Below the pieces are notes generated by a model. That model was not told where the DNA came from, ran no database searches, and was given only the letters and a program-made list of their open reading frames with translations. DNA of 64,000 bases from Cohnella abietis (lineage in GTDB: Bacteria > Bacillota > Bacilli > Paenibacillales > Paenibacillaceae). The stretch is from the NCBI RefSeq assembly GCF_004295585.1, contig NZ_AP019400.1:6812501-6876500 (forward strand), in the 5' to 3' direction. A program made the position numbers and the translations under genes. Shown here piece by piece: positions 1 through 64,000 of this stretch; the first letter of the stretch is position 1; each line of letters begins with the position of its first letter.

Positions 1-1650
1 CCACTGAAATCTACGGTCGCCCCCGATACTGGGCTTACCGTTGCATTCGCAGATACCGTCACTGTCGGCGCTAAGGTTGCCAAGTTCGTTCCATGCGACA
101 CTTCAATTGCGATCGTATGTGTCGCTGGATCAATCGTTGCCGCTCCTGTTTGCGCTGCTAACGCAAAACCCACAATTTCCTTCGCTCCGCTCAAAGGCGC
201 TTGCGCTTTACTTACGGTTACGGTCCATACTTGCGTATCACCGTTTTCGGCCTTCACCGTGTAGCTCACCGCTCCTCCGCTGAAATCTACGGTCGCACCC
301 GAAACTGGGCTTACCGTTGCATTCGCAGATACCGTCACTGTCGGCGTTAAGGTTGCCAAGTTCGTTCCGTGCGCCACTTCAATTGCGACCGTATGTGTCG
401 CTGGATCAATCGTTGCCACTCCTGTTTGCGCTGCTAGCGCAAAGCCCACAATTTCCTTCGCTCCGCTTAGGGGTGCTGGCGCTTTGCTTACCGTTACGGT
501 CCATACTTGCGTATCACCGTTTTCGGCCTTCACCGTGTAGCTCACAGCTCCACCACTGAAATCCACGGTCGCTCCCGACACTGGGCTTACCGTTGCATTC
601 GCAGATACCGTCACTGTCGGCGCTAAGCTTGCCAAGTTCGTTCCGTGCGCTACTTCAATCGCGACCATATGTGTAGCTGGATCAATCGTAGCTACCCCTG
701 TTTGCGCTACTAGCGCAAAGCTTACAATATCCTTCGCTCCGCTCAAAGGCGCTGGCGCTTTGCTTACCGTTACGGTCCATACTTGCGTATCGCCGTTTTC
801 GGCCTTCACCGTGTAGCTCACCGCTCCACCGCTAAAATCCACGGTCGCTCCCGATACTGGGCTTACCGTTGCATTCGCAGATACCGTCACTGTCGGCGCT
901 AAGGTCGACAGGTTCGTTCCATGCGACACCTCAATTGCGACCGTATGTGTCGCTGGATCAATTGTTGCCGCTCCTGTTTGCTCTGCTAGCGCGAAGCTCA
1001 CAATATTTTTCGCTCCGCTTAGGGGCGCTGGCGCTTTACTTACCGTTACGGTCCAAACCTGCGTATCACCGTTTTCGGCCTTCACTGTATAGCTTACCGC
1101 TCCACCGCTGAAATCCACGGCCGCACCCGAAACTGGGCTTACCGTTGCATTCGCAGATACCGTCACTGTCGGCGCTAAGGTTGCCAAGTTCGTTCCGTGC
1201 GCTACTTCAATCGCGACCGTGTGCGTTGCTGGATCAATCGTTGCCGCTCCTGTTTGCGCTGCTAGCGCGAAGCTCACAATATTTTTCGCTCCGCTTAGGG
1301 GCGCTGGCGCTTTACTTACCGTTACGGTCCAAACCTGCGTATCACCGTTTTCGGCCTTCACTGTATAGCTTACCGCTCCACCGCTGAAATCCACGGCCGC
1401 ACCCGAAACTGGGCTTACCGTTGCATTCGCAGATACCGTCACTGTCGGCGCTAAGGTTGCCAAGTCGGTTCCATGCGACACTTCAATCACGACCGTATGC
1501 GTCGCTGGATCAATCGTTGCCGCTCCTGTTTGCGCTGCTAGCGCGAAACCCACAATTTCCTTCGCTCCGCTTAGGGGCTCCGATGCCTCATTTACCGTTA
1601 CCGTATAATTTTTGATCGTCGTCCCGTCTTCCGCTGTAACCTTATAGATG
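1..1650 (-). repeat. 276-bp in-frame tandem repeats, about six copies
   Basis: A motif at about positions 25, 301, 577, 853, 1129 and 1405 recurs at exactly 276-bp spacing, and the sequence between is nearly identical in every copy. The unit is 92 codons of the surface protein, each containing the segments TIDPATHTVAIEV, LTPTVTVSANATVSPVSG and SYTVKAENGDTQVWTVTVSK. The left copy is cut by the window edge, so the true copy number is unknown. Confidence 0.95.
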
Positions 1651-4600
1651 ACTGAGGAGTTAAAATTATTCGCCGTTACACCACTCGTCTGCGGAGTCGA
1701 CCCTACATTAACAACCGATGCTTGAGCGCTAGTGAAGGTTGCAACTAACGCATTTTTACTCGTTCCATAGGGAACGGTCAAGGCAATCGCTGTTCCGCTG
1801 ATTGTGCCCGTCACTGCTGGTGACAGTCCTTCGAAGCTAAAGGATGTCATATCAGCATAGTTACTTTTATTACGGGTAACCGTGATCTTGTAAGTTTTCG
1901 TCGTTGTGCCATCCTGAGCTGTTACAACTACATTAATAACATTCGAACCGGTATTTAGAGCAAGAGGTGCACTACTTTGGCCGCTAACAACCGTTGTCGC
2001 AGTGCCGCTGTTAACGCTCACCGTTACAGTCGCATTAGCATTCGTAACGGTAGGTGTAACGGTGACGCTAGAATAACTATTCGCTGCAGTGGATGTATAG
2101 GCAATCGTATTAACATTAAATGTTGGACTAAAAGCACCTGAGGACAGGCTTAAGCCAGACAGTGTCGCTACTGTACTTGCTGCACGCGTCGCTGTAATCG
2201 TATAGCTCTTCATCGTACCGTCTTGTGCAGTTACTGTAACGACAATGCTATTACTTCCTACATTAAGGGGAAGCGCCGTACTATTACTGCCACTAGCTAC
2301 GACAATATCTGATCCTCCGTTTACGTTGACCTTCACCGTCGCTAAGGAATCGGCTACAGTCGGCTTAACCGTAATAGAAGTCGTTGTATTGGCAATAGTA
2401 GGAACCGTATAAGCTATCGTTCCAGCCGCAAATGTTGGACTGAGAGTACCGCCAGTTGTTGTTAATGCGCTTAAATTAGCATTAGCGCTACCTGCTGCGC
2501 GTGTTACAATCACTTTGTAAATTTTCGTATTCGTCCCATCCTGTGAAGTGACCTCAACTGTGATGGTATTCGCTGTACCTGCCACCAGTGCAATGCTTAC
2601 GCTTGCCTGACCACTGACAACGCTAACTCCGTTCACCTTAACTGTGGAGCCAGCGTTACTAACAAAAGGAGTCACGTTAAGAGCCGAAACGCTGTACGCA
2701 ACACTCGCTGTATAGTCCGTTGTGGCTTCCATGTAATTCGGACTCAGTGTTCCAGAGGACAGGGAAAGTAAGCTCAAGCCTGCAGCTGATGGATCAGAAC
2801 GCACAACATTCAATGCGTAATCTCTGCTGCCAAATCCGGTCGAGCTAGTAATCGTAACCGTGACAGAATTATTGCCAGCTACAAGATTAGTTCCTCCTGT
2901 TACGGACACGATGTCACCCGGGTTGAGTGTCGTTCCCGTCACCGTGACACTATGAGCATCACTTTCAACAATAGCCGTATAGGATGAAGTTACATTATCC
3001 ACATTCGGAGACACCGGGGCGATTGTCCCCGAATTTGATGTTACCGTAAGTCCTGTAAGCCATAGAGGCGTTATTCCGCGAAGATAGGGAGTCGTTGTCC
3101 CATTGACGATATTCCATACTGTGTTAAAATCCCATGTATTATAGCTCGAACTAAGCTTCATATTCGTGGCTGCTGTTCCAGTTATTCCAGTAGTACTCCC
3201 TGAACCAACCCCAATGCTCATCCCTGAAGTCGTCGTATTCCAATAGCTGTTAGTAAAAGTTCCACTCGTCTTAGTACCTACCAATCCGCCAGCTGCGCTA
3301 CCTCCTGTCACCTTGCCTGTTGCGTAGCTGTTTTTATAGGTTCCTGATTGGGTCTTGCCGATCAAACCACCTGCTGATGCATTAACTGCGCTCACTCGTC
3401 CCGTTGCGTAAGAATTAGAAATCTTTCCGGAGTAGTTATCACTACCTACAAGTCCCCCCACCAAACTAGAGCCTTGAACTTTGCCCTCAGCATAGCTTGT
3501 GTCTACTGTACCACCCTCATTTAGGCCGATTAAACCTCCGACTGAATTGCCACTGCCTGTAACATTAGCAATAGAACCACTCAATGACACCGTTCCATTT
3601 GTTACATATCCGATCAAACCACCCACACTATTTTGACCCGAAGCAGTACCAGAAACAGAAACATTAGTTATAGTACTTGAGCTGTGCCAACCTACTAACA
3701 AGCCTACATTATCTCTACCGGTGACCGCCGCCTGGACAATTTTTAAATTGGACACATTGCCTATATAAATATATTGAAACAAACCGACTATATCTTCATC
3801 CGGCCGCTGAATGGTTAGCCCGGTTATACTGTGCCCGTTCCCGTTCAGAGTGCCTTCAAAATAGATTGGCTCCCAGCCTTTCCCTCCGTTTGCTGAGGCG
3901 TAAGAGGACAAATCGATATCAGCAGTTAGCTTAAATACCTTCTGATAATCATTCCGAACTTCATTGAGCTGATCAGCGGTAGCAATTAAATAGGGGGATG
4001 CTATTGTTCCCTCTCCCCCGGCGAACCTACTGCGAACGACTGTAAGGGTATACGTCTTCTGGGTTCCATCCGATGCAGTTACAATAACCTTGCAGAGGTT
4101 GTTTCCAACGACTAGATTGCTGCATCCAGTGACTGTATAGGTTGCATCAGCATGATGTGTTGTCGCTGTAACATTCGCATTAGTGCTGCTATTCGGTACA
4201 ATTACCGTATAGTCATTTGTGCTACTAGTGAATTCCGCCACGGGTACCCCGTTCACTTGCAAATCCGATAGCTGCGCATCTGACGACAACGCGGCCGAAG
4301 CCAGCTTATGTATATGTAACGTATAAACTTGATTTCTGTCATTGCCATCGCTTACTGTAAGCGTTACGGTATTATTGCCTGTAACAAGCGTAGCGCCACC
4401 AACAATATTTACAGTTGCACTAGCATTTGCTGATGGAGCCGTAATCATCACTGACGTAGCCGCACTCGTCACACTAATATCATATTGCTTAATAGCCGAA
4501 TTGAAGGTTGGCGACAGGGTGCCGCTTATCCCTGCATTAGGGGAAACGACCAAATTGGTCAACCACAAAGGCGCGTTATCCTTTAGATAAGGATAGCTTG

Positions 4601-5731
4601 TTCCCGTTGCTCCGGCCCAGGTTCCATTGAAATTCCAGCCTGCAAAGCTGGTTGATTGCTGCATGCTCGCAGTCGTTAATGCGTTGACACCCGAATTATC
4701 AGAGCTCCAGCCGTAGCTACGAGGATTACTTAATGCGGATTCATTATAGAATGAACGGGTAACAGTGGAACCGTAGCTATACCCACCGAAACCACCCAGA
4801 ATATTGTTTCCAAAAACTTGGCCAGCTGAATAGCTGTTAGAGATCGTTAATCCATATAAATAGCCAATTAAGCCACCGACTGTTCCTGCTCCGCTAACGG
4901 AACCAAGCGAATAACTATCCTGAACAGCACCCGAATACCCCTGCCCCAGTAATCCACCAGCATTATTTTGGTCACTAACGACATTGCCGGATGCGTAGCT
5001 GCGCTTAATGCTTCCAGAATGTGAATTACCAATAAGCCCTCCCACATTGGAACCTGCTGCATGAACATCTCCTTCTGCATAGTTATCTGAGAATTGTCCA
5101 TTGCTGCCACTATAATAGCCTATTAAACCGCCGACATTATCTGCACTTCCGTATACAGACGCCAAAGAACCAGTATGAGTGACAGTTGAGCTCTCCAGTT
5201 TGCCAACTAGCCCTCCTACCTCCTGATTCCCTTGGACATGTCCAGATGTATATACTTGCGTCAGCGTAGCAGATACCGCTTTACCTGCTAAAATTCCAGT
5301 AGTTGAGCTTCCTTTTACATCAGCATGAGTGAGCTTCACATTTACGATTTTACCCGTAAAAATCATACCAAACAGTCCCACGTTATCATCATTGCCGCGA
5401 TTAATGTACAAGCCTGTAATTTGATGTCCGTCACCATCCAATGAGCCAGAGAAATATCCCTCGATCGGCTTCCAGCCTTTCCCTCCATCGGATGCAGCAT
5501 ACGCTGACAAATCAATATCTGAAACTAGCTTATAGTTGGCATTTACTTTAGCTCTAACTTCATTTAGCTGGTCCGCATTTGCAATCAGGTAAGGTGAAGC
5601 GACCGTTCCATCCCCTCCATCGAATTCTGTGCTAGCCGAGACAGATGAATAGGGATACGATGCTCCCACAATGATTCCTATAAGCAATAAAATAAAGCTC
5701 CGATATAATTTTTTACCTATCTTTGTTTTCA
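1..5731 (-). CDS. Giant GLUG-repeat / cadherin-like surface protein, C-terminus beyond the left edge
   Basis: Read on the minus strand the frame stays open from an ATG at 5731 (preceded by GGAGGG) to the window edge, giving about 1,910 codons without a stop. A signal peptide occupies roughly residues 1-37 (basic start, long hydrophobic core, SVSAS-type end). Residues 40-370 are a GLUG module (repeated VGGLIG / NSYAxG motifs, expected to form a beta-helix), followed by two cadherin-like beta-sandwich units, a second GLUG module at about 570-890, four more cadherin-like units (ending TAQDGT..YxITVTR) and, from about residue 1,364, tandem 92-residue repeats of the DUF5018-like type. The paralogue at 30338-35386 has the same N-terminal order and ends in three SLH domains, so cell-wall anchoring through SLH domains outside the window is inferred. 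The role is probably adhesion or matrix; no catalytic motif was seen. Family names are from memory, not from a search. Confidence 0.88.
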
Positions 5732-5905
5732 TTTTAACCCTCCATTTAGCACTTGAGCTTCGACAGCATCTTAAGCACTGGATATTATTCTTAAGCTAGC
5801 TCATCGTAAACCTCCAAGGTTAAACTGGGGTAAACAGGCAAAAAAATACTTGAATAATAGCTGTTGTTGTCGAAAATAGCCCCTGATAAGTTCGATAAAT
5901 AACGC

Positions 5906-5944
5906 AAAAAGACTCCCCAAAATGAAATTTTCAGGAGTCTTTTT
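5906..5944 (-). terminator. Rho-independent terminator of the sigma/anti-sigma operon
   Basis: An inverted repeat (AAAAAGACTCC / GGAGTCTTTTT) encloses a 17-base loop and is followed on the minus strand by a T run. It lies downstream of the anti-sigma stop at 6014. The A/T runs on both sides would let it work in either direction. Confidence 0.85.
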
Positions 5945-6013
5945 GCTATTTGTATTGATCGCTGAAGCTCCACCTTTCTTAGTGCGGATAGAGCAAGTGA
6001 TGCCGAATGTATG

Positions 6014-6856
6014 TTATTTTTGCGGAGCCATGTTGTTGTAGATGCGCGTTGCAGTCACTTTTCCCGTGCCTACATCCTCTGTCGTAAATCCAGATACGAA
6101 ATTGCCAACCTTAAATTCTTTTTGCAGCAGCGCTTCAGATGGTTTAGCAGCAGTCGGGCCTGAGATGCCTAATTCAGTTTCTGATGTTACGGTTACCCAC
6201 AAGCCGCCAACCTTAAAGCTTTTGCCATCTGCGCTTACTTCCGTAATCTCGCCCTCGATATTAACTGCAGCTTTCCCCTTAATAGGTGGGTTCGTGATAT
6301 TATCCTTCTGTGGAGCTATGTTGTTGTAGATAACATCTGCAGTCACCTTGCCGGAGCCGACATCTTGAGAGGTATAGCCGGACACGATATTGCCAACCTT
6401 AAACTCTTTCTGTAGCAACTCTTCCGATGGCTTCGATGCTGTCGGTTCTTTACTGCCCAGCGCCGTTTTATCTGTTACTGTCACCCACAGGTCACCAACC
6501 TTAAAGCTTTTGCCATCCGCACTCACTTCGGTGATGACACCATCAATATTGACTGCCACTTTACCGACAATAGGAGGCTTCGTTACAATTGCCGAAGGTT
6601 GGGGTGTAGTACCCGGCGCATTCTGGTTCATTGTGAAAATGCTGACCGATAATAACGCACACGCTGCAATGCCGACTGTCCAACCTGTTAACGTTCTTTT
6701 TTTAGTGTTTTCCATTTTTAATTTCCCCTTTTGGTTGTTATTATTTATTTGTGTTGTCTTTTCCATTTCCAGCATCAGCTTCTGGTACGTTGCCTCTTTA
6801 AAATCCTCACTTATTTTCACACGGGACATCGCGGATTTATAAACAGATTTCTTCAT
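6014..6856 (-). CDS. Membrane-anchored anti-sigma-type protein with two DUF5666-like repeats
   Basis: The 280-residue product has a cytoplasmic N-terminus (about 1-57), one transmembrane helix (about 58-78, GWTVGIAACALLSVSIF) and an outside part with two copies of an 80-residue unit built on VNIxGxITEVSADGKSFKVG..WVTVT and ending VSGxTxxDVGxGKVTAxxIYNN. The unit resembles the small beta-barrel DUF5666 family (inference from memory). It overlaps the ECF sigma gene by 20 bp, the usual arrangement for a cognate anti-sigma factor, and the protein most likely holds that sigma factor at the membrane. The ATG at 6856 is chosen because TTGGAGG lies 8 bases upstream; a TTG at 6871 is possible. No zinc-binding HxxxCxxC motif is visible, so this is not a classical ZAS anti-sigma factor. 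The duplicated extracellular unit might sense the signal. Confidence 0.75.
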   Translation of the reverse strand: MKKSVYKSAMSRVKISEDFKEATYQKLMLEMEKTTQINNNNQKGKLKMENTKKRTLTGWTVGIAACALLSVSIFTMNQNAPGTTPQPSAIVTKPPIVGKVAVNIDGVITEVSADGKSFKVGDLWVTVTDKTALGSKEPTASKPSEELLQKEFKVGNIVSGYTSQDVGSGKVTADVIYNNIAPQKDNITNPPIKGKAAVNIEGEITEVSADGKSFKVGGLWVTVTSETELGISGPTAAKPSEALLQKEFKVGNFVSGFTTEDVGTGKVTATRIYNNMAPQK

Positions 6857-7334
6857 CCTCCATGCCTCCAATCTTCTCTTTTAAGATGAAGCGTCCTCTT
6901 GCAAGCCATGTTCCTACTGTTGCGGGCTTGGACTGCATAATAACTGCAATTTCCTGAATAGAATATCCCTCATAGTAGTGCAGATGAATCGGAATTCGAT
7001 ACTTCTTGTCCAAGGCCAGTACGGCCTGCAGGACCCCATTTTCTTCTTTTGGGAGGTAGCTTAGGTCTTCGGGAACAGGATTTCTGCTCTTGAACCAGCC
7101 GGTTTTAAGCATATTTTTACTTTTATTAATTGTTAATCGAATCAGCCAAGCTTTTTCATGTTCACTGCTTTCAAATACAGGGCGTTTTTGCAAATAGGTA
7201 AGGAATACTTCCTGTGTCACTTCTTCTGCGTCAGCTATATTTTTCAAATATGCAAAGGCAATTTTGATCATGCTTTGTGAATATAGATCCAAGGCCCTTC
7301 GTACAGATTCATTGAGCTCATATGAATTGTACAC
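6837..7334 (-). CDS. ECF-family RNA polymerase sigma factor
   Basis: The product is about 165 residues, the usual size for an ECF sigma factor. Region 2 is visible at about residues 15-75 (LYSQSMIKIAFAYLKNIADA, then EEVTQEVFLTYLQ and WLIRLTINKSKN), and region 4 at about 100-155 (YRIPIHLHYYEGYSIQEIA, then KPATVGTWLARGRFILKE). The GTG at 7334 is favoured because AAAGGAGG sits 7 bases upstream; an earlier GTG at 7352 would put that ribosome binding site inside the gene. The overlapping downstream gene encodes its likely membrane anti-sigma partner. The regulon is unknown; autoregulation is usual for such pairs, but I could not identify a convincing ECF promoter upstream. Confidence 0.9.
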   Translation of the reverse strand: MYNSYELNESVRRALDLYSQSMIKIAFAYLKNIADAEEVTQEVFLTYLQKRPVFESSEHEKAWLIRLTINKSKNMLKTGWFKSRNPVPEDLSYLPKEENGVLQAVLALDKKYRIPIHLHYYEGYSIQEIAVIMQSKPATVGTWLARGRFILKEKIGGMEDEEICL

Positions 7335-7476
7335 CTCAGCACCTCCTTTCACTTTTAATACAACTGAGAGCTCATCTATTTTTCAATGCAGCCAATATTT
7401 TTTTAGCATGCGGTTATTTCCAATAAAGTAAACGTTCCACTAGAAGGGATAGTGCTTAGCTATTGATATAGACGCG

Positions 7477-7520
7477 AAAAAGCCCGCAAATTGCTGCACG
7501 AGCAATGGTACGGGCTTTTT
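7477..7520 (-). terminator. Terminator after the YdeI-like gene
   Basis: The inverted repeat AAAAAGCCCG / CGGGCTTTTT has a 24-base loop and A/T tails on both sides. It lies between the YdeI-like stop (7601) and the sigma factor start, and should prevent read-through into the sigma operon. Confidence 0.8.
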
Positions 7521-7600
7521 CATTTTACATACATTGAATTTAATCAGAAAAAAATAACATTATTTCGATGGTTTAGCTTGCTTTGGCAGGCATACAAACC

Positions 7601-8194
7601 CTAATCATTTAATCCCTTTCCATCGAGAATTTGCTGCATGCTTTTTTGGACTCTGGATTCTCGGGTTTTGGATTGTTTGGGTGCGGAAAAATAAAGAATG
7701 TAAGCTCTTTGTCGTCCCGGCGTCAATGCTTCAAAAGCAGTTTTCAAAGCGGGGATTTCATCGAATTTATTTTGCAGCTCTACAGGGATTTCGAATTCTG
7801 TATTCTTTACAAAATCCACTTGCAGCCCCGCTTTTTCAACTTCAATAGCTTCATGAATATAGGCTTTCAAGATGGATTCCAGTTCAACTATTTCTTGAAC
7901 GTTAGTAAACCGAATCTGGCGCGCCGCCTGTACATTTTCCGTTTGTTGAATTAGAATCCCCTGGGGATCCTTTAACAGAGCACCTTTGTGGAACAGAAGC
8001 GCACAATATTCTTTAAACCCATGGATTAAAACGATATTTTTCTTCTCAAAAGTGTAACAAGGATGCATCCACTTAAATTCCTCGGTCAGTTCACAGTCGA
8101 GAACTATATTTCTTAACTTCTCATAGTGTTCCTTCCACTTTTTAGATTTACTTATAAATTCATCAGCCTTAGCATTTATCCTACTATCTGTCAT
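7601..8194 (-). CDS. ydeI: YdeI/OmpD-associated-like family protein (DUF1801 type)
   Basis: This 197-residue cytoplasmic protein matches the organisation of Bacillus subtilis YdeI. The N-terminal half (about 1-115) is a DUF1801-like domain with the segments EFKWMHPCYTFEKKNIVLIH and ALLFHKGALLKDPQG; the C-terminal part (about 130-195) carries the YdeI/OmpD-associated motif (LTPGRQRAYILYFSAPKQSK, then R..RVQK..QQILDGKG). The ATG at 8194 has AGAGGAG 9 bases upstream; a TTG lies one codon earlier. The gene is monocistronic, with a terminator at 7477-7520. Gram-negative relatives have been linked to bacteriocin tolerance or outer-membrane proteins, but the biochemical function here is not established. 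Confidence 0.85.
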   Translation of the reverse strand: MTDSRINAKADEFISKSKKWKEHYEKLRNIVLDCELTEEFKWMHPCYTFEKKNIVLIHGFKEYCALLFHKGALLKDPQGILIQQTENVQAARQIRFTNVQEIVELESILKAYIHEAIEVEKAGLQVDFVKNTEFEIPVELQNKFDEIPALKTAFEALTPGRQRAYILYFSAPKQSKTRESRVQKSMQQILDGKGLND

Positions 8195-8384
8195 CAAGGA
8201 ACGCTCCTCTTACTCTTCATCGCTTATTGCGTATCTGCGTCTCATAGGTTCAATTGTACTGCTTTTTTATGGATTGTACAGTTTGCGTAATACCGGCTTA
8301 TTTATCTAATTCAAAACAATCGTACTTCTTGCTTGGCGGGCGCTTTTGCTAGTTAGCCGTCTGTTCCAGAACGGAACAGATGCC

Positions 8385-8567
8385 TAACGAACTCAGCAAC
8401 TCTTATTTGATCTAAAAGTAATGATTTTATATTGTAACGAACTCCACAAACCTTATCTGCAGCAAAGTAGCTCCGTTCCTCCTCTGAATGACTCAATAAC
8501 GCCACTGCAGTTCGTTAGCTCAAAAAAGTAGTCATTTTATCGACAATAAGCACGATACAGTTCGTTA
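8385..8567 (+). repeat. Dispersed 183-bp nested-palindrome element, copy A
   Basis: The element is bounded by TAACGAACT on the left and AGTTCGTTA on the right, with a second, inner pair (TAACGAACTCC and GCAGTTCGTTA) inside, so the four related sites run forward, forward, reverse, reverse. Copies B (54155-54336) and C (60073-60255) have the same length, orientation and conserved internal blocks such as CTTATTTGATC and CAATAAGCACGATACA. No reading frame is conserved. Confidence 0.85.
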
Positions 8568-8644
8568 GCTTCGACATACATCTCCCTGTTGGGTGAGAAG
8601 ATGGGAAATGGACATGGTGAAACTTATCCACGCTGAATAACTTC

Positions 8645-8889
8645 AAAACATTCTACTTCGATAAAAATGATCAGGCGCAGAGGCCTATTGTGTAGCTAGT
8701 ACGATCATAAACATCGTTAATACGTCTTTGGTGGCGCCCCTACTAGCTATTAACGATGAAAAACATTCTACTTCGACGAAAATGATCAGGCGCAGTAGCC
8801 TATTGTGTAACAAGTACGATCATAAACATCGCTATTGCGTCTTTGGAGGCCCCCCTACTAGCTATTAACGATGAAAAACATTCTACTCA
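8645..8889 (+). repeat. 115-bp tandem duplication with a third partial copy
   Basis: The block starting AAAACATTCTACTTCG at 8645 recurs at 8760 and begins again at 8875. Copies one and two share long identical stretches (TGATCAGGCGCAG, ACGATCATAAACATCG, CTACTAGCTATTAACGATGA) with scattered substitutions. Nothing indicates coding. Confidence 0.9.
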
Positions 8890-9014
8890 AGCGAAATACA
8901 TCGTACCCCTCTTGTCACAAGAGTGCGGGGTGCTGGCATTTTGGGGTACTTTATTTGTCTCTTAGCAACCAGTGCGTATTGAAATAGGGTACTAGTTATA
9001 TACTCTCTGATAGG

Positions 9015-9063
9015 TCAAGAAAAACCGTCAAGGAATCATCTGATGCCCTGACGGTTTTCTTGA
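9015..9063 (-). terminator. Terminator of the SLH surface-protein gene
   Basis: An inverted repeat (AAGAAAAACCGTCAAGG / CCCTGACGGTTTTCTT) lies 20 bp downstream of the stop codon at 9082. Its arms contain the U tract needed on either strand. Confidence 0.85.
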
Positions 9064-9081
9064 GTTAATTGATACCAAAGC

Positions 9082-12000
9082 CTACCTTTGCTCGCTTTTC
9101 AGTGCCTTGGCTCTCAGTAGAATCGCTACAGCCTCGGCTCTTGTTGCATGATCTTGAGGAGCAAATCGATTATCGCCTTTCCCTTTTACGATGCCTGCTT
9201 CCTTCACGTAAGCCACGCTGCCCTTGGCCCACGAGGTAATATCCTCGTCATCGGCGAAGCCCGATGCAGCAGCATTCGCATCGCTCGATTTACCCAGAGC
9301 TTTGGCGATCATTACCGCCATCTCCGCGCGCGTAATCTCTGCATTCGGATGGAAGCTACCGTCACCATAACCCGTAATAATACCCTCACGTACTGCAAGA
9401 GAAACTGCTGTCTGCGCCCAAACTCCAATCTTTGCCGAATCCGAGAAGGTCAGCTCTGCTCCTTTTCCCTGCAGCTTCAGCGTCTTCACCAGCATGACAG
9501 CAAATTCAGCGCGCGTAACGGTATGATTCGGCTTAAATAGACCACCCGGATACCCGGTGATGATTCCATCGCTTATCGCCTGCTTAATATTAGCTTCAGC
9601 CCAGTGCCCGGCTATATCGCTTAATTTCAAGTCCGCATCAGTCGATGGCTCTTTCGTCGGTACTTCCGAGCTTTGGCCGACGGCGAATACCGCATACTTC
9701 GTAAAATGATTTACCTCTACGACTATACGATTACCATTTACTACGCCACCGACTTCCATCCAATGCTTTTTCACTTCATCATAATAGAATACCGATGCTT
9801 TCTGGTCACCCTTCAAGCTTGTTGGATCGAATGCAAAAGTCAGCGTTACCGGCTGCTTGAAGTTCTCCGAGAAGTTTTTAAGAATCTCAAAAATTGGGCT
9901 GACAAGAACTTCTTTATCCGTGAGCAGACTTTGTGTGTCCAAAAGCTTGTCTATCGTTATTATCAAATCCTTGGCCGAAGCATCTGCCGGTATGAATACC
10001 TTAACTTCATTTTGCAAGCTTACCTCGCCTGCTTTGCCTGTCGGAACTGTTAACTTACCATCAGTCGATGTAACGGGATTGTTACTTGCTGCTGGTGCGC
10101 CGCCGCCTATTACGACATTACCGCCTGGCACTTCAGCCTGTACATCGCGCGTCACCGTGACTTTATAGGTATTGCTACTACTGCCGTCCTCTGCCGTCAC
10201 TTTAATCTGAATCAGATTAGAACCAACCAACAAATCATTCGCGCTATAAGCATATACGTTATCCGTGACTGAGGTTTCAGTAGCACCTATAACCGTGAGC
10301 GCTTGGTTGGGATTCCCTTTGGTTACGGAGAAGCCGACACTTGCCACAGCGTTGGCTACATTCACACTATACTCAAGCTGCGATGATACGAATGTCAACG
10401 AGCCTTGATTTACAGTCAGGTTGGATAGCAACGCATCGTCGCTAATAATAACGTTTGAAATCAATATATCCTGACGGATAATCGCGTCGCTATAGTTCGT
10501 TGCCTTAACTGTGAGCGTATGACTGCCCGCAGACAACACACCGGCGTTAAACGTAATCTTCCCCACATAGACGGTATAAGAATTCGCCGACAGCGTCGTC
10601 GCTCCGTCTTGGATTTCCGTTATTGATCCGCGCCATGCCGGGTCATCCGGGAAGGTGACATCGATCTCACTCTCCGTATCATTAGTCGTCGTGTCTGCCG
10701 CTAATGCCGGATGCTTCAACACTATCATCTGGGTAACCGTCGCATCCGAATAATTAGGTGCCAGCACTCTAATCGTATGATTGCCTAATGCCAATGCGCC
10801 CGCTTTAAAAATGATTTTCCCCGCTACAATGCTATATCTCGAGATTGGCAGCGTAGTCGCTCCGTCCTTCACCGCTGTAATCTCATCACGCCAAGCCCCG
10901 TCATCCGGGAACGTAATTTCGATTACATTAGCCGGATCATTGTTTGTAGTGTCCGCCGATAACACAGGTGAAGGGATGAGCGTAACGGTCTGATTCACGA
11001 TTGCGTCTGCATAATCAGTTGCTGTTATTGTGATCGTATGATTGCCTTCCGTCAGGACACCTGCATAAATCGTGAGCTTCCCCTCGGTGACTGAATAATT
11101 CGTTATTGCCGTCGCTCCGTCCTTCACACTCGTAATCGCTCCACGCCAAGTGGCATCATCCGGGAACGAGATATCGATCGGATGCCCAACATCGTTATTT
11201 GTTGTATCCGCGGTTAAGATAGGCTTTTTCAGATAAACAGTCAAGCCCACCGTTGCGTCTTTATATCGTGCTGGTGTCGACACTTTAATCGTATGGCTGC
11301 CTAATCCTAGCACACCGGGATTAAAGGTAATTTTCCCTGCGCTGACCGTGTACGTCCCCGGGGCAAGCGTATCTGCTCCATCCTTCACTGCCGTAATATC
11401 ACTGCGCCATGCAGCCAAGTCCGGAAAGGTAACAATGACAGGACTTACCGTGTTGTTATTCGTTAAATCTGCCGTTAACGTAGGCGGAGTCAGAAGAAAC
11501 TTCTTAACCTCGGGCTTAAGGTTGTAAGCAGCATCGTTGCTTACAGATGAAGTCGCAATATAGGGGATACCGTTCTCAACGTACACGGAAGAATATGATG
11601 CCCCTTTTTCTGTGATTCCCGTAGCGCCAACATAAATCCACTGGTCTCCGACAAGCTTCTTCACCGTGGTCTTACCGTTGCTTCCTACATACGCCAAATA
11701 GAGTGTTCCTTCTGAGATATGGAAGGAGTAAGCCGACCCATTACTTATCGAGCCACCCTCGTCTACCATCTTCCAAACGTTTCCGACGCGCTTTTTCACT
11801 GCGATTGTCATTCCGGTTCGACCGCTAATAATATCAACATAAGCGACATAGGGGATACCGTCCTTTATGAATAATGTCGTCAGCTCAGGTTTATCATTTG
11901 AAAATTTCCCCAAGTCAGACCAGCTGTTGCTTTCCTGATCAAATTTCTTAACCCAGCCTGAAGGCGTGAATGCCCACATATGACCCGGAATTAAATACGG

Positions 12001-13260
12001 AAACTCGTTCCGATACGCTACGTAGGGGATACCGCCTTCAATCGTCAAGGAAATCTGCGAAACCGCATCCTGCGAAAAACCGACGTTGCCCAACGAGTCC
12101 CAGCTGTTCTTATTCTTATTGTAGACCTTTACCGTCAATTTATTGCCATTTGCCTTATCCGAATAAGCGATATACGGAGTATTGTTGTGAATCGCTAAGG
12201 AGAACGTACCTGTGCCATCCAACTGGGTTTGCACACTATTTCCGACGTCTATAGACGACCAGCTGTTTCCATCATATTTTTTGATATGCAGCTGAAAATC
12301 ACTGTATTCGAAATAGCTCACGTACAAGTTACCGCCAGAAACGGTCGAGGAAAGCCCTCCCGCCATCCCTGTAGAAAGCCCGCCGCCGTCTATCGATACC
12401 CAACTGCTTCCATTATATTTTTTCACAAAAATTCTATTTCCGATCTGATAATCGATATAGGCCAAATAAGGGGTTCCGTTAAGCATGCTCATGGAAATAC
12501 CCCCCGGAGAAAATCCAGTCGATATTCCACGCTCGCCCACATACTCCCAGCTGCCGAGATCATTCTCTAGCACATCGACTGCAATTGGCCTGTTGAGAAC
12601 TACCCCTTGACCATTGGCAAGCGCCCCAGGTTGAATCAGCAATTGGTTGTCGGTCCCCATTAGTGGGTTTTTAAAGGTAATTTGAAGTTTACTTGTATCT
12701 GTTTCTGATAAAGGTGTTCCCCACGGTGAGAATATTACATTGCTGACGGTATCCTCCGGATCAAGCTCGCGAAAATCCGAATCATCCGTTCTTTTCACCC
12801 TAATCTTGCTCTTTAAGTCAGCAATCGTGCCTACCTGTGTCTCCTTAACAGAAAAGAGAATGGAAACCGTCTTATTATCATCGCTAGTAGATGTTGACCA
12901 TACAGTATCGAGCTCAGCTTCAGGGTCAATGAGCATATAACACGCGGTATATAATTTGAATACTGCGGCAAACTCGGCGCTTACGCATTGAACTCCCTCC
13001 AAGGTAGAACCATCCTGCATTGTATATACTCTGGAGGTTATTTTTTTGCTATTAGTCTCGTAATCATTGCCATATCCGATGATTCTCGTCCCTTCAAATT
13101 TGCAATATGACCCTTCCATGCCGCACACAGACCAACGGGATTCCGCCGATGCATGCGGCGTAGCCGGAGATGAAATAGATAATACAGAGAATAATGTAAA
13201 TCCAGCTAGAATCATGGAAAGCTTAATCAATATAGTCTTCTTTAATTTTTGTAGTAGCAT
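9082..13260 (-). CDS. S-layer-anchored surface protein with Shr-type haemoglobin-interacting repeats
   Basis: The 1,392-residue product has a signal peptide (about 1-39, ending SPATPHASA). Residues 40-230 hold an unassigned domain with several cysteines. Residues 240-580 contain beta-propeller-like or lectin-like repeats (PYLAYxD.., VKKYxGxSW). Four repeats of about 88 residues follow at 590-935 (LTADTTNND..ITFPDD..W...ITxVKDGAT), matching my memory of the Shr haemoglobin-interacting domain once called DUF1533. A cadherin-like unit (937-1037), a domain shared with the paralogue at 30338 (1063-1197, TDGKLTVP..ILKNF.ENF..VFYYDEVKK) and three SLH domains (1210-1392) complete it. The SLH domains should bind pyruvylated secondary cell-wall polymer. 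The ATG at 13260 is preferred over a TTG at 13287 because AGAGGGG precedes it by 11 bases and it begins a good signal peptide. Haem binding is a family-level guess only. Confidence 0.88.
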   Translation of the reverse strand: MLLQKLKKTILIKLSMILAGFTLFSVLSISSPATPHASAESRWSVCGMEGSYCKFEGTRIIGYGNDYETNSKKITSRVYTMQDGSTLEGVQCVSAEFAAVFKLYTACYMLIDPEAELDTVWSTSTSDDNKTVSILFSVKETQVGTIADLKSKIRVKRTDDSDFRELDPEDTVSNVIFSPWGTPLSETDTSKLQITFKNPLMGTDNQLLIQPGALANGQGVVLNRPIAVDVLENDLGSWEYVGERGISTGFSPGGISMSMLNGTPYLAYIDYQIGNRIFVKKYNGSSWVSIDGGGLSTGMAGGLSSTVSGGNLYVSYFEYSDFQLHIKKYDGNSWSSIDVGNSVQTQLDGTGTFSLAIHNNTPYIAYSDKANGNKLTVKVYNKNKNSWDSLGNVGFSQDAVSQISLTIEGGIPYVAYRNEFPYLIPGHMWAFTPSGWVKKFDQESNSWSDLGKFSNDKPELTTLFIKDGIPYVAYVDIISGRTGMTIAVKKRVGNVWKMVDEGGSISNGSAYSFHISEGTLYLAYVGSNGKTTVKKLVGDQWIYVGATGITEKGASYSSVYVENGIPYIATSSVSNDAAYNLKPEVKKFLLTPPTLTADLTNNNTVSPVIVTFPDLAAWRSDITAVKDGADTLAPGTYTVSAGKITFNPGVLGLGSHTIKVSTPARYKDATVGLTVYLKKPILTADTTNNDVGHPIDISFPDDATWRGAITSVKDGATAITNYSVTEGKLTIYAGVLTEGNHTITITATDYADAIVNQTVTLIPSPVLSADTTNNDPANVIEITFPDDGAWRDEITAVKDGATTLPISRYSIVAGKIIFKAGALALGNHTIRVLAPNYSDATVTQMIVLKHPALAADTTTNDTESEIDVTFPDDPAWRGSITEIQDGATTLSANSYTVYVGKITFNAGVLSAGSHTLTVKATNYSDAIIRQDILISNVIISDDALLSNLTVNQGSLTFVSSQLEYSVNVANAVASVGFSVTKGNPNQALTVIGATETSVTDNVYAYSANDLLVGSNLIQIKVTAEDGSSSNTYKVTVTRDVQAEVPGGNVVIGGGAPAASNNPVTSTDGKLTVPTGKAGEVSLQNEVKVFIPADASAKDLIITIDKLLDTQSLLTDKEVLVSPIFEILKNFSENFKQPVTLTFAFDPTSLKGDQKASVFYYDEVKKHWMEVGGVVNGNRIVVEVNHFTKYAVFAVGQSSEVPTKEPSTDADLKLSDIAGHWAEANIKQAISDGIITGYPGGLFKPNHTVTRAEFAVMLVKTLKLQGKGAELTFSDSAKIGVWAQTAVSLAVREGIITGYGDGSFHPNAEITRAEMAVMIAKALGKSSDANAAASGFADDEDITSWAKGSVAYVKEAGIVKGKGDNRFAPQDHATRAEAVAILLRAKALKSEQR

Positions 13261-13342
13261 ACTAAGTTGTACCCCTCTCATAATCAAGCAGCACCATTTA
13301 TTATAAATACCGCGAATAAAAGAATAATAAAAGAAATGCGCA

Positions 13343-13388
13343 CAAAAAAGCTCAAATCCCCGCTGTATAAGGCTTCCGGGGACTTGAG
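13343..13388 (-). terminator. Terminator of the nitroreductase-like gene
   Basis: Read on the minus strand, an 11-bp stem (CTCAAGTCCCC / GGGGATTTGAG, one mismatch) is followed by CTTTTTT. It lies just downstream of the stop at 13404. Confidence 0.85.
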
Positions 13389-13403
13389 CGACTTGAGATT
13401 TTT

Positions 13404-14738
13404 TTATTCGTGTAACTTAATACCATGCCATTTCTCTAGATGCTCCGCGTGGGTACGAAGATAGCTGTGCGGTCCGAAGAAGCGATCGTAATAATCAAGA
13501 TCGAGATGATGCGATTGCAAATACATGAGGCTGTAAACGGACGGGATCGTTGCCGGGAATTTCCCGAACGTGTCATAAATGTATTGCGCCTGTAGCGCGA
13601 CAAGCTGGCGGAACCGTTCGTCATAAACCTGAGCGCTTGAACGTACTTTAGCGCTATCCTTCCACGGACCCGGCGTTTCCGCATTAAAGGGCCCTCCTGG
13701 ACCAAACTTGCGGTCGGCGTATGCGTCGATCGCAGCGCGCATATCTGGGAAATGCGGCGGCGTATAGGAAGTAAATACCCCTTCCAATCCAGTCGCGTTC
13801 GGCAACGACCACCTCTCATCTTGGTCATAGCGGAAACCAAGACCCGGCACTTCCGGGTTGCCGCTAGCGCCAAGCACCGTCAGCCGGTCCATCCCGTCGT
13901 ACATCCAACCTCCGAGGCCAATTGCTTGCTGCATTAGCATTCCGGCGTATGTGGATGTGGCTAGTTCCGCGCTCAGTTCCGCGATTGAATATTGTTCAAG
14001 AAACGTGAGCGGAATCGGATTGTCCAGGTCCACCAAGTCTGCGAATTCCTCGATGCCCGGGATAGGCCTGCCATTCACATCGTCGAATATATGGAGACCG
14101 TTCTGAGCATAAAAGCATAGATTTGCGATCGTGTGCTGCGCCAGATCCCCCACTGGGAAAACAACGAAGCTTCCAGGCTTGTTCGCTACCCAAGAATTAT
14201 GGCCTTCCATGTAGGGCTCGTAATTCGGAATGTTCAGCCTTGTATCGGACAGCTTGCGGATGTTACCGCGCAAGCCCTTAAGAATATCAATAAGCTTCTG
14301 CTTACCGTCACTTCCAGATGTAACATCCGGCGGCGTATCTTTCGTTGAATAGAAATAAGTACCGGTGTCATCTGTGAAAAAGAAGTCCGTCGTGTGAAAG
14401 CCCGCTGCGGACGGGAACGTCCTTCCTGATGCTGAGCCAGGGTAATTTGAAAAATAAGGCTTATACCTCTCATGACGGGTAATGGAATGATGCCATCCCG
14501 TCACGCCTCCAACCGCCGCCAGAATAAGCAGCTTCTCCAGATCGTTCAGCGGTATGGGCTCATCCTTGGATTTGTATGCAAGCGGCCCGTCGGGAATTTC
14601 AGCGCCAAGGAAGAACCTTCTAGACCGGCGCCCGAACAAGGCTTCCACCAAAGGGAATTGAACAAGCTCCTCCAGTAACTGCTCATCGAAGTCCAAATCA
14701 TCTAGTGATGCGAATAGTTTTTCATTTTGATTACTCAC
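13404..14738 (-). CDS. Large nitroreductase-superfamily-like protein of unknown function
   Basis: The product is 444 residues from a GTG at 14738 (AGAGGGG 7-8 bases upstream). The N-terminal region carries a nitroreductase-like signature: ALFGRRSRRFFLG at about 34-46, then PIPLNDLEKLLILAAVGGVTGW at 62-83, the place where flavin-binding RRSxRxF and helix motifs occur in that superfamily. The remaining 350 residues (HHSITRHERYKPYFSNYPGS, GHNSWVANKPGSFVVFPVGD, LQSHHLDLDYYDRFFGPHSY) are rich in aromatics and histidines, and I do not recognise them. There is no signal peptide, so the protein should be cytoplasmic. The gene follows the HTH/SsuA-like regulator on the same strand and faces away from the ssu operon. 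A role as flavin reductase partner or desulfurising enzyme for sulfonates is inferred from position alone. The protein is about twice the length of a normal nitroreductase. Confidence 0.65.
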   Translation of the reverse strand: MSNQNEKLFASLDDLDFDEQLLEELVQFPLVEALFGRRSRRFFLGAEIPDGPLAYKSKDEPIPLNDLEKLLILAAVGGVTGWHHSITRHERYKPYFSNYPGSASGRTFPSAAGFHTTDFFFTDDTGTYFYSTKDTPPDVTSGSDGKQKLIDILKGLRGNIRKLSDTRLNIPNYEPYMEGHNSWVANKPGSFVVFPVGDLAQHTIANLCFYAQNGLHIFDDVNGRPIPGIEEFADLVDLDNPIPLTFLEQYSIAELSAELATSTYAGMLMQQAIGLGGWMYDGMDRLTVLGASGNPEVPGLGFRYDQDERWSLPNATGLEGVFTSYTPPHFPDMRAAIDAYADRKFGPGGPFNAETPGPWKDSAKVRSSAQVYDERFRQLVALQAQYIYDTFGKFPATIPSVYSLMYLQSHHLDLDYYDRFFGPHSYLRTHAEHLEKWHGIKLHE

Positions 14739-14772
14739 AAAATGTCCCCTCTCTGCTAATGTCGAATTTGAG

Positions 14773-14836
14773 CAACAAAAAGAGGCACCCGTTTCCCTTC
14801 TGCGCTTCTGCACAAAGAAATTTTTGGTGCCTCCAT
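14773..14836 (-). terminator. Hairpin with long loop between regulator and nitroreductase-like gene
   Basis: On the minus strand GAGGCACC pairs with GGTGCCTC across a loop of about 40 bases and is followed by TTTTTG. It could terminate the regulator transcript or partly attenuate the downstream gene. Confidence 0.55.
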
Positions 14837-14889
14837 AGGAATGGTCGACAAGTATATTAATCCTTTTAATACTTTACCGGTAAATGTTA

Positions 14890-16110
14890 TTAATAGAGCA
14901 TTTCATGAGACCATTCTCCCGGCAATGCCGAATCCGGTAAAATCGGAAGCTTTAATGCCTCAACAGCCTCCTGCAAAAACCGTTTATCGAACTCGAACCC
15001 TCCCCGATGCGTCTCATGCGATTGCAACAAATCCATTTGACTTTCACCTAGCTGATTAAGTGTCATCAGATCCTTATTATAGAACGAAGCATCCCAACGG
15101 ATTCGTGATAACACGCTTGCAATAACGCTGATTGGGAATCCGCTTCCCGCTTGAACAAGGGATGATGCTCGATCCGGCTCTTGTCGAATAAATTCGTGCG
15201 CTCTTAAATGTGCCTTCAAGTACGCAATTACAACATCCTCGTTGTTATGTGCCCATTCGTTATCTGAAATTAACCCAGTCAAATAGTCACTGCTGACGCC
15301 CTCAGATTGTAGCGGAATTCCCGCACCAAGCGCTTTCGCCCAGCTCAAATACGGCTCCCACAGCATGCTCGCTCCAATGCTGCCATCTAAGATCCCGTTC
15401 ATGCAATCACCCATTGTACGATGGACAACTGGATTGAATTCTAAGCCTAAGCCCTTCTCCCACTCGCTCAGACGATAAGATGCACTTGAATGACCAACCG
15501 TTGCAATCTTCACCGCGGAAAATTCCTCCGGCCTATAAGCCGAACTGTTGGCAGGAACGACTAGGGAGATTCCTTCTCCATTCCGCGTTTTTCCGTCGAA
15601 AGCAAGCATTAAAGGACGAAATCTTGGTAATATCCGACTGAGCGCTATACTAGCAATCATCGGGTAATCTCCAATAGATGCGATATTAACTCGGCCTGCA
15701 ATAATGTCTTCTACTAACTCTATGCCGTTCGGTGCATTAACCCAACGTACGTGATAATCAATTCCGGGGCTGATTGCCCGTAATTCCTCTTCGAAAAATC
15801 CTAATTGCTTGATAATAAGCGGACTCCACAGAAGCGCAGCCCCACTTTGGTAGCCGACCACGATCGTCCTTGATGAGGAGTGCTCTACTCTCGGGGGCAT
15901 TGGAGGCAGTGGGCTCACAGGGGACGGAATTGCTCGAGAATGCTGCTGTATCCAAGTGTCAAGCTTATGCTTATCCACAAGAATTTCTTTACCAATCTTA
16001 ATGTGAGGCAGCTGTTTATCACGACGCCAACGGTCAATCGTTGCCCGACTTACACCCAATAGATCCATGACTTCCTGCAATCTCAGTAGATGGTTGTGAC
16101 GTTGCGACAT
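14890..16110 (-). CDS. HTH/sulfonate-binding-protein fusion, candidate cytoplasmic sulfur regulator
   Basis: The 406-residue protein begins with an excisionase/MerR-type helix-turn-helix (about 8-56: LQEVMDLLGVSRATIDRWRR, then LPHIKIGKEILVDKHKLDTW). A proline-rich linker (about 61-75) leads to a full NMT1/SsuA-type binding domain at about 80-390 (VGYQSGAALLWSP, NIASIGDYPMI, GASMLWEPYLSWA, comparable to [10 protein letters not shown] in SsuA). No signal peptide or lipobox is present, so the binding domain must work in the cytoplasm. The start is the ATG at 16110 with AGGGGGGAG before it. The gene is divergent from ssuA. I infer a one-component regulator that senses an imported sulfonate or a product and controls the shared intergenic region. 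Sensor domains of this fold occur in other regulators, but this particular pairing is not one I know as characterised. Confidence 0.8.
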   Translation of the reverse strand: MSQRHNHLLRLQEVMDLLGVSRATIDRWRRDKQLPHIKIGKEILVDKHKLDTWIQQHSRAIPSPVSPLPPMPPRVEHSSSRTIVVGYQSGAALLWSPLIIKQLGFFEEELRAISPGIDYHVRWVNAPNGIELVEDIIAGRVNIASIGDYPMIASIALSRILPRFRPLMLAFDGKTRNGEGISLVVPANSSAYRPEEFSAVKIATVGHSSASYRLSEWEKGLGLEFNPVVHRTMGDCMNGILDGSIGASMLWEPYLSWAKALGAGIPLQSEGVSSDYLTGLISDNEWAHNNEDVVIAYLKAHLRAHEFIRQEPDRASSLVQAGSGFPISVIASVLSRIRWDASFYNKDLMTLNQLGESQMDLLQSHETHRGGFEFDKRFLQEAVEALKLPILPDSALPGEWSHEMLY

Positions 16111-16275
16111 ACAGCTCCCCCCTTATTTCATACTATACTTATATGAATTATTGTAATTAACGTATATATGTATAATAATCGAACCCTCTCCATAATTCAA
16201 TCTGTATTTCCGTCCTGTAATTTACTGGTAATACACCTCATTCCTCCTCATTGCGAATCTTACATCGTCATTGTA

Positions 16276-16346
16276 TTGACACACCATTTTCTGGATGATA
16301 AGTTCAGAATTATTAAAACTCATTAAATACATCGGAATTATGAGTT
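16276..16346 (+). promoter_or_regulatory. Candidate ssu promoter and operator
   Basis: A consensus -35 box TTGACA lies at 16276-16281 with a poor -10 region 15-17 bases downstream (around ATAAGT). A 7-bp inverted repeat, AACTCAT (16317-16323) and ATGAGTT (16340-16346), follows between the promoter and the ssuA start at 16379. It could be the operator of the divergent HTH fusion regulator; that assignment is inference. Confidence 0.4.
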
Positions 16347-16378
16347 AATAAAATGAGCTATAGGGGAGCAGTGAGAAC

Positions 16379-17377
16379 ATGTCCAAATTTATCGGCATTA
16401 ATAGGAAGAAAACTACCTTGATTACAGCATTACTCGTATCCATCGTATTACTGGTTTTATCCGCCTGCGGAAATAACAATGCGAGCAAAGAGTCGGCTAC
16501 CAGTTCAACGAACAAAACAGAAAAAACAGTACGTATCGGTTATCAAAAGTATGCTTCAGTAAACATCCTCAAGGAAAGAGGGACACTTGAAGCGAAGCTA
16601 GCCGAAATTAACTACAAGGTTGAATGGACGCAATTCCCGGGCGGACCGCAGCTACTCGAAGCCATCAACGTAGGCAGTATCGACTTCGGTAATGTCGGAG
16701 AAGCACCACCCATATTCGCACAAGCTGCTGGAACACCGCTCATTTATCTTGGGCATTCTCCTGCAAGCCCTAAAGCAGAATCCATCCTCGTACCTGAGAA
16801 CTCTTCGATCAAGACAGGTGCTGATTTGAAGGGTAAGAAGGTAGCATTGAATAAAGGCTCCAACGTCCATTACCTACTTGTAAAATATTTAGAAAAAGAG
16901 GGACTGAAGTATACCGACATTGAAGTCGTTTTCCTTCCACCTGCTGATGCTAGAGCTGCATTCGAAAGCGGTAGCGTCGATGCATGGGTAATCTGGGAGC
17001 CCTTCTACTCTGCAGCCCAATTAGCAACCAAAGCGCGTGTATTAGCAGACGGTACAGGTCTCGTAGACAACTATGAATACTATCTCTCCTCCCGTGATCT
17101 TGCCGAAAAACATAAGGATGCCGTAGACGTCATTCTTGCACAGCTCAAGGAATCCGATCAGTGGGCGAAAGACAATCAAGGTGAGCTGGCCGAAATACTT
17201 TCAAAAGCACTCGGAATTGATGTTCCTTCTATTAAACAAGCATTAACTCACCGCGGATTTGGAGTCGAGCCAATTACCGACGATATTATCGCCGCACAAC
17301 AGAAAATCGCTGATGTATTTTTTGAGCTTAAGCTGATTCCAAAAGAGATTAAGATTAGCGACGCAATCATTAAATAA
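16379..17377 (+). CDS. ssuA: Aliphatic sulfonate ABC transporter, substrate-binding lipoprotein
   Basis: The 332-residue protein starts with a lipoprotein signal peptide (lipobox LSAC, cysteine about residue 30) and a Ser/Thr/Asn-rich linker. The mature part follows the SsuA/NMT1 fold: [20 protein letters not shown], the substrate-pocket segments [20 protein letters not shown] and [15 protein letters not shown], and the hinge region [14 protein letters not shown]. It captures alkanesulfonates outside the membrane and hands them to SsuC. AGGGGAG precedes the ATG. It is first in the ssuA-ssuD-ssuC-ssuB operon, the SsuD gene beginning 39 bp downstream. Strong similarity in layout to SsuA makes the family secure, while the precise substrate (taurine or other sulfonates) is not readable. 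Confidence 0.92.
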
Positions 17378-17415
17378 CAAAACCCATACCTTACAGAAGA
17401 TTGAGGAGAATTGAT

Positions 17416-18603
17416 ATGGAAATATTCTGGTTTATCCCCTCGCATGGGGACGGCAGATATTTGGGCACTACTGAAGGTGCGAGAACGGTCGATTATGACT
17501 ACATCCGACAAATCGCACAAGCGGCTGATCGGTTAGGCTATCATGGCGTGCTCGTACCAACCGGAAAAGCCTGTGAGGATGCTTGGGTGGCAGCTTCATC
17601 GCTTATTCCTGCCACCCAAAGACTTAAATTCCTCGTTGCCATACGTCCTGGGCTAATGTCACCCTCCACCGCTGCTAGAATGGCTTCCACCTTCGATAGA
17701 CTTTCGAAGGGAAGACTTCTCGTTAACGTCGTAACCGGTGGAGATCCCCACGAGCTAGCGGGAGACGGAATATTCCTCTCTCACCAAGAGCGCTATGAGC
17801 AGACAGATGAATTTCTAACGATATGGCGGCGCCTGATGCAGGGAGAGGAAGTCACCTCCAGCGGAAAATATTTACGCACAGAAGCTTCTGAAGTACTCTT
17901 CCCGGCACTTCAGAAGCCTTATCCTCCCTTATATTTCGGAGGATCATCTCCTGCAGCACAGCAAATCGCCGCCGATCATGTTGACTACTATCTCACCTGG
18001 GGCGAACCCCCTGCAGAAGTCGCTGAGAAGATTGCTCAGGTAAGACAGCAGGCGGAGGCCGCTGGTCGAACAGTTAAGTTCGGCATTCGTCTACATGTTA
18101 TTGTGAGGGAAACCGAGCAGGAAGCTTGGGAGGCTGCAGATCGGCTCATTAGTCATCTGGACGACAAAATCATTGCCGAAGCACAACAAATTCTCGGTCG
18201 CTATGATTCCGTCGGACAGAAAAGAATGTCTGCGCTTCACAATGGAGACAGGGCTTCCTTGATCATCTCCCCAAACCTGTGGGCTGGAATTGGACTCGTA
18301 CGCGGTGGGGCTGGAACGGCTCTAGTAGGCGATCCGGTAACAGTAGCCGAAAGAATTAAGGAGTATGCCGAGCTTGGCATTGAATCGTTTATTTTTTCTG
18401 GTTATCCTCACTTAGAGGAAGCCTATCGAACGGCTGAATTGCTGTTCCCCTTGCTTCCTTTAACGCAACAAGATGAACCAAACCCATCTCTTACTATTCA
18501 AGCTTCAGGTGAACTCATCGCCTACAACAAACGCCCGAAATCAGGCAATGACCTCGAAGCCGAAGGAGGCAATTATGGGCTTGCTCAACAAACTGTTACG
18601 TAG
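17416..18603 (+). CDS. ssuD: FMNH2-dependent alkanesulfonate monooxygenase
   Basis: The 395-residue protein belongs to the bacterial luciferase-like superfamily and follows SsuD closely: [18 protein letters not shown] at the start, [59 protein letters not shown] and, near the end, [20 protein letters not shown]. SsuD uses FMNH2 and O2 to split the C-S bond of alkanesulfonates to aldehyde and sulfite. The start is the ATG at 17416 with TTGAGGAGAA upstream. The last 29 bp overlap ssuC, indicating translational coupling. No ssuE flavin reductase lies in the operon, so FMNH2 must come from elsewhere. The C-terminal extension of about 25 residues ([17 protein letters not shown]) looks like low-constraint sequence produced by the overlap. 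Confidence 0.93.
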
Positions 18604-19354
18604 TCGATTCGCACCGGCTTTCGTTCCCTTACTCATTTTAGTTACCTGGCAATTGCTCGGACAATTCGGATTTATATCCTCACGCACCCTGCCGACCCCG
18701 CTCAAAGTAGCGGAGGCCGGCTTGTCCGTTATTGAGAATGGTCAATTGTTCCATCATATTTTTATAAGCTCGAGACGATCATTCATCGGCCTCGCCATCG
18801 GCGGCGGGATCGGTTTCTTACTAGGCGTGATTAATGGTGTTTCCTATACTGCCAATCGTTTGCTCGACAGCACCTTACAAATGGTACGTAACATCCCCCA
18901 TCTCGCACTCATTCCACTCGTCATTCTATGGTTCGGAATCGGTGAGACTGCCAAAATATTTCTCGTAGTGCTCGGTGTTTTCTTCCCGATCTATATGAAT
19001 ACCCTTCATGGGATTCGTTCCATTGACCCAGGACTGGTTGAAATGGCTAAAGTATACGGACTACGTGGTTTCTCTCTCTATCGCCATGTGATTATGCCAG
19101 GTGCATTATCCTCAATTCTCGTAGGTCTCAGGTTTGCTCTCGGCTTTATGTGGTTAACACTCATTGTCGCAGAGACGATCGCCGCTTCCGAAGGAATCGG
19201 ATTCATGGCCATGGATGCGAGGGAATTCATGCGAACGGACCTCGTGGTATTCTCTATACTTATCTACGCGCTACTAGGGAAATTATCTGATAATGCTGCG
19301 AAATGGCTTGAATATCGCTTACTTAAATGGAATCCAAATTACGCTAAGCTGTAA
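18575..19354 (+). CDS. ssuC: Sulfonate ABC transporter permease
   Basis: The ATG at 18575 is preceded by GAAGGAGG and gives 259 residues, the usual SsuC size. About six transmembrane helices are visible, and the EAA loop that docks the ATPase reads [20 protein letters not shown]. The segment [20 protein letters not shown] near the C-terminus is typical of SsuC/TauC. It forms the membrane channel for sulfonates with two SsuB subunits. The start lies inside the end of ssuD (29-bp overlap), and ssuB follows after 18 bp. Confidence 0.92.
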
Positions 19355-19372
19355 AAAGGAGAGAAACGACTA

Positions 19373-20143
19373 ATGAGCAACATACACGAAGGGAATCAAC
19401 TTCATATCGAATCTGTCTCTAAGCGCTTTGGGGAAAAGGATGTACTTCAGGGGGTAACACTAGCTATTCCATCTGGCCAATTCGTTGCAATTGTCGGACG
19501 CAGCGGCTGCGGGAAGAGTACATTGCTGCGATTGATTGCGGGGCTAGATGAGCCAACCGAGGGAAAGCTATCTTTTGATAGCAGTGATATTAAAGGTATT
19601 AGGGAAGACACAAGAATGCTATTTCAGGATGCGCGACTGTTGCCGTGGAAGAAAGCCGTCGACAACGTTAAGATTGGGGTCAAATCAGGCAATGTGGACA
19701 AGGCGCTTGAAGCTCTAGGCCAGGTTGGCTTGAAGGATCGCGCACAAGATTGGCCCGGCGTTCTATCCGGCGGCCAGCGCCAGCGCATCGCACTAGCAAG
19801 GGCACTCGCAGGATCACCACAACTGCTACTGCTAGATGAGCCTCTTGGTGCACTTGATGCCTTGACGAGAATCGAAATGCAGCAATTGATCGAGAACCTG
19901 TGGGCAGAACAGCAGTTTACTGCTGTTCTTGTTACGCACGATGTCAGCGAAGCGGTTGCTCTCGCGGATCGTGTTATCCTTATTGAGAACGGACAAATCG
20001 CGCTAGACATCCTGATTACTCTGGATCGCCCTAGAGAGCGGGACTCCGGCTTCATCCATTTTGAGAAGCTCATTCTTAACCGCATTCTAGAACGCACGGA
20101 AGATGACTTATCCAAATTTAAGAGAAACTCATATGCAATATGA
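19373..20143 (+). CDS. ssuB: Sulfonate ABC transporter ATP-binding protein
   Basis: The 256-residue ATPase has Walker [10 protein letters not shown] (about residue 42), a Q loop at [12 protein letters not shown] (the LLPW form is typical of SsuB/TauB), the signature LSGGQRQR, Walker [13 protein letters not shown] and the switch histidine in [19 protein letters not shown] precedes the ATG. It is the last gene of the ssu operon and energises sulfonate uptake through SsuC. The hairpin at 20178-20201 follows 34 bp downstream; its U tract serves the converging exporter gene rather than this one. Confidence 0.93.
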
Positions 20144-20170
20144 GGCTGCCTAGAAGCCGCCTAAATTTAT

Positions 20171-20201
20171 CGCAAAAAGCTTATCGCAGGAGCGATAAGC
20201 T
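20171..20201 (-). terminator. Terminator of the peptide-export operon
   Basis: A perfect 10-bp stem (AGCTTATCGC / GCGATAAGCT) with an AGGA loop is followed on the minus strand by TTTTTG. It ends the operon read leftward from 26.5 kb and also forms a 3' hairpin on the ssu transcript. Confidence 0.88.
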
Positions 20202-20216
20202 CAAGGACTCTTATCC

Positions 20217-23200
20217 TTATTCTAACGGCTGGCTAACCAGCATGTGATAAAGACCTTTATCCATCATTAGCTGCTCATGAGTACCAGACTCTGCGATAAC
20301 TCCCTGATCCAGTACGAGAATGCGGTCCGCATTCCTAATCGTACTTAGTCTATGTGCAATGATGAGGGTTGTTCGATCTTTAAGTATCGTAGCCATATTC
20401 CGTTGTATTATTTTCTCGGATTCATTGTCTAATGCACTCGTCGCTTCGTCGAATATCAGAATACGTGGATTGCCAATCAATGCCCGTGCAATGGTAATAC
20501 GCTGGCGCTGCCCACCGGATAGGCTTGCGCCCTTCTCCCCAACCTGTGTGTCGTACCCATTCGGGAATGTCATAATGAATTCGTGCGCTCCTGCAAGCAT
20601 GGCGGCCGCCATTACCTCATCCATCGAAGCATCGGGAATTTGATAAGCAATATTTTCATGAATCGTTCCGCTAAAAAGCCCCGCTTCCTGCTGGACAACT
20701 CCAATCTGCTTACGAAGCGTCTCTGCCTGCACCTGCTTCAGATCATGCCCATCAATCCGGACCACGCCGCTGCTTGGCGCATATAGCTTAAGGAGTAAAT
20801 TCGCCAATGTCGATTTCCCTGACCCGCTTCGCCCAACAATAGCAGTCGTTTGACCTGGAGCCATGTCGAAGGTAATGTTCTGCAATATATTCTTCCCGTC
20901 AGAATTATAGCGGAACGATACGCGTTCAAAAGTAATTGCCCCCGTAAGCTTCGGCAGCGCTGTCAGCCGGTTCAGATCGGCTTCCTCAACCTCCGTCTCG
21001 AAGACATCGTCAAGCCGCTCCAAGGCAATCCGTACGCCTTGAAACTCATCCCACATTCCGATTAGACCTAACGCCGCATTGGTAACGAGTGCAAACACCG
21101 CACTAAAAGCCATCAGCTCCCCGACGGTCATCTTATCCCCAATAATAAATACAGCCCCTGCATACAGTACGGTTATACCGCTTAAGGTTTGTAGCACTGT
21201 GGCGACAGAACCGGAGAAGATGTCGATTTTCCAACCCTTCATTTGTACAAAAGTAGATTGACGGAACCTCCCCTCCACCTTCTTCCTTACCTCGTCCTCG
21301 GCTGCGAGAGCTTTCACAGTGCGCATGGAGCCTATGGCTTCCACTAATACGTTCTGCAGTTCGACATCGGCTTGGAATTGCTTCCTGCTGTTACGCTTCA
21401 TAAGAGGAGTCACGATCAGCGTAAGAGCAATGAAACAGGGAATAAACGCCAAGGCGATCCAAGCCAACGTAACGCTATAGCTAAACATAATGACCATGTA
21501 TACGACGATCGTCATCACGTTCAATACAGCATTCATACTGTTCGTGACAAGAAATTGCCGGATGACCTGATTCTCCCCAGCGCGCGTCAAAATGTCTCCC
21601 ACTTTCCGGGTAGCGAAATAACGCATGGGTAAGCGAAATACATGCCGATAAAAACTCATGATCATGTCGATGTCAATTTTAATGAATGTCCCCGCTATGA
21701 CCCATTCCCTGATTGATTGAACGAGCATGGTAAGCAACGAGACCCCTAGCATAATGATCAGCATAATGCTCAGTTGATCATAGTTCTTGCCGACAAGCAC
21801 GCGATCGATCACCTGCTGTGTAAACAGGGGGAGCGCCAGGTTAATGACCTGCAATAGCAAGGTCAACCATAAGAGATGGATCAGCGCTCTCTTGTGGGAG
21901 GCGAAAAAAGCCCAGTAGCGCTTGAATGAAGGTTTCGACTCTTCTTGAGTGAAGAAAGCTTCGACAGGCTTCAGAAACACCGTATTCAGTGTCCATCCTT
22001 TTAGAAAATCGTCATGCGAATAAGTCAATAACCCCACAGCCGGATCGGCCACGGTCACGAATCGTTCGTCTACTTTAACAACCACGACATAATGATTGCC
22101 TTTCCAATGGGCGATAGCCGGTAGCGTATGCTCGGCGAGTCCCTTCAAGCTGCTGCGGACCGCGTCCGCTTGAAAGCCGATCGATTCGGCTGTTTTGCAC
22201 AGATTAAATAACGTGCTTCCCTCCAACCCGACTTGCGCTAGCTCCCTGAGCCGATGAATGCTCAAACGCTTGCCGTAATGCTCAGCGATCATCGTGAGGC
22301 AGGTTGGGCCACAGTCCATCTCACTTTGCTGAATGCGCACCGGGAACCGGTTCTTTAATCGCCAAGTCCTTCGCGCGCCGTACCGCTGCTGCTTCTCCTG
22401 TTCCGCTTCTTCTGCAAAAATTTCGGCAGCATTAACTTCGCTATCCTTCGCGTTAACGCTCGCTACCGCATTTAGAGTTGTTTCTGCACTCTGTAAATAA
22501 GCAGAAGCAATACCGATAATTGTTTCCCTAACCTTTGGATACTTAATAATCAACTTATCAAAGTCGCTCTTCGCCAGACTAAACACGGAAACCGCATCGT
22601 CCGCTATAACGCTGGCCTTACGAGGATCTCCGGTCAACAGCGCAAGTTCTCCGAAAAACTCCCCAGGCTTTATCGTATTAAGCTTGCGACCTCCTTCGCT
22701 ATCCTTCCTTACGGAAGCCGTACCGGAACGAAGGATATAGAACGCATCTCCCGTCTCCCCTTCACTGACAATCGCTTGCCCGGGTGCATATTCCTTCATA
22801 GCCATAATATCAAGCAGCGAGCGCAGCTCCTGATGATGTAGCGGAGCAAACAGCGCCGTCCGCTTCAGAAATGTACGCATCGCATCATCAGCCAATTGTT
22901 CAAGTAAGTACACCCTCAATTCAGGGTGCGCGTCAATCATTCGCATAAACATTGTCCTGGATAACCTTAGAAGCTCAAGCTTCGCCGAAGCCCTCAGCGC
23001 ATGCTCCTGAAATTGTTCATTCAACAGCGCTTCCTGTCCGAAATGCGAGCCCTCTTCTATTAATCCGAAATTAAGCTCTTTGCCATCCTCATCCTTACCA
23101 ATCATTCGTACTTTGCCCGCCAAGATGAGATGAAACGACTCTGCTCTTTCTCCAGCTTCAATAATCGTGTCTCCCATATGGAAAGAAAGCCTCTCAAAGG

Positions 23201-23285
23201 AGGCAAATAGCTCCTCTTTCTCCTGTGGCGACAGCACCTGAAAAATAGGGATGGTATCCAAAACGATATGATGTAAATCGCGCAT
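20217..23285 (-). CDS. Peptidase-C39 ABC exporter with two N-terminal cyclic-nucleotide-binding-like domains
   Basis: The 1,022-residue protein has two cNMP-binding-like beta-barrels (about 10-130 and 135-260; GDTIIEAGERAESFHLILAG and GQAIVSEGETGDAFYILRSG), then a linker and a C39 peptidase domain at about 315-445 (catalytic cysteine in QQSEMDCGPTCL, His in WKGNHYVVV, Asp in VADPAVG). Six transmembrane helices (about 465-740) and an ABC ATPase follow (Walker A GRSGSGKST, signature LSGGQRQR, Walker B ILIFDEATSALD). Such exporters cut leaders after Gly-Gly in the cytoplasm and export the core peptide. The cNMP domains recall cyanobacterial HetC-type exporters (established architecture, from memory), whereas ordinary bacteriocin exporters lack them. 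GGGAGG lies 7 bases before the ATG. It is the last gene of the cassette with the prolyl isomerase (28 bp upstream) and the double-glycine precursor. Confidence 0.93.
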   Translation of the reverse strand: MRDLHHIVLDTIPIFQVLSPQEKEELFASFERLSFHMGDTIIEAGERAESFHLILAGKVRMIGKDEDGKELNFGLIEEGSHFGQEALLNEQFQEHALRASAKLELLRLSRTMFMRMIDAHPELRVYLLEQLADDAMRTFLKRTALFAPLHHQELRSLLDIMAMKEYAPGQAIVSEGETGDAFYILRSGTASVRKDSEGGRKLNTIKPGEFFGELALLTGDPRKASVIADDAVSVFSLAKSDFDKLIIKYPKVRETIIGIASAYLQSAETTLNAVASVNAKDSEVNAAEIFAEEAEQEKQQRYGARRTWRLKNRFPVRIQQSEMDCGPTCLTMIAEHYGKRLSIHRLRELAQVGLEGSTLFNLCKTAESIGFQADAVRSSLKGLAEHTLPAIAHWKGNHYVVVVKVDERFVTVADPAVGLLTYSHDDFLKGWTLNTVFLKPVEAFFTQEESKPSFKRYWAFFASHKRALIHLLWLTLLLQVINLALPLFTQQVIDRVLVGKNYDQLSIMLIIMLGVSLLTMLVQSIREWVIAGTFIKIDIDMIMSFYRHVFRLPMRYFATRKVGDILTRAGENQVIRQFLVTNSMNAVLNVMTIVVYMVIMFSYSVTLAWIALAFIPCFIALTLIVTPLMKRNSRKQFQADVELQNVLVEAIGSMRTVKALAAEDEVRKKVEGRFRQSTFVQMKGWKIDIFSGSVATVLQTLSGITVLYAGAVFIIGDKMTVGELMAFSAVFALVTNAALGLIGMWDEFQGVRIALERLDDVFETEVEEADLNRLTALPKLTGAITFERVSFRYNSDGKNILQNITFDMAPGQTTAIVGRSGSGKSTLANLLLKLYAPSSGVVRIDGHDLKQVQAETLRKQIGVVQQEAGLFSGTIHENIAYQIPDASMDEVMAAAMLAGAHEFIMTFPNGYDTQVGEKGASLSGGQRQRITIARALIGNPRILIFDEATSALDNESEKIIQRNMATILKDRTTLIIAHRLSTIRNADRILVLDQGVIAESGTHEQLMMDKGLYHMLVSQPLE

Positions 23286-23313
23286 TCCTGTGCCTCCCGA
23301 ACAATCAGCCTAT

Positions 23314-24090
23314 TTACTTCCCTGCCAAATAGCCCCATAGCTTAATATCAACTTCTGATCTTTTTACAGCCTCGTTCAGCCACTCTTCATAAATCAAATT
23401 AGCAAGCTTAATCCTAAGCTCCTCCGTAAGTGAAGCCGGAATCACTTCCCAAACATACAGTAATCGATAGTAAGACCCGGTTGGAAAAGGCCCTCCCGAT
23501 TGTCCTGCTTCCGAACTGAACACAAAAGACTCCTCTTCGCCGCTCATCTCAGATCGTCCAACCGCCCCGACGTAACCGCCGTCGTACTTGCTGCTACTGT
23601 TCAAACAATAGGTTTGCGCCAACTGATAGAACGGCTCGCCCTCTTCAAGCTGAAATAACAGCTCTTGCGCCTGCTCTCTGCTATCCACAATTAATTGAGA
23701 AAGAATCGCTTTATCGTAAGAGAGTCTATTTTTCAAATAGTAAGCGTCTATTCTGTCTTCCGTAACGATCCTCTTTACCTTCTCCGTCAGTAGCCGGGCT
23801 TTGGCCGACTCTAACAGATCTGCCGTCGTGAGCCCTCGCGCCTTGAGCCAAACCAACGTTTCAGCTACGCTGTATAACCCCAATTGCTGTCGCAGTTCAT
23901 TAGCTTTGGCCTTCCATTCTTGCTCATCGATCGATATCTTGTGCAGTTCCGCATACTCCAGCGTAACGGCTCTTCGAATGCTATCTTCGACAGCAGAAAA
24001 ACGCCCCTCCATGCACGCAAGCTTTAGTACATTGCGTAGACGCCATTCCGTACCGTTCACGTTAAATGCTACCAGCTCCATAACATCCAT
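23314..24090 (-). CDS. Cytoplasmic parvulin-type peptidyl-prolyl isomerase of the peptide cassette
   Basis: The 258-residue protein has a helical N-terminal region (1-110) and a PPIC/parvulin-like domain at about 115-215 (LSQLIVDSREQAQELLFQLE, PFYQLAQTYCLNSSSK, GGYVGAVGRSEMSGE, then a C-terminal YRLLYVWEV strand). This is the PrsA/SurA-like arrangement, but no signal peptide or lipobox is present, so the enzyme should be cytoplasmic. It is followed after 28 bp by the C39 exporter and preceded by the double-glycine precursor, whose core holds five prolines. I infer that it isomerises prolyl bonds of, or chaperones, the precursor before cleavage and export. The ATG at 24090 has GAGG 9 bases upstream and is preferred over one at 24096. 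Catalytic competence cannot be judged from the sequence alone. Confidence 0.82.
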   Translation of the reverse strand: MDVMELVAFNVNGTEWRLRNVLKLACMEGRFSAVEDSIRRAVTLEYAELHKISIDEQEWKAKANELRQQLGLYSVAETLVWLKARGLTTADLLESAKARLLTEKVKRIVTEDRIDAYYLKNRLSYDKAILSQLIVDSREQAQELLFQLEEGEPFYQLAQTYCLNSSSKYDGGYVGAVGRSEMSGEEESFVFSSEAGQSGGPFPTGSYYRLLYVWEVIPASLTEELRIKLANLIYEEWLNEAVKRSEVDIKLWGYLAGK

Positions 24091-24116
24091 AATCATTCAC
24101 CTCTTCGCTTTGAAAT

Positions 24117-24141
24117 GGAAAAAACCTAACGATAGTTAGGT
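24117..24141 (-). terminator. Attenuator between the precursor and the isomerase/exporter genes
   Basis: On the minus strand a perfect 7-bp stem (ACCTAAC / GTTAGGT) with a TATC loop is followed by six Ts. It lies 77 bp after the precursor stop and 26 bp before the isomerase start, so it should make precursor transcript more abundant than the two downstream genes. Confidence 0.8.
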
Positions 24142-24217
24142 CTCTCCATTTTAACAACCTGTATTTAATAGAATCTATTCCTTGCTACAATTCGAGGTTA
24201 TCGTTATAACTGGTGAT

Positions 24218-24382
24218 TTAGTTTGCGCCGCGATTACGACCAGCCCTGGGTGGAGCAAACGGAAGAGGGCTTCTCGGGTCAATTAGCCCTACGCCGCCAG
24301 TTGTTTCTTTCAATTCTTCCTCCGTCAACGGCTTTTCCAAATTTTCAAGCTCGATTTCTTTTGGTTGTTCTTCATTAGACAT
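24218..24382 (-). CDS. Double-glycine precursor peptide with a proline- and arginine-rich core
   Basis: A 54-codon gene runs from the ATG at 24382 (GGGAG 11 bases upstream) to a stop at 24218-24220. Residues 1-30 are an acidic leader ending PLTEEELKETTGG; counting back from the cleavage point it has Leu at -12, Glu at -8, Leu at -7 and Gly-Gly at -2/-1, the features read by C39 peptidases. The predicted core is 24 residues, starting VGLIDPRSPLPFAPPRAG and ending RNRGAN, with five prolines (36, 39, 41, 44, 45), four arginines, one Asp and no Cys or Trp; net charge is about +3. Two Pro-Arg or Pro-Pro-Arg groups recall proline-rich antimicrobial peptides. The context of dedicated C39 exporter, prolyl isomerase and LuxR regulator supports a secreted peptide. 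Antimicrobial activity is inference; a signalling role is equally possible. No modifying enzyme is encoded nearby. Confidence 0.85.
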   Translation of the reverse strand: MSNEEQPKEIELENLEKPLTEEELKETTGGVGLIDPRSPLPFAPPRAGRNRGAN

Positions 24383-24424
24383 TGTTATTATTTCTCCCTT
24401 CTTAATTTGATTTAATACATTAAT

Positions 24425-24492
24425 AGTATCACCTTGCCTTTGCGCATCCTATTATCCGAAGGTATAGTAATGGTCGACTTTGGTATACCTTC
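24425..24492 (-). promoter_or_regulatory. Candidate activator-dependent promoter of the precursor with a 9-bp dyad
   Basis: A perfect inverted repeat, GAAGGTATA (24458-24466) and TATACCTTC (24484-24492), is separated by 17 bp and lies between the regulator stop and the precursor start. Downstream on the minus strand a -10-like GATACT (24425-24430) has no good -35 at the right distance, as expected for a promoter needing an activator bound just upstream. The LuxR-type regulator next door is the obvious candidate; this is inference. Confidence 0.5.
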
Positions 24493-24507
24493 ATACTGTT
24501 AAGCATA

Positions 24508-26559
24508 CTATGTTTTTTTCAAATAACTGTTAACCAGCTGCATTCGACTTTTGACATTCAGCTTCCGGAATGCCGCTGTCAAATGCTTCTTAACCGTTAC
24601 TTCTGTAATATGCATATCCGCTGCAATTTCTTGATTCGTATAACCTTTCACCAGCAGAACGACCACTTCTTTTTCCCGCTCGGATAACATCTGCATACCA
24701 TCATCCGACTGCTTGGAATGATCTACAAGACCGAAGGACGCTATCATTTTGTTCAAATAACTCTGCAGCTTGCCACTCCTCGTATCGAGAACGTAATAGG
24801 GTGCAGGAGCGTTAATGTCATATTCGTAATGTGCAACGTTTTTCGCCTGCTCGCACCCTAAGCTAAGGTGGAAATCCTTTAAGAAGGGAATATCCGGAGG
24901 AGCAGCCACGACATAATCGGAGGAAGTAAGCAGTGAGATGAACGTTAGCCCTGCAGTTGTACGTATCGCCACGTCCTCCAAATCCGCCACATCGATCGTT
25001 CTCACAAAATAACCCGCATTATGTTCCTTCGGCACCCGGAGTTCCTTCAGCTTATGATCCGACAAGCTTTGAAAATAAGCGGATGACAGCGGGTGAGTTT
25101 GCAGGTAATCAAGCGTCCCTATATGAATCGGAATGATTGCCGTCATACCGCATATTGCCCCCTGCTGATCTCTCATCAGCTTTACTATGCCAGGATCAAG
25201 CTCGTAAAGCTCTTGAAGATGAATATGCTTAACCGAATATAGACTTTCTTCTTTAGAAATCCTATACTCCAGCCTCTCGCCCGTGTCGGGGTTCTGAAAA
25301 GGAAAGCATACTTCCTTCGGGTTAATGTGACGATTGTCCAGATACTGCTCCGCCTCCGCCCAATTGGACGGATTCAACGTCTCCATGACATACGGAGTCG
25401 ATTTCTGAAAACTGAAATGGCGGACAACATGATCGCCGGTATAATAGTACCATTCGACACCTTCCCAAGTGATCGCCTTCGTCTTGGGTAGTTTAATCAT
25501 CTTGTTATAGTAAAACATGATACAGCGCTTCGATAACAAGTCGTAATGTTCAGGCTGGCGCAAACGTAGCTCATAGGCGATGGCATCCCGCATCAAATCA
25601 TGAAGGATCCAACCTCTCTCTACTCTCCGAATGAAGGAAAGTCCGACCAGCCTTTGGAATAAATCTGTCTTTACCTGTCGATCCAATACATAAGAGAGAA
25701 ACTCCTGGTTAAAATGCCGGAGTACAGCTACGGTCTCCACGAGCTCCCTGAGGTCTTCATTTGGAACCTCTGTTAGCCAAATACTCACAATATGTTTAAA
25801 CACTTCGGTTCCATCCACCAATGCCAAGCTCTGAATGTTCTGAACCATCGTTGTAGAGACGATTAAGGACAACGTGAGCGGATGTCCTCTCGTTTTCATC
25901 CAAATTTGTTTGATCATTGATTCCTGAGAAATGTCCGAGCGCTCCAAATACTGCTTAACAGAGGAATAATCCAGATCACCGATCGGCATCCGGTGTATCC
26001 AATGGCGCCATGCCGGAGAACTGAGCCATAACCCTTGTAGGGGAAATCTTCCTGCAATGAGAATAAGGATGTCCGGGTGTAACCTTGGGAGAAATGCCTC
26101 TCTCAGCCAGATCTCCATATCAACCATGCCCTCGAATGTGTCTAAAGCAAGGACAAGCTTCTGTTTCATCGACTTTGCTCTAAGAATGTCATGGCATAGC
26201 TCTAGAAGCGCCTGCGGATCAGCAATCTGATGTAGCTTCTCCTTCGGATAGCCGAGCATACGTAATAATTGATTGCAGAAGTCCTGTGGTGTATGCGAGA
26301 ACCCGCGGCTGTCCATCAACAGAAATATCGCACCCAAATTCACCGTTAGCCGGCGGAACTCGTCGATCAAATAGCTTTTTCCTACTCCTCCGGTACCATA
26401 GAGATTCAGCATCCGCCCTTGCTGTCCGCCCACTGTCAGTTGCTGCAGAAAATACTGAATTTCGATCTCCCGTCCTACCAAATAATGCCGTTCCAGCTGA
26501 TCAATCTGGACAGCTATGCGTTCCTCAGGAACGCCGACCTTCACCAATCCAATGTACAT
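24508..26559 (-). CDS. STAND-type ATPase/LuxR transcriptional regulator of the peptide cassette
   Basis: The 683-residue protein has an NTPase domain at about 25-330 (LVGREIEIQYFLQQL, Walker A NLYGTGGVGKSYL, Walker B KLVLALDTFEGM, then ILIAGRFPL), a long middle region of unknown type (about 340-610; part resembles a GNAT or sensor fold but I cannot assign it) and a LuxR-type HTH at about 618-680 (LSEREKEVVVLLVKGYTNQE, VTVKKHLTAAFRKLNVKSR). There is no tetratricopeptide-rich MalT middle. Regulators of this shape multimerise with ATP and an inducer. The start is the ATG at 26559 with AGGTAGG upstream. It sits 126 bp upstream of the precursor on the same strand, with a dyad between, so it probably activates peptide production. 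The signal is unknown, and the exported peptide itself is one candidate. Confidence 0.82.
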   Translation of the reverse strand: MYIGLVKVGVPEERIAVQIDQLERHYLVGREIEIQYFLQQLTVGGQQGRMLNLYGTGGVGKSYLIDEFRRLTVNLGAIFLLMDSRGFSHTPQDFCNQLLRMLGYPKEKLHQIADPQALLELCHDILRAKSMKQKLVLALDTFEGMVDMEIWLREAFLPRLHPDILILIAGRFPLQGLWLSSPAWRHWIHRMPIGDLDYSSVKQYLERSDISQESMIKQIWMKTRGHPLTLSLIVSTTMVQNIQSLALVDGTEVFKHIVSIWLTEVPNEDLRELVETVAVLRHFNQEFLSYVLDRQVKTDLFQRLVGLSFIRRVERGWILHDLMRDAIAYELRLRQPEHYDLLSKRCIMFYYNKMIKLPKTKAITWEGVEWYYYTGDHVVRHFSFQKSTPYVMETLNPSNWAEAEQYLDNRHINPKEVCFPFQNPDTGERLEYRISKEESLYSVKHIHLQELYELDPGIVKLMRDQQGAICGMTAIIPIHIGTLDYLQTHPLSSAYFQSLSDHKLKELRVPKEHNAGYFVRTIDVADLEDVAIRTTAGLTFISLLTSSDYVVAAPPDIPFLKDFHLSLGCEQAKNVAHYEYDINAPAPYYVLDTRSGKLQSYLNKMIASFGLVDHSKQSDDGMQMLSEREKEVVVLLVKGYTNQEIAADMHITEVTVKKHLTAAFRKLNVKSRMQLVNSYLKKT

Positions 26560-26737
26560 AGGATTTACCTACCTTCGAATTACAGATACAAATCCTTGCC
26601 TGACAGTTGGCATTCCACACGGGCTAATTGATTGCTGAATTACTCACTCCTTCTATCTTAATAGAAGTAATCTATACTTTTCTTAATGAAATCTTAATGA
26701 ATTTCAAATATTGTGTATTTCCCAATTTTTTATTGTT

Positions 26738-26756
26738 ATGATTTGATCGTAATCAT
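26738..26756. promoter_or_regulatory. Perfect 6-bp dyad upstream of the two-component operon
   Basis: ATGATT (26738-26743) and AATCAT (26751-26756) flank a 7-bp spacer, about 50 bp before the response-regulator start. It lies near a TATGAT -10-like sequence and could be a site for autoregulation. Short dyads occur by chance in AT-rich DNA. Confidence 0.3.
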
Positions 26757-26804
26757 GATTGGCGGGTCGGCTTCATGCTATTTACGGAGGAGGAATGATT
26801 CACC

Positions 26805-27494
26805 ATTAATAAAATTCTAATAGTAGATGATGAACCCGAAATTCGTCAGTTAATTCGGATGCATTTAGAACAAGCTGAGCTTCAAGTTATTGAAGCAACT
26901 TCAGGACGACAAGCTATTCGATACTTACAGGAATATCCCATAGAATTATTGATACTGGACCTCATGATGGATGATGGCAACGGGTTTGAAGTACTGCAAT
27001 ATTTACGAAAAGAAAATGCTGGACCTTTAGTAATTGCGCTTAGTGCAAGACGAGAAGTGCAAGACAAAATCTTGACGCTCGGACTAGGTGCAGATGATTA
27101 TGTCACAAAGCCATTTAGCCCAGTGGAATTGGTTGCTCGTGTGCAAGCCCAGTTAAGAAGACATCGCCCTCATTCCTCTTATCCCGCCAAGATTCTACGT
27201 TTAAATAAATTAGTGCTGGATATCGATAATTATTGTTTACGAAATGATGGAAAATCGTTTACCGTAACTCCGGTAGAATGCCGACTTTTAGAATTGTTCA
27301 TGCAAAATCCAGACCGCGTTTTAACCAAAAGAGAAATTTACAAGCATGTTTGGAATCATGAAAATTTTGATGATAACAATTTAAGTGTATTTATAAGCAA
27401 GCTAAGAAGCATTCTTGAACCCACAGAGGGCTCACTTCATTACCTTCATACTATACGCGGGATCGGTTACAGATTCTCAGGAGATGGACAATGA
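26805..27494 (+). CDS. OmpR-family response regulator, apparent AUU start codon
   Basis: The receiver domain begins NKILIVDDEPEIRQLI, with the acidic pair, the phospho-acceptor Asp in LLILDLMMDD and the conserved Lys in DDYVTKPFSP; a winged-helix DNA-binding domain follows (VECRLLELFMQNPDRVLTKR, HTIRGIGYRFSG). The canonical first residues can be read only from an ATT at 26805: an in-frame TGA lies four codons upstream, and the nearest ATG (26794) is out of frame. GGAGGAGG sits 11 bases before the ATT, so initiation at AUU, as in infC, is plausible; a start at the ATG at 26859 would delete the acidic pocket. The 229-residue product overlaps the kinase gene by 4 bp (ATGA). A sequencing error changing ATG to ATT cannot be excluded. 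The target genes are unknown. Confidence 0.85.
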   Translation: MNKILIVDDEPEIRQLIRMHLEQAELQVIEATSGRQAIRYLQEYPIELLILDLMMDDGNGFEVLQYLRKENAGPLVIALSARREVQDKILTLGLGADDYVTKPFSPVELVARVQAQLRRHRPHSSYPAKILRLNKLVLDIDNYCLRNDGKSFTVTPVECRLLELFMQNPDRVLTKREIYKHVWNHENFDDNNLSVFISKLRSILEPTEGSLHYLHTIRGIGYRFSGDGQ

Positions 27495-28891
27495 AAAATC
27501 GAACAAAGCTTTGGCTGCTTATGCTTATTAGTGCAATCATTAGTATTCTTTTGTTTACTTCCATTAGCCTTGTTATAGGTAAAGGCGCTAAGGGTTATGG
27601 CTTGAACAGCCTGAACGCCATCGGGCATGAAGTTATTGATGCGGTTGCAAAGCATCAAGCTTTTCATGTCAAAAACATAACGCCAATACTAGATAACTTT
27701 CATAGCAAATATCCTGAAATTCGCTATGAATGGGTTTCAGCAGATGGATCGACGACATATGATACGTTCGGAGAAAAGAAGACTTATAATTTTGGTCAGC
27801 TTGCAGACCGATTGCGTTATATGCCTCAGAGCTTATGGGGGGTCGACGAAATAGTCACGCTTGTTTTTTCCATTAGCCAAGGTGACCAACCCTATTATTT
27901 GCTCATCAGCTTGTCCAGTAACGATATGAAAAGAGGGCAAGTTTTTATTTTCATGCGCGGCTTTAAGGTCTTCGCTAATCTTATGATTCCATTAGTCGTT
28001 GCTTTATTAATTCCTTATCTGCTATCTCTATGGTTTTTCTCTTCCATAAACAAACGCATTAATAAGCTCAACCATGCTCTAGGGCAGCTTAACCTCAAAA
28101 GTGAAATCACCGTACTAGAGAATACGAACAAGGATGAGATTGGCCAGCTCACTGCGCATTATAATGCCATGGCTCGCCGTATTCAGAATCAGGGTGAACA
28201 AATCAAGCAATTTGACGCCAGGCGAAATCTGCTGCTGTCTAATCTCTCCCATGATCTGCGCACCCCATTAACGATGATTTTAGGCTACGCAGAAACGATT
28301 CGCGCTGGATTGTATAAGGATGAGATGGAATTGCAAGCGAGTGCCAAGGTTTTGCTGCATCGCTCTCGTTATATCGATAAGCTGCTAGATCAATTGTTAG
28401 ATATTACTCGGCAGGATGAGGGGAATTTAGAGCTTCATGTTGAATCGCATAATCTATCTGAAATGATGCGGAAAGTGGCTGCAGATTACCTGATGTTTCT
28501 TGAGGGGCAAAACTTCACTGTTGAAATAAATATCCCTGACGAGGATATCCATGCCTGGGTTGATGCCTCCCTGATCGAACGCGCGCTGCGAAACCTGTTG
28601 GATAACGCGATTCGTTACGGATCAGAGGGCCATTATCTTGAGATTGGGCTTACAGAAAAGGATGATTCCCTATTCATGACGGTTATTGATCGAGGACGCG
28701 GAATTCCCTATCAGGACCAAAAGCATGTTTTCGAAAGATTCTATCGTGTCGATGGAAGCAGAAAAGGCGAAGGGCTCGGCATCGGACTATCTATTGTCCA
28801 AGAAATCATTGCCCTCCATGGTGGATCCATTACCTTGAAGAGTTTCCCTTTTGAAAGGACAGTATTCAAGATCCAGCTGCCAAACCATTAG
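27491..28891 (+). CDS. Sensor histidine kinase with HAMP domain
   Basis: The 466-residue protein has two transmembrane helices (about 7-30 and 157-180) around an extracellular sensor domain of about 125 residues. A HAMP domain follows (about 180-232), then HisKA with the phospho-acceptor His in SNLSHDLRTPLTMI (about residue 255) and a HATPase domain with N box ALRNLLDNAIRYG, G1 DRGRGIP and G2 GEGLGIGLSIV. The ATG overlaps the stop of the response-regulator gene, so the two form a classical pair of the PhoR/ResE type. No transporter or other effector gene is adjacent to hint at the signal. An 11-bp inverted repeat at 28956-28996 lies after the stop. Confidence 0.92.
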   Translation: MKNRTKLWLLMLISAIISILLFTSISLVIGKGAKGYGLNSLNAIGHEVIDAVAKHQAFHVKNITPILDNFHSKYPEIRYEWVSADGSTTYDTFGEKKTYNFGQLADRLRYMPQSLWGVDEIVTLVFSISQGDQPYYLLISLSSNDMKRGQVFIFMRGFKVFANLMIPLVVALLIPYLLSLWFFSSINKRINKLNHALGQLNLKSEITVLENTNKDEIGQLTAHYNAMARRIQNQGEQIKQFDARRNLLLSNLSHDLRTPLTMILGYAETIRAGLYKDEMELQASAKVLLHRSRYIDKLLDQLLDITRQDEGNLELHVESHNLSEMMRKVAADYLMFLEGQNFTVEINIPDEDIHAWVDASLIERALRNLLDNAIRYGSEGHYLEIGLTEKDDSLFMTVIDRGRGIPYQDQKHVFERFYRVDGSRKGEGLGIGLSIVQEIIALHGGSITLKSFPFERTVFKIQLPNH

Positions 28892-28955
28892 TGTGGACAA
28901 TCCCCATGCATTTATAATTTAACTCCCGCTCCAATATCGGCAACTATCCGACAAC

Positions 28956-28996
28956 TTATCCCACAATGACTGGCTAATACCCGCTTTGTGGGATAA
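28956..28996 (+). terminator. Hairpin after the two-component operon
   Basis: TTATCCCACAA and TTGTGGGATAA form an 11-bp inverted repeat with a 19-base loop, 65 bp after the kinase stop. There is no U tract, so termination is only possible. Confidence 0.45.
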
Positions 28997-28999
28997 TAA

Positions 29000-29350
29000 A
29001 GTAACTTTAGTGGACTCACAGTACTCTAACGCCCTCGTAACCACTCAAAAAGTAACATTAGTGAACACCCAGTGCTCTATCACCCCTGCCAGCGAGTAAA
29101 AAGTAACATTAGTGAATCCACAGTTCTCTATCACCCCCACCAGCCCGTAAAAAGTAACATTAGTGAACCCACAGTTCTCTATCACCCCAGCCAGCGCAAA
29201 AAAAGTAACATTAGTGAACCCACAGTTCTCTAACGCCCTCGGCACAGCTCAAAAAGTAACAATAGTGAACGCCCAGTGCTCTATCACCCCTGCCAGCGAG
29301 TAAAAAGTAACATTAGTGAACCCACAGTTCTCTATCACCCCAACCAGTCC
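29000..29350. repeat. 51-bp tandem array, about seven copies
   Basis: AGTAACATTAGTGAA-type starts occur at about 29000, 29051, 29102, 29153, 29204, 29255 and 29306, spaced exactly 51 bp. Each unit also contains CACAGTTCTCTATCACCCC and CCAGC. Units differ by a few substitutions, and the first (AGTAACTTTAGTGGA) is the most diverged. The array is contiguous with no unique spacers, so it is not CRISPR. It lies between two plus-strand operons. Confidence 0.93.
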
Positions 29351-29380
29351 GACAAAGCTGTCGTAAACAACAATTTTATT

Positions 29381-29467
29381 TTGGCATATGATCGAAAATG
29401 TAATTTGAATTACAAATTGGATGATCGCTTTGTTTTATACTACGTGAAGGCACAATCAATAGATTAA
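29381..29467 (+). promoter_or_regulatory. Promoter-like block shared with the MalT-like regulator gene
   Basis: The stretch from ATGATCGAAAATGTA to TAGATTA, including GAATTACAAATTGGAT and TTTTATACTA, closely matches 39354-39436 upstream of the MalT-like regulator, with the same order and nearly the same spacing. It includes a near palindrome (GTAATT TG AATTAC). The match ends before each gene start. Confidence 0.5.
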
Positions 29468-29497
29468 TAGCGGAGTGAACGGCGAAGGGATGATCGT

Positions 29498-29596
29498 GTG
29501 CGAGGTATAGTGATGCTTCTCATGAGCGTTGCCATCGCCTCCTTCCTGTTCATATCCTCGGGGATTGGAGAGTTTCAACTATGGCAGAATTATTAA
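29498..29596 (+). CDS. Possible 32-residue membrane peptide overlapping the next gene
   Basis: A GTG at 29498, with GAAGGGATG upstream, opens a 32-codon frame: MRGIVMLLMSVAIASFLFIS followed by SGIGEFQLWQNY. Residues 4-23 form one hydrophobic helix. The frame ends 16 bp inside the next gene, an arrangement compatible with coupled translation. It may be only the leader region of that gene, since a short open frame like this can arise by chance. Confidence 0.3.
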   Translation: MRGIVMLLMSVAIASFLFISSGIGEFQLWQNY

Positions 29597-30162
29597 AAAT
29601 TAGAGGCAGTGTATTTATCGGTGGAATGCTCTATTTACCGCCTATTCAGGATCCGTCCACAGGTTTGATTTATGAATATCAAGGGGATGCTAGGGAATTC
29701 ACGCCTCACGCTGTGAACACCGGGCGTTGCCGCGTAGAGCAGGAGGTCGTAATCGACTTCGTCAAACAGAGGATTGCTACATTCGCCAATACGGGTGTCA
29801 CTGTCCTTAAATTGACGACTCCAGATGGTACGGTCGAGTTCAAACGAGGCAAAGCCTCTACAGAAGGCATTCTAGTTGAAAACGAAACGTGGACTGAGGA
29901 TGCAGTATCCTTAACCATGCGTGCGAGCGCAGGCAATCCCCTTCACCCAGATGCCCCAACGGTTGACTATTCTCTACAAATTATCGCCTATAAGAATGGC
30001 GAAGTGCAGATAAAGGGCAGCCATGACGGGTTTCCATGCTACGAATTTTATAAACAATTGGATTATGGGGACTTTCAATTGCTTCACGCCCATGATTTCA
30101 GGAAGACGGGAGATACTCCAGCCGCAATGGCCGGGGAAATGGAATATCATTTTGAATGTTAA
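29581..30162 (+). CDS. Conserved-type hypothetical protein, possibly DUF3238-like
   Basis: The 193-residue protein starts at an ATG preceded by GGAGAG at 8-9 bases. It has no signal peptide or transmembrane segment and is beta-rich. Visible segments include KIRGSVFIGGMLYLPPIQDP, YEYQGDAREFTPHAVNTGRC, EQEVVIDFVKQRIATFANTG, ISLQ-type strands (VDYSLQIIAYKNGEVQIKG) and SHDGFPCYEFYKQ. The opening KIR..FI and the GDxRxF plus VxVDF elements remind me of DUF3238 proteins of Bacillus and Paenibacillus, which have no known function; this is a memory match only. Its upstream region resembles that of the MalT-like regulator at 39453, which may control it. Confidence 0.6.
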   Translation: MAELLKIRGSVFIGGMLYLPPIQDPSTGLIYEYQGDAREFTPHAVNTGRCRVEQEVVIDFVKQRIATFANTGVTVLKLTTPDGTVEFKRGKASTEGILVENETWTEDAVSLTMRASAGNPLHPDAPTVDYSLQIIAYKNGEVQIKGSHDGFPCYEFYKQLDYGDFQLLHAHDFRKTGDTPAAMAGEMEYHFEC

Positions 30163-30252
30163 TCGTATACCCCCCTATTGACAGCACAATGTGTCCTAAA
30201 GAAACCACCGAATTTTTAATCGCCTTAACATACATCCCTCTAGGCATGCCCA

Positions 30253-30308
30253 TTTAAAAGGGTTATCCTTCAACCAGTTGAATAAACCTACCGATTGAAG
30301 AATAACCC
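30253..30308 (-). terminator. Terminator of the second GLUG/SLH protein gene
   Basis: A 14-bp stem with one mismatch (GGGTTATCCTTCAA / TTGAAGAATAACCC) is followed on the minus strand by TTTTAAA. It lies 30 bp after the stop at 30338. Confidence 0.8.
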
Positions 30309-30337
30309 TCACCTCAAAATTGTTATTAATTTTTATG

Positions 30338-33300
30338 TTACCTACTCTTTTGCGCCAATACTTTCAGAAGAACGGTAACAGCCTCTGCTCTTGTCGTTCC
30401 AGCATCAGGCTCGAATTTATTCGCTCCTTTTCCATTAATAAAGCCAAACTTTCTGACGGCTGAGACGGCGCCTTTCGCCCATGCCGGAATAGCTTTGTCG
30501 TCCACAAAGTCGGTTGAGGAGTTCGCTTCTAACGATAGACCAGTTGCATTAGCAATAATCATTGCCATCTCTGCGCGAGTAATGACTGCATCCGGACGGA
30601 AGGACCCATCTGCATTGCCTTTTATATATCCAGCTTGCACGGCTTGGGCCACTGCGCCCTTCGCCCATGACCCAATTTTGTCCACATCAGTGAATGCCAG
30701 CGATGCGCTTGTATCTGATCCTTGAGGCTTTAACGTATTCATCAGCATCACTGTAAATTCCGCCCGTGTCACGATGCGATTCGGTCTGAACGTTCCATCT
30801 AGATAACCGGTAACAATTCCGCTTTCTATAGCTTGCTTGATCGCAGTCTCCGCCCAATGTCCGTCAATGTCGCTCAAATGTTTCGTCGGTCCGGGATGTT
30901 CTTGTTCATTCAATGATTGACCTGTGGCAAATACAGCAAACTTCGCAAAGTGATTGACCTTTACCGTAATTTGATTACCGGTTATTAATCCTCCAATCAC
31001 TTCTATCCAGCTCTTTTTCACTTCATCATAATAGAAGACAGCCGCCGTTTGGCCACTCTTCAAGCTGGCAGGATCAAACGCAAAGGAAATCGAGACCGGA
31101 TTATTAAAGTTTTCCCTGAAATTTTTCATGATCTCATATATCGCAGTAACCAGAACTTCATTTTTCGTAAGAAGATTTTGCGTGTCCGTCAATTTGGTGA
31201 TCGTTATTTTCAACTCTTTATCGGTAGCATTAGCCGGTATTGAGACAAAGATTTCCTTCTCCAAACTAACCTCTCCCGCTTTACCTGCCGGAACCGTAAG
31301 CTTCCCATCCGTCGAGCTTACATCCTGTTCGCTTGGAAACGTAAAACCGCCGCCGTATGATGGTGGTGCCGCATTCACGGAAACCGTGTACGTTACTTTC
31401 GTAGTGCCATCCTGCGCTACTACAATTACCTTGTTACCAGAAATTAAAGTGGTTGCTACAATCGTTCCGTCGGCATCATAGATTTCAAAAGTCGCACCTG
31501 CTGCCTGTGTGATCGCTGCCTTCAAAGCAGCTATCGTTGTCCCGTACGGAATATTCGAGATGCTTTCATTCCCCGTTCCTCCCACAGTTACTGTCCCTAT
31601 GGTAGATGTTATCGTGGCAACATGGCTTAACGCCGCACTATGCGTCACAGTTACTACCCAGTTCTGCTTAGTACCATCCTGTGCAATAACGATATATGTC
31701 ACTGGAGATGTGAAATCGTTCTTCGTCGTTCTGCTCACTTGAGCTGTAGTGCCGACCTGTGCCGAGGCTCCTGCGGACAATGCGAACGTCGCTACCAACT
31801 CTCTTACATCCGTGCCGTGAGGAACGGTTATCGCGATATTCGTTCCGTTAATCGTACCCAACACAGGTGGTGTCAGCTCCGCAAAGCCAAAGGCTGTCAC
31901 ATCCTTCGCGCTGCTTGGGGCTGCCGTTACGGTTACCGTGTACGCTTTCGTCGTCCCATCCTGTGCAGTGACGATATATGTCACCGGAGATGTAAAATCA
32001 TTCTTCGTCACACCACTCACTTGCGTTGTGGTACCCACCTTAGCCGAGGCTCCTGCGGATAACGTGAACGTCGCTACCAGCCCTCTTACATCCGTGCCAT
32101 GAGGAACGATTAATGAAATGTTCGTACCGTTAATTGTACCCGCCACCGGTGGTGTCAACTCCGCAAAGCCAAAGGATGTCACATCCTTCGCGCTACTCGA
32201 AGCTTCTGTTACGGTTACTGTGTATGCTTTCGTCGTGCCATCCTGTGCAGTGACGGTATATGTCACCGGAGAAGTGAAATCGTTCCTCGTCGCACCACTC
32301 ACTTGAGCTGTAGTGCCGACCTGCGCCGAGGCTCCTGCGGATAACGTGAACGTCGCTACCGACTCTCTTACATCCGTGCCGTGAGGAACGGTTAGCGTGA
32401 TATTCGTACCGTTAATCGCACCCGCCACTGGTGGTGTCAGCTCCGCAAAGCCAAAGGATGTCACATCCTTCGCGCTACTCGAAGCTTCTGTTACGGTTAC
32501 TGTGTATGCTTTCGTCGTCCCATCCTGTGCAGTGACAATATATGTCACCGGAGATGTGAAATCGTTCGTCGTCGTTCCGCTCACTTGGGCTGTAGTGCCG
32601 ACCTGTGCCGAGGCTCCTGCGGATAACGTGAACGTGGCCTTCAACCCATTCGGATTGGTGCCATTCTTCACTTCAATCGTTACCGTATTCGTGGTTGTAT
32701 TGATCGTTGCTGGTTTGCTTTGCGCAACGAAGCTGAATGCAGTGATATCATTGGCACTACTCGGCGGCGCAACAGTCACGGTAACCAACCAGTTTCGCGT
32801 TGTACCGTTCTCCGCTTTCACGATATAAGTGACCGGGTTCGTAAAATTGTTGGCAGTCGTCCCGCTTTTTTGAGATGTCCCGTTTACCCTTGCAGCGGAC
32901 GCTGGAGATAATGTGAATGTGGCAATCAGATTAGTCACATTCGTTCCATACTTTACTTCAATCGCGACCGTATGTGCTGTCGTGTTGATCGTTGCAGGCT
33001 TGGTTTGTGAAGAAAAACTGAATGCTGTAATGTCTTTTGCGTTGCTTGATTCAATTGACACAGAGACAATCCATTCTTGGACGCTACCATCTGCTGCAGT
33101 TACTAAATACTTAACTGGGGTTCTGAAGTCGTTGGCAGTCGTCCCGCTCACTTGATTAACTGTGCCAATTTTCGCTGAAGCTTCAGGTGAAAGGGAGAAT
33201 GTGGCCTTCAAATTAGACAAGCTGGTCAAAGGGATTCCGTACACGACTTCAACATCAACGGTGTGATCGATCGTACTGATCGTAGCCGCTTTGGTCAGTG

Positions 33301-35386
33301 TAACTGTGCTTAATGAGAATGCAGTAATATCCTTCTCACTGCTTTTTGTCACGGTTACTGTCCAGTTCTGACTGCTTCCATCCCCTGCCTTTACTATATA
33401 TGTAACTGGAGTTGTGAAATTATTAGCACTCGACCCACTTACTTGATCAACAGTACCCACCCGAGCGGAGGCTTCTGGAGATAACGTAAATGTAGGCTTC
33501 AAATTGGTTACATTAGTAGCTCGCGCCACTTGAATCACGACAGTGTGTGCGGTCTTATTAATTGTTGCCGCTCCAGTCTGCTCTGCCAAACTAAATGCCG
33601 TAATATCATTCGCACTATTCGCTATGACGGACACGATATATGTAACTTTCGTTATTCCATCCGCTGCGGTTACAATGACTTTCTTCCCTGACGTTAGATT
33701 CGTTGCAACGTTTACTCCGTCTGCATCGAAAATTTCAAACGTTGCATTCGTCGCGGGTGTGATTTCTTCCTTTAATATGGCTAAAGTTGTTCCATATGGA
33801 ATGTTGGTTATCGTTTCAGTTGTTGTTCCGCCGGTACTCACGATTCCGATACCGGAAGTCAAAGTAGCAGATGAGCTTTGGGCTGCCCATTGCGCATATA
33901 AGGTTGTATAGGGCATGATCTCGAAAGAACCACTATAGCTCTTTCCATTTCCATTTTCTTGTGTGTTCCATCCAATAAAGGTGTAACCCGTCCTTACTAA
34001 ATTTAATGACCCCGCATATACGCTAGCCGTTTCTCCAGGTAAATATAAAATGGAATCGATCGGAACGGTCCCGCCGGTGTTTCCGTTTCCGTCATATTTC
34101 AATTGAAACAAAAAATCTTGCAAATAAGGATATCCGCCGTTACGCAATGGATCTATCCCCCAAAGGGTATTAAAGTCCCAGCCATCGACAGGTCCCTTCA
34201 TATTTTCGTCTAAGCTAATGCTGCCTATATTATTCCCTTCACCATTACTGGTCAAAGGGCCTATTGGAGCCAAATCTCCACTCACATTCCCACTGGTGTA
34301 ACTATTGCTATATGATCCTTCACTATCACTATAAGCAAAACCAATCAAGCCACCCACAAAACTATATCCGCTCACATTGCCAGTGGTAAAACTGTCTCTT
34401 ATGATGCCTTTAACTTCAAGATTGCTGACCAATCCACCTACATGCTGTAATCCTATTACATCACCTGTGGAATAACTTTTACTTATCGATCCAAAATTGA
34501 AGCCAGTTAATCCACCCGTACTAAAAGTGCCATTAACCTTGCCTGTCGCGAAACTGTTGTTTATATAAGAATCTGTAGAATTGCTCCCAACCAGACCTCC
34601 TATACTCTGACCCTCTATCATTTCCCCTGTCGCGTAGCTGTAGCTGATCGTTCCATCATTTTCACCTACTAAACCACCTACTGCATAATCTCCGTGCACA
34701 TCCCCCGTAGCGTAGCTGTAGTTGATCGACCCTTTATTCTTGCCCGCTAGACCGCCTGAAGCATACGAGCTTCCATTCACGCTAACATTAGCGTAACTAT
34801 TGTCGATGGTTGCACTTACATTAGTAATTGTAACGCCGTTATCGCCTACCAAGCCGCCTACTCCATCTTTTCCGGTTACTTTGCCAGTAACATAACTGTT
34901 TGAAACCTTCCCTTTATTTGCACCCACCAAACCACCTACATAATTATTGCCCGTAACATCAACATTCTCCAGCTTCATATTTGTAATGACACTTTCCGTA
35001 TTTGTCAATCCGAATAACCCTAAGTTGTTTCCATTACTATCTATTTTCAGCCCATTAATTACAAATCCGTTGCCGTCGAAATTCCCGCTAAATGGACTTC
35101 TGCGGTCATTTCCAATAGGAGTCCAGTCGTCTTTGTAGCTGCTAGTGCTCAAATCAATATTTTTAGTCAGCTTAAAATAAAGATTTTTATCTAGGTAATT
35201 TCCCCTGATCTGGTTAAGTTGATCGGCAGTTCCAATGAGATAGGGACTACTAGAGGTACCGCTTCCCAAAAACTCATTTGCCGCAAACGCTTTGCTGCTT
35301 CCGAAAATCCCTTCCGGCACGACAGCACCCAATCCTAGTAGTATCGTCAAAATTATAAACAAAGATTTTTTCCCTAATTTACGCAT
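30338..35386 (-). CDS. GLUG / InlB-repeat / DUF5018-like surface protein with three SLH domains
   Basis: The 1,682-residue protein has a signal peptide (about 1-36, ending SSKAFA) and a GLUG module at about 40-415 (PYLIGTADQLNQIRG, then many VGGLVG and NSYATG motifs). One InlB-type/Listeria-Bacteroides repeat follows at about 419-498 (YDGNGNTGGTVPID, TGYTFIGWNTQ, LYAQWAA), then about eight DUF5018- or cadherin-like units to residue 1,340 (AKDITAFSF, TVTAQDGTTKAYTVTVTEAS), three of which are near-identical 93-residue copies. The domain shared with the protein at 9082 occupies 1,355-1,490, and three SLH domains fill 1,495-1,680. It is secreted and probably held on the wall polymer; adhesion is the likely role. 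AGAGGAGAAT precedes the ATG. It is a paralogue of the protein at 1-5731. Confidence 0.9.
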   Translation of the reverse strand: MRKLGKKSLFIILTILLGLGAVVPEGIFGSSKAFAANEFLGSGTSSSPYLIGTADQLNQIRGNYLDKNLYFKLTKNIDLSTSSYKDDWTPIGNDRRSPFSGNFDGNGFVINGLKIDSNGNNLGLFGLTNTESVITNMKLENVDVTGNNYVGGLVGANKGKVSNSYVTGKVTGKDGVGGLVGDNGVTITNVSATIDNSYANVSVNGSSYASGGLAGKNKGSINYSYATGDVHGDYAVGGLVGENDGTISYSYATGEMIEGQSIGGLVGSNSTDSYINNSFATGKVNGTFSTGGLTGFNFGSISKSYSTGDVIGLQHVGGLVSNLEVKGIIRDSFTTGNVSGYSFVGGLIGFAYSDSEGSYSNSYTSGNVSGDLAPIGPLTSNGEGNNIGSISLDENMKGPVDGWDFNTLWGIDPLRNGGYPYLQDFLFQLKYDGNGNTGGTVPIDSILYLPGETASVYAGSLNLVRTGYTFIGWNTQENGNGKSYSGSFEIMPYTTLYAQWAAQSSSATLTSGIGIVSTGGTTTETITNIPYGTTLAILKEEITPATNATFEIFDADGVNVATNLTSGKKVIVTAADGITKVTYIVSVIANSANDITAFSLAEQTGAATINKTAHTVVIQVARATNVTNLKPTFTLSPEASARVGTVDQVSGSSANNFTTPVTYIVKAGDGSSQNWTVTVTKSSEKDITAFSLSTVTLTKAATISTIDHTVDVEVVYGIPLTSLSNLKATFSLSPEASAKIGTVNQVSGTTANDFRTPVKYLVTAADGSVQEWIVSVSIESSNAKDITAFSFSSQTKPATINTTAHTVAIEVKYGTNVTNLIATFTLSPASAARVNGTSQKSGTTANNFTNPVTYIVKAENGTTRNWLVTVTVAPPSSANDITAFSFVAQSKPATINTTTNTVTIEVKNGTNPNGLKATFTLSAGASAQVGTTAQVSGTTTNDFTSPVTYIVTAQDGTTKAYTVTVTEASSSAKDVTSFGFAELTPPVAGAINGTNITLTVPHGTDVRESVATFTLSAGASAQVGTTAQVSGATRNDFTSPVTYTVTAQDGTTKAYTVTVTEASSSAKDVTSFGFAELTPPVAGTINGTNISLIVPHGTDVRGLVATFTLSAGASAKVGTTTQVSGVTKNDFTSPVTYIVTAQDGTTKAYTVTVTAAPSSAKDVTAFGFAELTPPVLGTINGTNIAITVPHGTDVRELVATFALSAGASAQVGTTAQVSRTTKNDFTSPVTYIVIAQDGTKQNWVVTVTHSAALSHVATITSTIGTVTVGGTGNESISNIPYGTTIAALKAAITQAAGATFEIYDADGTIVATTLISGNKVIVVAQDGTTKVTYTVSVNAAPPSYGGGFTFPSEQDVSSTDGKLTVPAGKAGEVSLEKEIFVSIPANATDKELKITITKLTDTQNLLTKNEVLVTAIYEIMKNFRENFNNPVSISFAFDPASLKSGQTAAVFYYDEVKKSWIEVIGGLITGNQITVKVNHFAKFAVFATGQSLNEQEHPGPTKHLSDIDGHWAETAIKQAIESGIVTGYLDGTFRPNRIVTRAEFTVMLMNTLKPQGSDTSASLAFTDVDKIGSWAKGAVAQAVQAGYIKGNADGSFRPDAVITRAEMAMIIANATGLSLEANSSTDFVDDKAIPAWAKGAVSAVRKFGFINGKGANKFEPDAGTTRAEAVTVLLKVLAQKSR
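31790..32640 (-). repeat. 279-bp in-frame repeats of the surface protein
   Basis: The segment around CTCTTACATCCGTGCC recurs at about 31801, 32083 and 32362 with roughly 279-bp spacing, in highly similar surroundings. The units encode 93-residue domains with VPHGTDVRxxVATFTLSAGA. They are related in fold, not in close sequence, to the 276-bp repeats at 1-1650. Confidence 0.85.
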
Positions 35387-35483
35387 TCTTTATTCTCCTC
35401 TCAATCTATCTGACGGAATAAACAAGTCATAAAAAGGTTACTATAACGAAATAAAAGAATAATGAAAGATTTTATGAAAAACA

Positions 35484-35520
35484 GAAAAAAACCCCGCTGC
35501 ACCAAGGCTTCGCGGGTTTT
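35484..35520 (-). terminator. Terminator after the nitroreductase gene
   Basis: On the minus strand AAAACCCGC pairs with GCGGGGTTTT across a loop of about 15 bases and is followed by further Ts. It lies 70 bp after the stop at 35590. Confidence 0.82.
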
Positions 35521-35589
35521 CACTAATGACAAAATAATTTATTGGGGTGCATAAAATCTCAATTCTTAATACTATTTTTCGATAAGTGG

Positions 35590-36228
35590 TTACTTCCAGA
35601 ATGTAATTTTATCCGAGCTTAATCGAACTGACTCATGCCCTTCTTCCTTGGCTTTTCCTAGTGAAATAATCATTACTGGAACATAGCGTTCTTCATCCAA
35701 ATCAAATGCTTTTGCTACCTGATCAACTTCAAAGCCTGCCATTGGATTCGTATCATAACCATGTGCACGAGCCACTAACATTAACTGCATTGCGAAGAGG
35801 CTACTATCAACTTTTGCAACTTCAACCTTTATTTCTCTTGGTAGAGTCGGATACATCGATAGAATGGCTCCGAGTTGACGATCTCGTACTTCAGCTGGCA
35901 TTTTCCCTTGTTCTACGGCTGTGTTGTAAATTTCCTCGACAATTAATTCGCTTTGAGTATCACCAAAAATTAATAACATGGCTGATGAAGTATCATTTTG
36001 AGCTGTATTGAAACGCACAAGAGGTCTTAGTTTATCTTTTCCTTCCGGAGTATCAACCACGACTACGCGCCAAGGCTGCATATTGGCAGAGGACGGGGCC
36101 AAGCTAGCTTCGGAAATCATTTCGCTTATTTCTTCTTTCGATATTTTAATGCTCTCATCATAATGGCGCACAGAGCGTCTTCCCTTGACTATACTAGCGA
36201 AATCGTTATTTAGAATATTGTTAAACAT
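35590..36228 (-). CDS. Nitroreductase family protein
   Basis: The 212-residue protein is a typical FMN-dependent nitroreductase: SIVKGRRSVRHYDES near the start (flavin phosphate-binding arginines), EMISEASLAPSSANMQPWRV, then LLIFGDTQ and the C-terminal VMIISLGKAKEEGHES. Such enzymes reduce quinones or nitro compounds with NAD(P)H in the cytoplasm. The ATG at 36228 has AAGGAGAG upstream; an in-frame extension to 36387 would run through the promoter. It is divergent from a MerR-type regulator, and the spacing at 36295-36325 is that of a MerR-activated promoter, so induction by an electrophile or oxidant through that regulator is inferred. Confidence 0.92.
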   Translation of the reverse strand: MFNNILNNDFASIVKGRRSVRHYDESIKISKEEISEMISEASLAPSSANMQPWRVVVVDTPEGKDKLRPLVRFNTAQNDTSSAMLLIFGDTQSELIVEEIYNTAVEQGKMPAEVRDRQLGAILSMYPTLPREIKVEVAKVDSSLFAMQLMLVARAHGYDTNPMAGFEVDQVAKAFDLDEERYVPVMIISLGKAKEEGHESVRLSSDKITFWK

Positions 36229-36241
36229 AATATCTCTCCTT

Positions 36242-36288
36242 ATGATAACGTTGGATTTTTTGACATTGTGTATGTCGTTCGTTATCAT
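36242..36288. promoter_or_regulatory. 9-bp inverted repeat in the nitroreductase leader
   Basis: ATGATAACG (36242-36250) and CGTTATCAT (36280-36288) form a perfect inverted repeat with a 29-bp spacer just upstream of the nitroreductase start. It may be a leader hairpin or a second operator. Confidence 0.45.
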
Positions 36289-36294
36289 ATTTGC

Positions 36295-36325
36295 ATTATG
36301 AACTATAAACTTAGGTTTATAGCAA
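36295..36325 (-). promoter_or_regulatory. MerR-type promoter with dyad, driving the nitroreductase
   Basis: On the minus strand TTGCTA (36325-36320) and CATAAT (36300-36295) are separated by 19 bp, the long spacer typical of MerR-activated promoters. The spacer holds the perfect dyad CTATAAAC TTAG GTTTATAG (36303-36322). Confidence 0.6.
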
Positions 36326-36338
36326 GAGAGGTTATGTT

Positions 36339-36698
36339 GTGAAAATAAATGATGTTTCAAAATTAACGGGTCTGCCCATATCGACATTGAGATTCTATGA
36401 ACGTAAAAACCTAATTCCGGACACGTTTGTTACAAGAGATGCAAATAATTATCGTGTTTACTCAGAAGAGATTGTTGAATTCCTAGAAGATATTAAGGCG
36501 CTTTTATCCGTAGACTTTTCCATAGAAGATTTAAGTTTGCTTGTAGACCAACAGCTTAATTTATCGTACGAGGTAAAGAAAAAAATGGTTGAGCAAAAAA
36601 TTAAAGAAATTGACGATGTCCAGAAACAATTGAAAAAGTCGAAAAAATTCTTAACTGCAATTTTAGAAGGAAAAGCAAATTTTCAAACAAAGTGTTAA
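36339..36698 (+). CDS. MerR-family transcriptional regulator
   Basis: The 119-residue protein starts at a GTG (AGAGAGG upstream) and shows the MerR winged HTH: KINDVSKLTGLPISTLRFYE, RKNLIP, NNYRVYSEEIVEFLEDIKAL. A coiled-coil dimerisation helix follows (about 75-112). There are no conserved metal-binding cysteines in the usual places; one Cys is the last residue. It is divergent from the nitroreductase and most likely activates it through the dyad at 36303-36322. The closest functional type is the YfmP/AdhR-like aldehyde or electrophile sensors, which is a family-level guess. Confidence 0.9.
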   Translation: MKINDVSKLTGLPISTLRFYERKNLIPDTFVTRDANNYRVYSEEIVEFLEDIKALLSVDFSIEDLSLLVDQQLNLSYEVKKKMVEQKIKEIDDVQKQLKKSKKFLTAILEGKANFQTKC

Positions 36699-36714
36699 GG
36701 GAATATAGACTCCC

Positions 36715-39072
36715 CTACTGTACTGCCTCATACAAGGTCGTATCCAGCGCCTGTAAATAGGGAGACCATTCTCCTATCGAGTAAAGTACAAGACGATGCA
36801 TGGCACGCGTGCATGCAGTATAGAAAAGCTTGCGTTCACTTTCCCGGTTGTACGCAAGCGTAGATGCATCGTAGATCAGTACCGCGTCGAACTCAACGCC
36901 CTTGGCAAGATAGGCAGGAATCACCACAGTCCCCTTCACGAACGTAAGCGTCTCCTTCGTAATAAGCCGTAGATCCTCGCAGCCTTGCTTCATTAATGCT
37001 TCATAGGCATCACGGCTTTCGGCTTCTGTCTTCGTTATGATGGCAATGGTGTCGAAGCCTTCCGTCTTGAGCTCCGCGAGGTCGTCTATCATTCGTACCG
37101 CCCGCTTGTCGCTACTGCCTGACTTCACGAGGAGAGGCTTCCGACCACTCCGATCGAAGGGTACGATCCCCTCACCGTCATGCAGCAGAGACTTAGTGAA
37201 ATCCACAATATCACGGGTTGAGCGATAACTTCTGTCAAGGCGGATAAGGCTCGTTTCTTCTTTGCCGTATAGCCGGATCAAAGGCGAATCCACATTATGC
37301 AGATTTGTTGCTTGCGGGAAAATTGCTTGACTGAAATCACCAAGCACCGTCATGCTGGCTCGAGGAAAAAGCTGCTTAAGAAACGCGTATTGGAAGGGCG
37401 AATAGTCCTGACCTTCATCCACAAACAGGTGACGAACCTCCGTGTTCTTCCGTGTACCCTCTATAAGTTCTTTTAAATAAAGGAACGGTGTCGCATCCTC
37501 ATAAAACAGCTCGAGCCGACTCAGCTTCTCCTTCGTTTGCTTGCAAATTTCCGGCCACTGATTCGGTATTTCGGTCTCGTTCGTCATTTGCCTATAAGAG
37601 GCTTCCTCACTGAACAACTGATCGTACAGCCCGATCGTATCCACGAACATGAATCGCATCGCGTGCCGCCTCAGTGGTTTGAACTGCTCTCGCACGATCA
37701 TTCGACGCAGCAATTCTTCCTCTTGTCCGGCGAAATCGAAGACCTCCTCCTCTTGCTGATCCTTCTTAAGCAGCGTACTGTAAGCTTCGGCATATTGCTC
37801 GTTGTCGAGGTAATCGAGCTCATCCTGAACCCAAAGCGCTTCCTGCTCCATACGCTCCAGCGAAGTAAGCTCTCGCAGCAGCCATTCCCGCAACAGCTCG
37901 ACTCGATTAGCCACTCCAATGGAACTGTCATAGCTGTAAAATCGGGACTTCATCTGCTCCGAAGTAATTAACTCGCGATCCCGGAAACGTATGCTGTGGA
38001 ATAACATCCCCTCCTTACCCAGCCACAACGCATAATGCTGAAGAGCTTGCAGGAATGCTTCGGACGCTTTATATTCAATTCCACTCTGCCGTGCCGCATC
38101 TTCTTGAGATAATTTCGAATTGAGCACATACTCGATCTGTTCAAACGGATCCTCTAGGCCCAACGTGGAACCAAGCCAATACGCAAGGTATTCTTGAAAG
38201 GTTGTCTGCTGCATGTTCTCCTCGCCCAGCTCGGGAAGCACCGTGGATACATAACTATTAAACATTGGATTAGGCGAGAAAAGAACGATCTGATCCGCCT
38301 TGAGTGTTTTGCGGTGTTTGTACAACAAATACGCTACCCGCTGCAGAGCCGCGGACGTCTTTCCGCTTCCAGCCGCTCCCTGCACAATGAGCATACGGCG
38401 CTTATCGTTACGGATGATGGCATTTTGCTCCTTTTGGATGGTCGCTACGATGCTCTTCATTTGCGCATCCCCACCCGCTCCAAGCACCTGCTGAAGTAAT
38501 TCGTCGCCGATCGTTAAGCTCGTGTCGAACACATTCCGGAGCTTACCGTCACGGATCTGGTATTGCCTCTTCAGCGTCATCTCGCCCGTGATTTGTCCGT
38601 CCGGTGTTTCATAGTCGGCCGAGCCCGGAGAATAGTCATAGTACATACTTGCAATCGGCGTCCGCCAGTCATACACCAGAAAGCTCATGTCGTCTACATC
38701 GACGAAGGATGATACGCCGATATAGATTTGCTCGTCAAGACTCAAGCCATCCTCTCGAAAATCTATGCGCCCGAAGTAGGGAGATGGCAGTAGCCGATTC
38801 ATGCTTTTCCAACGCTGCATTCTTTGTCGATGAGTGCGCTCCCGCTCCGACAACAACACTTCTTGCTGTTTTATACTATAGAAGGTATCTGCAAAATCCT
38901 CATGTGTGGTTGTATTGACCGTAACTTCTTCCCAGAACCGTTTGCGAAAATCCGTCACCTGATTGAACAGCCCGGACACCTCCGGCTCCAGTTCGGCGAT
39001 TTTCGATCGCAGTCCTTCCGTAACTACATCTAGCCGCTCTTGTTCTTGCTGCCAATCCTTTGGATTTACCAT
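36715..39072 (-). CDS. helD: HelD-like RNA polymerase-recycling helicase (UvrD superfamily)
   Basis: The 785-residue protein has an N-terminal coiled coil (about 1-110, EQERLDVVTEGLRSKIAELE), which in HelD reaches into the RNA polymerase secondary channel. A superfamily 1 helicase follows with Walker A IVQGAAGSGKTSAALQRVAY, motif II HLFVDEGQDYSPFQ, motif III VLGDFSQAIFP, motif IV LDRSYRST and motif VI FYTACTRAMHRLVLYS. HelD uses ATP to release stalled RNA polymerase from nucleic acid. The length fits the B. subtilis protein (774 residues). The ATG at 39072 begins the conserved part, but its ribosome binding site is weak (GGAG 13 bases away), so an upstream start is possible. Monocistronic. 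Confidence 0.9.
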   Translation of the reverse strand: MVNPKDWQQEQERLDVVTEGLRSKIAELEPEVSGLFNQVTDFRKRFWEEVTVNTTTHEDFADTFYSIKQQEVLLSERERTHRQRMQRWKSMNRLLPSPYFGRIDFREDGLSLDEQIYIGVSSFVDVDDMSFLVYDWRTPIASMYYDYSPGSADYETPDGQITGEMTLKRQYQIRDGKLRNVFDTSLTIGDELLQQVLGAGGDAQMKSIVATIQKEQNAIIRNDKRRMLIVQGAAGSGKTSAALQRVAYLLYKHRKTLKADQIVLFSPNPMFNSYVSTVLPELGEENMQQTTFQEYLAYWLGSTLGLEDPFEQIEYVLNSKLSQEDAARQSGIEYKASEAFLQALQHYALWLGKEGMLFHSIRFRDRELITSEQMKSRFYSYDSSIGVANRVELLREWLLRELTSLERMEQEALWVQDELDYLDNEQYAEAYSTLLKKDQQEEEVFDFAGQEEELLRRMIVREQFKPLRRHAMRFMFVDTIGLYDQLFSEEASYRQMTNETEIPNQWPEICKQTKEKLSRLELFYEDATPFLYLKELIEGTRKNTEVRHLFVDEGQDYSPFQYAFLKQLFPRASMTVLGDFSQAIFPQATNLHNVDSPLIRLYGKEETSLIRLDRSYRSTRDIVDFTKSLLHDGEGIVPFDRSGRKPLLVKSGSSDKRAVRMIDDLAELKTEGFDTIAIITKTEAESRDAYEALMKQGCEDLRLITKETLTFVKGTVVIPAYLAKGVEFDAVLIYDASTLAYNRESERKLFYTACTRAMHRLVLYSIGEWSPYLQALDTTLYEAVQ

Positions 39073-39258
39073 CTTCTCGAACACGCTCCTTTTTAGCCTT
39101 GTATGAAGAAGCAAAATAACGTTTGACAACCCGCGACCCCTCGTGCTAAAATTAAAGTATAGATAAGATGTCATAACTTTGCCTTCTCATAAAAATTAAG
39201 ACAATGATTCTCCAATCTTATCACGATACTCCTTTGTATGCAAATGATTTAATTATCA

Positions 39259-39297
39259 AGAAGAACCAGCATTGTCTGCTGGTTCTTCTTTTCTTTT
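39259..39297 (+). terminator. Orphan plus-strand terminator
   Basis: An 11-bp perfect stem (AAGAACCAGCA / TGCTGGTTCTT) with a 5-base loop is followed by CTTTTCTTTT. The gene upstream runs the other way, so the terminator would end either an unseen short RNA starting after about 39175 or read-through from the opposite strand. Confidence 0.75.
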
Positions 39298-39353
39298 CCC
39301 CGAATTTATACTAAAACCAGCCTAACTGAGTTAGCCAGACTGTCATTTATTTA

Positions 39354-39436
39354 GAAATATGATCAAAATGTAGCTCGAATTACAACTTGGATAAGTGCTT
39401 ATGTTTTATAATATGAGAAGGGAAAATCTAGATTAT
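39354..39436 (+). promoter_or_regulatory. Promoter-like block of the MalT-like regulator gene
   Basis: ATGATCAAAATGTA, GAATTACAACTTGGAT, TTTTATAATATGA and TAGATTA occur in the same order as upstream of 29581. TATAAT is a consensus -10; no consensus -35 lies at 17 bp, which suits an activated promoter. Confidence 0.5.
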
Positions 39437-39452
39437 ATACGGAGGAGTTTCC

Positions 39453-42008
39453 ATGATAGTACGTTCGAAGCTTCATATCCCCCTTGTGCGGCGCGATCTG
39501 GTAGCTCGTCCGAGATTAATTCATAAGCTTAATGAGGGAATGAAAGTCAAGCTGACACACGTTTCCGCGCATGCCGGTTATGGCAAAACAACGGCGTTAA
39601 GCGAATGGGCAAAGCAATGCGGCGTGCTTGTGGCTTGGGTTTCACTGGATACACGGGATAACGATTATATTCAATTTTGGAGTGGTATAACCTCTTCTAC
39701 TCAGCAAATAATCCCAAGCTTTGGCGAGGCTATGTGCCCTTTACTTGAGAAGGGGCTTTGGGGTTCTTTAGAGCACGTAATTCCTACGCTGCTGAATGAA
39801 CTGAATCGCATAACGAGCGAGCTGGCGATCGTTCTTGATGATTATCACTTGATCGAGAGTCCAGATATTCATAATTCTTTGAGCTATTTCCTTGAGAGGC
39901 TACCCTCTCATATTCATCTATATATAGCGAGTCGCAGCGAATTGGTCATACCTACCGCTAGACTACTGGCGAAGGGCGAATACAATCAACTCACGATACA
40001 GGATTTGCGCTTCCAACTGGACGAGGGTCTTGCCTTTTTTTCAGAGACTACGGATTTAAGATTAACTAGCGAACAGGTAGCGGAGCTTGAGCATCAGACT
40101 GAGGGCTGGATTAGCGGACTGCAGCTGGCCGCAATCTCTCTGAAGCACAGCACTAATATAGCTGAGTCTATTCATCAATTTAACGGCAGACAGCATCATA
40201 TATCCGATTATTTGCTGGAGGAAGTTTATAGCCATCAATCGGAGGGCATGCGTTCATTTCTAATGGCTACATCTATCTTAAGCCGAATGAATCATTCTTT
40301 GTGCCAGGTCGTAACGGGGCAGATAGACAGTCAACAGCATTTGGAAAGATTAGAGCAGCTGAATTTGTTCATCATTCCTCTGGATGATCAGAGGAATTGG
40401 TACCGTTACCATCATTTATTTTCGGACTTTTTACAGCGTATGTGGTCGAGAGAAAATCCGGACAAACAAGAGCAAACGCATAGGGATGCAGCGTGCTGGT
40501 TAGAAAGTCATGGACTGGACGATGATGCGATGGAGCATTTCATAGCGGGCAAACACTATACGGATGCCGTTAGGCTGATCGAGAAAAATCTTCATACATT
40601 AGTGCAATCGCATAGTGTAGCGTTAATCAAATGGGTATCTGCTTTGCCAGAAAACTCTTTTGCCGAGAAGCCTATGGTTGAGCTATTTTATATATCGGTA
40701 TTGTTGGGAGCGGAGAACTGGGAAGCGGCTTTTCTAAGAATAGAGAAGGCCCCAGCTAGATTCCAAGCACTGAAAGTCAAGCTGCCAAATACAGAATGGA
40801 AACAGGCCATGGGCAATATTTACTTCTTCAGCGTGGTCGCCTCTTACCTGCAAAAGGACTTGGTAAAAACCTCTGAATATTTCGAGCTTGTAGAACAATA
40901 TATGCCGGAAGGCAGCTTCTTTCAAACCATGAGACGCTACAACTATCTTGGCTATGATCCGTTTGTGGATCTCTTGTCATATATTAACGATCTTCATGCG
41001 GCGGATGCTTTTTTGTCCAGATGGGCTATTGTTATGGGGGAAAAGACTAATTATCCTTTTGCGGGTGTCTTGCTCGCAGCTTACAGCAAATTACTGTACG
41101 AGTGGGATCGGTTGGAAGAGGCCGAGCTGTATGCAAGTCAGGCCCTTGGACGAAAAGATATTCAACCCTTTATGCGGATTTTCATTCACGTCGCCACTAG
41201 CGCCTCATCGATTCAGCAAGCCCTCGGAAATCCGAGCCGGGCCTCAAAGCTACTCGCGGATTTGAAGTCGCAGATCGACTCCCCTGATTATCAATCATTT
41301 ATGTTGAAAATCGAAGCCGAGCAAGCTTGTCTGGCCTTACGGCAAGGCTCAGTCGAGGATGCGCTTGTTTGGCTGCAAGGGTGCGGTTTGGCGTATACGG
41401 ATGAAGTGTCTCTCCATTATGTTCTGGAGTATTTGGCTTTGGCTAGAGTACTTGCAGCAAATGAACAATTGGAAGAAGCGCTGAACTTACTGAATCGCCT
41501 GAATAAGCTATTGCACAATAAAGACCGTCTCCGTGATCGAATCAAGGTGCTCATTGTACAAAGCGTGATCCTTCAGCGCTTGGGCAGGACTGAGGAAGCT
41601 TTAGCTCAGTTGGAAGCTGTTTTGCAATTAGCAGAGCCAGAGGGTTATGTCCGCAGCTTCGTGGACGAAGGCTCAGGGATAGCCGAGCTTCTGACTGCTT
41701 ATTGGAAGACAAGATCAAGCAATCCGGTTCCAAATACGACCACGGTTTCTTTGGCCTATGTGAGGCAGCTGCTTCAAGCTATGCAAGTCACTCCGGAAGA
41801 GTTCATAAATGAGATGCTGACCGAGCAGGAAACGAAGGTAATACAATTGATCGCGGACGGGCAGACTAACAAAGGCATCGCACTTCACCTGAATATTACG
41901 GTTGAAACCGTAAAGTTTCATATTAAAAATTTATACAGGAAGCTTGATGTAAATAATCGTGTGCTAGCGCTGCAGCGCGCCAGAAAATTAGGGATATTGG
42001 GTTCATAA
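39453..42008 (+). CDS. MalT-type LuxR-family ATP-dependent transcriptional regulator
   Basis: The 851-residue protein matches the MalT/LAL design. It opens with VRSKLHIPLVRRDLVARPRL, has Walker A HVSAHAGYGKTTALSEWA and Walker B ELAIVLDDYHLI, then the winged region QTEGWISGLQLAAISL and WYRYHHLFSDFLQ. A long tetratricopeptide-like helical region spans about 350-770, and a LuxR HTH fills about 785-848 (LTEQETKVIQLIADGQTNKG, VETVKFHIKNLYRKLDVNNR). It needs ATP and an inducer to multimerise and activate. GGAGGAG precedes the ATG. No obvious target gene adjoins it; the similar promoter block at 29381 suggests that the small gene at 29581 and this gene itself share control. Confidence 0.9.
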   Translation: MIVRSKLHIPLVRRDLVARPRLIHKLNEGMKVKLTHVSAHAGYGKTTALSEWAKQCGVLVAWVSLDTRDNDYIQFWSGITSSTQQIIPSFGEAMCPLLEKGLWGSLEHVIPTLLNELNRITSELAIVLDDYHLIESPDIHNSLSYFLERLPSHIHLYIASRSELVIPTARLLAKGEYNQLTIQDLRFQLDEGLAFFSETTDLRLTSEQVAELEHQTEGWISGLQLAAISLKHSTNIAESIHQFNGRQHHISDYLLEEVYSHQSEGMRSFLMATSILSRMNHSLCQVVTGQIDSQQHLERLEQLNLFIIPLDDQRNWYRYHHLFSDFLQRMWSRENPDKQEQTHRDAACWLESHGLDDDAMEHFIAGKHYTDAVRLIEKNLHTLVQSHSVALIKWVSALPENSFAEKPMVELFYISVLLGAENWEAAFLRIEKAPARFQALKVKLPNTEWKQAMGNIYFFSVVASYLQKDLVKTSEYFELVEQYMPEGSFFQTMRRYNYLGYDPFVDLLSYINDLHAADAFLSRWAIVMGEKTNYPFAGVLLAAYSKLLYEWDRLEEAELYASQALGRKDIQPFMRIFIHVATSASSIQQALGNPSRASKLLADLKSQIDSPDYQSFMLKIEAEQACLALRQGSVEDALVWLQGCGLAYTDEVSLHYVLEYLALARVLAANEQLEEALNLLNRLNKLLHNKDRLRDRIKVLIVQSVILQRLGRTEEALAQLEAVLQLAEPEGYVRSFVDEGSGIAELLTAYWKTRSSNPVPNTTTVSLAYVRQLLQAMQVTPEEFINEMLTEQETKVIQLIADGQTNKGIALHLNITVETVKFHIKNLYRKLDVNNRVLALQRARKLGILGS

Positions 42009-42596
42009 ATGTTGAGCTCTAAGCTCACAATATAACGAAATCGATGTCAGCTCGATTTGTTTGCGAAAGTTTAAAAATTTTTCTTGCTCAATAATCCCGA
42101 CCCTGCTATTATAAAGGAGCATGATTTTTGGAAAGCTAATATTTGAATTATCTAGGATCTTTCCAAGCAGATAATCTTTGACCACTTCCATTTGAAGTTA
42201 AGGCCATACGGACAGCCGGGTCAAATGCCGATTGGCAACTTTCGTTGCCTTATTGATTGAGTTAAAAGCTCAAATTTTATAAGTTGGTTACTTTACAACC
42301 AGTGCATACGCACATAACTTGTGAAACGGTCAATAAGAGTGGTAAAAGTAATTATTTGCTATATAGACTCTGATCCTACATGATATATTTGAATATTAAA
42401 GGCCTTTCCATGCAACTATGCAGTTTTTGGCTGAATGACGAGCTCTTAAGAGGTTTGTCCAGTCATGCTTATGTGGATAGTCTTATTATTTAATTATATC
42501 AGAGCAAGTGTGATGCGCATGGTGCGTGTTTCGCTTGCTTTTTTTGTTGATTTTTTACACTTTTTAGAAAATTTACTTGGGATAGGGGATTGAACA
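42009..42596 (+). other. Long leader or intergenic region before the carboxyspermidine operon
   Basis: No gene is supported in these 588 bp. Small hairpins are present: TGAGCT CTA AGCTCA directly after the upstream stop, GGCAAC TTTC GTTGCC near 42235, and a terminator at 42503-42546 that lies only 50 bp before the next start. The layout could be an attenuated leader or simply a long untranslated tail. Confidence 0.45.
42503..42546 (+). terminator. Terminator or attenuator just before the carboxyspermidine dehydrogenase gene
   Basis: AGCAAG (42503-42508) pairs with CTTGCT (42534-42539), with internal pairing GCGCA / TGCGT, and is followed by a run of about eight Ts. The GGGATAGGGG ribosome binding site and ATG follow within 55 bp. 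Confidence 0.7.
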
Positions 42597-43835
42597 ATGG
42601 GAAAAGCACTTATCATTGGCGCCGGAGGCGTAGCATCAGTAGCAATTCATAAATGCGTACAAAACAGCGAGGTTTTCGAAGAAATCTGCATCGCTAGCCG
42701 TACGAAATCCAAATGCGATGATCTAAAAGCAAAATTGGACGGCGGAAAAACCAAAATTACGACTGCACAGGTCGATGCAGACAACGTGGATGAGCTAATC
42801 GCTCTGATCAATGAAGTCAAACCTGATATTGTCATGAACCTGGCTTTGCCTTACCAGGATTTAACGATCATGGATGCTTGCCTAGCCACCAAGACAAACT
42901 ATATGGATACGGCAAACTACGAGCCGGAAGATACGGCGAAATTCGAATACAAATGGCAATGGGATTACCGCGAACGCTTTGAAAAAGCTGGCATCACAGC
43001 TCTTCTGGGCAGTGGATTCGACCCAGGCGTAACTGGCGTATTTTCCGCTTATGCGCTGAAGCACTATTTTGACGAAATTGAATATATCGACATTCTCGAT
43101 TGCAACGGCGGGGATCACGGCTATCCTTTCGCAACTAACTTCAACCCGGAAATCAACATCCGTGAAGTATCCGCTAACGGACGCTATTGGGAAAACGGAC
43201 AATGGATCGAAACAAAGCCAATGGAAATCAAACGCGGCTATAACTTCGCTGAAGTTGGCGAGAAGGACATGTACTTGCTTTACCATGAAGAGCTTGAATC
43301 CCTTGTGGAAAATATACCTGGACTGAAGCGTATCCGTTTCTTCATGACTTTCGGCCCAAGCTATCTCATGCACTTAAAGGCGCTTGAGAACGTAGGAATG
43401 ACTTCCATCGAACCGATCGAATACGAAGGAAAGCAAATCATTCCACTTCAATTCCTGAAGGCCCTTCTTCCGGACCCTGCTTCCTTGGGACCACGTACGG
43501 TCGGAAAAACAAACATCGGCTGTATCTTCAAAGGAAAAAAAGACGGTCAAGACAAGACTTACTATGTTTACAATGTTTGCGACCACCAAGAGTGCTATAA
43601 GGAAGTGGGCTCCCAGGCCATCTCCTATACAACTGGCGTTCCTGCCATGATCGGCGCAGCAATGGTCATGACTGGAAAATGGAACAAACCGGGCGTATTT
43701 AATATCGAAGAGTTCGATCCAGATCCATTCATGGAAGAGCTGAACAAATGGGGTCTTCCTTGGGTAGAAGACTTTAACCCGGTGCTTGTTGATGCTTTGC
43801 CTGAAGAAGCTAAAAAGCCGGAGCTCGTTCGCTAA
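42597..43835 (+). CDS. Carboxy(nor)spermidine dehydrogenase, saccharopine dehydrogenase family
   Basis: The 412-residue enzyme begins with a Rossmann nucleotide site (ALIIGAGGVASVAIHKC) and continues CIASRTKSKCDDL, PDIVMNLALPYQDLTIMDAC, TNYMDTANYE and LLGSGFDPGVTGVFSAYA, all typical of the saccharopine dehydrogenase-like carboxyspermidine synthases. It joins aspartate semialdehyde to putrescine (or diaminopropane) reductively with NADPH to give carboxyspermidine (or carboxynorspermidine). The decarboxylase gene follows one base later, completing the alternative polyamine route that avoids S-adenosylmethionine decarboxylase. AGGGGAT precedes the ATG. Which diamine is used cannot be read from the sequence; spermidine formation is the usual outcome outside Vibrio. 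Confidence 0.92.
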   Translation: MGKALIIGAGGVASVAIHKCVQNSEVFEEICIASRTKSKCDDLKAKLDGGKTKITTAQVDADNVDELIALINEVKPDIVMNLALPYQDLTIMDACLATKTNYMDTANYEPEDTAKFEYKWQWDYRERFEKAGITALLGSGFDPGVTGVFSAYALKHYFDEIEYIDILDCNGGDHGYPFATNFNPEINIREVSANGRYWENGQWIETKPMEIKRGYNFAEVGEKDMYLLYHEELESLVENIPGLKRIRFFMTFGPSYLMHLKALENVGMTSIEPIEYEGKQIIPLQFLKALLPDPASLGPRTVGKTNIGCIFKGKKDGQDKTYYVYNVCDHQECYKEVGSQAISYTTGVPAMIGAAMVMTGKWNKPGVFNIEEFDPDPFMEELNKWGLPWVEDFNPVLVDALPEEAKKPELVR

Positions 43836-43836
43836 G

Positions 43837-44964
43837 ATGCGGTTCGAGGAGTTACCGACACCCTGTTACGTAGTCGATGAAGCGCTCATCGAAAAGAACC
43901 TTAAAATCCTGAATGGCGTTATGCAGCGTACGGGAGCCAAAATCGTGCTGGCGCAAAAAGCTTTTTCCATGACTGCTATGTACCCCCTCATTGGAAAATA
44001 CTTAAACGGCACGACTGCGAGTGGTTTGTTCGAAGCGCGGCTGGCTCACGAGGAAATGGGCAAAGAAAATCACGTCTTTGCCCCTGCCTATCGTGAAGAT
44101 GAAATTGACGAAATTATATCCATTTGCGATCATATTATCTTCAATTCCTTCTCCCAGTTGGAAAAATATAAAGCGAAGGCTCTTGCAGCAGGCAGAAAAG
44201 TGGGCCTTCGCATCAATCCGGAATGCTCGACGCAAGAAGGACATGAAATCTATGATCCGTGTTCACCAGGGTCAAGATTTGGCGTAAAACAAGAGGAATT
44301 CCGTCAGGAGCTACTTGAAGGCGTCTCGGGATTGCACTTCCATACCCTTTGCCAGCAGAACTCGGATGATTTGGAAACAACGCTGAATGCGGTCGAGGAA
44401 AAATTCGGGCAATGGCTGCCACAGATGGAATGGGTCAATTTCGGTGGCGGTCACCATATTACAAGAGACGACTATGATATCCCGAAGCTTGAAGCTTGCA
44501 TTAAGCGAATGCAGGATAACTACGGATTAGTAGTCTACCTTGAACCCGGAGAAGCAGTAGCACTCAATGCAGGCTATCTGGTTACCTCGGTACTGGATAT
44601 CCACCGGAACGGCATAGAGATTGCTATCGTGGATACGTCGGCTACATGTCATATGCCAGATGTTCTGGAAATGCCGTATCGTCCGCCGCTTTTCGGTTCA
44701 GGCGAAGCCGGAGAAAAGCCACACACCTATCGGCTTGGTGGTCCGACCTGCCTTACGGGCGATTTAATCGGAGACTATTCCTTCGATCAGCCCTTAAAGA
44801 ATGGCGACAGATTAGTGTTTGGAGATATGGCGATCTACTCCATGGTCAAAACCAACACCTTCAACGGCATGCCGCTACCGGCAATCGCCGTGCAAGAAAA
44901 AGACGGCAATTGCCGCGTCGTTCGCGAGTTCGGCTATCAGGATTTCAAGATGCGACTAGCTTAA
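43837..44964 (+). CDS. nspC: Carboxynorspermidine/carboxyspermidine decarboxylase
   Basis: The 375-residue protein is an alanine-racemase-fold PLP decarboxylase of the NspC family: FEELPTPCYVVDEALIEKNL, the PLP lysine in IVLAQKAFSM, LRINPECSTQ, SGLHFHTLCQQNSDDL, WVNFGGGHHITRDDYD, EPGEAVALNAGYL and the active-site segment GPTCLTGDLIGDYSF. It decarboxylates carboxyspermidine or carboxynorspermidine in the cytoplasm. The ATG at 43837 starts one base after the stop of the dehydrogenase gene, and its AGGAG-like signal lies within that gene. A terminator follows at 44974. Confidence 0.94.
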   Translation: MRFEELPTPCYVVDEALIEKNLKILNGVMQRTGAKIVLAQKAFSMTAMYPLIGKYLNGTTASGLFEARLAHEEMGKENHVFAPAYREDEIDEIISICDHIIFNSFSQLEKYKAKALAAGRKVGLRINPECSTQEGHEIYDPCSPGSRFGVKQEEFRQELLEGVSGLHFHTLCQQNSDDLETTLNAVEEKFGQWLPQMEWVNFGGGHHITRDDYDIPKLEACIKRMQDNYGLVVYLEPGEAVALNAGYLVTSVLDIHRNGIEIAIVDTSATCHMPDVLEMPYRPPLFGSGEAGEKPHTYRLGGPTCLTGDLIGDYSFDQPLKNGDRLVFGDMAIYSMVKTNTFNGMPLPAIAVQEKDGNCRVVREFGYQDFKMRLA

Positions 44965-44973
44965 TAAATAACC

Positions 44974-45016
44974 AAAGCCTTAACCCTACTTCACAAGAAG
45001 GGTTAAGGCTTTTTTG
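44974..45016 (+). terminator. Terminator of the carboxyspermidine operon
   Basis: A 13-bp stem (AAGCCTTAACCCT / AGGGTTAAGGCTT) with a short loop is followed by TTTTTTG, 10 bp after the nspC stop. Confidence 0.92.
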
Positions 45017-45050
45017 CGGGAAGGAACTCCCGTAGCGCTTTTGCTGACCT

Positions 45051-45515
45051 TTAATACTCTTTTTTAATTACGAAGAACGAACCTCGAATTGTTCCAGCTA
45101 GCTTGGACTTCTGCCTAGCAAACTTAAACTTCTCTTCTAGCTCCTTTGGTATCTCCATCCCCTCAGAAAGCTTAAAGCCAACGGCCCGCTTCTTAGGATC
45201 ATCAACCGTATACATAACGTTAACCGAAAGACCGTCCTCATAAAAGACATAGGCAAATTTGATGTTTTCAACCTGAAACTGTGACGTTTCTAAAGGTTTG
45301 GCCGCGAACTCAATATCACGTTCTTCTTTCAAAATTCGGTTCACATAATCAAGGGTGTCCTGGCTTTCGCTAGCTTGTACAACCGTAAATTCATGCTTGT
45401 ATTTGTTCATGAAGTAACGGGCTTCATTAGCACGTAAACCAGCAAGCGCCTCTACTACAGGTGAAGACTCTAAACCCACCGTAGACACATGATTAAAATC
45501 AACAATATAGGACAT
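45051..45515 (-). CDS. Hypothetical cytoplasmic protein
   Basis: The 154-residue protein starts at the ATG at 45515 (AAAGGAG 8 bases upstream; an ATG at 45521 is too close to it). I do not recognise the family. It begins MSYIVDFNHVSTVGLESSPV, has a charged helical middle (ESQDTLDYVNRILKEERDIE), a beta-rich stretch (NIKFAYVFYEDGLSVNVMYT) and a basic end (KFARQKSKLAGTIRGSF). There is no signal peptide or transmembrane helix. The gene is single and converges with nspC. Good codon structure and a strong ribosome binding site support that it is real. Confidence 0.65.
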   Translation of the reverse strand: MSYIVDFNHVSTVGLESSPVVEALAGLRANEARYFMNKYKHEFTVVQASESQDTLDYVNRILKEERDIEFAAKPLETSQFQVENIKFAYVFYEDGLSVNVMYTVDDPKKRAVGFKLSEGMEIPKELEEKFKFARQKSKLAGTIRGSFFVIKKEY

Positions 45516-45625
45516 TTCCATCTCTCCTTTTAACTCTCATTATTACCAAAAAACCTCGCCGTTACTTGTCGTAAGGTTCGCGTAGTTTTATTCTCTAATG
45601 CTATTATTCGTTTTTAAGCCGACAA

Positions 45626-45649
45626 AAGGGCGCTCAACAGAACGCCCTT
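45626..45649 (-). terminator. Terminator after trpB
   Basis: AAGGGCG and CGCCCTT form a 7-bp stem with a 10-base loop, followed on the minus strand by TTGTCGG. It lies 50 bp after the trpB stop; the U tract is weak. Confidence 0.6.
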
Positions 45650-45701
45650 CCATCTTGCATATCTGTTTCTCTCTATTGTAAATACTGATGCATTCGTTAA
45701 T

Positions 45702-46862
45702 TTATTTGAGCATTTGATACACTTGCTCGACATCCTTATCCCCACGACCAGACAGATTGACGATAATAATTTGATCCTGATTCATCGTCGGCGCCAGCTT
45801 TTTCGCGTGTGCAATCGCGTGCGCACTTTCTAGGGCAGGAATAATTCCTTCCGTGCGGGACAGCTCCTGGAAGGCTTCCAGCACTTCCTCATTGGAGACA
45901 GTTGCATATTCAGCCCGGCCTGTCACCTTCAGGTTGCTATGCTCGGGTCCAATGCCCGGATAGTCAAGTCCCGCGGCAATCGAATAGGTTTTCTTCGGTT
46001 GGCCTTCCTCGTCTAGCAACACTAAACACTTGAAGCCGTGAATGATGCTCGGGACACCTTCGGTTAAGGATGGTGCTTGATCTGGCTCAACGCCGATCAA
46101 ACGAACTGTCGGCTCATCGATGTAGTGAGCGAATGCACCGATTGCATTACTGCCGCCGCCTACACAGGCCACTACCGCATCCGGCAAACGGCCTTCTTTC
46201 TCCAAAATCTGCCGCTTCGATTCTTCGCTAATGATCGCTTGAAAGTGCTTGACCATCGTCGGAAACGGATGCGGACCAACTGCGGAGCCGAGCAAATAAA
46301 ACGTATTTTTATAGTTGCGCACTAGATCGTCCAGCGCCTCATCTACCGCGTCCTTCAGTCGTCCTTGGCCTTTATTTACTGGCACGACAGTCGCGCCGAG
46401 CAGCTCCATTCGGAACACGTTAAGCGCCTGCCGGCGTGTATCTTCAGCTCCCATGTAGATAATACATTCCATATTGAACATAGCGCAGGCCGTTGCCGTA
46501 GCAACACCGTGCTGTCCAGCGCCAGTCTCGGCGATAATCCGCTTGGCACCCATTCTTTTAGCGAGCAGAATCTGACCAATAGCGTTGTTGATCTTATGCG
46601 CTCCAGTATGATTCAGATCCTCGCGCTTTAAGTAAATCTTCGGGCCTCCCCAAGCATTCGTCAGTCGCTCCGCATAAGTCAGCGGATTCTCGCGACCAAC
46701 ATATTCAAGCATGTAATAGCTAAGCTCTTCTTTAAACTCCGGGTCGTCTTTAAACTTGTTAAATTGCTCACTCAAATAGCTCAACACTTCCTGCAGCTCC
46801 GGTGGGACAAAGCTGCCCCCGAACTCTCCAAAATATCCTTCTTGCTGCAATTGTTGTTCCAT
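45702..46862 (-). CDS. trpB: Tryptophan synthase beta chain
   Basis: The 386-residue enzyme is a canonical Trp[17 protein letters not shown] at the start, [12 protein letters not shown], the PLP lysine in [30 protein letters not shown], the phosphate-binding glycine loop [22 protein letters not shown] and NLSGRGDKD near the end. It condenses indole (normally channelled from TrpA) with serine to make tryptophan. No trpA or other trp gene is adjacent, and the neighbours are unrelated, so it is a solitary copy; whether a full trp operon with its own trpB exists elsewhere is unknown. Three codons separate the ATG from a GGAGGCG-type signal. Confidence 0.95.
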
Positions 46863-47157
46863 AAGTAAGCGCCTCCAATAATAAAATAGAAATGAAATCT
46901 ATACCTGACATTCTACCATAGATTACAGTTCAGGATAGAATTATTCAATGCGTTAATAGAAAGAACTGATTGGAAAACGGATTGACGGACCACACGCCAA
47001 TTGCTATGATTTTCCATAAGGTAAATACCTACAAAACCTATAGGAATAATTACTAAAATTTAACAATCAATAAAGCTGATTGGACATCCAAAAGCTGCTG
47101 TGATCGCCACAGGAGTTTTTTTTGCTATATCATTTCACATTGATAAGGAGTAACAAA
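46863..47157. other. Divergent promoter region between trpB and the monooxygenase gene
   Basis: This region must hold promoters for trpB (minus) and the 47-54 kb operon (plus). A small hairpin, CTGTG (47098-47102) / CACAG (47108-47112), followed by eight Ts (47116-47123), lies just before the monooxygenase start and may attenuate it. I saw no T-box or SAM-riboswitch core. Confidence 0.4.
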
Positions 47158-48498
47158 ATGACAAAACAGCGCAAGATTAAACTAGGAGCAGACTTAAACA
47201 TCAATGGCAGTAATATGGGGCTTTGGAGACATGCGGATTCAGTACCGGGTGCAAGTGTGAATTTTGATTTTAATAAGAAATTGGCTATAAAGGCTGAAGA
47301 AGGCAAGTTCGATTTTTTATTCATCGCAGATGGCTTATACATCAATGAGAAGACCATTCCACATTTTCTTAATCGTTTTGAACCGATTGCATTCTTAAGC
47401 GCATTAGCAGCAGTGACCTCCAATATCGGATTAGTCGGTACACTATCAACCTCTTACAGTGAACCCTTCACAGTAGCGCGTCAATTCGGAACGATTGATA
47501 AGATAAGCGGCGGTCGAGCAGGCTGGAATATTGTCACTACACCTCTGGCGGGGACAGCTACTAATTATAGTAAACAGGAGCACCCTGAACACGATTCGCG
47601 TTATAAGATAGCTGCCGAGCATCTGGAGGTGACTAGAGGACTTTGGGATTCTTGGGAGGATGACGCTTTTATAAGAGATAAAGAATCTGGTGTCTTCTTC
47701 GATCCAGATAAATTACACACTTTGAACCACAAGGGTGATTTTTTCTCGGTAAAAGGTCCATTGAATATTGCACGATCTCCACAAGGGCATCCCGTTATTT
47801 TTCAAGCAGGAACCTCAGAGGTTGGCAAAAATTTTGCCGCATTAGTGGCTGACTCTATATTTACCGTTCATTTCGATATAGCAAGCGCCCAAGAATATTA
47901 TAGGGACATTAAAACTAGAGTAGTCTCGAATGGTCGTTCGCCTGATGATGTGCTGATATTTCCAGGCATTACGCCAATTATCGGTCGGACAGCTGAAGAA
48001 GCAGAATTGAGGTATCAAGAGTACGCCAATCTGGTGACCATCGATAAAGCTTTGGAGAACCTCGGCCGACTCTTTGACCACCATGATTTTTCACAATATC
48101 CACTAGATGAAACGTTTCCTGAGCTTGGTGACTTAGGGGGAAATAGCTTTCAAGGCAGTACGAGCAAAATAAAAGAGCAAGCTCGGGCGAGAAATTTGAC
48201 ATTACGACAGGTAGCCTTATGGATAACCATTCCAAGAGGAGAGTTTGTTGGCACACCCGTTCAAATTGCAGATTCATTGCAAAGGTGGTTTGAGAATGAA
48301 GCTGCAGACGGATTCGTTATATTCCATGGGACTGTTGGCGGTTTAGATGAATTTGTGGACCTGGTGGTGCCGATTCTTCAAGAAAGAGGGTTATACAAAA
48401 CGGAATATGAATCAACAACCCTTCGTGGTCATTTAGGTCTTCCTATCCCGGCTAACCGTTATACATTAGAAAAGAGTGCCGTTACTAACACACTATAA
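47158..48498 (+). CDS. Luciferase-like FMN-dependent monooxygenase, NtaA/SnaA/DszA family
   Basis: The 446-residue protein is typical of the NtaA/SnaA/DszA/SoxA branch: [74 protein letters not shown] and [14 protein letters not shown]. These enzymes use reduced FMN and O2 to cleave or oxidise substrates such as sulfones, nitrilotriacetate or thioether-type compounds in the cytoplasm. AAGGAG lies 7 bases before the ATG. The gene heads an operon with a complete dipeptide-type ABC importer, a pairing widely seen in organosulfur scavenging, so a sulfur-containing substrate is inferred but not shown. No flavin reductase gene is adjacent. Confidence 0.88.
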
Positions 48499-48528
48499 AA
48501 ATCTAAAAATAGAATGAGGTTGTTTAGA

Positions 48529-50208
48529 ATGAACAAGAAAATGAGACTATGGAACAAATTAACGTTAATTAGCCTGGCTTTAATCTTAGTATTAACAGCT
48601 TGTGCTTCAAACACCAAAAAGGAAGAAGCGAGTAAAGCACCACCCGCAAGTGTAGCACCATCACCATCCGAAAAAGCTGAAGAGCCTGAAGAGGCTGCCA
48701 AAGGCGGCGAGCTAACTTATGCCTTAGCAACTTCACCTGATTTATTGGATCCACATGTAAGCCGAGTAGCCGTTTCGGTTAGAGTACTTAGAACGATTTA
48801 TGACAGCTTAGTCGTTCAGGATGCGGACGGTTCTATTAAACCTTGGCTAGCAACAGAATGGGAATTAGCGCCTGATAGCAAGAGCTATACTTTTAAACTA
48901 CGTAAAGACGTAAAGTTCCATGATGGAACTCCTTTTAACGCAGAAGCGGTTAAGTATAACTTCGATCGCATTCTTGACCCCACCACGAAAGCCGCTAATG
49001 CAGCAGCCCTAATCAGACCTTATGTTTCTTCAGATATCATTGATGAGTTTACGATTAAATTAAATCTAGCTACACCGTCGGCTGATTTCCTTGGCAATCT
49101 AAGTCAAGCACTTGTTGGAATTGTATCTCCTACAGCTGCTAAGAAATTCGGAGATCAGTTCGGCAGGAATCCAGTAGGGTCAGGACCTTTCAAATTTGTT
49201 AAATGGGATGACAACGCTCAAATTAATGTAGAAAGAAATCCAGATTATAACTGGGGACCTAGCAACGTAGATAATAAATCGGCAGCCAATCTAGATACAA
49301 TCAGCTTCAAAATTATTCCGGAGGAAGCAACAAGATTGGGTAGTGTGCAAAGCAATCAAGTGCAAGCTGCTGAATCTATACCGCCTCAGAATATACTTTC
49401 CTTGAAAAAAGAAGATAAGCTGCAGCTCCTGCAAGTAAATACCAATGGTTTGCCGTATACGTTATTTATTAATCAAAGAAAGAAGCCATGGAATGAACTA
49501 AAAGCTCGACAAGCGCTCCAATATGGCATTGATGTTACAACTATCGTTCAGACCTTATATTTAGGGACCTATGAACAAGCTTGGTCACCGATTAGTCCGG
49601 GGTTATTGGGCTACGATAAATCGTTGGAAAATGGAATTAAGCTGGATATTGATAAAGCAAACAGCTTGTTAGATGAGATTGGCTGGGTTAAAGGTAAGGA
49701 TGGCTTGCGTGAAAAAGATGGTAAAAAGCTAACATTACATTATGTAGATAGCTCTCCAAACCGTGAAAAAAGAAATGATATTGCAGCCATTGTTCAACAA
49801 CAGCTGAAAAAAATCGGTATTACAGTCGAAGTAGAGATCACTAAAGATGTATTGAACAGTGTATTCGTGAAGGATGGCTACGATATATTTGGGAACAGTC
49901 AAACGAATTCCGATCCCAATGCATTATTCGCATTCTATCATTCACTCGTTAAGATTGTTGGAGGCGGAAATATTCCTGGCGTGCTGGATCCAGAGTTAGA
50001 TGATCTTCTTAACAAAGGTGCTGTTGAGCAAGATAATACCAAACGCGTAGAGATATACAAACAAGCACAGCAGCTCATTATCAATAAGGCTTACATCATC
50101 CCGATTTATGTATTTCCTTACACTGTTGCAGCATCGAAAACCGTAACTGGACTGAAATTTGATGCGCTTGGATATCCTCTGTTTAATGATGTTTCGATTA
50201 CAAAATAG
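48529..50208 (+). CDS. Peptide/opine/nickel-type ABC transporter, substrate-binding lipoprotein
   Basis: The 559-residue lipoprotein (lipobox LTAC, cysteine near residue 24) has an acidic Pro/Ala/Glu linker and an SBP family 5 domain: GGELTYALATSPDLLDPHVS, WLATEWELAPDSKSYTFKLR, VKFHDGTPFNAEAVKYNFDR, and RQALQYGIDVTTIVQTLYLG. It binds the substrate outside the membrane for the two permeases and the fused ATPase downstream. GAGG lies before the ATG at 48529; an ATG at 48514 has no such signal. Substrate specificity cannot be read; the monooxygenase upstream suggests an organosulfur compound. Confidence 0.9.
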   Translation: MNKKMRLWNKLTLISLALILVLTACASNTKKEEASKAPPASVAPSPSEKAEEPEEAAKGGELTYALATSPDLLDPHVSRVAVSVRVLRTIYDSLVVQDADGSIKPWLATEWELAPDSKSYTFKLRKDVKFHDGTPFNAEAVKYNFDRILDPTTKAANAAALIRPYVSSDIIDEFTIKLNLATPSADFLGNLSQALVGIVSPTAAKKFGDQFGRNPVGSGPFKFVKWDDNAQINVERNPDYNWGPSNVDNKSAANLDTISFKIIPEEATRLGSVQSNQVQAAESIPPQNILSLKKEDKLQLLQVNTNGLPYTLFINQRKKPWNELKARQALQYGIDVTTIVQTLYLGTYEQAWSPISPGLLGYDKSLENGIKLDIDKANSLLDEIGWVKGKDGLREKDGKKLTLHYVDSSPNREKRNDIAAIVQQQLKKIGITVEVEITKDVLNSVFVKDGYDIFGNSQTNSDPNALFAFYHSLVKIVGGGNIPGVLDPELDDLLNKGAVEQDNTKRVEIYKQAQQLIINKAYIIPIYVFPYTVAASKTVTGLKFDALGYPLFNDVSITK

Positions 50209-50225
50209 TTAGAATTAGGTGATAA

Positions 50226-51155
50226 ATGATGACAAAATTAATTCTGGTGCGGCTCTCTACTTCTCTGTTGGTTATATTGGGTTCATTGGTATTAGTCTTC
50301 ATTATCATTTATCTGCTCCCGGGGGATCCAGTGTTACAAATGCTGGATCCCAATACAGCAACACCAGAGGATATAGCAAACCTACGGCATCAATTAGGGC
50401 TCGACAAATCGTTTGTCTCGCAGTTTTTAACCTATGCCAATCAAATGCTTCACGGTGACTTCGGTAAATCTATTCTTAATAGTGAGCCGGTTTTACCGAA
50501 GATTATTAAACATTTTCCAGATACATTAGCATTAACTTTAGCTAGCTCTCTTATTTCAGCGGCTGTTGGCATATTTCTCGGAGTGCTTTCAGCTATTCAT
50601 CGAAATTCATGGATTGATATCGTAACAAGAATAGTTGGATTGTTCGGAATTTCAATGCCATCCTTCTGGTCGGGAATACTCTTGATTCTGATCTTCTCGG
50701 TCCACTTCGGCTGGTTTCCAGCGATGGGCTCGGATGGTTGGAAGACACTTGTTCTGCCAGCCTTTACTCTAGGAATTGTAGGCTCTGGTTTTATTGTGCG
50801 GATGGTTCGCAACAGTATGCTAGAAGTCATTAATGAGCAATTCATTCTCACCCTTCGTTCTAAAGGATTATCTGAAAGATTGGTTATGTATAGGCACGCC
50901 TTAAGAAACGCTTTAATTCCAGCGATAACGATGATCGGCGTGTTAGTAGGTGAGTTAATGGCAGGTGCTGTTGTGATTGAGACCGTATTCTCTCGACAAG
51001 GCATTGGTAGAATTGTATCAGATGCATTGATGGCCAAGGATTTGCCGGTTGTTCAAGGTGTTGTATTTTTCTCGGCCATTATCTATGTGTTAGTTAACTT
51101 ACTAGTAGATCTTTCTTATTCGGTTATTGATCCACGAGTAAGACGAGCTCATTAG
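50226..51155 (+). CDS. Dipeptide-type ABC transporter permease (DppB family)
   Basis: The 309-residue membrane protein has about six helices and the family hallmarks LPGDPVLQMLDPNTAT near the N-terminus, LGLDKSFVSQFLTY, GISMPSFWSGILLILIFSV and the ATPase-docking loop TLRSKGLSERLVMYRHALRN. It pairs with the next gene product to form the channel. Two in-frame ATGs (50226, 50229) follow AGGTGA closely; the second has slightly better spacing. It starts 17 bp after the binding-protein gene. Confidence 0.92.
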   Translation: MMTKLILVRLSTSLLVILGSLVLVFIIIYLLPGDPVLQMLDPNTATPEDIANLRHQLGLDKSFVSQFLTYANQMLHGDFGKSILNSEPVLPKIIKHFPDTLALTLASSLISAAVGIFLGVLSAIHRNSWIDIVTRIVGLFGISMPSFWSGILLILIFSVHFGWFPAMGSDGWKTLVLPAFTLGIVGSGFIVRMVRNSMLEVINEQFILTLRSKGLSERLVMYRHALRNALIPAITMIGVLVGELMAGAVVIETVFSRQGIGRIVSDALMAKDLPVVQGVVFFSAIIYVLVNLLVDLSYSVIDPRVRRAH

Positions 51156-51171
51156 AAGGAGTTATTGATTA

Positions 51172-52068
51172 ATGAAACAAGCCGTCTTATCGAAATTAGC
51201 TTGGCGTGAACAAAAGCCGTTATTACAGGCTGGCTCATTGAAGAGAAAACGCATAGCGGTATCAGACTTGCTAGTCTATACCGCTGCAATAATCGTGCTG
51301 TTTTTTTTAGGATGTGCTATTTTTCCAAGCTGGATAGCCCCCTATTCGCCAACTTCAATGGTACCTACTGACATCATGAAATCGCCTAGTCTTCACCATT
51401 TGTTCGGGACGGACTATTTTGGTCGGGATGTATTCAGTGTTGTGGTATATGGCAGCCGAGACTCCCTTATTATTGGCGTAGCAGCTGCAGTATTTGGTGC
51501 CTTTGCTGGAGGATTAATTGGAGCAATTGCAGGATATATTGGTGGCGCTATTGATGTTATCTTCATGCGCTTAATTGATGTATTGATGGCAATTCCAGGC
51601 ATATTATTGGCTCTAGCTGTTGCCGCTGCGTTAGGGCCAAGCTTGATTAATATCGTTTTGGCTGTTTCCATCTCCGCTATCCCAGGCTATGCCCGTGTTA
51701 TTCGCGGTCAAATTATGAGCATAAAGGGTCGACCTTACATTACAGCGGCGCGTTCGATTGGCACTAGAAATGTTCATATTTTTCTGCGTCACGTCCTACC
51801 TAATTCCTTATCACCACTCTTAGTTATGGCGACGATTGGCTTAGGGACCTCCATTCTCGTCGGATCGGGACTAAGCTTTCTTGGTTTGGGTGTTATTAAG
51901 GAGGTTGCGGATTGGGGAACCCTGCTTTCTCAGGGAAGAGGCTATCTCACCGTTGCATGGTGGATTTGTACCTTTCCTGGGCTTGCTATCACGTTATTCG
52001 TACTTTCCATTAATTTAATGGGTGATAGATTCCGTGACTATATAGATCCGAAACAGAGCAGAAACTAA
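51172..52068 (+). CDS. Dipeptide-type ABC transporter permease (DppC family)
   Basis: The 298-residue membrane protein carries the DppC features: HHLFGTDYFGRDVFSVVVYG after the first helix, RLIDVLMAIPGILLALAVAA, the docking loop ITAARSIGTRNVHIFLRHVL and GLSFLGLGVIKEVADWGTLL. It is the second half of the transmembrane channel. GAAGGAG precedes the ATG, and the gene begins 16 bp after the DppB-like gene. The ATPase gene follows after 26 bp. Confidence 0.92.
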   Translation: MKQAVLSKLAWREQKPLLQAGSLKRKRIAVSDLLVYTAAIIVLFFLGCAIFPSWIAPYSPTSMVPTDIMKSPSLHHLFGTDYFGRDVFSVVVYGSRDSLIIGVAAAVFGAFAGGLIGAIAGYIGGAIDVIFMRLIDVLMAIPGILLALAVAAALGPSLINIVLAVSISAIPGYARVIRGQIMSIKGRPYITAARSIGTRNVHIFLRHVLPNSLSPLLVMATIGLGTSILVGSGLSFLGLGVIKEVADWGTLLSQGRGYLTVAWWICTFPGLAITLFVLSINLMGDRFRDYIDPKQSRN

Positions 52069-52094
52069 ATTGTACTTTAAAGGGCGGTGATAGC

Positions 52095-54128
52095 TTGAAG
52101 AATTCACTAGACATCCAGAATCTTACGGTTCAATTCGAAACCAAGAAGGGTTTATTGACCGCTATCACCGATGTTTGTCTAACCATTGAGCCAGGTGAAA
52201 CAGTTTGTCTTGTTGGCGAGTCCGGGAGTGGGAAAACGATCACCTCTAAGGCAGTAATGCGCTTAATCGATTATGAAAATGGAAAAATCGCGCAAGGTCA
52301 AATCCTCTTCGCTGGCGATGATTTGGTGCAATTATCACAAAAAAATCTTCGGCTGCTGCGAGGGAAACGTATTGCAATGGTTTTTCAAGAGCCTATGGCT
52401 GCCTTTGATCCTTTGTTCTCCATCGGTAGTCAGATTATTGAAGTCATTGTGCAGCATAAGCTTGGTAATGCAAAGCAGGCTTGGGAGCGTGCGGTGCATC
52501 TGCTTGCAAGAGTGGGTATACCGGAGCCAGAAATACGTATGAAGCAGTTTCCAAATGAATTATCGGGAGGTATGCTGCAAAGAGCGATGATAGCTATGAC
52601 TCTTGCTTGTAGTCCGGAGCTATTAATTGCAGATGAGCCTACAACGGCTTTGGATATGACGATTCAAGCTCAAATTCTGCATTTACTACAGGAGCTCAAG
52701 GCAGAGTTCAATATGTCTATTCTATTGATTACACACGATATGGGAATTGCTGCTGAGATGGCTGACCGAATTGTAGTGATGTATGCAGGAAATGTTGTTG
52801 AACAAGCGACCGTTTTCCAACTATTCGAAAAGCCTCACCATCCGTATACACAAGGGTTGCTACAATCCATTACAACAATGGATAGCGACCGCAAAACGAA
52901 GCTATATTCGATTCCGGGATCTATACCTAATTTATTCGAATTACCAACGGGCTGTCATTTCCATCCGCGATGCTCATATGCAAGTGATCAATGCTTGACT
53001 CAGTCACCACCTCTTCAAACATTCCAAGGACGCGAAGTGGCATGCTGGCATACAGAGGAGATTGCATCGATCGATAGACAACCGGGAGCAACGGTCTCCA
53101 TCTCAAGAGAAAGCTCTCATTCTAATCATACCCCCTTTGAAAAAGAAGATTTATTGGCTAGAAATAAGCTTTTATTTGAAATTAAAGAAGTTAGTAAATT
53201 TTATCCAATCAAGAAAAATGTACTTAGTCGACATCCGCAATTTATCCGGGCTGTTGATAAAGTTTCATTTAATATTCGTAAGGGAGAGACGTTTGGTCTT
53301 GTGGGTGAATCCGGGAGTGGCAAATCTACATTAGGTCGAGCGGTTGTGCAGCTAGAGAAAGCAACCTCGGGACAGGTGCTTTATCAGGGACGCGACCTTA
53401 CCAATCTAGATCAAACAGGATTGCGTGAGGAACGTAAGCATATGCAAATGATTTTCCAGGATCCGTATGGGTCAATGAACCCGCGTTGGAAAATTGGTGA
53501 CATTATTGCTGAACCACTCTGGGTCCATTCAAACCTTAGCACTAAAGAAACGAGGGCTCAGGTCGGAGAGCTGCTTGAAATTGTCGGATTGAATGCTTCG
53601 TGGTATGACCGTTATCCACATGAATTTTCTGGTGGCCAACGTCAAAGAATTGGCATAGCGCGGGCTATTGCTCTTCGTCCTTCTTTCATTCTTGCTGATG
53701 AAGCTATATCTGCCTTAGATGTATCCGTTCAAGCTCAAATTATTAATTTAATGCAGGACTTACAGCAAAAATTAGGTCTGACCTATTTGTTTATTGCACA
53801 TGGACTGCACATTGTACGGCATATTTCGGATCGAATTGGTGTGATGTATCTTGGAAAGCTCGTTGAGATCGCAGATAGCGACCAGCTGTTCAGTAATCCT
53901 GCACACCATTATACGAAAGCATTGATAGCATCGATTCCATGGCCTGATCCAACCAGAAAAAAGGATTTTGTAGCCATTCAAGGCGAGATCCCTTCTCCAG
54001 CTAATCCCCCATCGGGATGTTATTTCCATACAAGATGCCCAGCAGCAACAGCCTTATGTAAGGAATTAGCTCCAGAGCTTAAGGCTTTGCGTGAGGACCA
54101 CTTGGTGGCTTGCCATTATCCATTGTAG
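52095..54128 (+). CDS. Fused dipeptide-type ABC ATPase (DppD-DppF fusion)
   Basis: The 677-residue protein joins two ABC ATPases. The first (about 1-320) has Walker [10 protein letters not shown], an atypical signature [27 protein letters not shown] and the C-terminal oligopeptide domain [17 protein letters not shown]. The second (about 355-675) has [35 protein letters not shown] and [18 protein letters not shown]. The cysteines in both C-terminal domains fit the Fe-S or metal-binding motif known from DppD/OppD. It starts at a TTG (GGGCGGTGA upstream). In the second ATPase the usual DEPxSALD is DEAISALD, with Ala for Pro. It powers import of the operon's substrate. Confidence 0.9.
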
Positions 54129-54154
54129 TGAGAAAGGGATTACGTGACAGATGG

Positions 54155-54336
54155 CTTACGAACTCAGTAGCTCTTATTTGATCAAAATCTAATGGTTTTA
54201 TATTTTAACGAACTCCAGACATCTTATATCCAGCAAAGTAGCGCATTTCCTCCTATATTTTCCTCAATAACGCTACTGGAGTTCGTAAGAAAAAATATGG
54301 AGCCAATTTATTGGTAATAAGCACGATACAGTTCGT
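54155..54336 (+). repeat. Dispersed 183-bp nested-palindrome element, copy B
   Basis: This copy matches copies A and C over its whole length (AACTCAGTAGCTCTTATTTG, CCAGCAAAGTAGC, CAATAACGCTACTGGAGTTC, TAATAAGCACGATACAGTTC). Its outer sites are partly degraded (TTACGAACT; AGTTCGTCC). It lies directly next to the 33-bp array. Confidence 0.85.
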
Positions 54337-54338
54337 CC

Positions 54339-54437
54339 CTCGTATTTTAGGGTCTAGCTCACGAATGCTCACTCGTATTTTAGGGTCTAGCTCACGAATG
54401 CTCACTCGTATTTTAGGGTCTAGCTCACGAATGCTCA
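54339..54437. repeat. 33-bp direct repeat, three identical copies
   Basis: The unit, CTCGTATTTTAGGGTCTAGC plus 13 further bases ending AATGCTCA, occurs at 54339, 54372 and 54405 without change. A fragment of a fourth copy (CTCATTCG) follows. There are no spacers. Confidence 0.95.
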
Positions 54438-54439
54438 CT

Positions 54440-56182
54440 CATTCGCAGGATTTCAACTCATAGAATCAGATGAATGGAGTGAAAGTAGGGGAGGCCCGTT
54501 GTCGTTTGACGCTTTTGGCTATGCGGGAACAGAAGTCGCGCTCATACGCACTTCGCAAGAGCTTTCTGCTGCACACTCCACTAGGCCCTTGGAGGTTCAC
54601 CCTCCCATGTCTCAACGGGTCTTTGCCCTTACATTCCTTCGTTCTACCTGACCAAGGCGTGGAGACCAATTGCGTTTAGTTAACGGGTCTATGCCCTGAC
54701 GAACCGTACGATTGGTCCTCCGTGCTTTCTATTGGTGTTGATGTCCTGCGAACGATTCAACATTCGTAAACGTATCTGAGTCCGTTCATGCTACTGTCTG
54801 TCGTTTAGGCTGCCGTGATGCCTAGCTTGCTTTCGTACATTTCTCCCCGTTGAACCATACCAATTACAAGGCGCGCTAGCTTCCCTATGAGTTTGAATAC
54901 GGATTTCAGCTTCGTCATTCCGTTTAGTTGGTTTCGCTTGTGCCAGTTCTTGAAATCCGGGTGATGCCGCACCAATCTGAGTACACTTAGAAACAAATAT
55001 TTACGTAACGTGCTGTCTCCTCGCTTCGAGAGCTTGACCTGCCCCTTGTGCTTCCCAGACGTTCGCTCCGCCAAATTGAGCCCTGCACGACGTAGCAACT
55101 GCCTCCCGTGGGCATACTGGCTCAGATCCCCAGCGCGTCCTAACAAGACGGCTATGGCGACCGTGCCCAAACCTACGCTGCTTAGCTGCTTAGCCAGTGG
55201 TAGGCTACTCAACAGTTCTTCCATGTCCTGCTCCATCTCCTGGAGCGCCGCTTGGGTTTGTTCGTAAGCTTCTAACAGACGAGCCAGATCCCGACGGGCT
55301 TCCACGTTCATGTGCGGTTTTCCGATGCTGCTATCCGCGGCGCCGAGAAGCTGGACGGCGGTCGCCATCCCACTAACACCACCTGCACGTCTCATTCCCT
55401 GCTCGCGCCATCCTTCTGTGACCGCTTCGCCATTTAGACTTTTAAGGTCGTCAGGTAGCGGAAAGGCTCGGAGCGTCGCCAGTGAACGTGCCGTATCCCA
55501 AGCGGGGAAGACGCTTCTGAACTCAGGAAAGTAAAGATCGATCCAGCGGACGATGCGATTGCCTAGACTCGTGGACATTTTTACCCAATACTCGCGGTTG
55601 CTCGTAATGGTCTTGATTCGGTCGAATACGGGGGACTGCGGTGCATAGTCCGTATAATAACCGCGGCTGACGACATCCGCGATGACGAGTGCATCCTTGG
55701 GGTCGTTCTTCGAGGGGCTGTTGTCCCGATTCTCCTTGTTGCGATGCGTTGTCACCGGGTTCACCAGCACCACATCGATGCTTTGCTCCAATAGCCAATT
55801 GGCGAGATTATGCCAGTAATGGCCGGTCGGTTCCATGCCAACGATGATGCGCGATTTACCGTGTTTGTCGCATATATCCTGCATCCACCTTCCGAGTTTC
55901 TCGAATCCTTCTCGCGTATTGGTGAAGGACAGATGACGGCTCGAAAGGGCTCGTCCACGGTAATCCGTGACTTGCGCCGCATGCACATCTTTAGCGATAT
56001 CGATCCCCACCACAGCGCACTGACTGGTAATTCGTTCAATACGTTGATTTGTTGTTTCATTTTGGGTAAACTTCATGTTAAGCGCCTCCTGTTGGGTTTT
56101 TAGGGCTTTGACCCGTCACACCCCCATCATACGAGGCGCTCCTTTTTTTGTCCAAATCTAAATCTTAGACTCTACAGGAATG
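54440..56182 (-). mobile_element. IS110-family insertion sequence, ends approximate
   Basis: The transposase gene is flanked by about 365 bp of non-coding DNA downstream and about 105 bp upstream. IS110-family elements lack classical terminal inverted repeats and target duplications, so the ends are set here by features: the left by the end of the 33-bp array and the right by the start of a half copy of the dispersed element (56183). The larger 3' non-coding end, with hairpin-forming repeats, is where an IS1111-type element would encode its bridge RNA; the subgroup is not certain. Confidence 0.55.
54805..56076 (-). CDS. IS110-family transposase/recombinase
   Basis: The 423-residue protein has the DEDD/RuvC-like N-terminal domain (VVGIDIAKDVHAAQV, IVGMEPTGHYWHNLANWL, SKNDPKDALVIADVV) with candidate catalytic acidic residues at about 27, 107, 146 and 149. 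The C-terminal Transposase_20-type domain (LSSVGLGTVAIAVLLGRAGD, RRAGLNLAERTSGKHKGQVK, GDSTLRKYLF) is also present and should include the catalytic serine region. It is intact, with AGGAGG before the ATG, so the element may be active. IS110 enzymes recombine DNA guided by a bridge RNA made from the element's non-coding end. Confidence 0.93.
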   Translation of the reverse strand: MKFTQNETTNQRIERITSQCAVVGIDIAKDVHAAQVTDYRGRALSSRHLSFTNTREGFEKLGRWMQDICDKHGKSRIIVGMEPTGHYWHNLANWLLEQSIDVVLVNPVTTHRNKENRDNSPSKNDPKDALVIADVVSRGYYTDYAPQSPVFDRIKTITSNREYWVKMSTSLGNRIVRWIDLYFPEFRSVFPAWDTARSLATLRAFPLPDDLKSLNGEAVTEGWREQGMRRAGGVSGMATAVQLLGAADSSIGKPHMNVEARRDLARLLEAYEQTQAALQEMEQDMEELLSSLPLAKQLSSVGLGTVAIAVLLGRAGDLSQYAHGRQLLRRAGLNLAERTSGKHKGQVKLSKRGDSTLRKYLFLSVLRLVRHHPDFKNWHKRNQLNGMTKLKSVFKLIGKLARLVIGMVQRGEMYESKLGITAA

Positions 56183-56236
56183 TTTAGAACAAATTGGTTG
56201 TCATTTTACCGCTAATAAGCGCTATACGATCCGTTA
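56183..56236 (+). repeat. Half copy (D) of the dispersed nested-palindrome element
   Basis: TTAGAACAAATTGG, TCATTTTACCGCTAATAAGC, GCTATACGATCCGTTAGCCT match the right third of copy C (60200-60255 and beyond). The left two thirds are absent, and the break lies at the presumed end of the insertion sequence. Confidence 0.75.
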
Positions 56237-56331
56237 GCCTCTACACACATCTCCCTTTTGTGTGCAGGTTGCGGAGGCAGTGGTATTTACTCAGGTAAAC
56301 GTTTGTTTCGAGCTATCGGTTAAAGTTGCTG

Positions 56332-56362
56332 TTGACTTAAACCCTAGTTTAAGTCGTATCAT
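56332..56362 (+). promoter_or_regulatory. MerR-type promoter with 19-bp spacer and perfect operator dyad
   Basis: TTGACT (56332-56337) and TATCAT (56357-56362) are 19 bp apart. The dyad GACTTAAAC CCTA GTTTAAGTC (56334-56355) overlaps the -35 and fills the spacer. This is the classical geometry for MerR-family activation, here presumably autoregulation of the operon that follows. Confidence 0.8.
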
Positions 56363-56404
56363 GATGATGTCGACATAGAAATGCACTAATCCGGAGGCCT
56401 CCAA

Positions 56405-56779
56405 ATGAACTATTATTCCATCGGCCAAGCTTCAGCCAAGTTCAATATTCCAGAATCAACATTGCGTTATTATGATAAAAAAGGACTACTGCCGCTAATC
56501 GAGCGTGATGAGGCGGGCAGGCGTTTATTTTCGGAGCACCAGATGGCACTCCTTCAATCTCTCATTTACTTAAAGAACACACACATGCCAATCAAAAGCA
56601 TTAGGCAGTACATGGAGTGGTTTGTAGAAGGTGATTCCACCCTCGAATTCCGGCTTGATATGATCAGGAAGCACAAGCAAAGAGTGCTGGATGAGATTTC
56701 ATTACTGACTAAATACGTACCAGGAATTGATAAGAAGATTGATCGCTATTTAAAACAGACCGAGGAGGGACGAACATGA
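56405..56779 (+). CDS. MerR-family transcriptional regulator
   Basis: The 124-residue protein has the MerR HTH (YYSIGQASAKFNIPESTLRY, YDKKGLLP, RRLFSEHQMALLQSLIYLKN) and a C-terminal dimerisation helix (MIRKHKQRVLDEISLLTKY). The order resembles the TipA/YfmP-like small regulators that respond to organic molecules; no metal-binding cysteines are present. GGAGG lies before the ATG. The stop overlaps the start of the short-chain dehydrogenase gene (ATGA), so the two are co-expressed from the promoter at 56332. Confidence 0.92.
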   Translation: MNYYSIGQASAKFNIPESTLRYYDKKGLLPLIERDEAGRRLFSEHQMALLQSLIYLKNTHMPIKSIRQYMEWFVEGDSTLEFRLDMIRKHKQRVLDEISLLTKYVPGIDKKIDRYLKQTEEGRT

Positions 56780-57537
56780 AGCTTTCAGGGAATACAGTAC
56801 TGATTACGGGCGGAAATGCGGGAATCGGATTGGCGTTTGCAGAAAGATTTATGAAAGCTGGGAATCAAGTCATTGTTTGTGGCCGACGGGAAAATGCACT
56901 CCAAGCTGCGAAAGAACAATTTCCTGGTCTCATCACGCGAGTAACTGATTTGGATCTAGCATCCGAGCGTGTAGCGTTATTTGACTGGGTAACCGCGAAT
57001 TATCCTGACGTGAATGTGCTGGTCAATAATGCTGGCATCCAGCAACTCTATAATGTACTTACAGCGGATGTGAGAGACAACTGGAATTATTTCAGTAAAG
57101 AAATCACAACTAATATGGAAGCCCCTTTCCATCTATCCATGCTGTTCGCACCTTATCTTGCGTCAAAAGAAACAGCGACGATCATTAACGTCACATCCGG
57201 ACTGGCTTTTACACCATTTCCGATTGCCCCAATATACTCAGCCACCAAAGCAGCGTTTCATTCCTTTACCATCAGCCTAAGGCATCAGCTTAGTGATACA
57301 TCGGTCGAGGTCATTGAAGTTGCTCCTCCAGCGGTCAATACAGATTTAGGAGGGGCAGGAATGCATAAGCAAGGCGAACCATTAGATGCCTTCGCGGATG
57401 GAATATTCAACGAATTAGCCACTGGCAAAAATGAAATCGGGTATGGTGATTCTGTGGACCGTATACGAATGTCTCGAGACGAAGTAAACGTATGTGTGGA
57501 AAAGATGTATCAGGCAACGAAAAGCTTAATTAAATAA
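56776..57537 (+). CDS. Short-chain dehydrogenase/reductase (DltE-like)
   Basis: The 253-residue oxidoreductase has the SDR cofactor motif GGNAGIGLAFAERF, NNAG in VNVLVNNAGIQQLYN, the catalytic Ser in IINVTSGLAF and the YxxxK pair in YSATKAAFHSFTISLRHQ. PPAVNTDLGGAG follows. It uses NAD(P)H on an unknown carbonyl or alcohol. The set of motifs and length fit the group annotated DltE in Bacillus and Paenibacillus; in spite of that name, no role in teichoic-acid D-alanylation is established for stand-alone copies. Its gene overlaps that of the MerR regulator by 4 bp, pointing to an inducible detoxification step. Confidence 0.9.
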   Translation: MKLSGNTVLITGGNAGIGLAFAERFMKAGNQVIVCGRRENALQAAKEQFPGLITRVTDLDLASERVALFDWVTANYPDVNVLVNNAGIQQLYNVLTADVRDNWNYFSKEITTNMEAPFHLSMLFAPYLASKETATIINVTSGLAFTPFPIAPIYSATKAAFHSFTISLRHQLSDTSVEVIEVAPPAVNTDLGGAGMHKQGEPLDAFADGIFNELATGKNEIGYGDSVDRIRMSRDEVNVCVEKMYQATKSLIK

Positions 57538-57548
57538 CTACTGTAATC

Positions 57549-57657
57549 AGCTTAAAACCGCCGAAACCAGTGATTCCGACCATTTAGACCGCTCCCAGCG
57601 GCTTAATACCGCCGACCAGTGATTCCGACCATTTAGACCGCTCTCAGCGGCCTAATT
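57549..57657. repeat. About 51-bp tandem duplication
   Basis: ACCGCCGA..CCAGTGATTCCGACC, then ATTTAGACCGCT and CAGCGGC, occurs at 57557 and again at 57608, with a 2-base indel. It lies just after the dehydrogenase stop and contains short inverted blocks (CCGCT / AGCGG). Confidence 0.85.
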
Positions 57658-57749
57658 GCTGGGACACCGGATATCTCCCACACTTCAGGCCCGCTTCAGC
57701 ACCTGTTGCTCGACTAAGCCAGAGCTTTCTCACCATTCAAAGCTGCAGG

Positions 57750-59513
57750 TTACGACGGTGGGGTGGGAATCGAAAAGTAAAAGGTTGTTCCTTGCCCAAG
57801 CTCACTGTCAAACCAAATTTCGCCGCCGTTTAATTGGACGAATTCCCTACAGAGAGTAAGTCCCAGCCCAACCCCTCGCTCACCGGCAGTCCCTAATGAT
57901 GATATAGGGTATGCTTCCTGCAATAAGGTTTCGGCTTGATCCTCCGATATTCCAGATCCTGTGTCGCTGACAGAAACAATGACTTTACCATCAGCATGAA
58001 TCGCTTCTATACGGATTTGCCCCTCATTATTCGTAAATTTAATTGCATTAGATAGTAGATTGCGAATGATTAAATCTAGCATCTCTTTATCTGCAAATAC
58101 GAGCACATTGTCTAGTATATTGGATATGATCTTTATACGCTTGCCGTCGCTTCTAACCTGCATCATGTCCATATTCGTCCGAACCACACTAGCCAAATCC
58201 CTAATAACCGGGCTGAACACCATACCGCCCCTCTGATTCTGAAACCAGTCCAGTAAGCTTTCTACCAACGTATATGAACTCTGAATTTGCAGTCCCATCT
58301 CATGAATGATTTCATCGTGTGTTCCGCCACAAGTCTGCATTTCCTCCTCCATCAATTCCATTAGGTTGACTTGTACGGCAAGAGGATCGCGAATATCATG
58401 TGCGATAACGTTAAACATCTTATCCTTGAATGTATTGAGCTCAGCTAGCTGTTGGGATTTCTCGAGTAATGTGGCCTCATAGTTAACCGCCTCAGTTACA
58501 TCGTTTAACATCACCATCTTGCCAACCTTCTTTTGTTTGTGGTCAATAATCGGCGTCAAATAGATGTTATAAAATCGATCCTCGTTATCTCTTGAAATTT
58601 TCAACCTTTCATTGATTGATACCTTCTGAGTAACGATATCTACTATGTGGGGGTAAGACATAAATATTTCCGTTACAGGCTGTCCAACGGCTGCTTTCTC
58701 ATTTATCCTAGCCATGAACTCATTAGCTGATTGATTATATCCCGTTATTTTATTATCAAGATCAATTAAAATAACAGCATCCTGCATCGACTCGAACACC
58801 TTCTCTAAAGCCAGAGGAGCAAGTCTTAACATATTAAATTGATAGATTTCCCACATATAGAATATACCTGAGAAAACAAAGCCAAACGGCGAAATATCAA
58901 TAGCTAAATTAAACATACCGCTCAAATAAATAATCGCAAACCCATAAGGACCCAGGGAACCAATCATCATCAGCATGACTTGCTTCTTCATACGAACCGA
59001 TGACCGTCGATACTTCTGGATCAATAAACCCATTCCGATTATAAAAAAGAGATACGAATAGACAACATGAAACATGTAAAAGGGACCCACAACCAAGGTT
59101 ACTAGCGGAAACCCCTCCGAAACATCAATAGACAAGCTGCGATAATATAAATGGTGCCACTCGTTTGTATTATGAGCAATAATTGTAATTATGGGTACGA
59201 TCATTAGTAGCGCAATAATAGGTTTGCGAACAAGTGCCTGCCGTCCCGTATACTGCAACACCATAATAATCCATACTGTCGAGGCAAAAGGAATACCCAC
59301 ATACTCAACTCGAAGCCAGAAACGAATTTGTTCCAGCGTGGGACTAATAATTTCATAGGCATAACCTAATGTGTAAAAAGCACCAGCCAGCATGCCTAGT
59401 CCATAACTGACGGCGATGGGTAATTCCCTTCTTTTCCAGCAGAGATAACATAGCATCAGTAAGCAGCAAGTTGCCGCCATCAGCAGCGCTGATAAGGACA
59501 TATTGTATTTCAT
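57750..59513 (-). CDS. Histidine kinase with N-terminal 7TM sensor and PAS domain
   Basis: The 587-residue protein has seven hydrophobic helices in about 1-215 (the histidine-kinase 7TM region; e.g. VEYVGIPFASTVWIIMVLQY), a PAS domain at about 235-345 (VFESMQDAVILIDLDNKITG, NEFMARI), then a HisKA-like domain with the acceptor His in MFNVIAHDIRDPLAVQVNLM and a HATPase domain (LLSNAIKFTNNEG, DTGSGISEDQ, GVGLGLTLCREFV). It is bound to the membrane and signals to the receiver-only protein encoded 90 bp upstream on the same strand. RBS AGGAGC precedes the ATG. The signal is unknown. Confidence 0.92.
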   Translation of the reverse strand: MKYNMSLSALLMAATCCLLMLCYLCWKRRELPIAVSYGLGMLAGAFYTLGYAYEIISPTLEQIRFWLRVEYVGIPFASTVWIIMVLQYTGRQALVRKPIIALLMIVPIITIIAHNTNEWHHLYYRSLSIDVSEGFPLVTLVVGPFYMFHVVYSYLFFIIGMGLLIQKYRRSSVRMKKQVMLMMIGSLGPYGFAIIYLSGMFNLAIDISPFGFVFSGIFYMWEIYQFNMLRLAPLALEKVFESMQDAVILIDLDNKITGYNQSANEFMARINEKAAVGQPVTEIFMSYPHIVDIVTQKVSINERLKISRDNEDRFYNIYLTPIIDHKQKKVGKMVMLNDVTEAVNYEATLLEKSQQLAELNTFKDKMFNVIAHDIRDPLAVQVNLMELMEEEMQTCGGTHDEIIHEMGLQIQSSYTLVESLLDWFQNQRGGMVFSPVIRDLASVVRTNMDMMQVRSDGKRIKIISNILDNVLVFADKEMLDLIIRNLLSNAIKFTNNEGQIRIEAIHADGKVIVSVSDTGSGISEDQAETLLQEAYPISSLGTAGERGVGLGLTLCREFVQLNGGEIWFDSELGQGTTFYFSIPTPPS

Positions 59514-59603
59514 TGATGCCAGCTCCTGTCAAAGTTAGGTTTGAGCGATTTGTACTATTTTATCAAGGATGATTAAGTTAGCCTATAGTAATCAACAAAT
59601 AAA

Positions 59604-59966
59604 CTAAAGCTTCTCTGAAAGCGCCCTGCGTATCGTTCTATGTAGTCTATCTTGTTCAACAGGCTTCACCATGTAGTCATAGGCATGAACCTCGAATGCA
59701 GCCGAAGCATATTCTTTATAGGAAGTAACGAAAACAAGCTTCACCAGTCTGCCTTGCTCTCTTAACCGGACAGCGAGCTCAATTCCATTCTCTCCTGGCA
59801 TACGAATATCTAAGAATATGAGGTCCACATGATGATTCATCACATAAGATAAGGCAGCTGTGGTCTCCTGAAAGCTCCCCACGATTTCGATCCCATCTAT
59901 TTTGGCAAGCATTCGTTTCATAATGAAATGCATAGCTCTCTCGTCATCTATAATAATAACCTTCAT
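59604..59966 (-). CDS. Receiver-only response regulator
   Basis: The 120-residue protein is a complete receiver domain and nothing else: acidic pair in KVIIIDDERAMHFIM, phospho-acceptor in HHVDLIFLDIRMPGENG, Thr/Ser in VKLVFVTSYKEYA and Lys in YDYMVKPVEQDRL. The KPVE form and spacing are those of LytR/AgrA-type receivers, but no LytTR or other output domain follows. It precedes the kinase gene in one operon. It therefore probably acts by protein contact or as part of a phosphorelay rather than by binding DNA. Confidence 0.9.
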   Translation of the reverse strand: MKVIIIDDERAMHFIMKRMLAKIDGIEIVGSFQETTAALSYVMNHHVDLIFLDIRMPGENGIELAVRLREQGRLVKLVFVTSYKEYASAAFEVHAYDYMVKPVEQDRLHRTIRRALSEKL

Positions 59967-60072
59967 CCTGCACCCCTTTTCTGTTAGATATCAGTGTAAC
60001 TTAGCCTAATGACTGTAAAATGACAAACTTGGATAACGTGAAGCTTATCTCTTCCCAAACAGAACAGATGGC

Positions 60073-60255
60073 TAACGGACTCAGGAGCTCTTATTTGCTC
60101 AAAATCTAATGGTTTTATTTTGTAACGAACTCCACACACCTTATATCCAGCAAAGTAGCACCCTTTCTCCTCAATATGACGCAATAAGACCACTGCAGTT
60201 CGTTAGAACAAATTAGTAGTCATTTTGCCGCTAATAAGCGCTATACAATTCGTTA
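60073..60255 (+). repeat. Dispersed 183-bp nested-palindrome element, copy C
   Basis: Bounded by TAACGGACT and AATTCGTTA with inner sites TAACGAACTCC and GCAGTTCGTTA, and of the same length as copy A. It shares with copy B the block CTAATGGTTTTAT and with half copy D the block CGCTAATAAGCGCTATAC. Confidence 0.87.
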
Positions 60256-60349
60256 GCCTCGACACAACTCCCTTCTTGGATGCGGGAGACAGTCATACTC
60301 GGGCGGCGGCTAACCTGCTGGCCGAATCCAGCTTCCACGCTTTATAGCA

Positions 60350-60400
60350 CAAAGAAAAGGCACATTCTCCTCAACTAAGTTGAAGGAACGCACCTTTTCT
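60350..60400 (-). terminator. Terminator of the secreted carbohydrate-active-type protein gene
   Basis: AGAAAAGG and CCTTTTCT bound a long imperfect stem that includes TTCAAC TTA GTTGA at its tip. On the minus strand it ends in CCTTTTCTTTG. It lies 55 bp after the stop at 60455. Confidence 0.75.
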
Positions 60401-60454
60401 ATTAAACGGGCTTTTACAGCGGCCTCTACACAGACAGCTCTTACTAGCTCTATG

Positions 60455-63400
60455 TTATGACACTATAAAAGCATCTACATCTGTATAAAAGCCACTGGAT
60501 GATGGATTCTTGTCACTGCGGACTTGAATTTTTATCGTATGTGTTCCGTTGCTCAATCCGCTTTTACTGTAGAGCACCTTCTGCCTGTTCCATGTAGTGG
60601 AATACGTATCCACGGTTTGATCCAAAATACCGTCAATATAGACATCCGCTTTCCCATGATCCGTGTTGGTTCCACCTATCCATTGAATTCCGATTCCAGT
60701 AAATGAGTACTGGGCGTAGCTGCCGGATGAGGCAGAATAATTTACGGTTGTATTTACATAGCCCGGTGAATAATTGGCCACCCAGCTACCTGAATAAAGG
60801 ATGCCGGATTGGCTATTATCTACGTATTGTTTCGGTAAAGCTGTATAGGCGAATGAATCGATATCGGTAATATAGCCGCTTGAAGCTACGTTCTTATCGC
60901 TACGGACTTGAATCTTAATCGTATGTGTTCCGCTGCTTAATCCTTTCTTGGCATAAAGAACCTTTTGCTTGACCCACCCATCGGAATACGTATCCACGGT
61001 TTGATCCAAGATGCCGTCAATATAAACATCCGCTTTTCCATGATCGTTGTTGGTTCCACCTATCCATTGAATGTCTGTTCCTTTGAACGTGTACTGAATG
61101 TAGCTTCCTGGTGCGGAAGCATAATGCACATTCGTATTCAGATATCCCGGTGAGGCAACAGAGATCCAACTGCCTGAATACGTAATGGCAGGATCGGCAT
61201 CATCTGTGAATACCACGGGAGAAGTTGTGTAGGTTAATGCATCGATATCTGTAAAATAGCCGCTTGAAGATGCATTCTTATCGCTGCGGAGTTGAATTTT
61301 AATCGTATGTGCTAAGTTGTTTAGACCTGTTTTTGTATATAGTACCTGCTGCGTCTTGGTGTCATAAGAGTAGGTATCTACGGTTTGATCTAGAACCCCG
61401 TCGATATAAACATCTGCTTTTCCATGATTGTTGCCGGTAGCCCCTATCCATCTTACACCTGTTCCCGTAAACGTATATTGCATGTAATCTCCGCCTGTAA
61501 ACGAATGGTGAAGGTTTTGTCTCCAGTACCCGCTATCTTTCTTACTGATCCAATTGCCTGAATAGGTTGGTCCTCCAGTAGCGCTGTCATCTACCGGTGT
61601 CCACATCTCTGGGGGGGCAGGAATGTTGGTCGGATCTACAACCTTAATGTAGTCCACGAACAAGTCATTTCCACTATCGGAATCTGCGCTAAGCTGTATG
61701 GTGTTCGAGCCGGCGAGCAAAGTAATTGTTTCTACCTTAGTCTCCAGCTTCTTGGACATAGTCGTGCCCAAACGGATGTTCTTAACTTTGCTGGCATTCA
61801 CATTTAGTGCGATATTTGGTAATGTGGAATGTTCCCCGGAACCATAAGAATATCGAATATACAGCTTATATTCCTTTGTCAAAGGTACGTTTACATTGAA
61901 TTGCGCAGCTGATCCAGCCGTCCTTACTTTGGCGTATCCGTCTCCCTTATAGTTAATAATCTGATTGTCACCTGTAGTCGCTCCTCCGGACAAGGTTGCG
62001 TTCTCAGCCTGATAATAGGTTCCTGCGGTATCGGGGTCGTCCGACTGTAGAAAAGCATAGCTTAAGCTGTCAACATATAGAGAGGGTGAGGAATCGCTGG
62101 CAGCAAGTTTAATATCAAACGTATTACTGCCTGCATTCAGATAGTAGACTCTAGCGTCTTCTGTCCATTTACTCCAATACTGTTCCGTATACGTAGCCCC
62201 AACTCTAGTCTGTCTGCTTCCGTTCACATATACGCTGACCGTTCCCTCCGTAGCGCTTGTATTCGCATACCTGAAATTAACGATATAATACCCAGCCTGA
62301 CTGGTATTGACGTTAAATCTGACTCCGTTCCCCGCAGTACCGAAGCCGGTGACATAACCTGAACCGGTATATCCGTCTTTGGAGCTACCTATTGAGGTGC
62401 TTCCCAACAAAGTCGCATTCTCCGCTTGAAGTGTAGTCTTTGTCTGATTGGTGAGATACACGGGCAAATAATGAAACTCATACGGGGAAGATTGATAGTC
62501 TGTTGCCGCAAAGGCCCACATTTTTTTCCCGCTGTTCTGCATGTAAGCATTGGTTAATGCAAAATGGGTAAGTCCAGGTGTGGTTGCCGTATCAACCTGA
62601 TGATCCAGTATTTTGGTCCATGGGCCCCAAGGGTGCGGTGCTTCATATACCCAGAAAGGAGAAGGTGTATTTTGCCACGATAACATGTTGGTCAAAATAT
62701 ATCTGCCCAGATTCTCATTGTAGACAACCCAACCAAAACCAATCACCCCGGTTTGTGAATACATCGGTGTAATTTCCGCAATATTGGTTGTCCAGTTAGA
62801 AGCAAGCGAGCCATCCCCTCCAATTCCACCTTTGTAATATTGATATTTGGTGGCATCCAGTAGAGGAAGGTCTGTACGCAATACCCTTAATAAATAATAG
62901 TCATCCCGATAATATAGCTTATACGGGTTACTTGCATCGGAAGAGTTATTGGAAGGAGACAGCATATATACATAGAGGTCTGCCTGATCGACTGCCGGCG
63001 CAGCTCCCCCCTTTCCATATTGATAGAAGCTAGGCCAGCCAAAAGTCGATCCAAGTATTGCACTTGTATTTGTACTGCTTGTCCACGTTTGCCCACGATC
63101 CGTTGATTTTTTCAAAACAGGATTATGGAAGACATCGGTTCCATTGGGGCTACTGGTACCCCAGATATATAGCACGCCATCAACCTCATATGAAGTGGTG
63201 TGATATGCGCTACTGCCAGATGCGCCATCATCCGATCGATTGGTAGTGATTTCTCCATTAGCGTAATCCGTTACCCTGAACGATGATTGGTCTTCCGGTA
63301 CCCCTTGAAATCGAATCAATTTCGAATTCGCATGGCCCACCTCACCATAATCCCCATCGGAAATCCCTGTGCCATCATCATGTTGACCTATTACCGTACC

Positions 63401-63631
63401 ATCGGAGGTCATGGACGCGCTCCAGGTATCACCGAAGCTTCGCAACCCATCCTGAGCATCATAATAATGAACGTCACCAAGAGCAGCCATCGTCGTTGCG
63501 GCTCCTGCTGCGCTTGCCACGTCCGGTTTAATAACGATTAGGGAAGATTCTACGAGCAAACAAGCGGCCAAAAAACTTACAGAACACAGCTTCATAAATC
63601 TTCTTTTCACCATTTGAGATTTAGAAAACAT
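60455..63631 (-). CDS. Secreted multi-domain protein: GH43/sialidase-like propeller plus carbohydrate-binding modules
   Basis: The 1,058-residue protein has a signal peptide (about 1-42, ending DVASAA). A beta-propeller-like N-terminal domain spans about 45-400 (SFGDTWSASMTSDGTVIGQH, KSTDRGQTWTSS, FGWVVYNENLGRYILTNML, WVYEAPHPWGPWTKI), of the type found in GH43/GH32/GH33 enzymes; I cannot pin the family. Two CBM6/CBM35-like modules follow (about 405-530 and 540-665: LQAENATLLGS, YYQAENATLSGG), then three copies of a module of about 125 residues at 675-1058 (ADVYIDGVLDQTVDTYS, HTIKIQ.RSDKN.SSSGY.TD.D). It is secreted and likely degrades or binds a polysaccharide. GGGAGGGG precedes the ATG. The AraC gene directly upstream is the likely regulator. 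Confidence 0.85.
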   Translation of the reverse strand: MFSKSQMVKRRFMKLCSVSFLAACLLVESSLIVIKPDVASAAGAATTMAALGDVHYYDAQDGLRSFGDTWSASMTSDGTVIGQHDDGTGISDGDYGEVGHANSKLIRFQGVPEDQSSFRVTDYANGEITTNRSDDGASGSSAYHTTSYEVDGVLYIWGTSSPNGTDVFHNPVLKKSTDRGQTWTSSTNTSAILGSTFGWPSFYQYGKGGAAPAVDQADLYVYMLSPSNNSSDASNPYKLYYRDDYYLLRVLRTDLPLLDATKYQYYKGGIGGDGSLASNWTTNIAEITPMYSQTGVIGFGWVVYNENLGRYILTNMLSWQNTPSPFWVYEAPHPWGPWTKILDHQVDTATTPGLTHFALTNAYMQNSGKKMWAFAATDYQSSPYEFHYLPVYLTNQTKTTLQAENATLLGSTSIGSSKDGYTGSGYVTGFGTAGNGVRFNVNTSQAGYYIVNFRYANTSATEGTVSVYVNGSRQTRVGATYTEQYWSKWTEDARVYYLNAGSNTFDIKLAASDSSPSLYVDSLSYAFLQSDDPDTAGTYYQAENATLSGGATTGDNQIINYKGDGYAKVRTAGSAAQFNVNVPLTKEYKLYIRYSYGSGEHSTLPNIALNVNASKVKNIRLGTTMSKKLETKVETITLLAGSNTIQLSADSDSGNDLFVDYIKVVDPTNIPAPPEMWTPVDDSATGGPTYSGNWISKKDSGYWRQNLHHSFTGGDYMQYTFTGTGVRWIGATGNNHGKADVYIDGVLDQTVDTYSYDTKTQQVLYTKTGLNNLAHTIKIQLRSDKNASSSGYFTDIDALTYTTSPVVFTDDADPAITYSGSWISVASPGYLNTNVHYASAPGSYIQYTFKGTDIQWIGGTNNDHGKADVYIDGILDQTVDTYSDGWVKQKVLYAKKGLSSGTHTIKIQVRSDKNVASSGYITDIDSFAYTALPKQYVDNSQSGILYSGSWVANYSPGYVNTTVNYSASSGSYAQYSFTGIGIQWIGGTNTDHGKADVYIDGILDQTVDTYSTTWNRQKVLYSKSGLSNGTHTIKIQVRSDKNPSSSGFYTDVDAFIVS
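60460..61560 (-). repeat. Three in-frame repeats of the carbohydrate-binding module
   Basis: The blocks CTTTTCCATGATC (or close variants) and TACGTATCCACGGTTTGATC recur near 60600, 60985 and 61375, at about 360-390 bp spacing, and mark three similar C-terminal modules of about 125 residues each. Confidence 0.85.
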
Positions 63632-63751
63632 ATATACCCCTCCCAGTCAATTAGATAGCGCTTACAATTGAACACAAGATTATCATACCATTGGCACTTA
63701 GGTATGATAATCCGCTAAGCTGTTCAATTAACTTAACTATCCTGCTATTAT

Positions 63752-64000
63752 TTAATCGAATCTTTCGAATTTAATGATGCTTTGTTTGACGGATTTTCGA
63801 TAGACGCTTGGGGAGATGTGATTGGTTTTTCTGAAAATTTCGTTAAAATAATTCGGATTTTTATACCCCACTAATTTCGATATCTCGGAAATGGTTTTAT
63901 TCGTGGAGAGAAGCAGCTTCTTAGCTTCATCAATGCGGCGGGTAATTAAATAATTGATGGGGGAGTCACCGGTTTCATTCTTAAACAAATGTGAGATATA
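63752..64000 (-). CDS. AraC-family transcriptional regulator, C-terminal part at the window edge
   Basis: The last 82 codons of a gene entering from the right edge. They encode the second half of an AraC DNA-binding domain: YISHLFKNETGDSPINYLIT, RRIDEAKKLLLSTNKTISEI, SKLVGYKNPNYFNEIFRKTN, then SPSVYRKS. The upstream sensor part is outside the window. It lies 120 bp upstream of the secreted carbohydrate-active-type gene on the same strand and probably activates it in response to a sugar; this is inferred from the frequent pairing in Paenibacillus. Confidence 0.92.
   Translation of the reverse strand, partial: YISHLFKNETGDSPINYLITRRIDEAKKLLLSTNKTISEISKLVGYKNPNYFNEIFRKTNHISPSVYRKSVKQSIIKFERFD

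What the first reader, a model, noticed from the sequence alone, without database searches (positions are those of the whole stretch)
24218..24382. Proline- and arginine-rich core resembling proline-rich antimicrobial peptides
The predicted core (residues 31-54) has five Pro and four Arg in 24 residues, includes DPRSP and APPRAG, lacks Cys and has net charge about +3. Bacterial proline-rich peptides of this type made by a GG-leader route are not something I know as described; animal PrAMPs of similar composition block the ribosome exit tunnel. The function is inference.
Basis: partly seen in the sequence, partly recalled or inferred. Interest (0 to 1): 0.85.

Follow-up and report, generated by a model that had tools for sequence, protein, structure and literature searches.

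The report
Variable core of a secreted peptide
The window holds a real gene for a small peptide that the cell very probably trims at Gly-Gly and exports; its proline/arginine-rich tail is a fast-changing cargo that near relatives replace with quite different sequences, so it looks like one of a widespread family of secreted signal- or bacteriocin-like peptides rather than a bacterial version of animal proline-rich antibiotics.

Summary
In detail: a 54-codon minus-strand ORF (24382-24218) encodes an acidic Gly-Gly leader and the core VGLIDPRSPLPFAPPRAGRNRGAN (5 Pro, 4 Arg, no Cys, +3). It lies in a unit of LuxR/STAND regulator, peptide, conserved hairpin, SurA/PrsA-like partner and exporter (two cNMP domains, intact C39 peptidase, ABC). 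The leader occurs in 36 of 395 related genomes and tracks the partner (31 of 32). The PrAMP reading is not supported. The two nearest orthologous loci (partner 85% identical) carry largely unrelated cores with one and three Pro; between them, leader and spacer DNA are 92-93% identical but the core 58%. Pro is 21%, PRP is absent, and the partner lacks the parvulin His. Sister loci carry cores from a conserved tripeptide (RFI) to ~80-aa proline-rich modules, two of which match a Sec-type secreted protein of Variovorax. The window's short core is nested among the long ones and probably derives from one. Best reading: a rapidly diverging secreted peptide, more likely a signal than a ribosome poison; function is inferred. 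Closest known: the rosaritide (mir) cluster minus its synthetase, and HetC-type exporters. New variant of a known kind.

The parts
24293..24382 (-). Gly-Gly leader (residues 1-30) of the precursor peptide
   Evidence: Translation; leader family profile E 2.9e-12; 36 of 395 genomes
24218..24292 (-). Core (residues 31-54, VGLIDPRSPLPFAPPRAGRNRGAN) and stop codon; sequence not conserved in orthologous loci except a C-terminal R-x-x-N
24110..24153 (-). Conserved hairpin with U-run between peptide and partner gene (probable attenuating terminator or processing hairpin); inverted repeat centred on CCTAACTATCGTTAGG, outer stem with an A-U to C-G exchange in P. foliorum
   Evidence: Fold z = -3.9 for the spacer; alignment of four loci. 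The consensus scanner did not list it
23314..24096 (-). SurA/PrsA-like (PpiC-related) partner protein, 260 aa, no signal peptide seen, both parvulin active-site His replaced
   Evidence: Pfam Rotamase hits; TIGR04500 44.6 bits, below its cut-off of 180; PrsA in PDB E 1e-6; active-site columns
20217..23285 (-). Exporter: two N-terminal cNMP-binding domains, C39 peptidase with Cys/His/Asp intact, ABC transmembrane and ATPase domains (PCAT), 1022 aa
   Evidence: Pfam; catalytic residues conserved in 32 of 32 homologues; only full-length match in the genome
24508..26559 (-). STAND/MalT-like LuxR-family regulator, 683 aa, same strand, upstream of the peptide; present in the three short-core loci, not beside the long-core loci
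   Evidence: Pfam AAA_16 and GerE; synteny

Best explanation
The ORF is the precursor of a small secreted peptide. The acidic 30-residue leader is probably held by the SurA/PrsA-like partner and presented to the cNMP-C39-ABC exporter, which cuts after Gly-Gly and exports the 24-residue core. A hairpin behind the peptide gene probably keeps peptide mRNA in excess over partner and exporter mRNA. The LuxR/STAND protein probably controls the unit. The core is a quickly changing, mildly cationic cargo. By its pattern (constant leader and machinery, replaced core, no immunity gene and no modification enzyme seen, membrane sensor kinases beside sister units) it most likely acts outside the cell as a strain- or species-specific signal or self-recognition peptide. 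In the window lineage it appears to be a shortened descendant of an ~80-aa proline-rich secreted module, which would explain the prolines without any ribosome-binding role. SHOWN by sequence: gene, leader family, partner and exporter with intact protease triad, synteny, core divergence, nesting among long cores. INFERRED: cleavage site, export, chaperone role, attenuation, signalling.
For: Leader and partner co-occur in 31 of 32 partner-bearing genomes, with 5 leader-only genomes among 395 (Fisher p about 1e-39). C39 Cys, His and Asp are present in 32/32 exporters. Core against surroundings: P. foliorum vs P. eucommiae leader 92.2%, spacer 92.9%, partner 90.7%, exporter 93.2%, core 58% at the DNA level (core vs spacer p = 1.6e-8). 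Core class follows the exporter tree with the minimum of 3 changes, and the short window class lies inside the long-core clade (100/100 support for each). Signal-like evidence in sister classes: the RFI tripeptide shows synonymous changes at all three codons and no amino-acid change in 6 loci, and the 17-aa ...KPIIKKVTIRP core has pN/pS 0.31. All 7 such loci adjoin a kinase/regulator pair; the kinase examined is of 7TMR-DISM type, and HisKA_7TM kinases lie beside RFI-class loci. A two-cNMP exporter with a LuxR-type gene, a small GG-containing peptide and the partner recurs on a cyanobacterial plasmid. HetC, a cNMP-C39-ABC exporter, is needed for cell differentiation and thought to export a signal peptide (PMC10986499).
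Against: Only three short-core orthologues exist in the collections searched, so diversifying selection cannot be told from relaxed constraint. No receptor is identified for the window's core; the adjacent two-component pair (26859-28891) is not kept in P. foliorum or P. eucommiae. Bacteriocins also show constant leaders with varied cores. Partner and exporter score below the curated NCBIfam cut-offs of the families they match.
Confidence: 0.5

Rival explanations
1. A narrow-spectrum bacteriocin of unknown target, not a PrAMP: the exported cationic core attacks close competitors, and its fast change reflects an arms race.
For: Cationic core (+3; family median +3) after an acidic leader; cores replaced between near loci; weak leader matches to class IIb bacteriocin models (TIGR03949, 17.0 bits, below cut-off).
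Against: No candidate immunity gene in the unit or its orthologues; sister units make a conserved tripeptide or a conserved 17-mer beside sensor kinases; no amphipathic or Cys-bridged bacteriocin pattern in the window core.
Confidence: 0.25
2. The core is a decayed or shortened remnant of an ~80-aa proline-rich secreted module; the prolines are leftovers and the short product has little or no function of its own.
For: Five orthologous loci carry 72-87 aa cores with 19-23% Pro, and the short-core clade is nested among them. The window core start VGLIDPRSPLPFAPP resembles VGYIDPRATGQFGYMPP of G353 (shuffle p 0.016, not corrected for multiple comparisons). One orphan leader in G234 ends after AGK.
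Against: Leader, RBS, hairpin, partner and exporter are all intact; the reading frame is open in all three short-core loci; a C-terminal R-x-x-N is kept (NRGAN, SRSSN, SRSSN).
Confidence: 0.17
3. A bacterial proline-rich antimicrobial peptide that enters competitors and blocks the ribosome or DnaK.
For: Five Pro, four Arg, net +3, no Cys; GG-leader export route.
Against: Pro 20.8%, below the 25% criterion, and no PRP motif (PMC7736402). Nearest orthologous cores have 1 Pro of 23 and 3 of 26, and prolines are not kept in place except possibly one. Same machinery serves proline-free RFI cores. Partner lacks PPIase catalytic His. No peptide importer or resistance gene in the unit.
Confidence: 0.04
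4. The peptide is post-translationally modified by an enzyme encoded elsewhere and is a true RiPP, as in the rosaritide (mir) cluster.
For: The mir cluster has precursor, PpiC-like MirC and PCAT, plus a graspetide synthetase that needs MirC (PMC13097080).
Against: No ATP-grasp or other modifying enzyme in the window's unit, and none apparent in orthologous loci by reading-frame survey (where most neighbours were not family-scanned). The core has no Thr, a single Ser, one Asp, no Glu and no Lys, so no graspetide ring pattern.
Confidence: 0.04

Closest known systems
Rosaritide (mir) cluster of Micromonospora rosaria: MirA precursor, MirC PpiC-like partner, MirD PCAT (PMC13097080)
   Same: Small precursor, SurA-like divergent PpiC partner that seems to act as a chaperone, peptidase-containing exporter
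   Different: Mir also has the graspetide synthetase MirB and ring-forming residues; the window unit has neither, and its exporter carries two cNMP domains (MirD is filed under TIGR03796, whose cut-off this exporter does not reach)
HetC of Nostoc PCC 7120, a cNMP-C39-ABC exporter (PMC10986499)
   Same: N-terminal cyclic-nucleotide-binding region, intact C39 protease, ABC exporter, proposed signal-peptide substrate
   Different: HetC has no GG-leader gene beside it and is described with one cNMP domain; here the substrate gene and a SurA-like partner are adjacent
GG-peptide exporters for signals and bacteriocins in Gram-positives, e.g. pneumococcal rtg (PMC7018657, abstract only)
   Same: GG leader, dedicated PCAT, cargoes for communication or competition
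   Different: No SurA-like partner or cNMP domain is named in what was read; regulators differ (Rgg versus STAND-LuxR)
Proline-rich antimicrobial peptides (apidaecin, oncocin, Bac7; definition in PMC7736402)
   Same: Cationic, linear, Cys-free, some Pro and Arg
   Different: Pro below 25%, no PRP, prolines not conserved, different precursor and export route

Membership tests
Proline-rich antimicrobial peptide (PMC7736402, Box 1) | At least 25% proline | tested here: not met
   5 of 24 = 20.8%
Proline-rich antimicrobial peptide (PMC7736402, Box 1) | Net charge at least +1 | tested here: met
   +3
Proline-rich antimicrobial peptide (PMC7736402, Box 1) | PRP motif (indicative, not essential) | tested here: not met
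   Absent from this core and from all 53 family cores tabulated
Proline-rich antimicrobial peptide (PMC7736402, Box 1) | Antimicrobial, with intracellular target DnaK or 70S ribosome | not testable with these tools
   Needs synthetic peptide
GG-leader peptide exported by a PCAT | Leader with spaced hydrophobic positions and Gly-Gly before the core | tested here: met
   L12, L15, L19, L24, G29-G30; G29-G30 invariant in 26 leaders
GG-leader peptide exported by a PCAT | Cognate exporter with active C39 domain | tested here: met
   Gene two downstream; catalytic Cys/His/Asp present in 32 of 32; activity itself not assayed
GG-leader peptide exported by a PCAT | Cleavage after GG and export | not testable with these tools
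   Needs mass spectrometry
TIGR04500 PpiC-related peptide maturation protein | Score above the curated cut-off (180 bits) | tested here: not met
   44.6 bits: related, not a member
Graspetide (rosaritide type) | ATP-grasp synthetase in the cluster | tested here: not met
   None among the family-scanned genes of the unit
Active parvulin PPIase (partner protein) | Two conserved active-site His | tested here: not met
   First His replaced in 32 of 32 homologues, second in 30 of 32; aligned to the genome's own His-bearing PrsA-like protein
Class IIb bacteriocin (lactobin A/cerein 7B) | TIGR03949 above cut-off | tested here: not met
   17.0 bits against 21.5, residues 19-34 only

The most novel reading that the evidence does not exclude
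Paenibacillaceae use one platform (acidic GG leader, catalytically dead SurA-like partner, cNMP-gated C39 exporter) to send out interchangeable messages. These range from a tripeptide (RFI), which would be among the smallest encoded pheromones, to ~80-aa proline-rich modules shared with proteobacterial secreted proteins. The window's peptide is the hypervariable recognition branch of that platform.
Probability: 0.25. Interest if true: 0.7.

Novelty: new variant of a known kind. Interest (0 to 1): 0.45.

Why it matters
If the reading is right, a little-noticed export platform in Paenibacillaceae carries a family of short messages, one of them three residues long, with a non-catalytic prolyl-isomerase-like protein as dedicated escort. 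That would give MirC-like partner proteins a role that does not depend on any modifying enzyme, and would offer HetC-like cNMP exporters a system in which substrate and exporter are neighbours. For the finding as given, it shows that a Pro/Arg-rich composition in one fast-changing core is weak ground for a PrAMP.

Tried and rejected
PrAMP: rejected on proline content, motif, lack of conservation, and proline-free sister cores. Partner as an active prolyl isomerase acting on the core's prolines: rejected, active-site His missing and Pro-free cores have the same partner. Class IIb bacteriocin by model: below cut-off. Phage origin: no relative in phage records or viral contigs; one weak PHROG match only. 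Structure of the partner: single-sequence prediction failed (mean pLDDT 40) and was not used. Descent of the window core from a given long core: best shuffle p 0.016 for G353, and p below 0.002 for a C-terminal match to an orphan peptide of G182, neither convincing after some 40 comparisons; the DNA alignment does not settle it. Literature: searches combining PrAMP with double-glycine and on Paenibacillus GG peptides found nothing that describes this; the library holds open-access papers only.

Full report
1. Observation. The minus-strand ORF 24382-24218 encodes 54 residues, MSNEEQPKEIELENLEKPLTEEELKETTGG|VGLIDPRSPLPFAPPRAGRNRGAN. The stated composition is right: 5 Pro, 4 Arg, no Cys, net +3.

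2. Surroundings. On the same strand, in order: a 683-aa STAND/LuxR regulator (26559-24508), the peptide, a 121-nt spacer, a 260-aa SurA/PrsA-like protein (24096-23314) and a 1022-aa exporter with two cNMP-binding domains, a C39 peptidase and an ABC part (23285-20217). No modifying enzyme, HlyD-type adaptor or evident immunity gene lies in the unit. The spacer contains a hairpin with a U-run (fold z -3.9) that is kept in four loci, with an A-U to C-G exchange in P. foliorum. A terminator or processing site that lowers partner/exporter expression is inferred; the consensus scanner did not list it. The exporter is the only one of its kind in the genome: the other 20 matches align to the ABC part only.

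3. Family. A search of 395 related genomes with the peptide, then with a profile of 26 leaders, found the leader in 36 genomes. The partner protein was found in 32 (E <= 1e-16). Both occur together in 31, partner alone in 1, leader alone in 5 (p about 1e-39). Orphan leaders elsewhere in some of these genomes suggest that one exporter may serve several precursors. In the window's own genus (37 genomes) only this genome has the close orthologue. P. foliorum and P. eucommiae, which the genome set places in another family, have it at 85% (partner) and about 93% (exporter). This points to horizontal transfer.

4. Cores. 53 tabulated precursors fall into classes: RFI/RFF/KRAL/KRYSY/...SRASY; a 17-mer of the type DLHTGTKPIIKKVTIRP; Arg-rich tails such as GGRIKRRGR and RGRQRRRGA; the window's short class; and 72-87 aa proline-rich cores in G118, G201, G340, G342 and G353. 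Two of the long cores (G118, G201) contain a module GLYVxVxDGxIxVxNxxGxxNFSAGQFGxxxxPxxPPVVxPxNPGxxFTPPPxF. It matches a Variovorax plasmid protein with a Sec-type N-terminus, next to a FecR-domain protein and a two-partner secretion system (62.5% over 56 aa, E 6e-9). So one module appears to be sent out by two different routes in two phyla. The core class follows the exporter tree with the least possible number of changes, and the window's short class (100/100) lies inside the long-core clade (100/100); G201 as exact sister of the short class has only 80/65 support. A short core derived from a long one is the simplest history.

5. Selection. P. foliorum and P. eucommiae share 92.2% of leader DNA, 92.9% of the non-coding spacer and 90.7-93.2% of partner and exporter, but 58% of the core (core vs spacer p 1.6e-8). 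Window versus P. foliorum: leader 78.9%, spacer 79.3%, core 63.1% with 20 gap columns. Identities of this size for such short, gapped pieces are close to what forced alignment gives, though codon-shuffle z of 2.3 to 4.0 shows a trace of common descent, mostly the C-terminal NRGAN/SRSSN. Prolines are not kept, except possibly one Pro-Arg shared with P. foliorum. With three loci I cannot tell diversifying selection from loss of constraint. By contrast the RFI tripeptide has synonymous changes at all three codons and no replacement among six loci, and the 17-mer class has pN/pS 0.31 (pairs are not independent). Arg is enriched in the last five residues (28 of 38 cores of 10 or more residues; shuffles 16.5 +/- 2.5; 19 of 29 without the IRP class, p 0.0065).

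6. Mechanism. The C39 Cys, His and Asp are intact in 32 of 32 exporters. The first parvulin His is replaced in 32 of 32 partners and the second in 30 of 32. The partner is therefore most likely a chaperone or leader-binding escort, as proposed for MirC of the rosaritide cluster, whose two domains are both needed for peptide maturation (PMC13097080). HetC, a cNMP-C39-ABC exporter, binds ppGpp in vitro and is thought to export a signal peptide (PMC10986499). All seven IRP-class loci adjoin a sensor kinase and response regulator; the one scanned has a 7TMR-DISM sensor, and HisKA_7TM kinases adjoin RFI-class loci. A Leptolyngbya plasmid has a LuxR-type gene, an 81-aa GG-containing peptide with a Cys-rich tail, partner, MauE/DoxX protein, exporter and HlyD in a row; by eye that exporter's C39 region lacks the canonical DCG motif. 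The signalling reading rests on these associations and on the lack of an immunity gene; it is inference.

7. PrAMP. Under the published definition (PMC7736402) the core fails the 25% proline criterion (20.8%), has no PRP motif, meets the charge criterion, and cannot be tested here for activity or target.

8. Verdict. A real, well-embedded peptide gene; the PrAMP interpretation is not supported; the wider family, with a conserved tripeptide cargo, is more interesting than the finding itself. I found no description of this Paenibacillaceae family in the open-access library, which is not proof that none exists.

Noticed in passing
L110, L111, L116, L128, L130, L141 (GG-leader ORFs ending GGRFI): Precursors whose whole predicted core is the tripeptide Arg-Phe-Ile, with synonymous changes at all three codons and no replacement; some loci of this class adjoin HisKA_7TM histidine kinases. 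A possible tripeptide signal.
   Followed up: partly
L059:6368-6703, L063:6392-6736 versus L099:5932-6258: A proline-rich ~55-aa module (GLYVxVxDG...NFSAGQFG...NPGxxFTPPPxF) is found behind a GG leader in Paenibacillaceae and behind a Sec-type signal in Variovorax, there next to a FecR-domain protein and a two-partner secretion system.
   Followed up: partly
window 42179-42231 (+): Full-length Rfam match to the Streptococcus SpF59 (ldcC) RNA (72.3 bits, cut-off 37.2), upstream of ORFs at 42597-43835 and 43786-44964 that look like carboxynorspermidine (polyamine) genes; a possible leader RNA or riboswitch.
   Followed up: no
window 28998-29357: Tandem array with a ~51-base unit (5.8-6.7 copies, 77-83% matches; also read as 102 and 153), open in several frames (e.g. 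...ENCGFTNVTFYSLAGVI...), between a histidine kinase and a small protein gene.
   Followed up: no
window 26859-28891 (+): OmpR-type response regulator and histidine kinase divergent from the peptide unit's LuxR gene; not kept beside the P. foliorum and P. eucommiae orthologues.
   Followed up: partly
window 4-1578, 31674-32635 and 60471-61451: Long-period (276, 282 and 384 base) tandem repeats; the second lies inside the SLH-domain surface protein gene 30338-35386.
   Followed up: no
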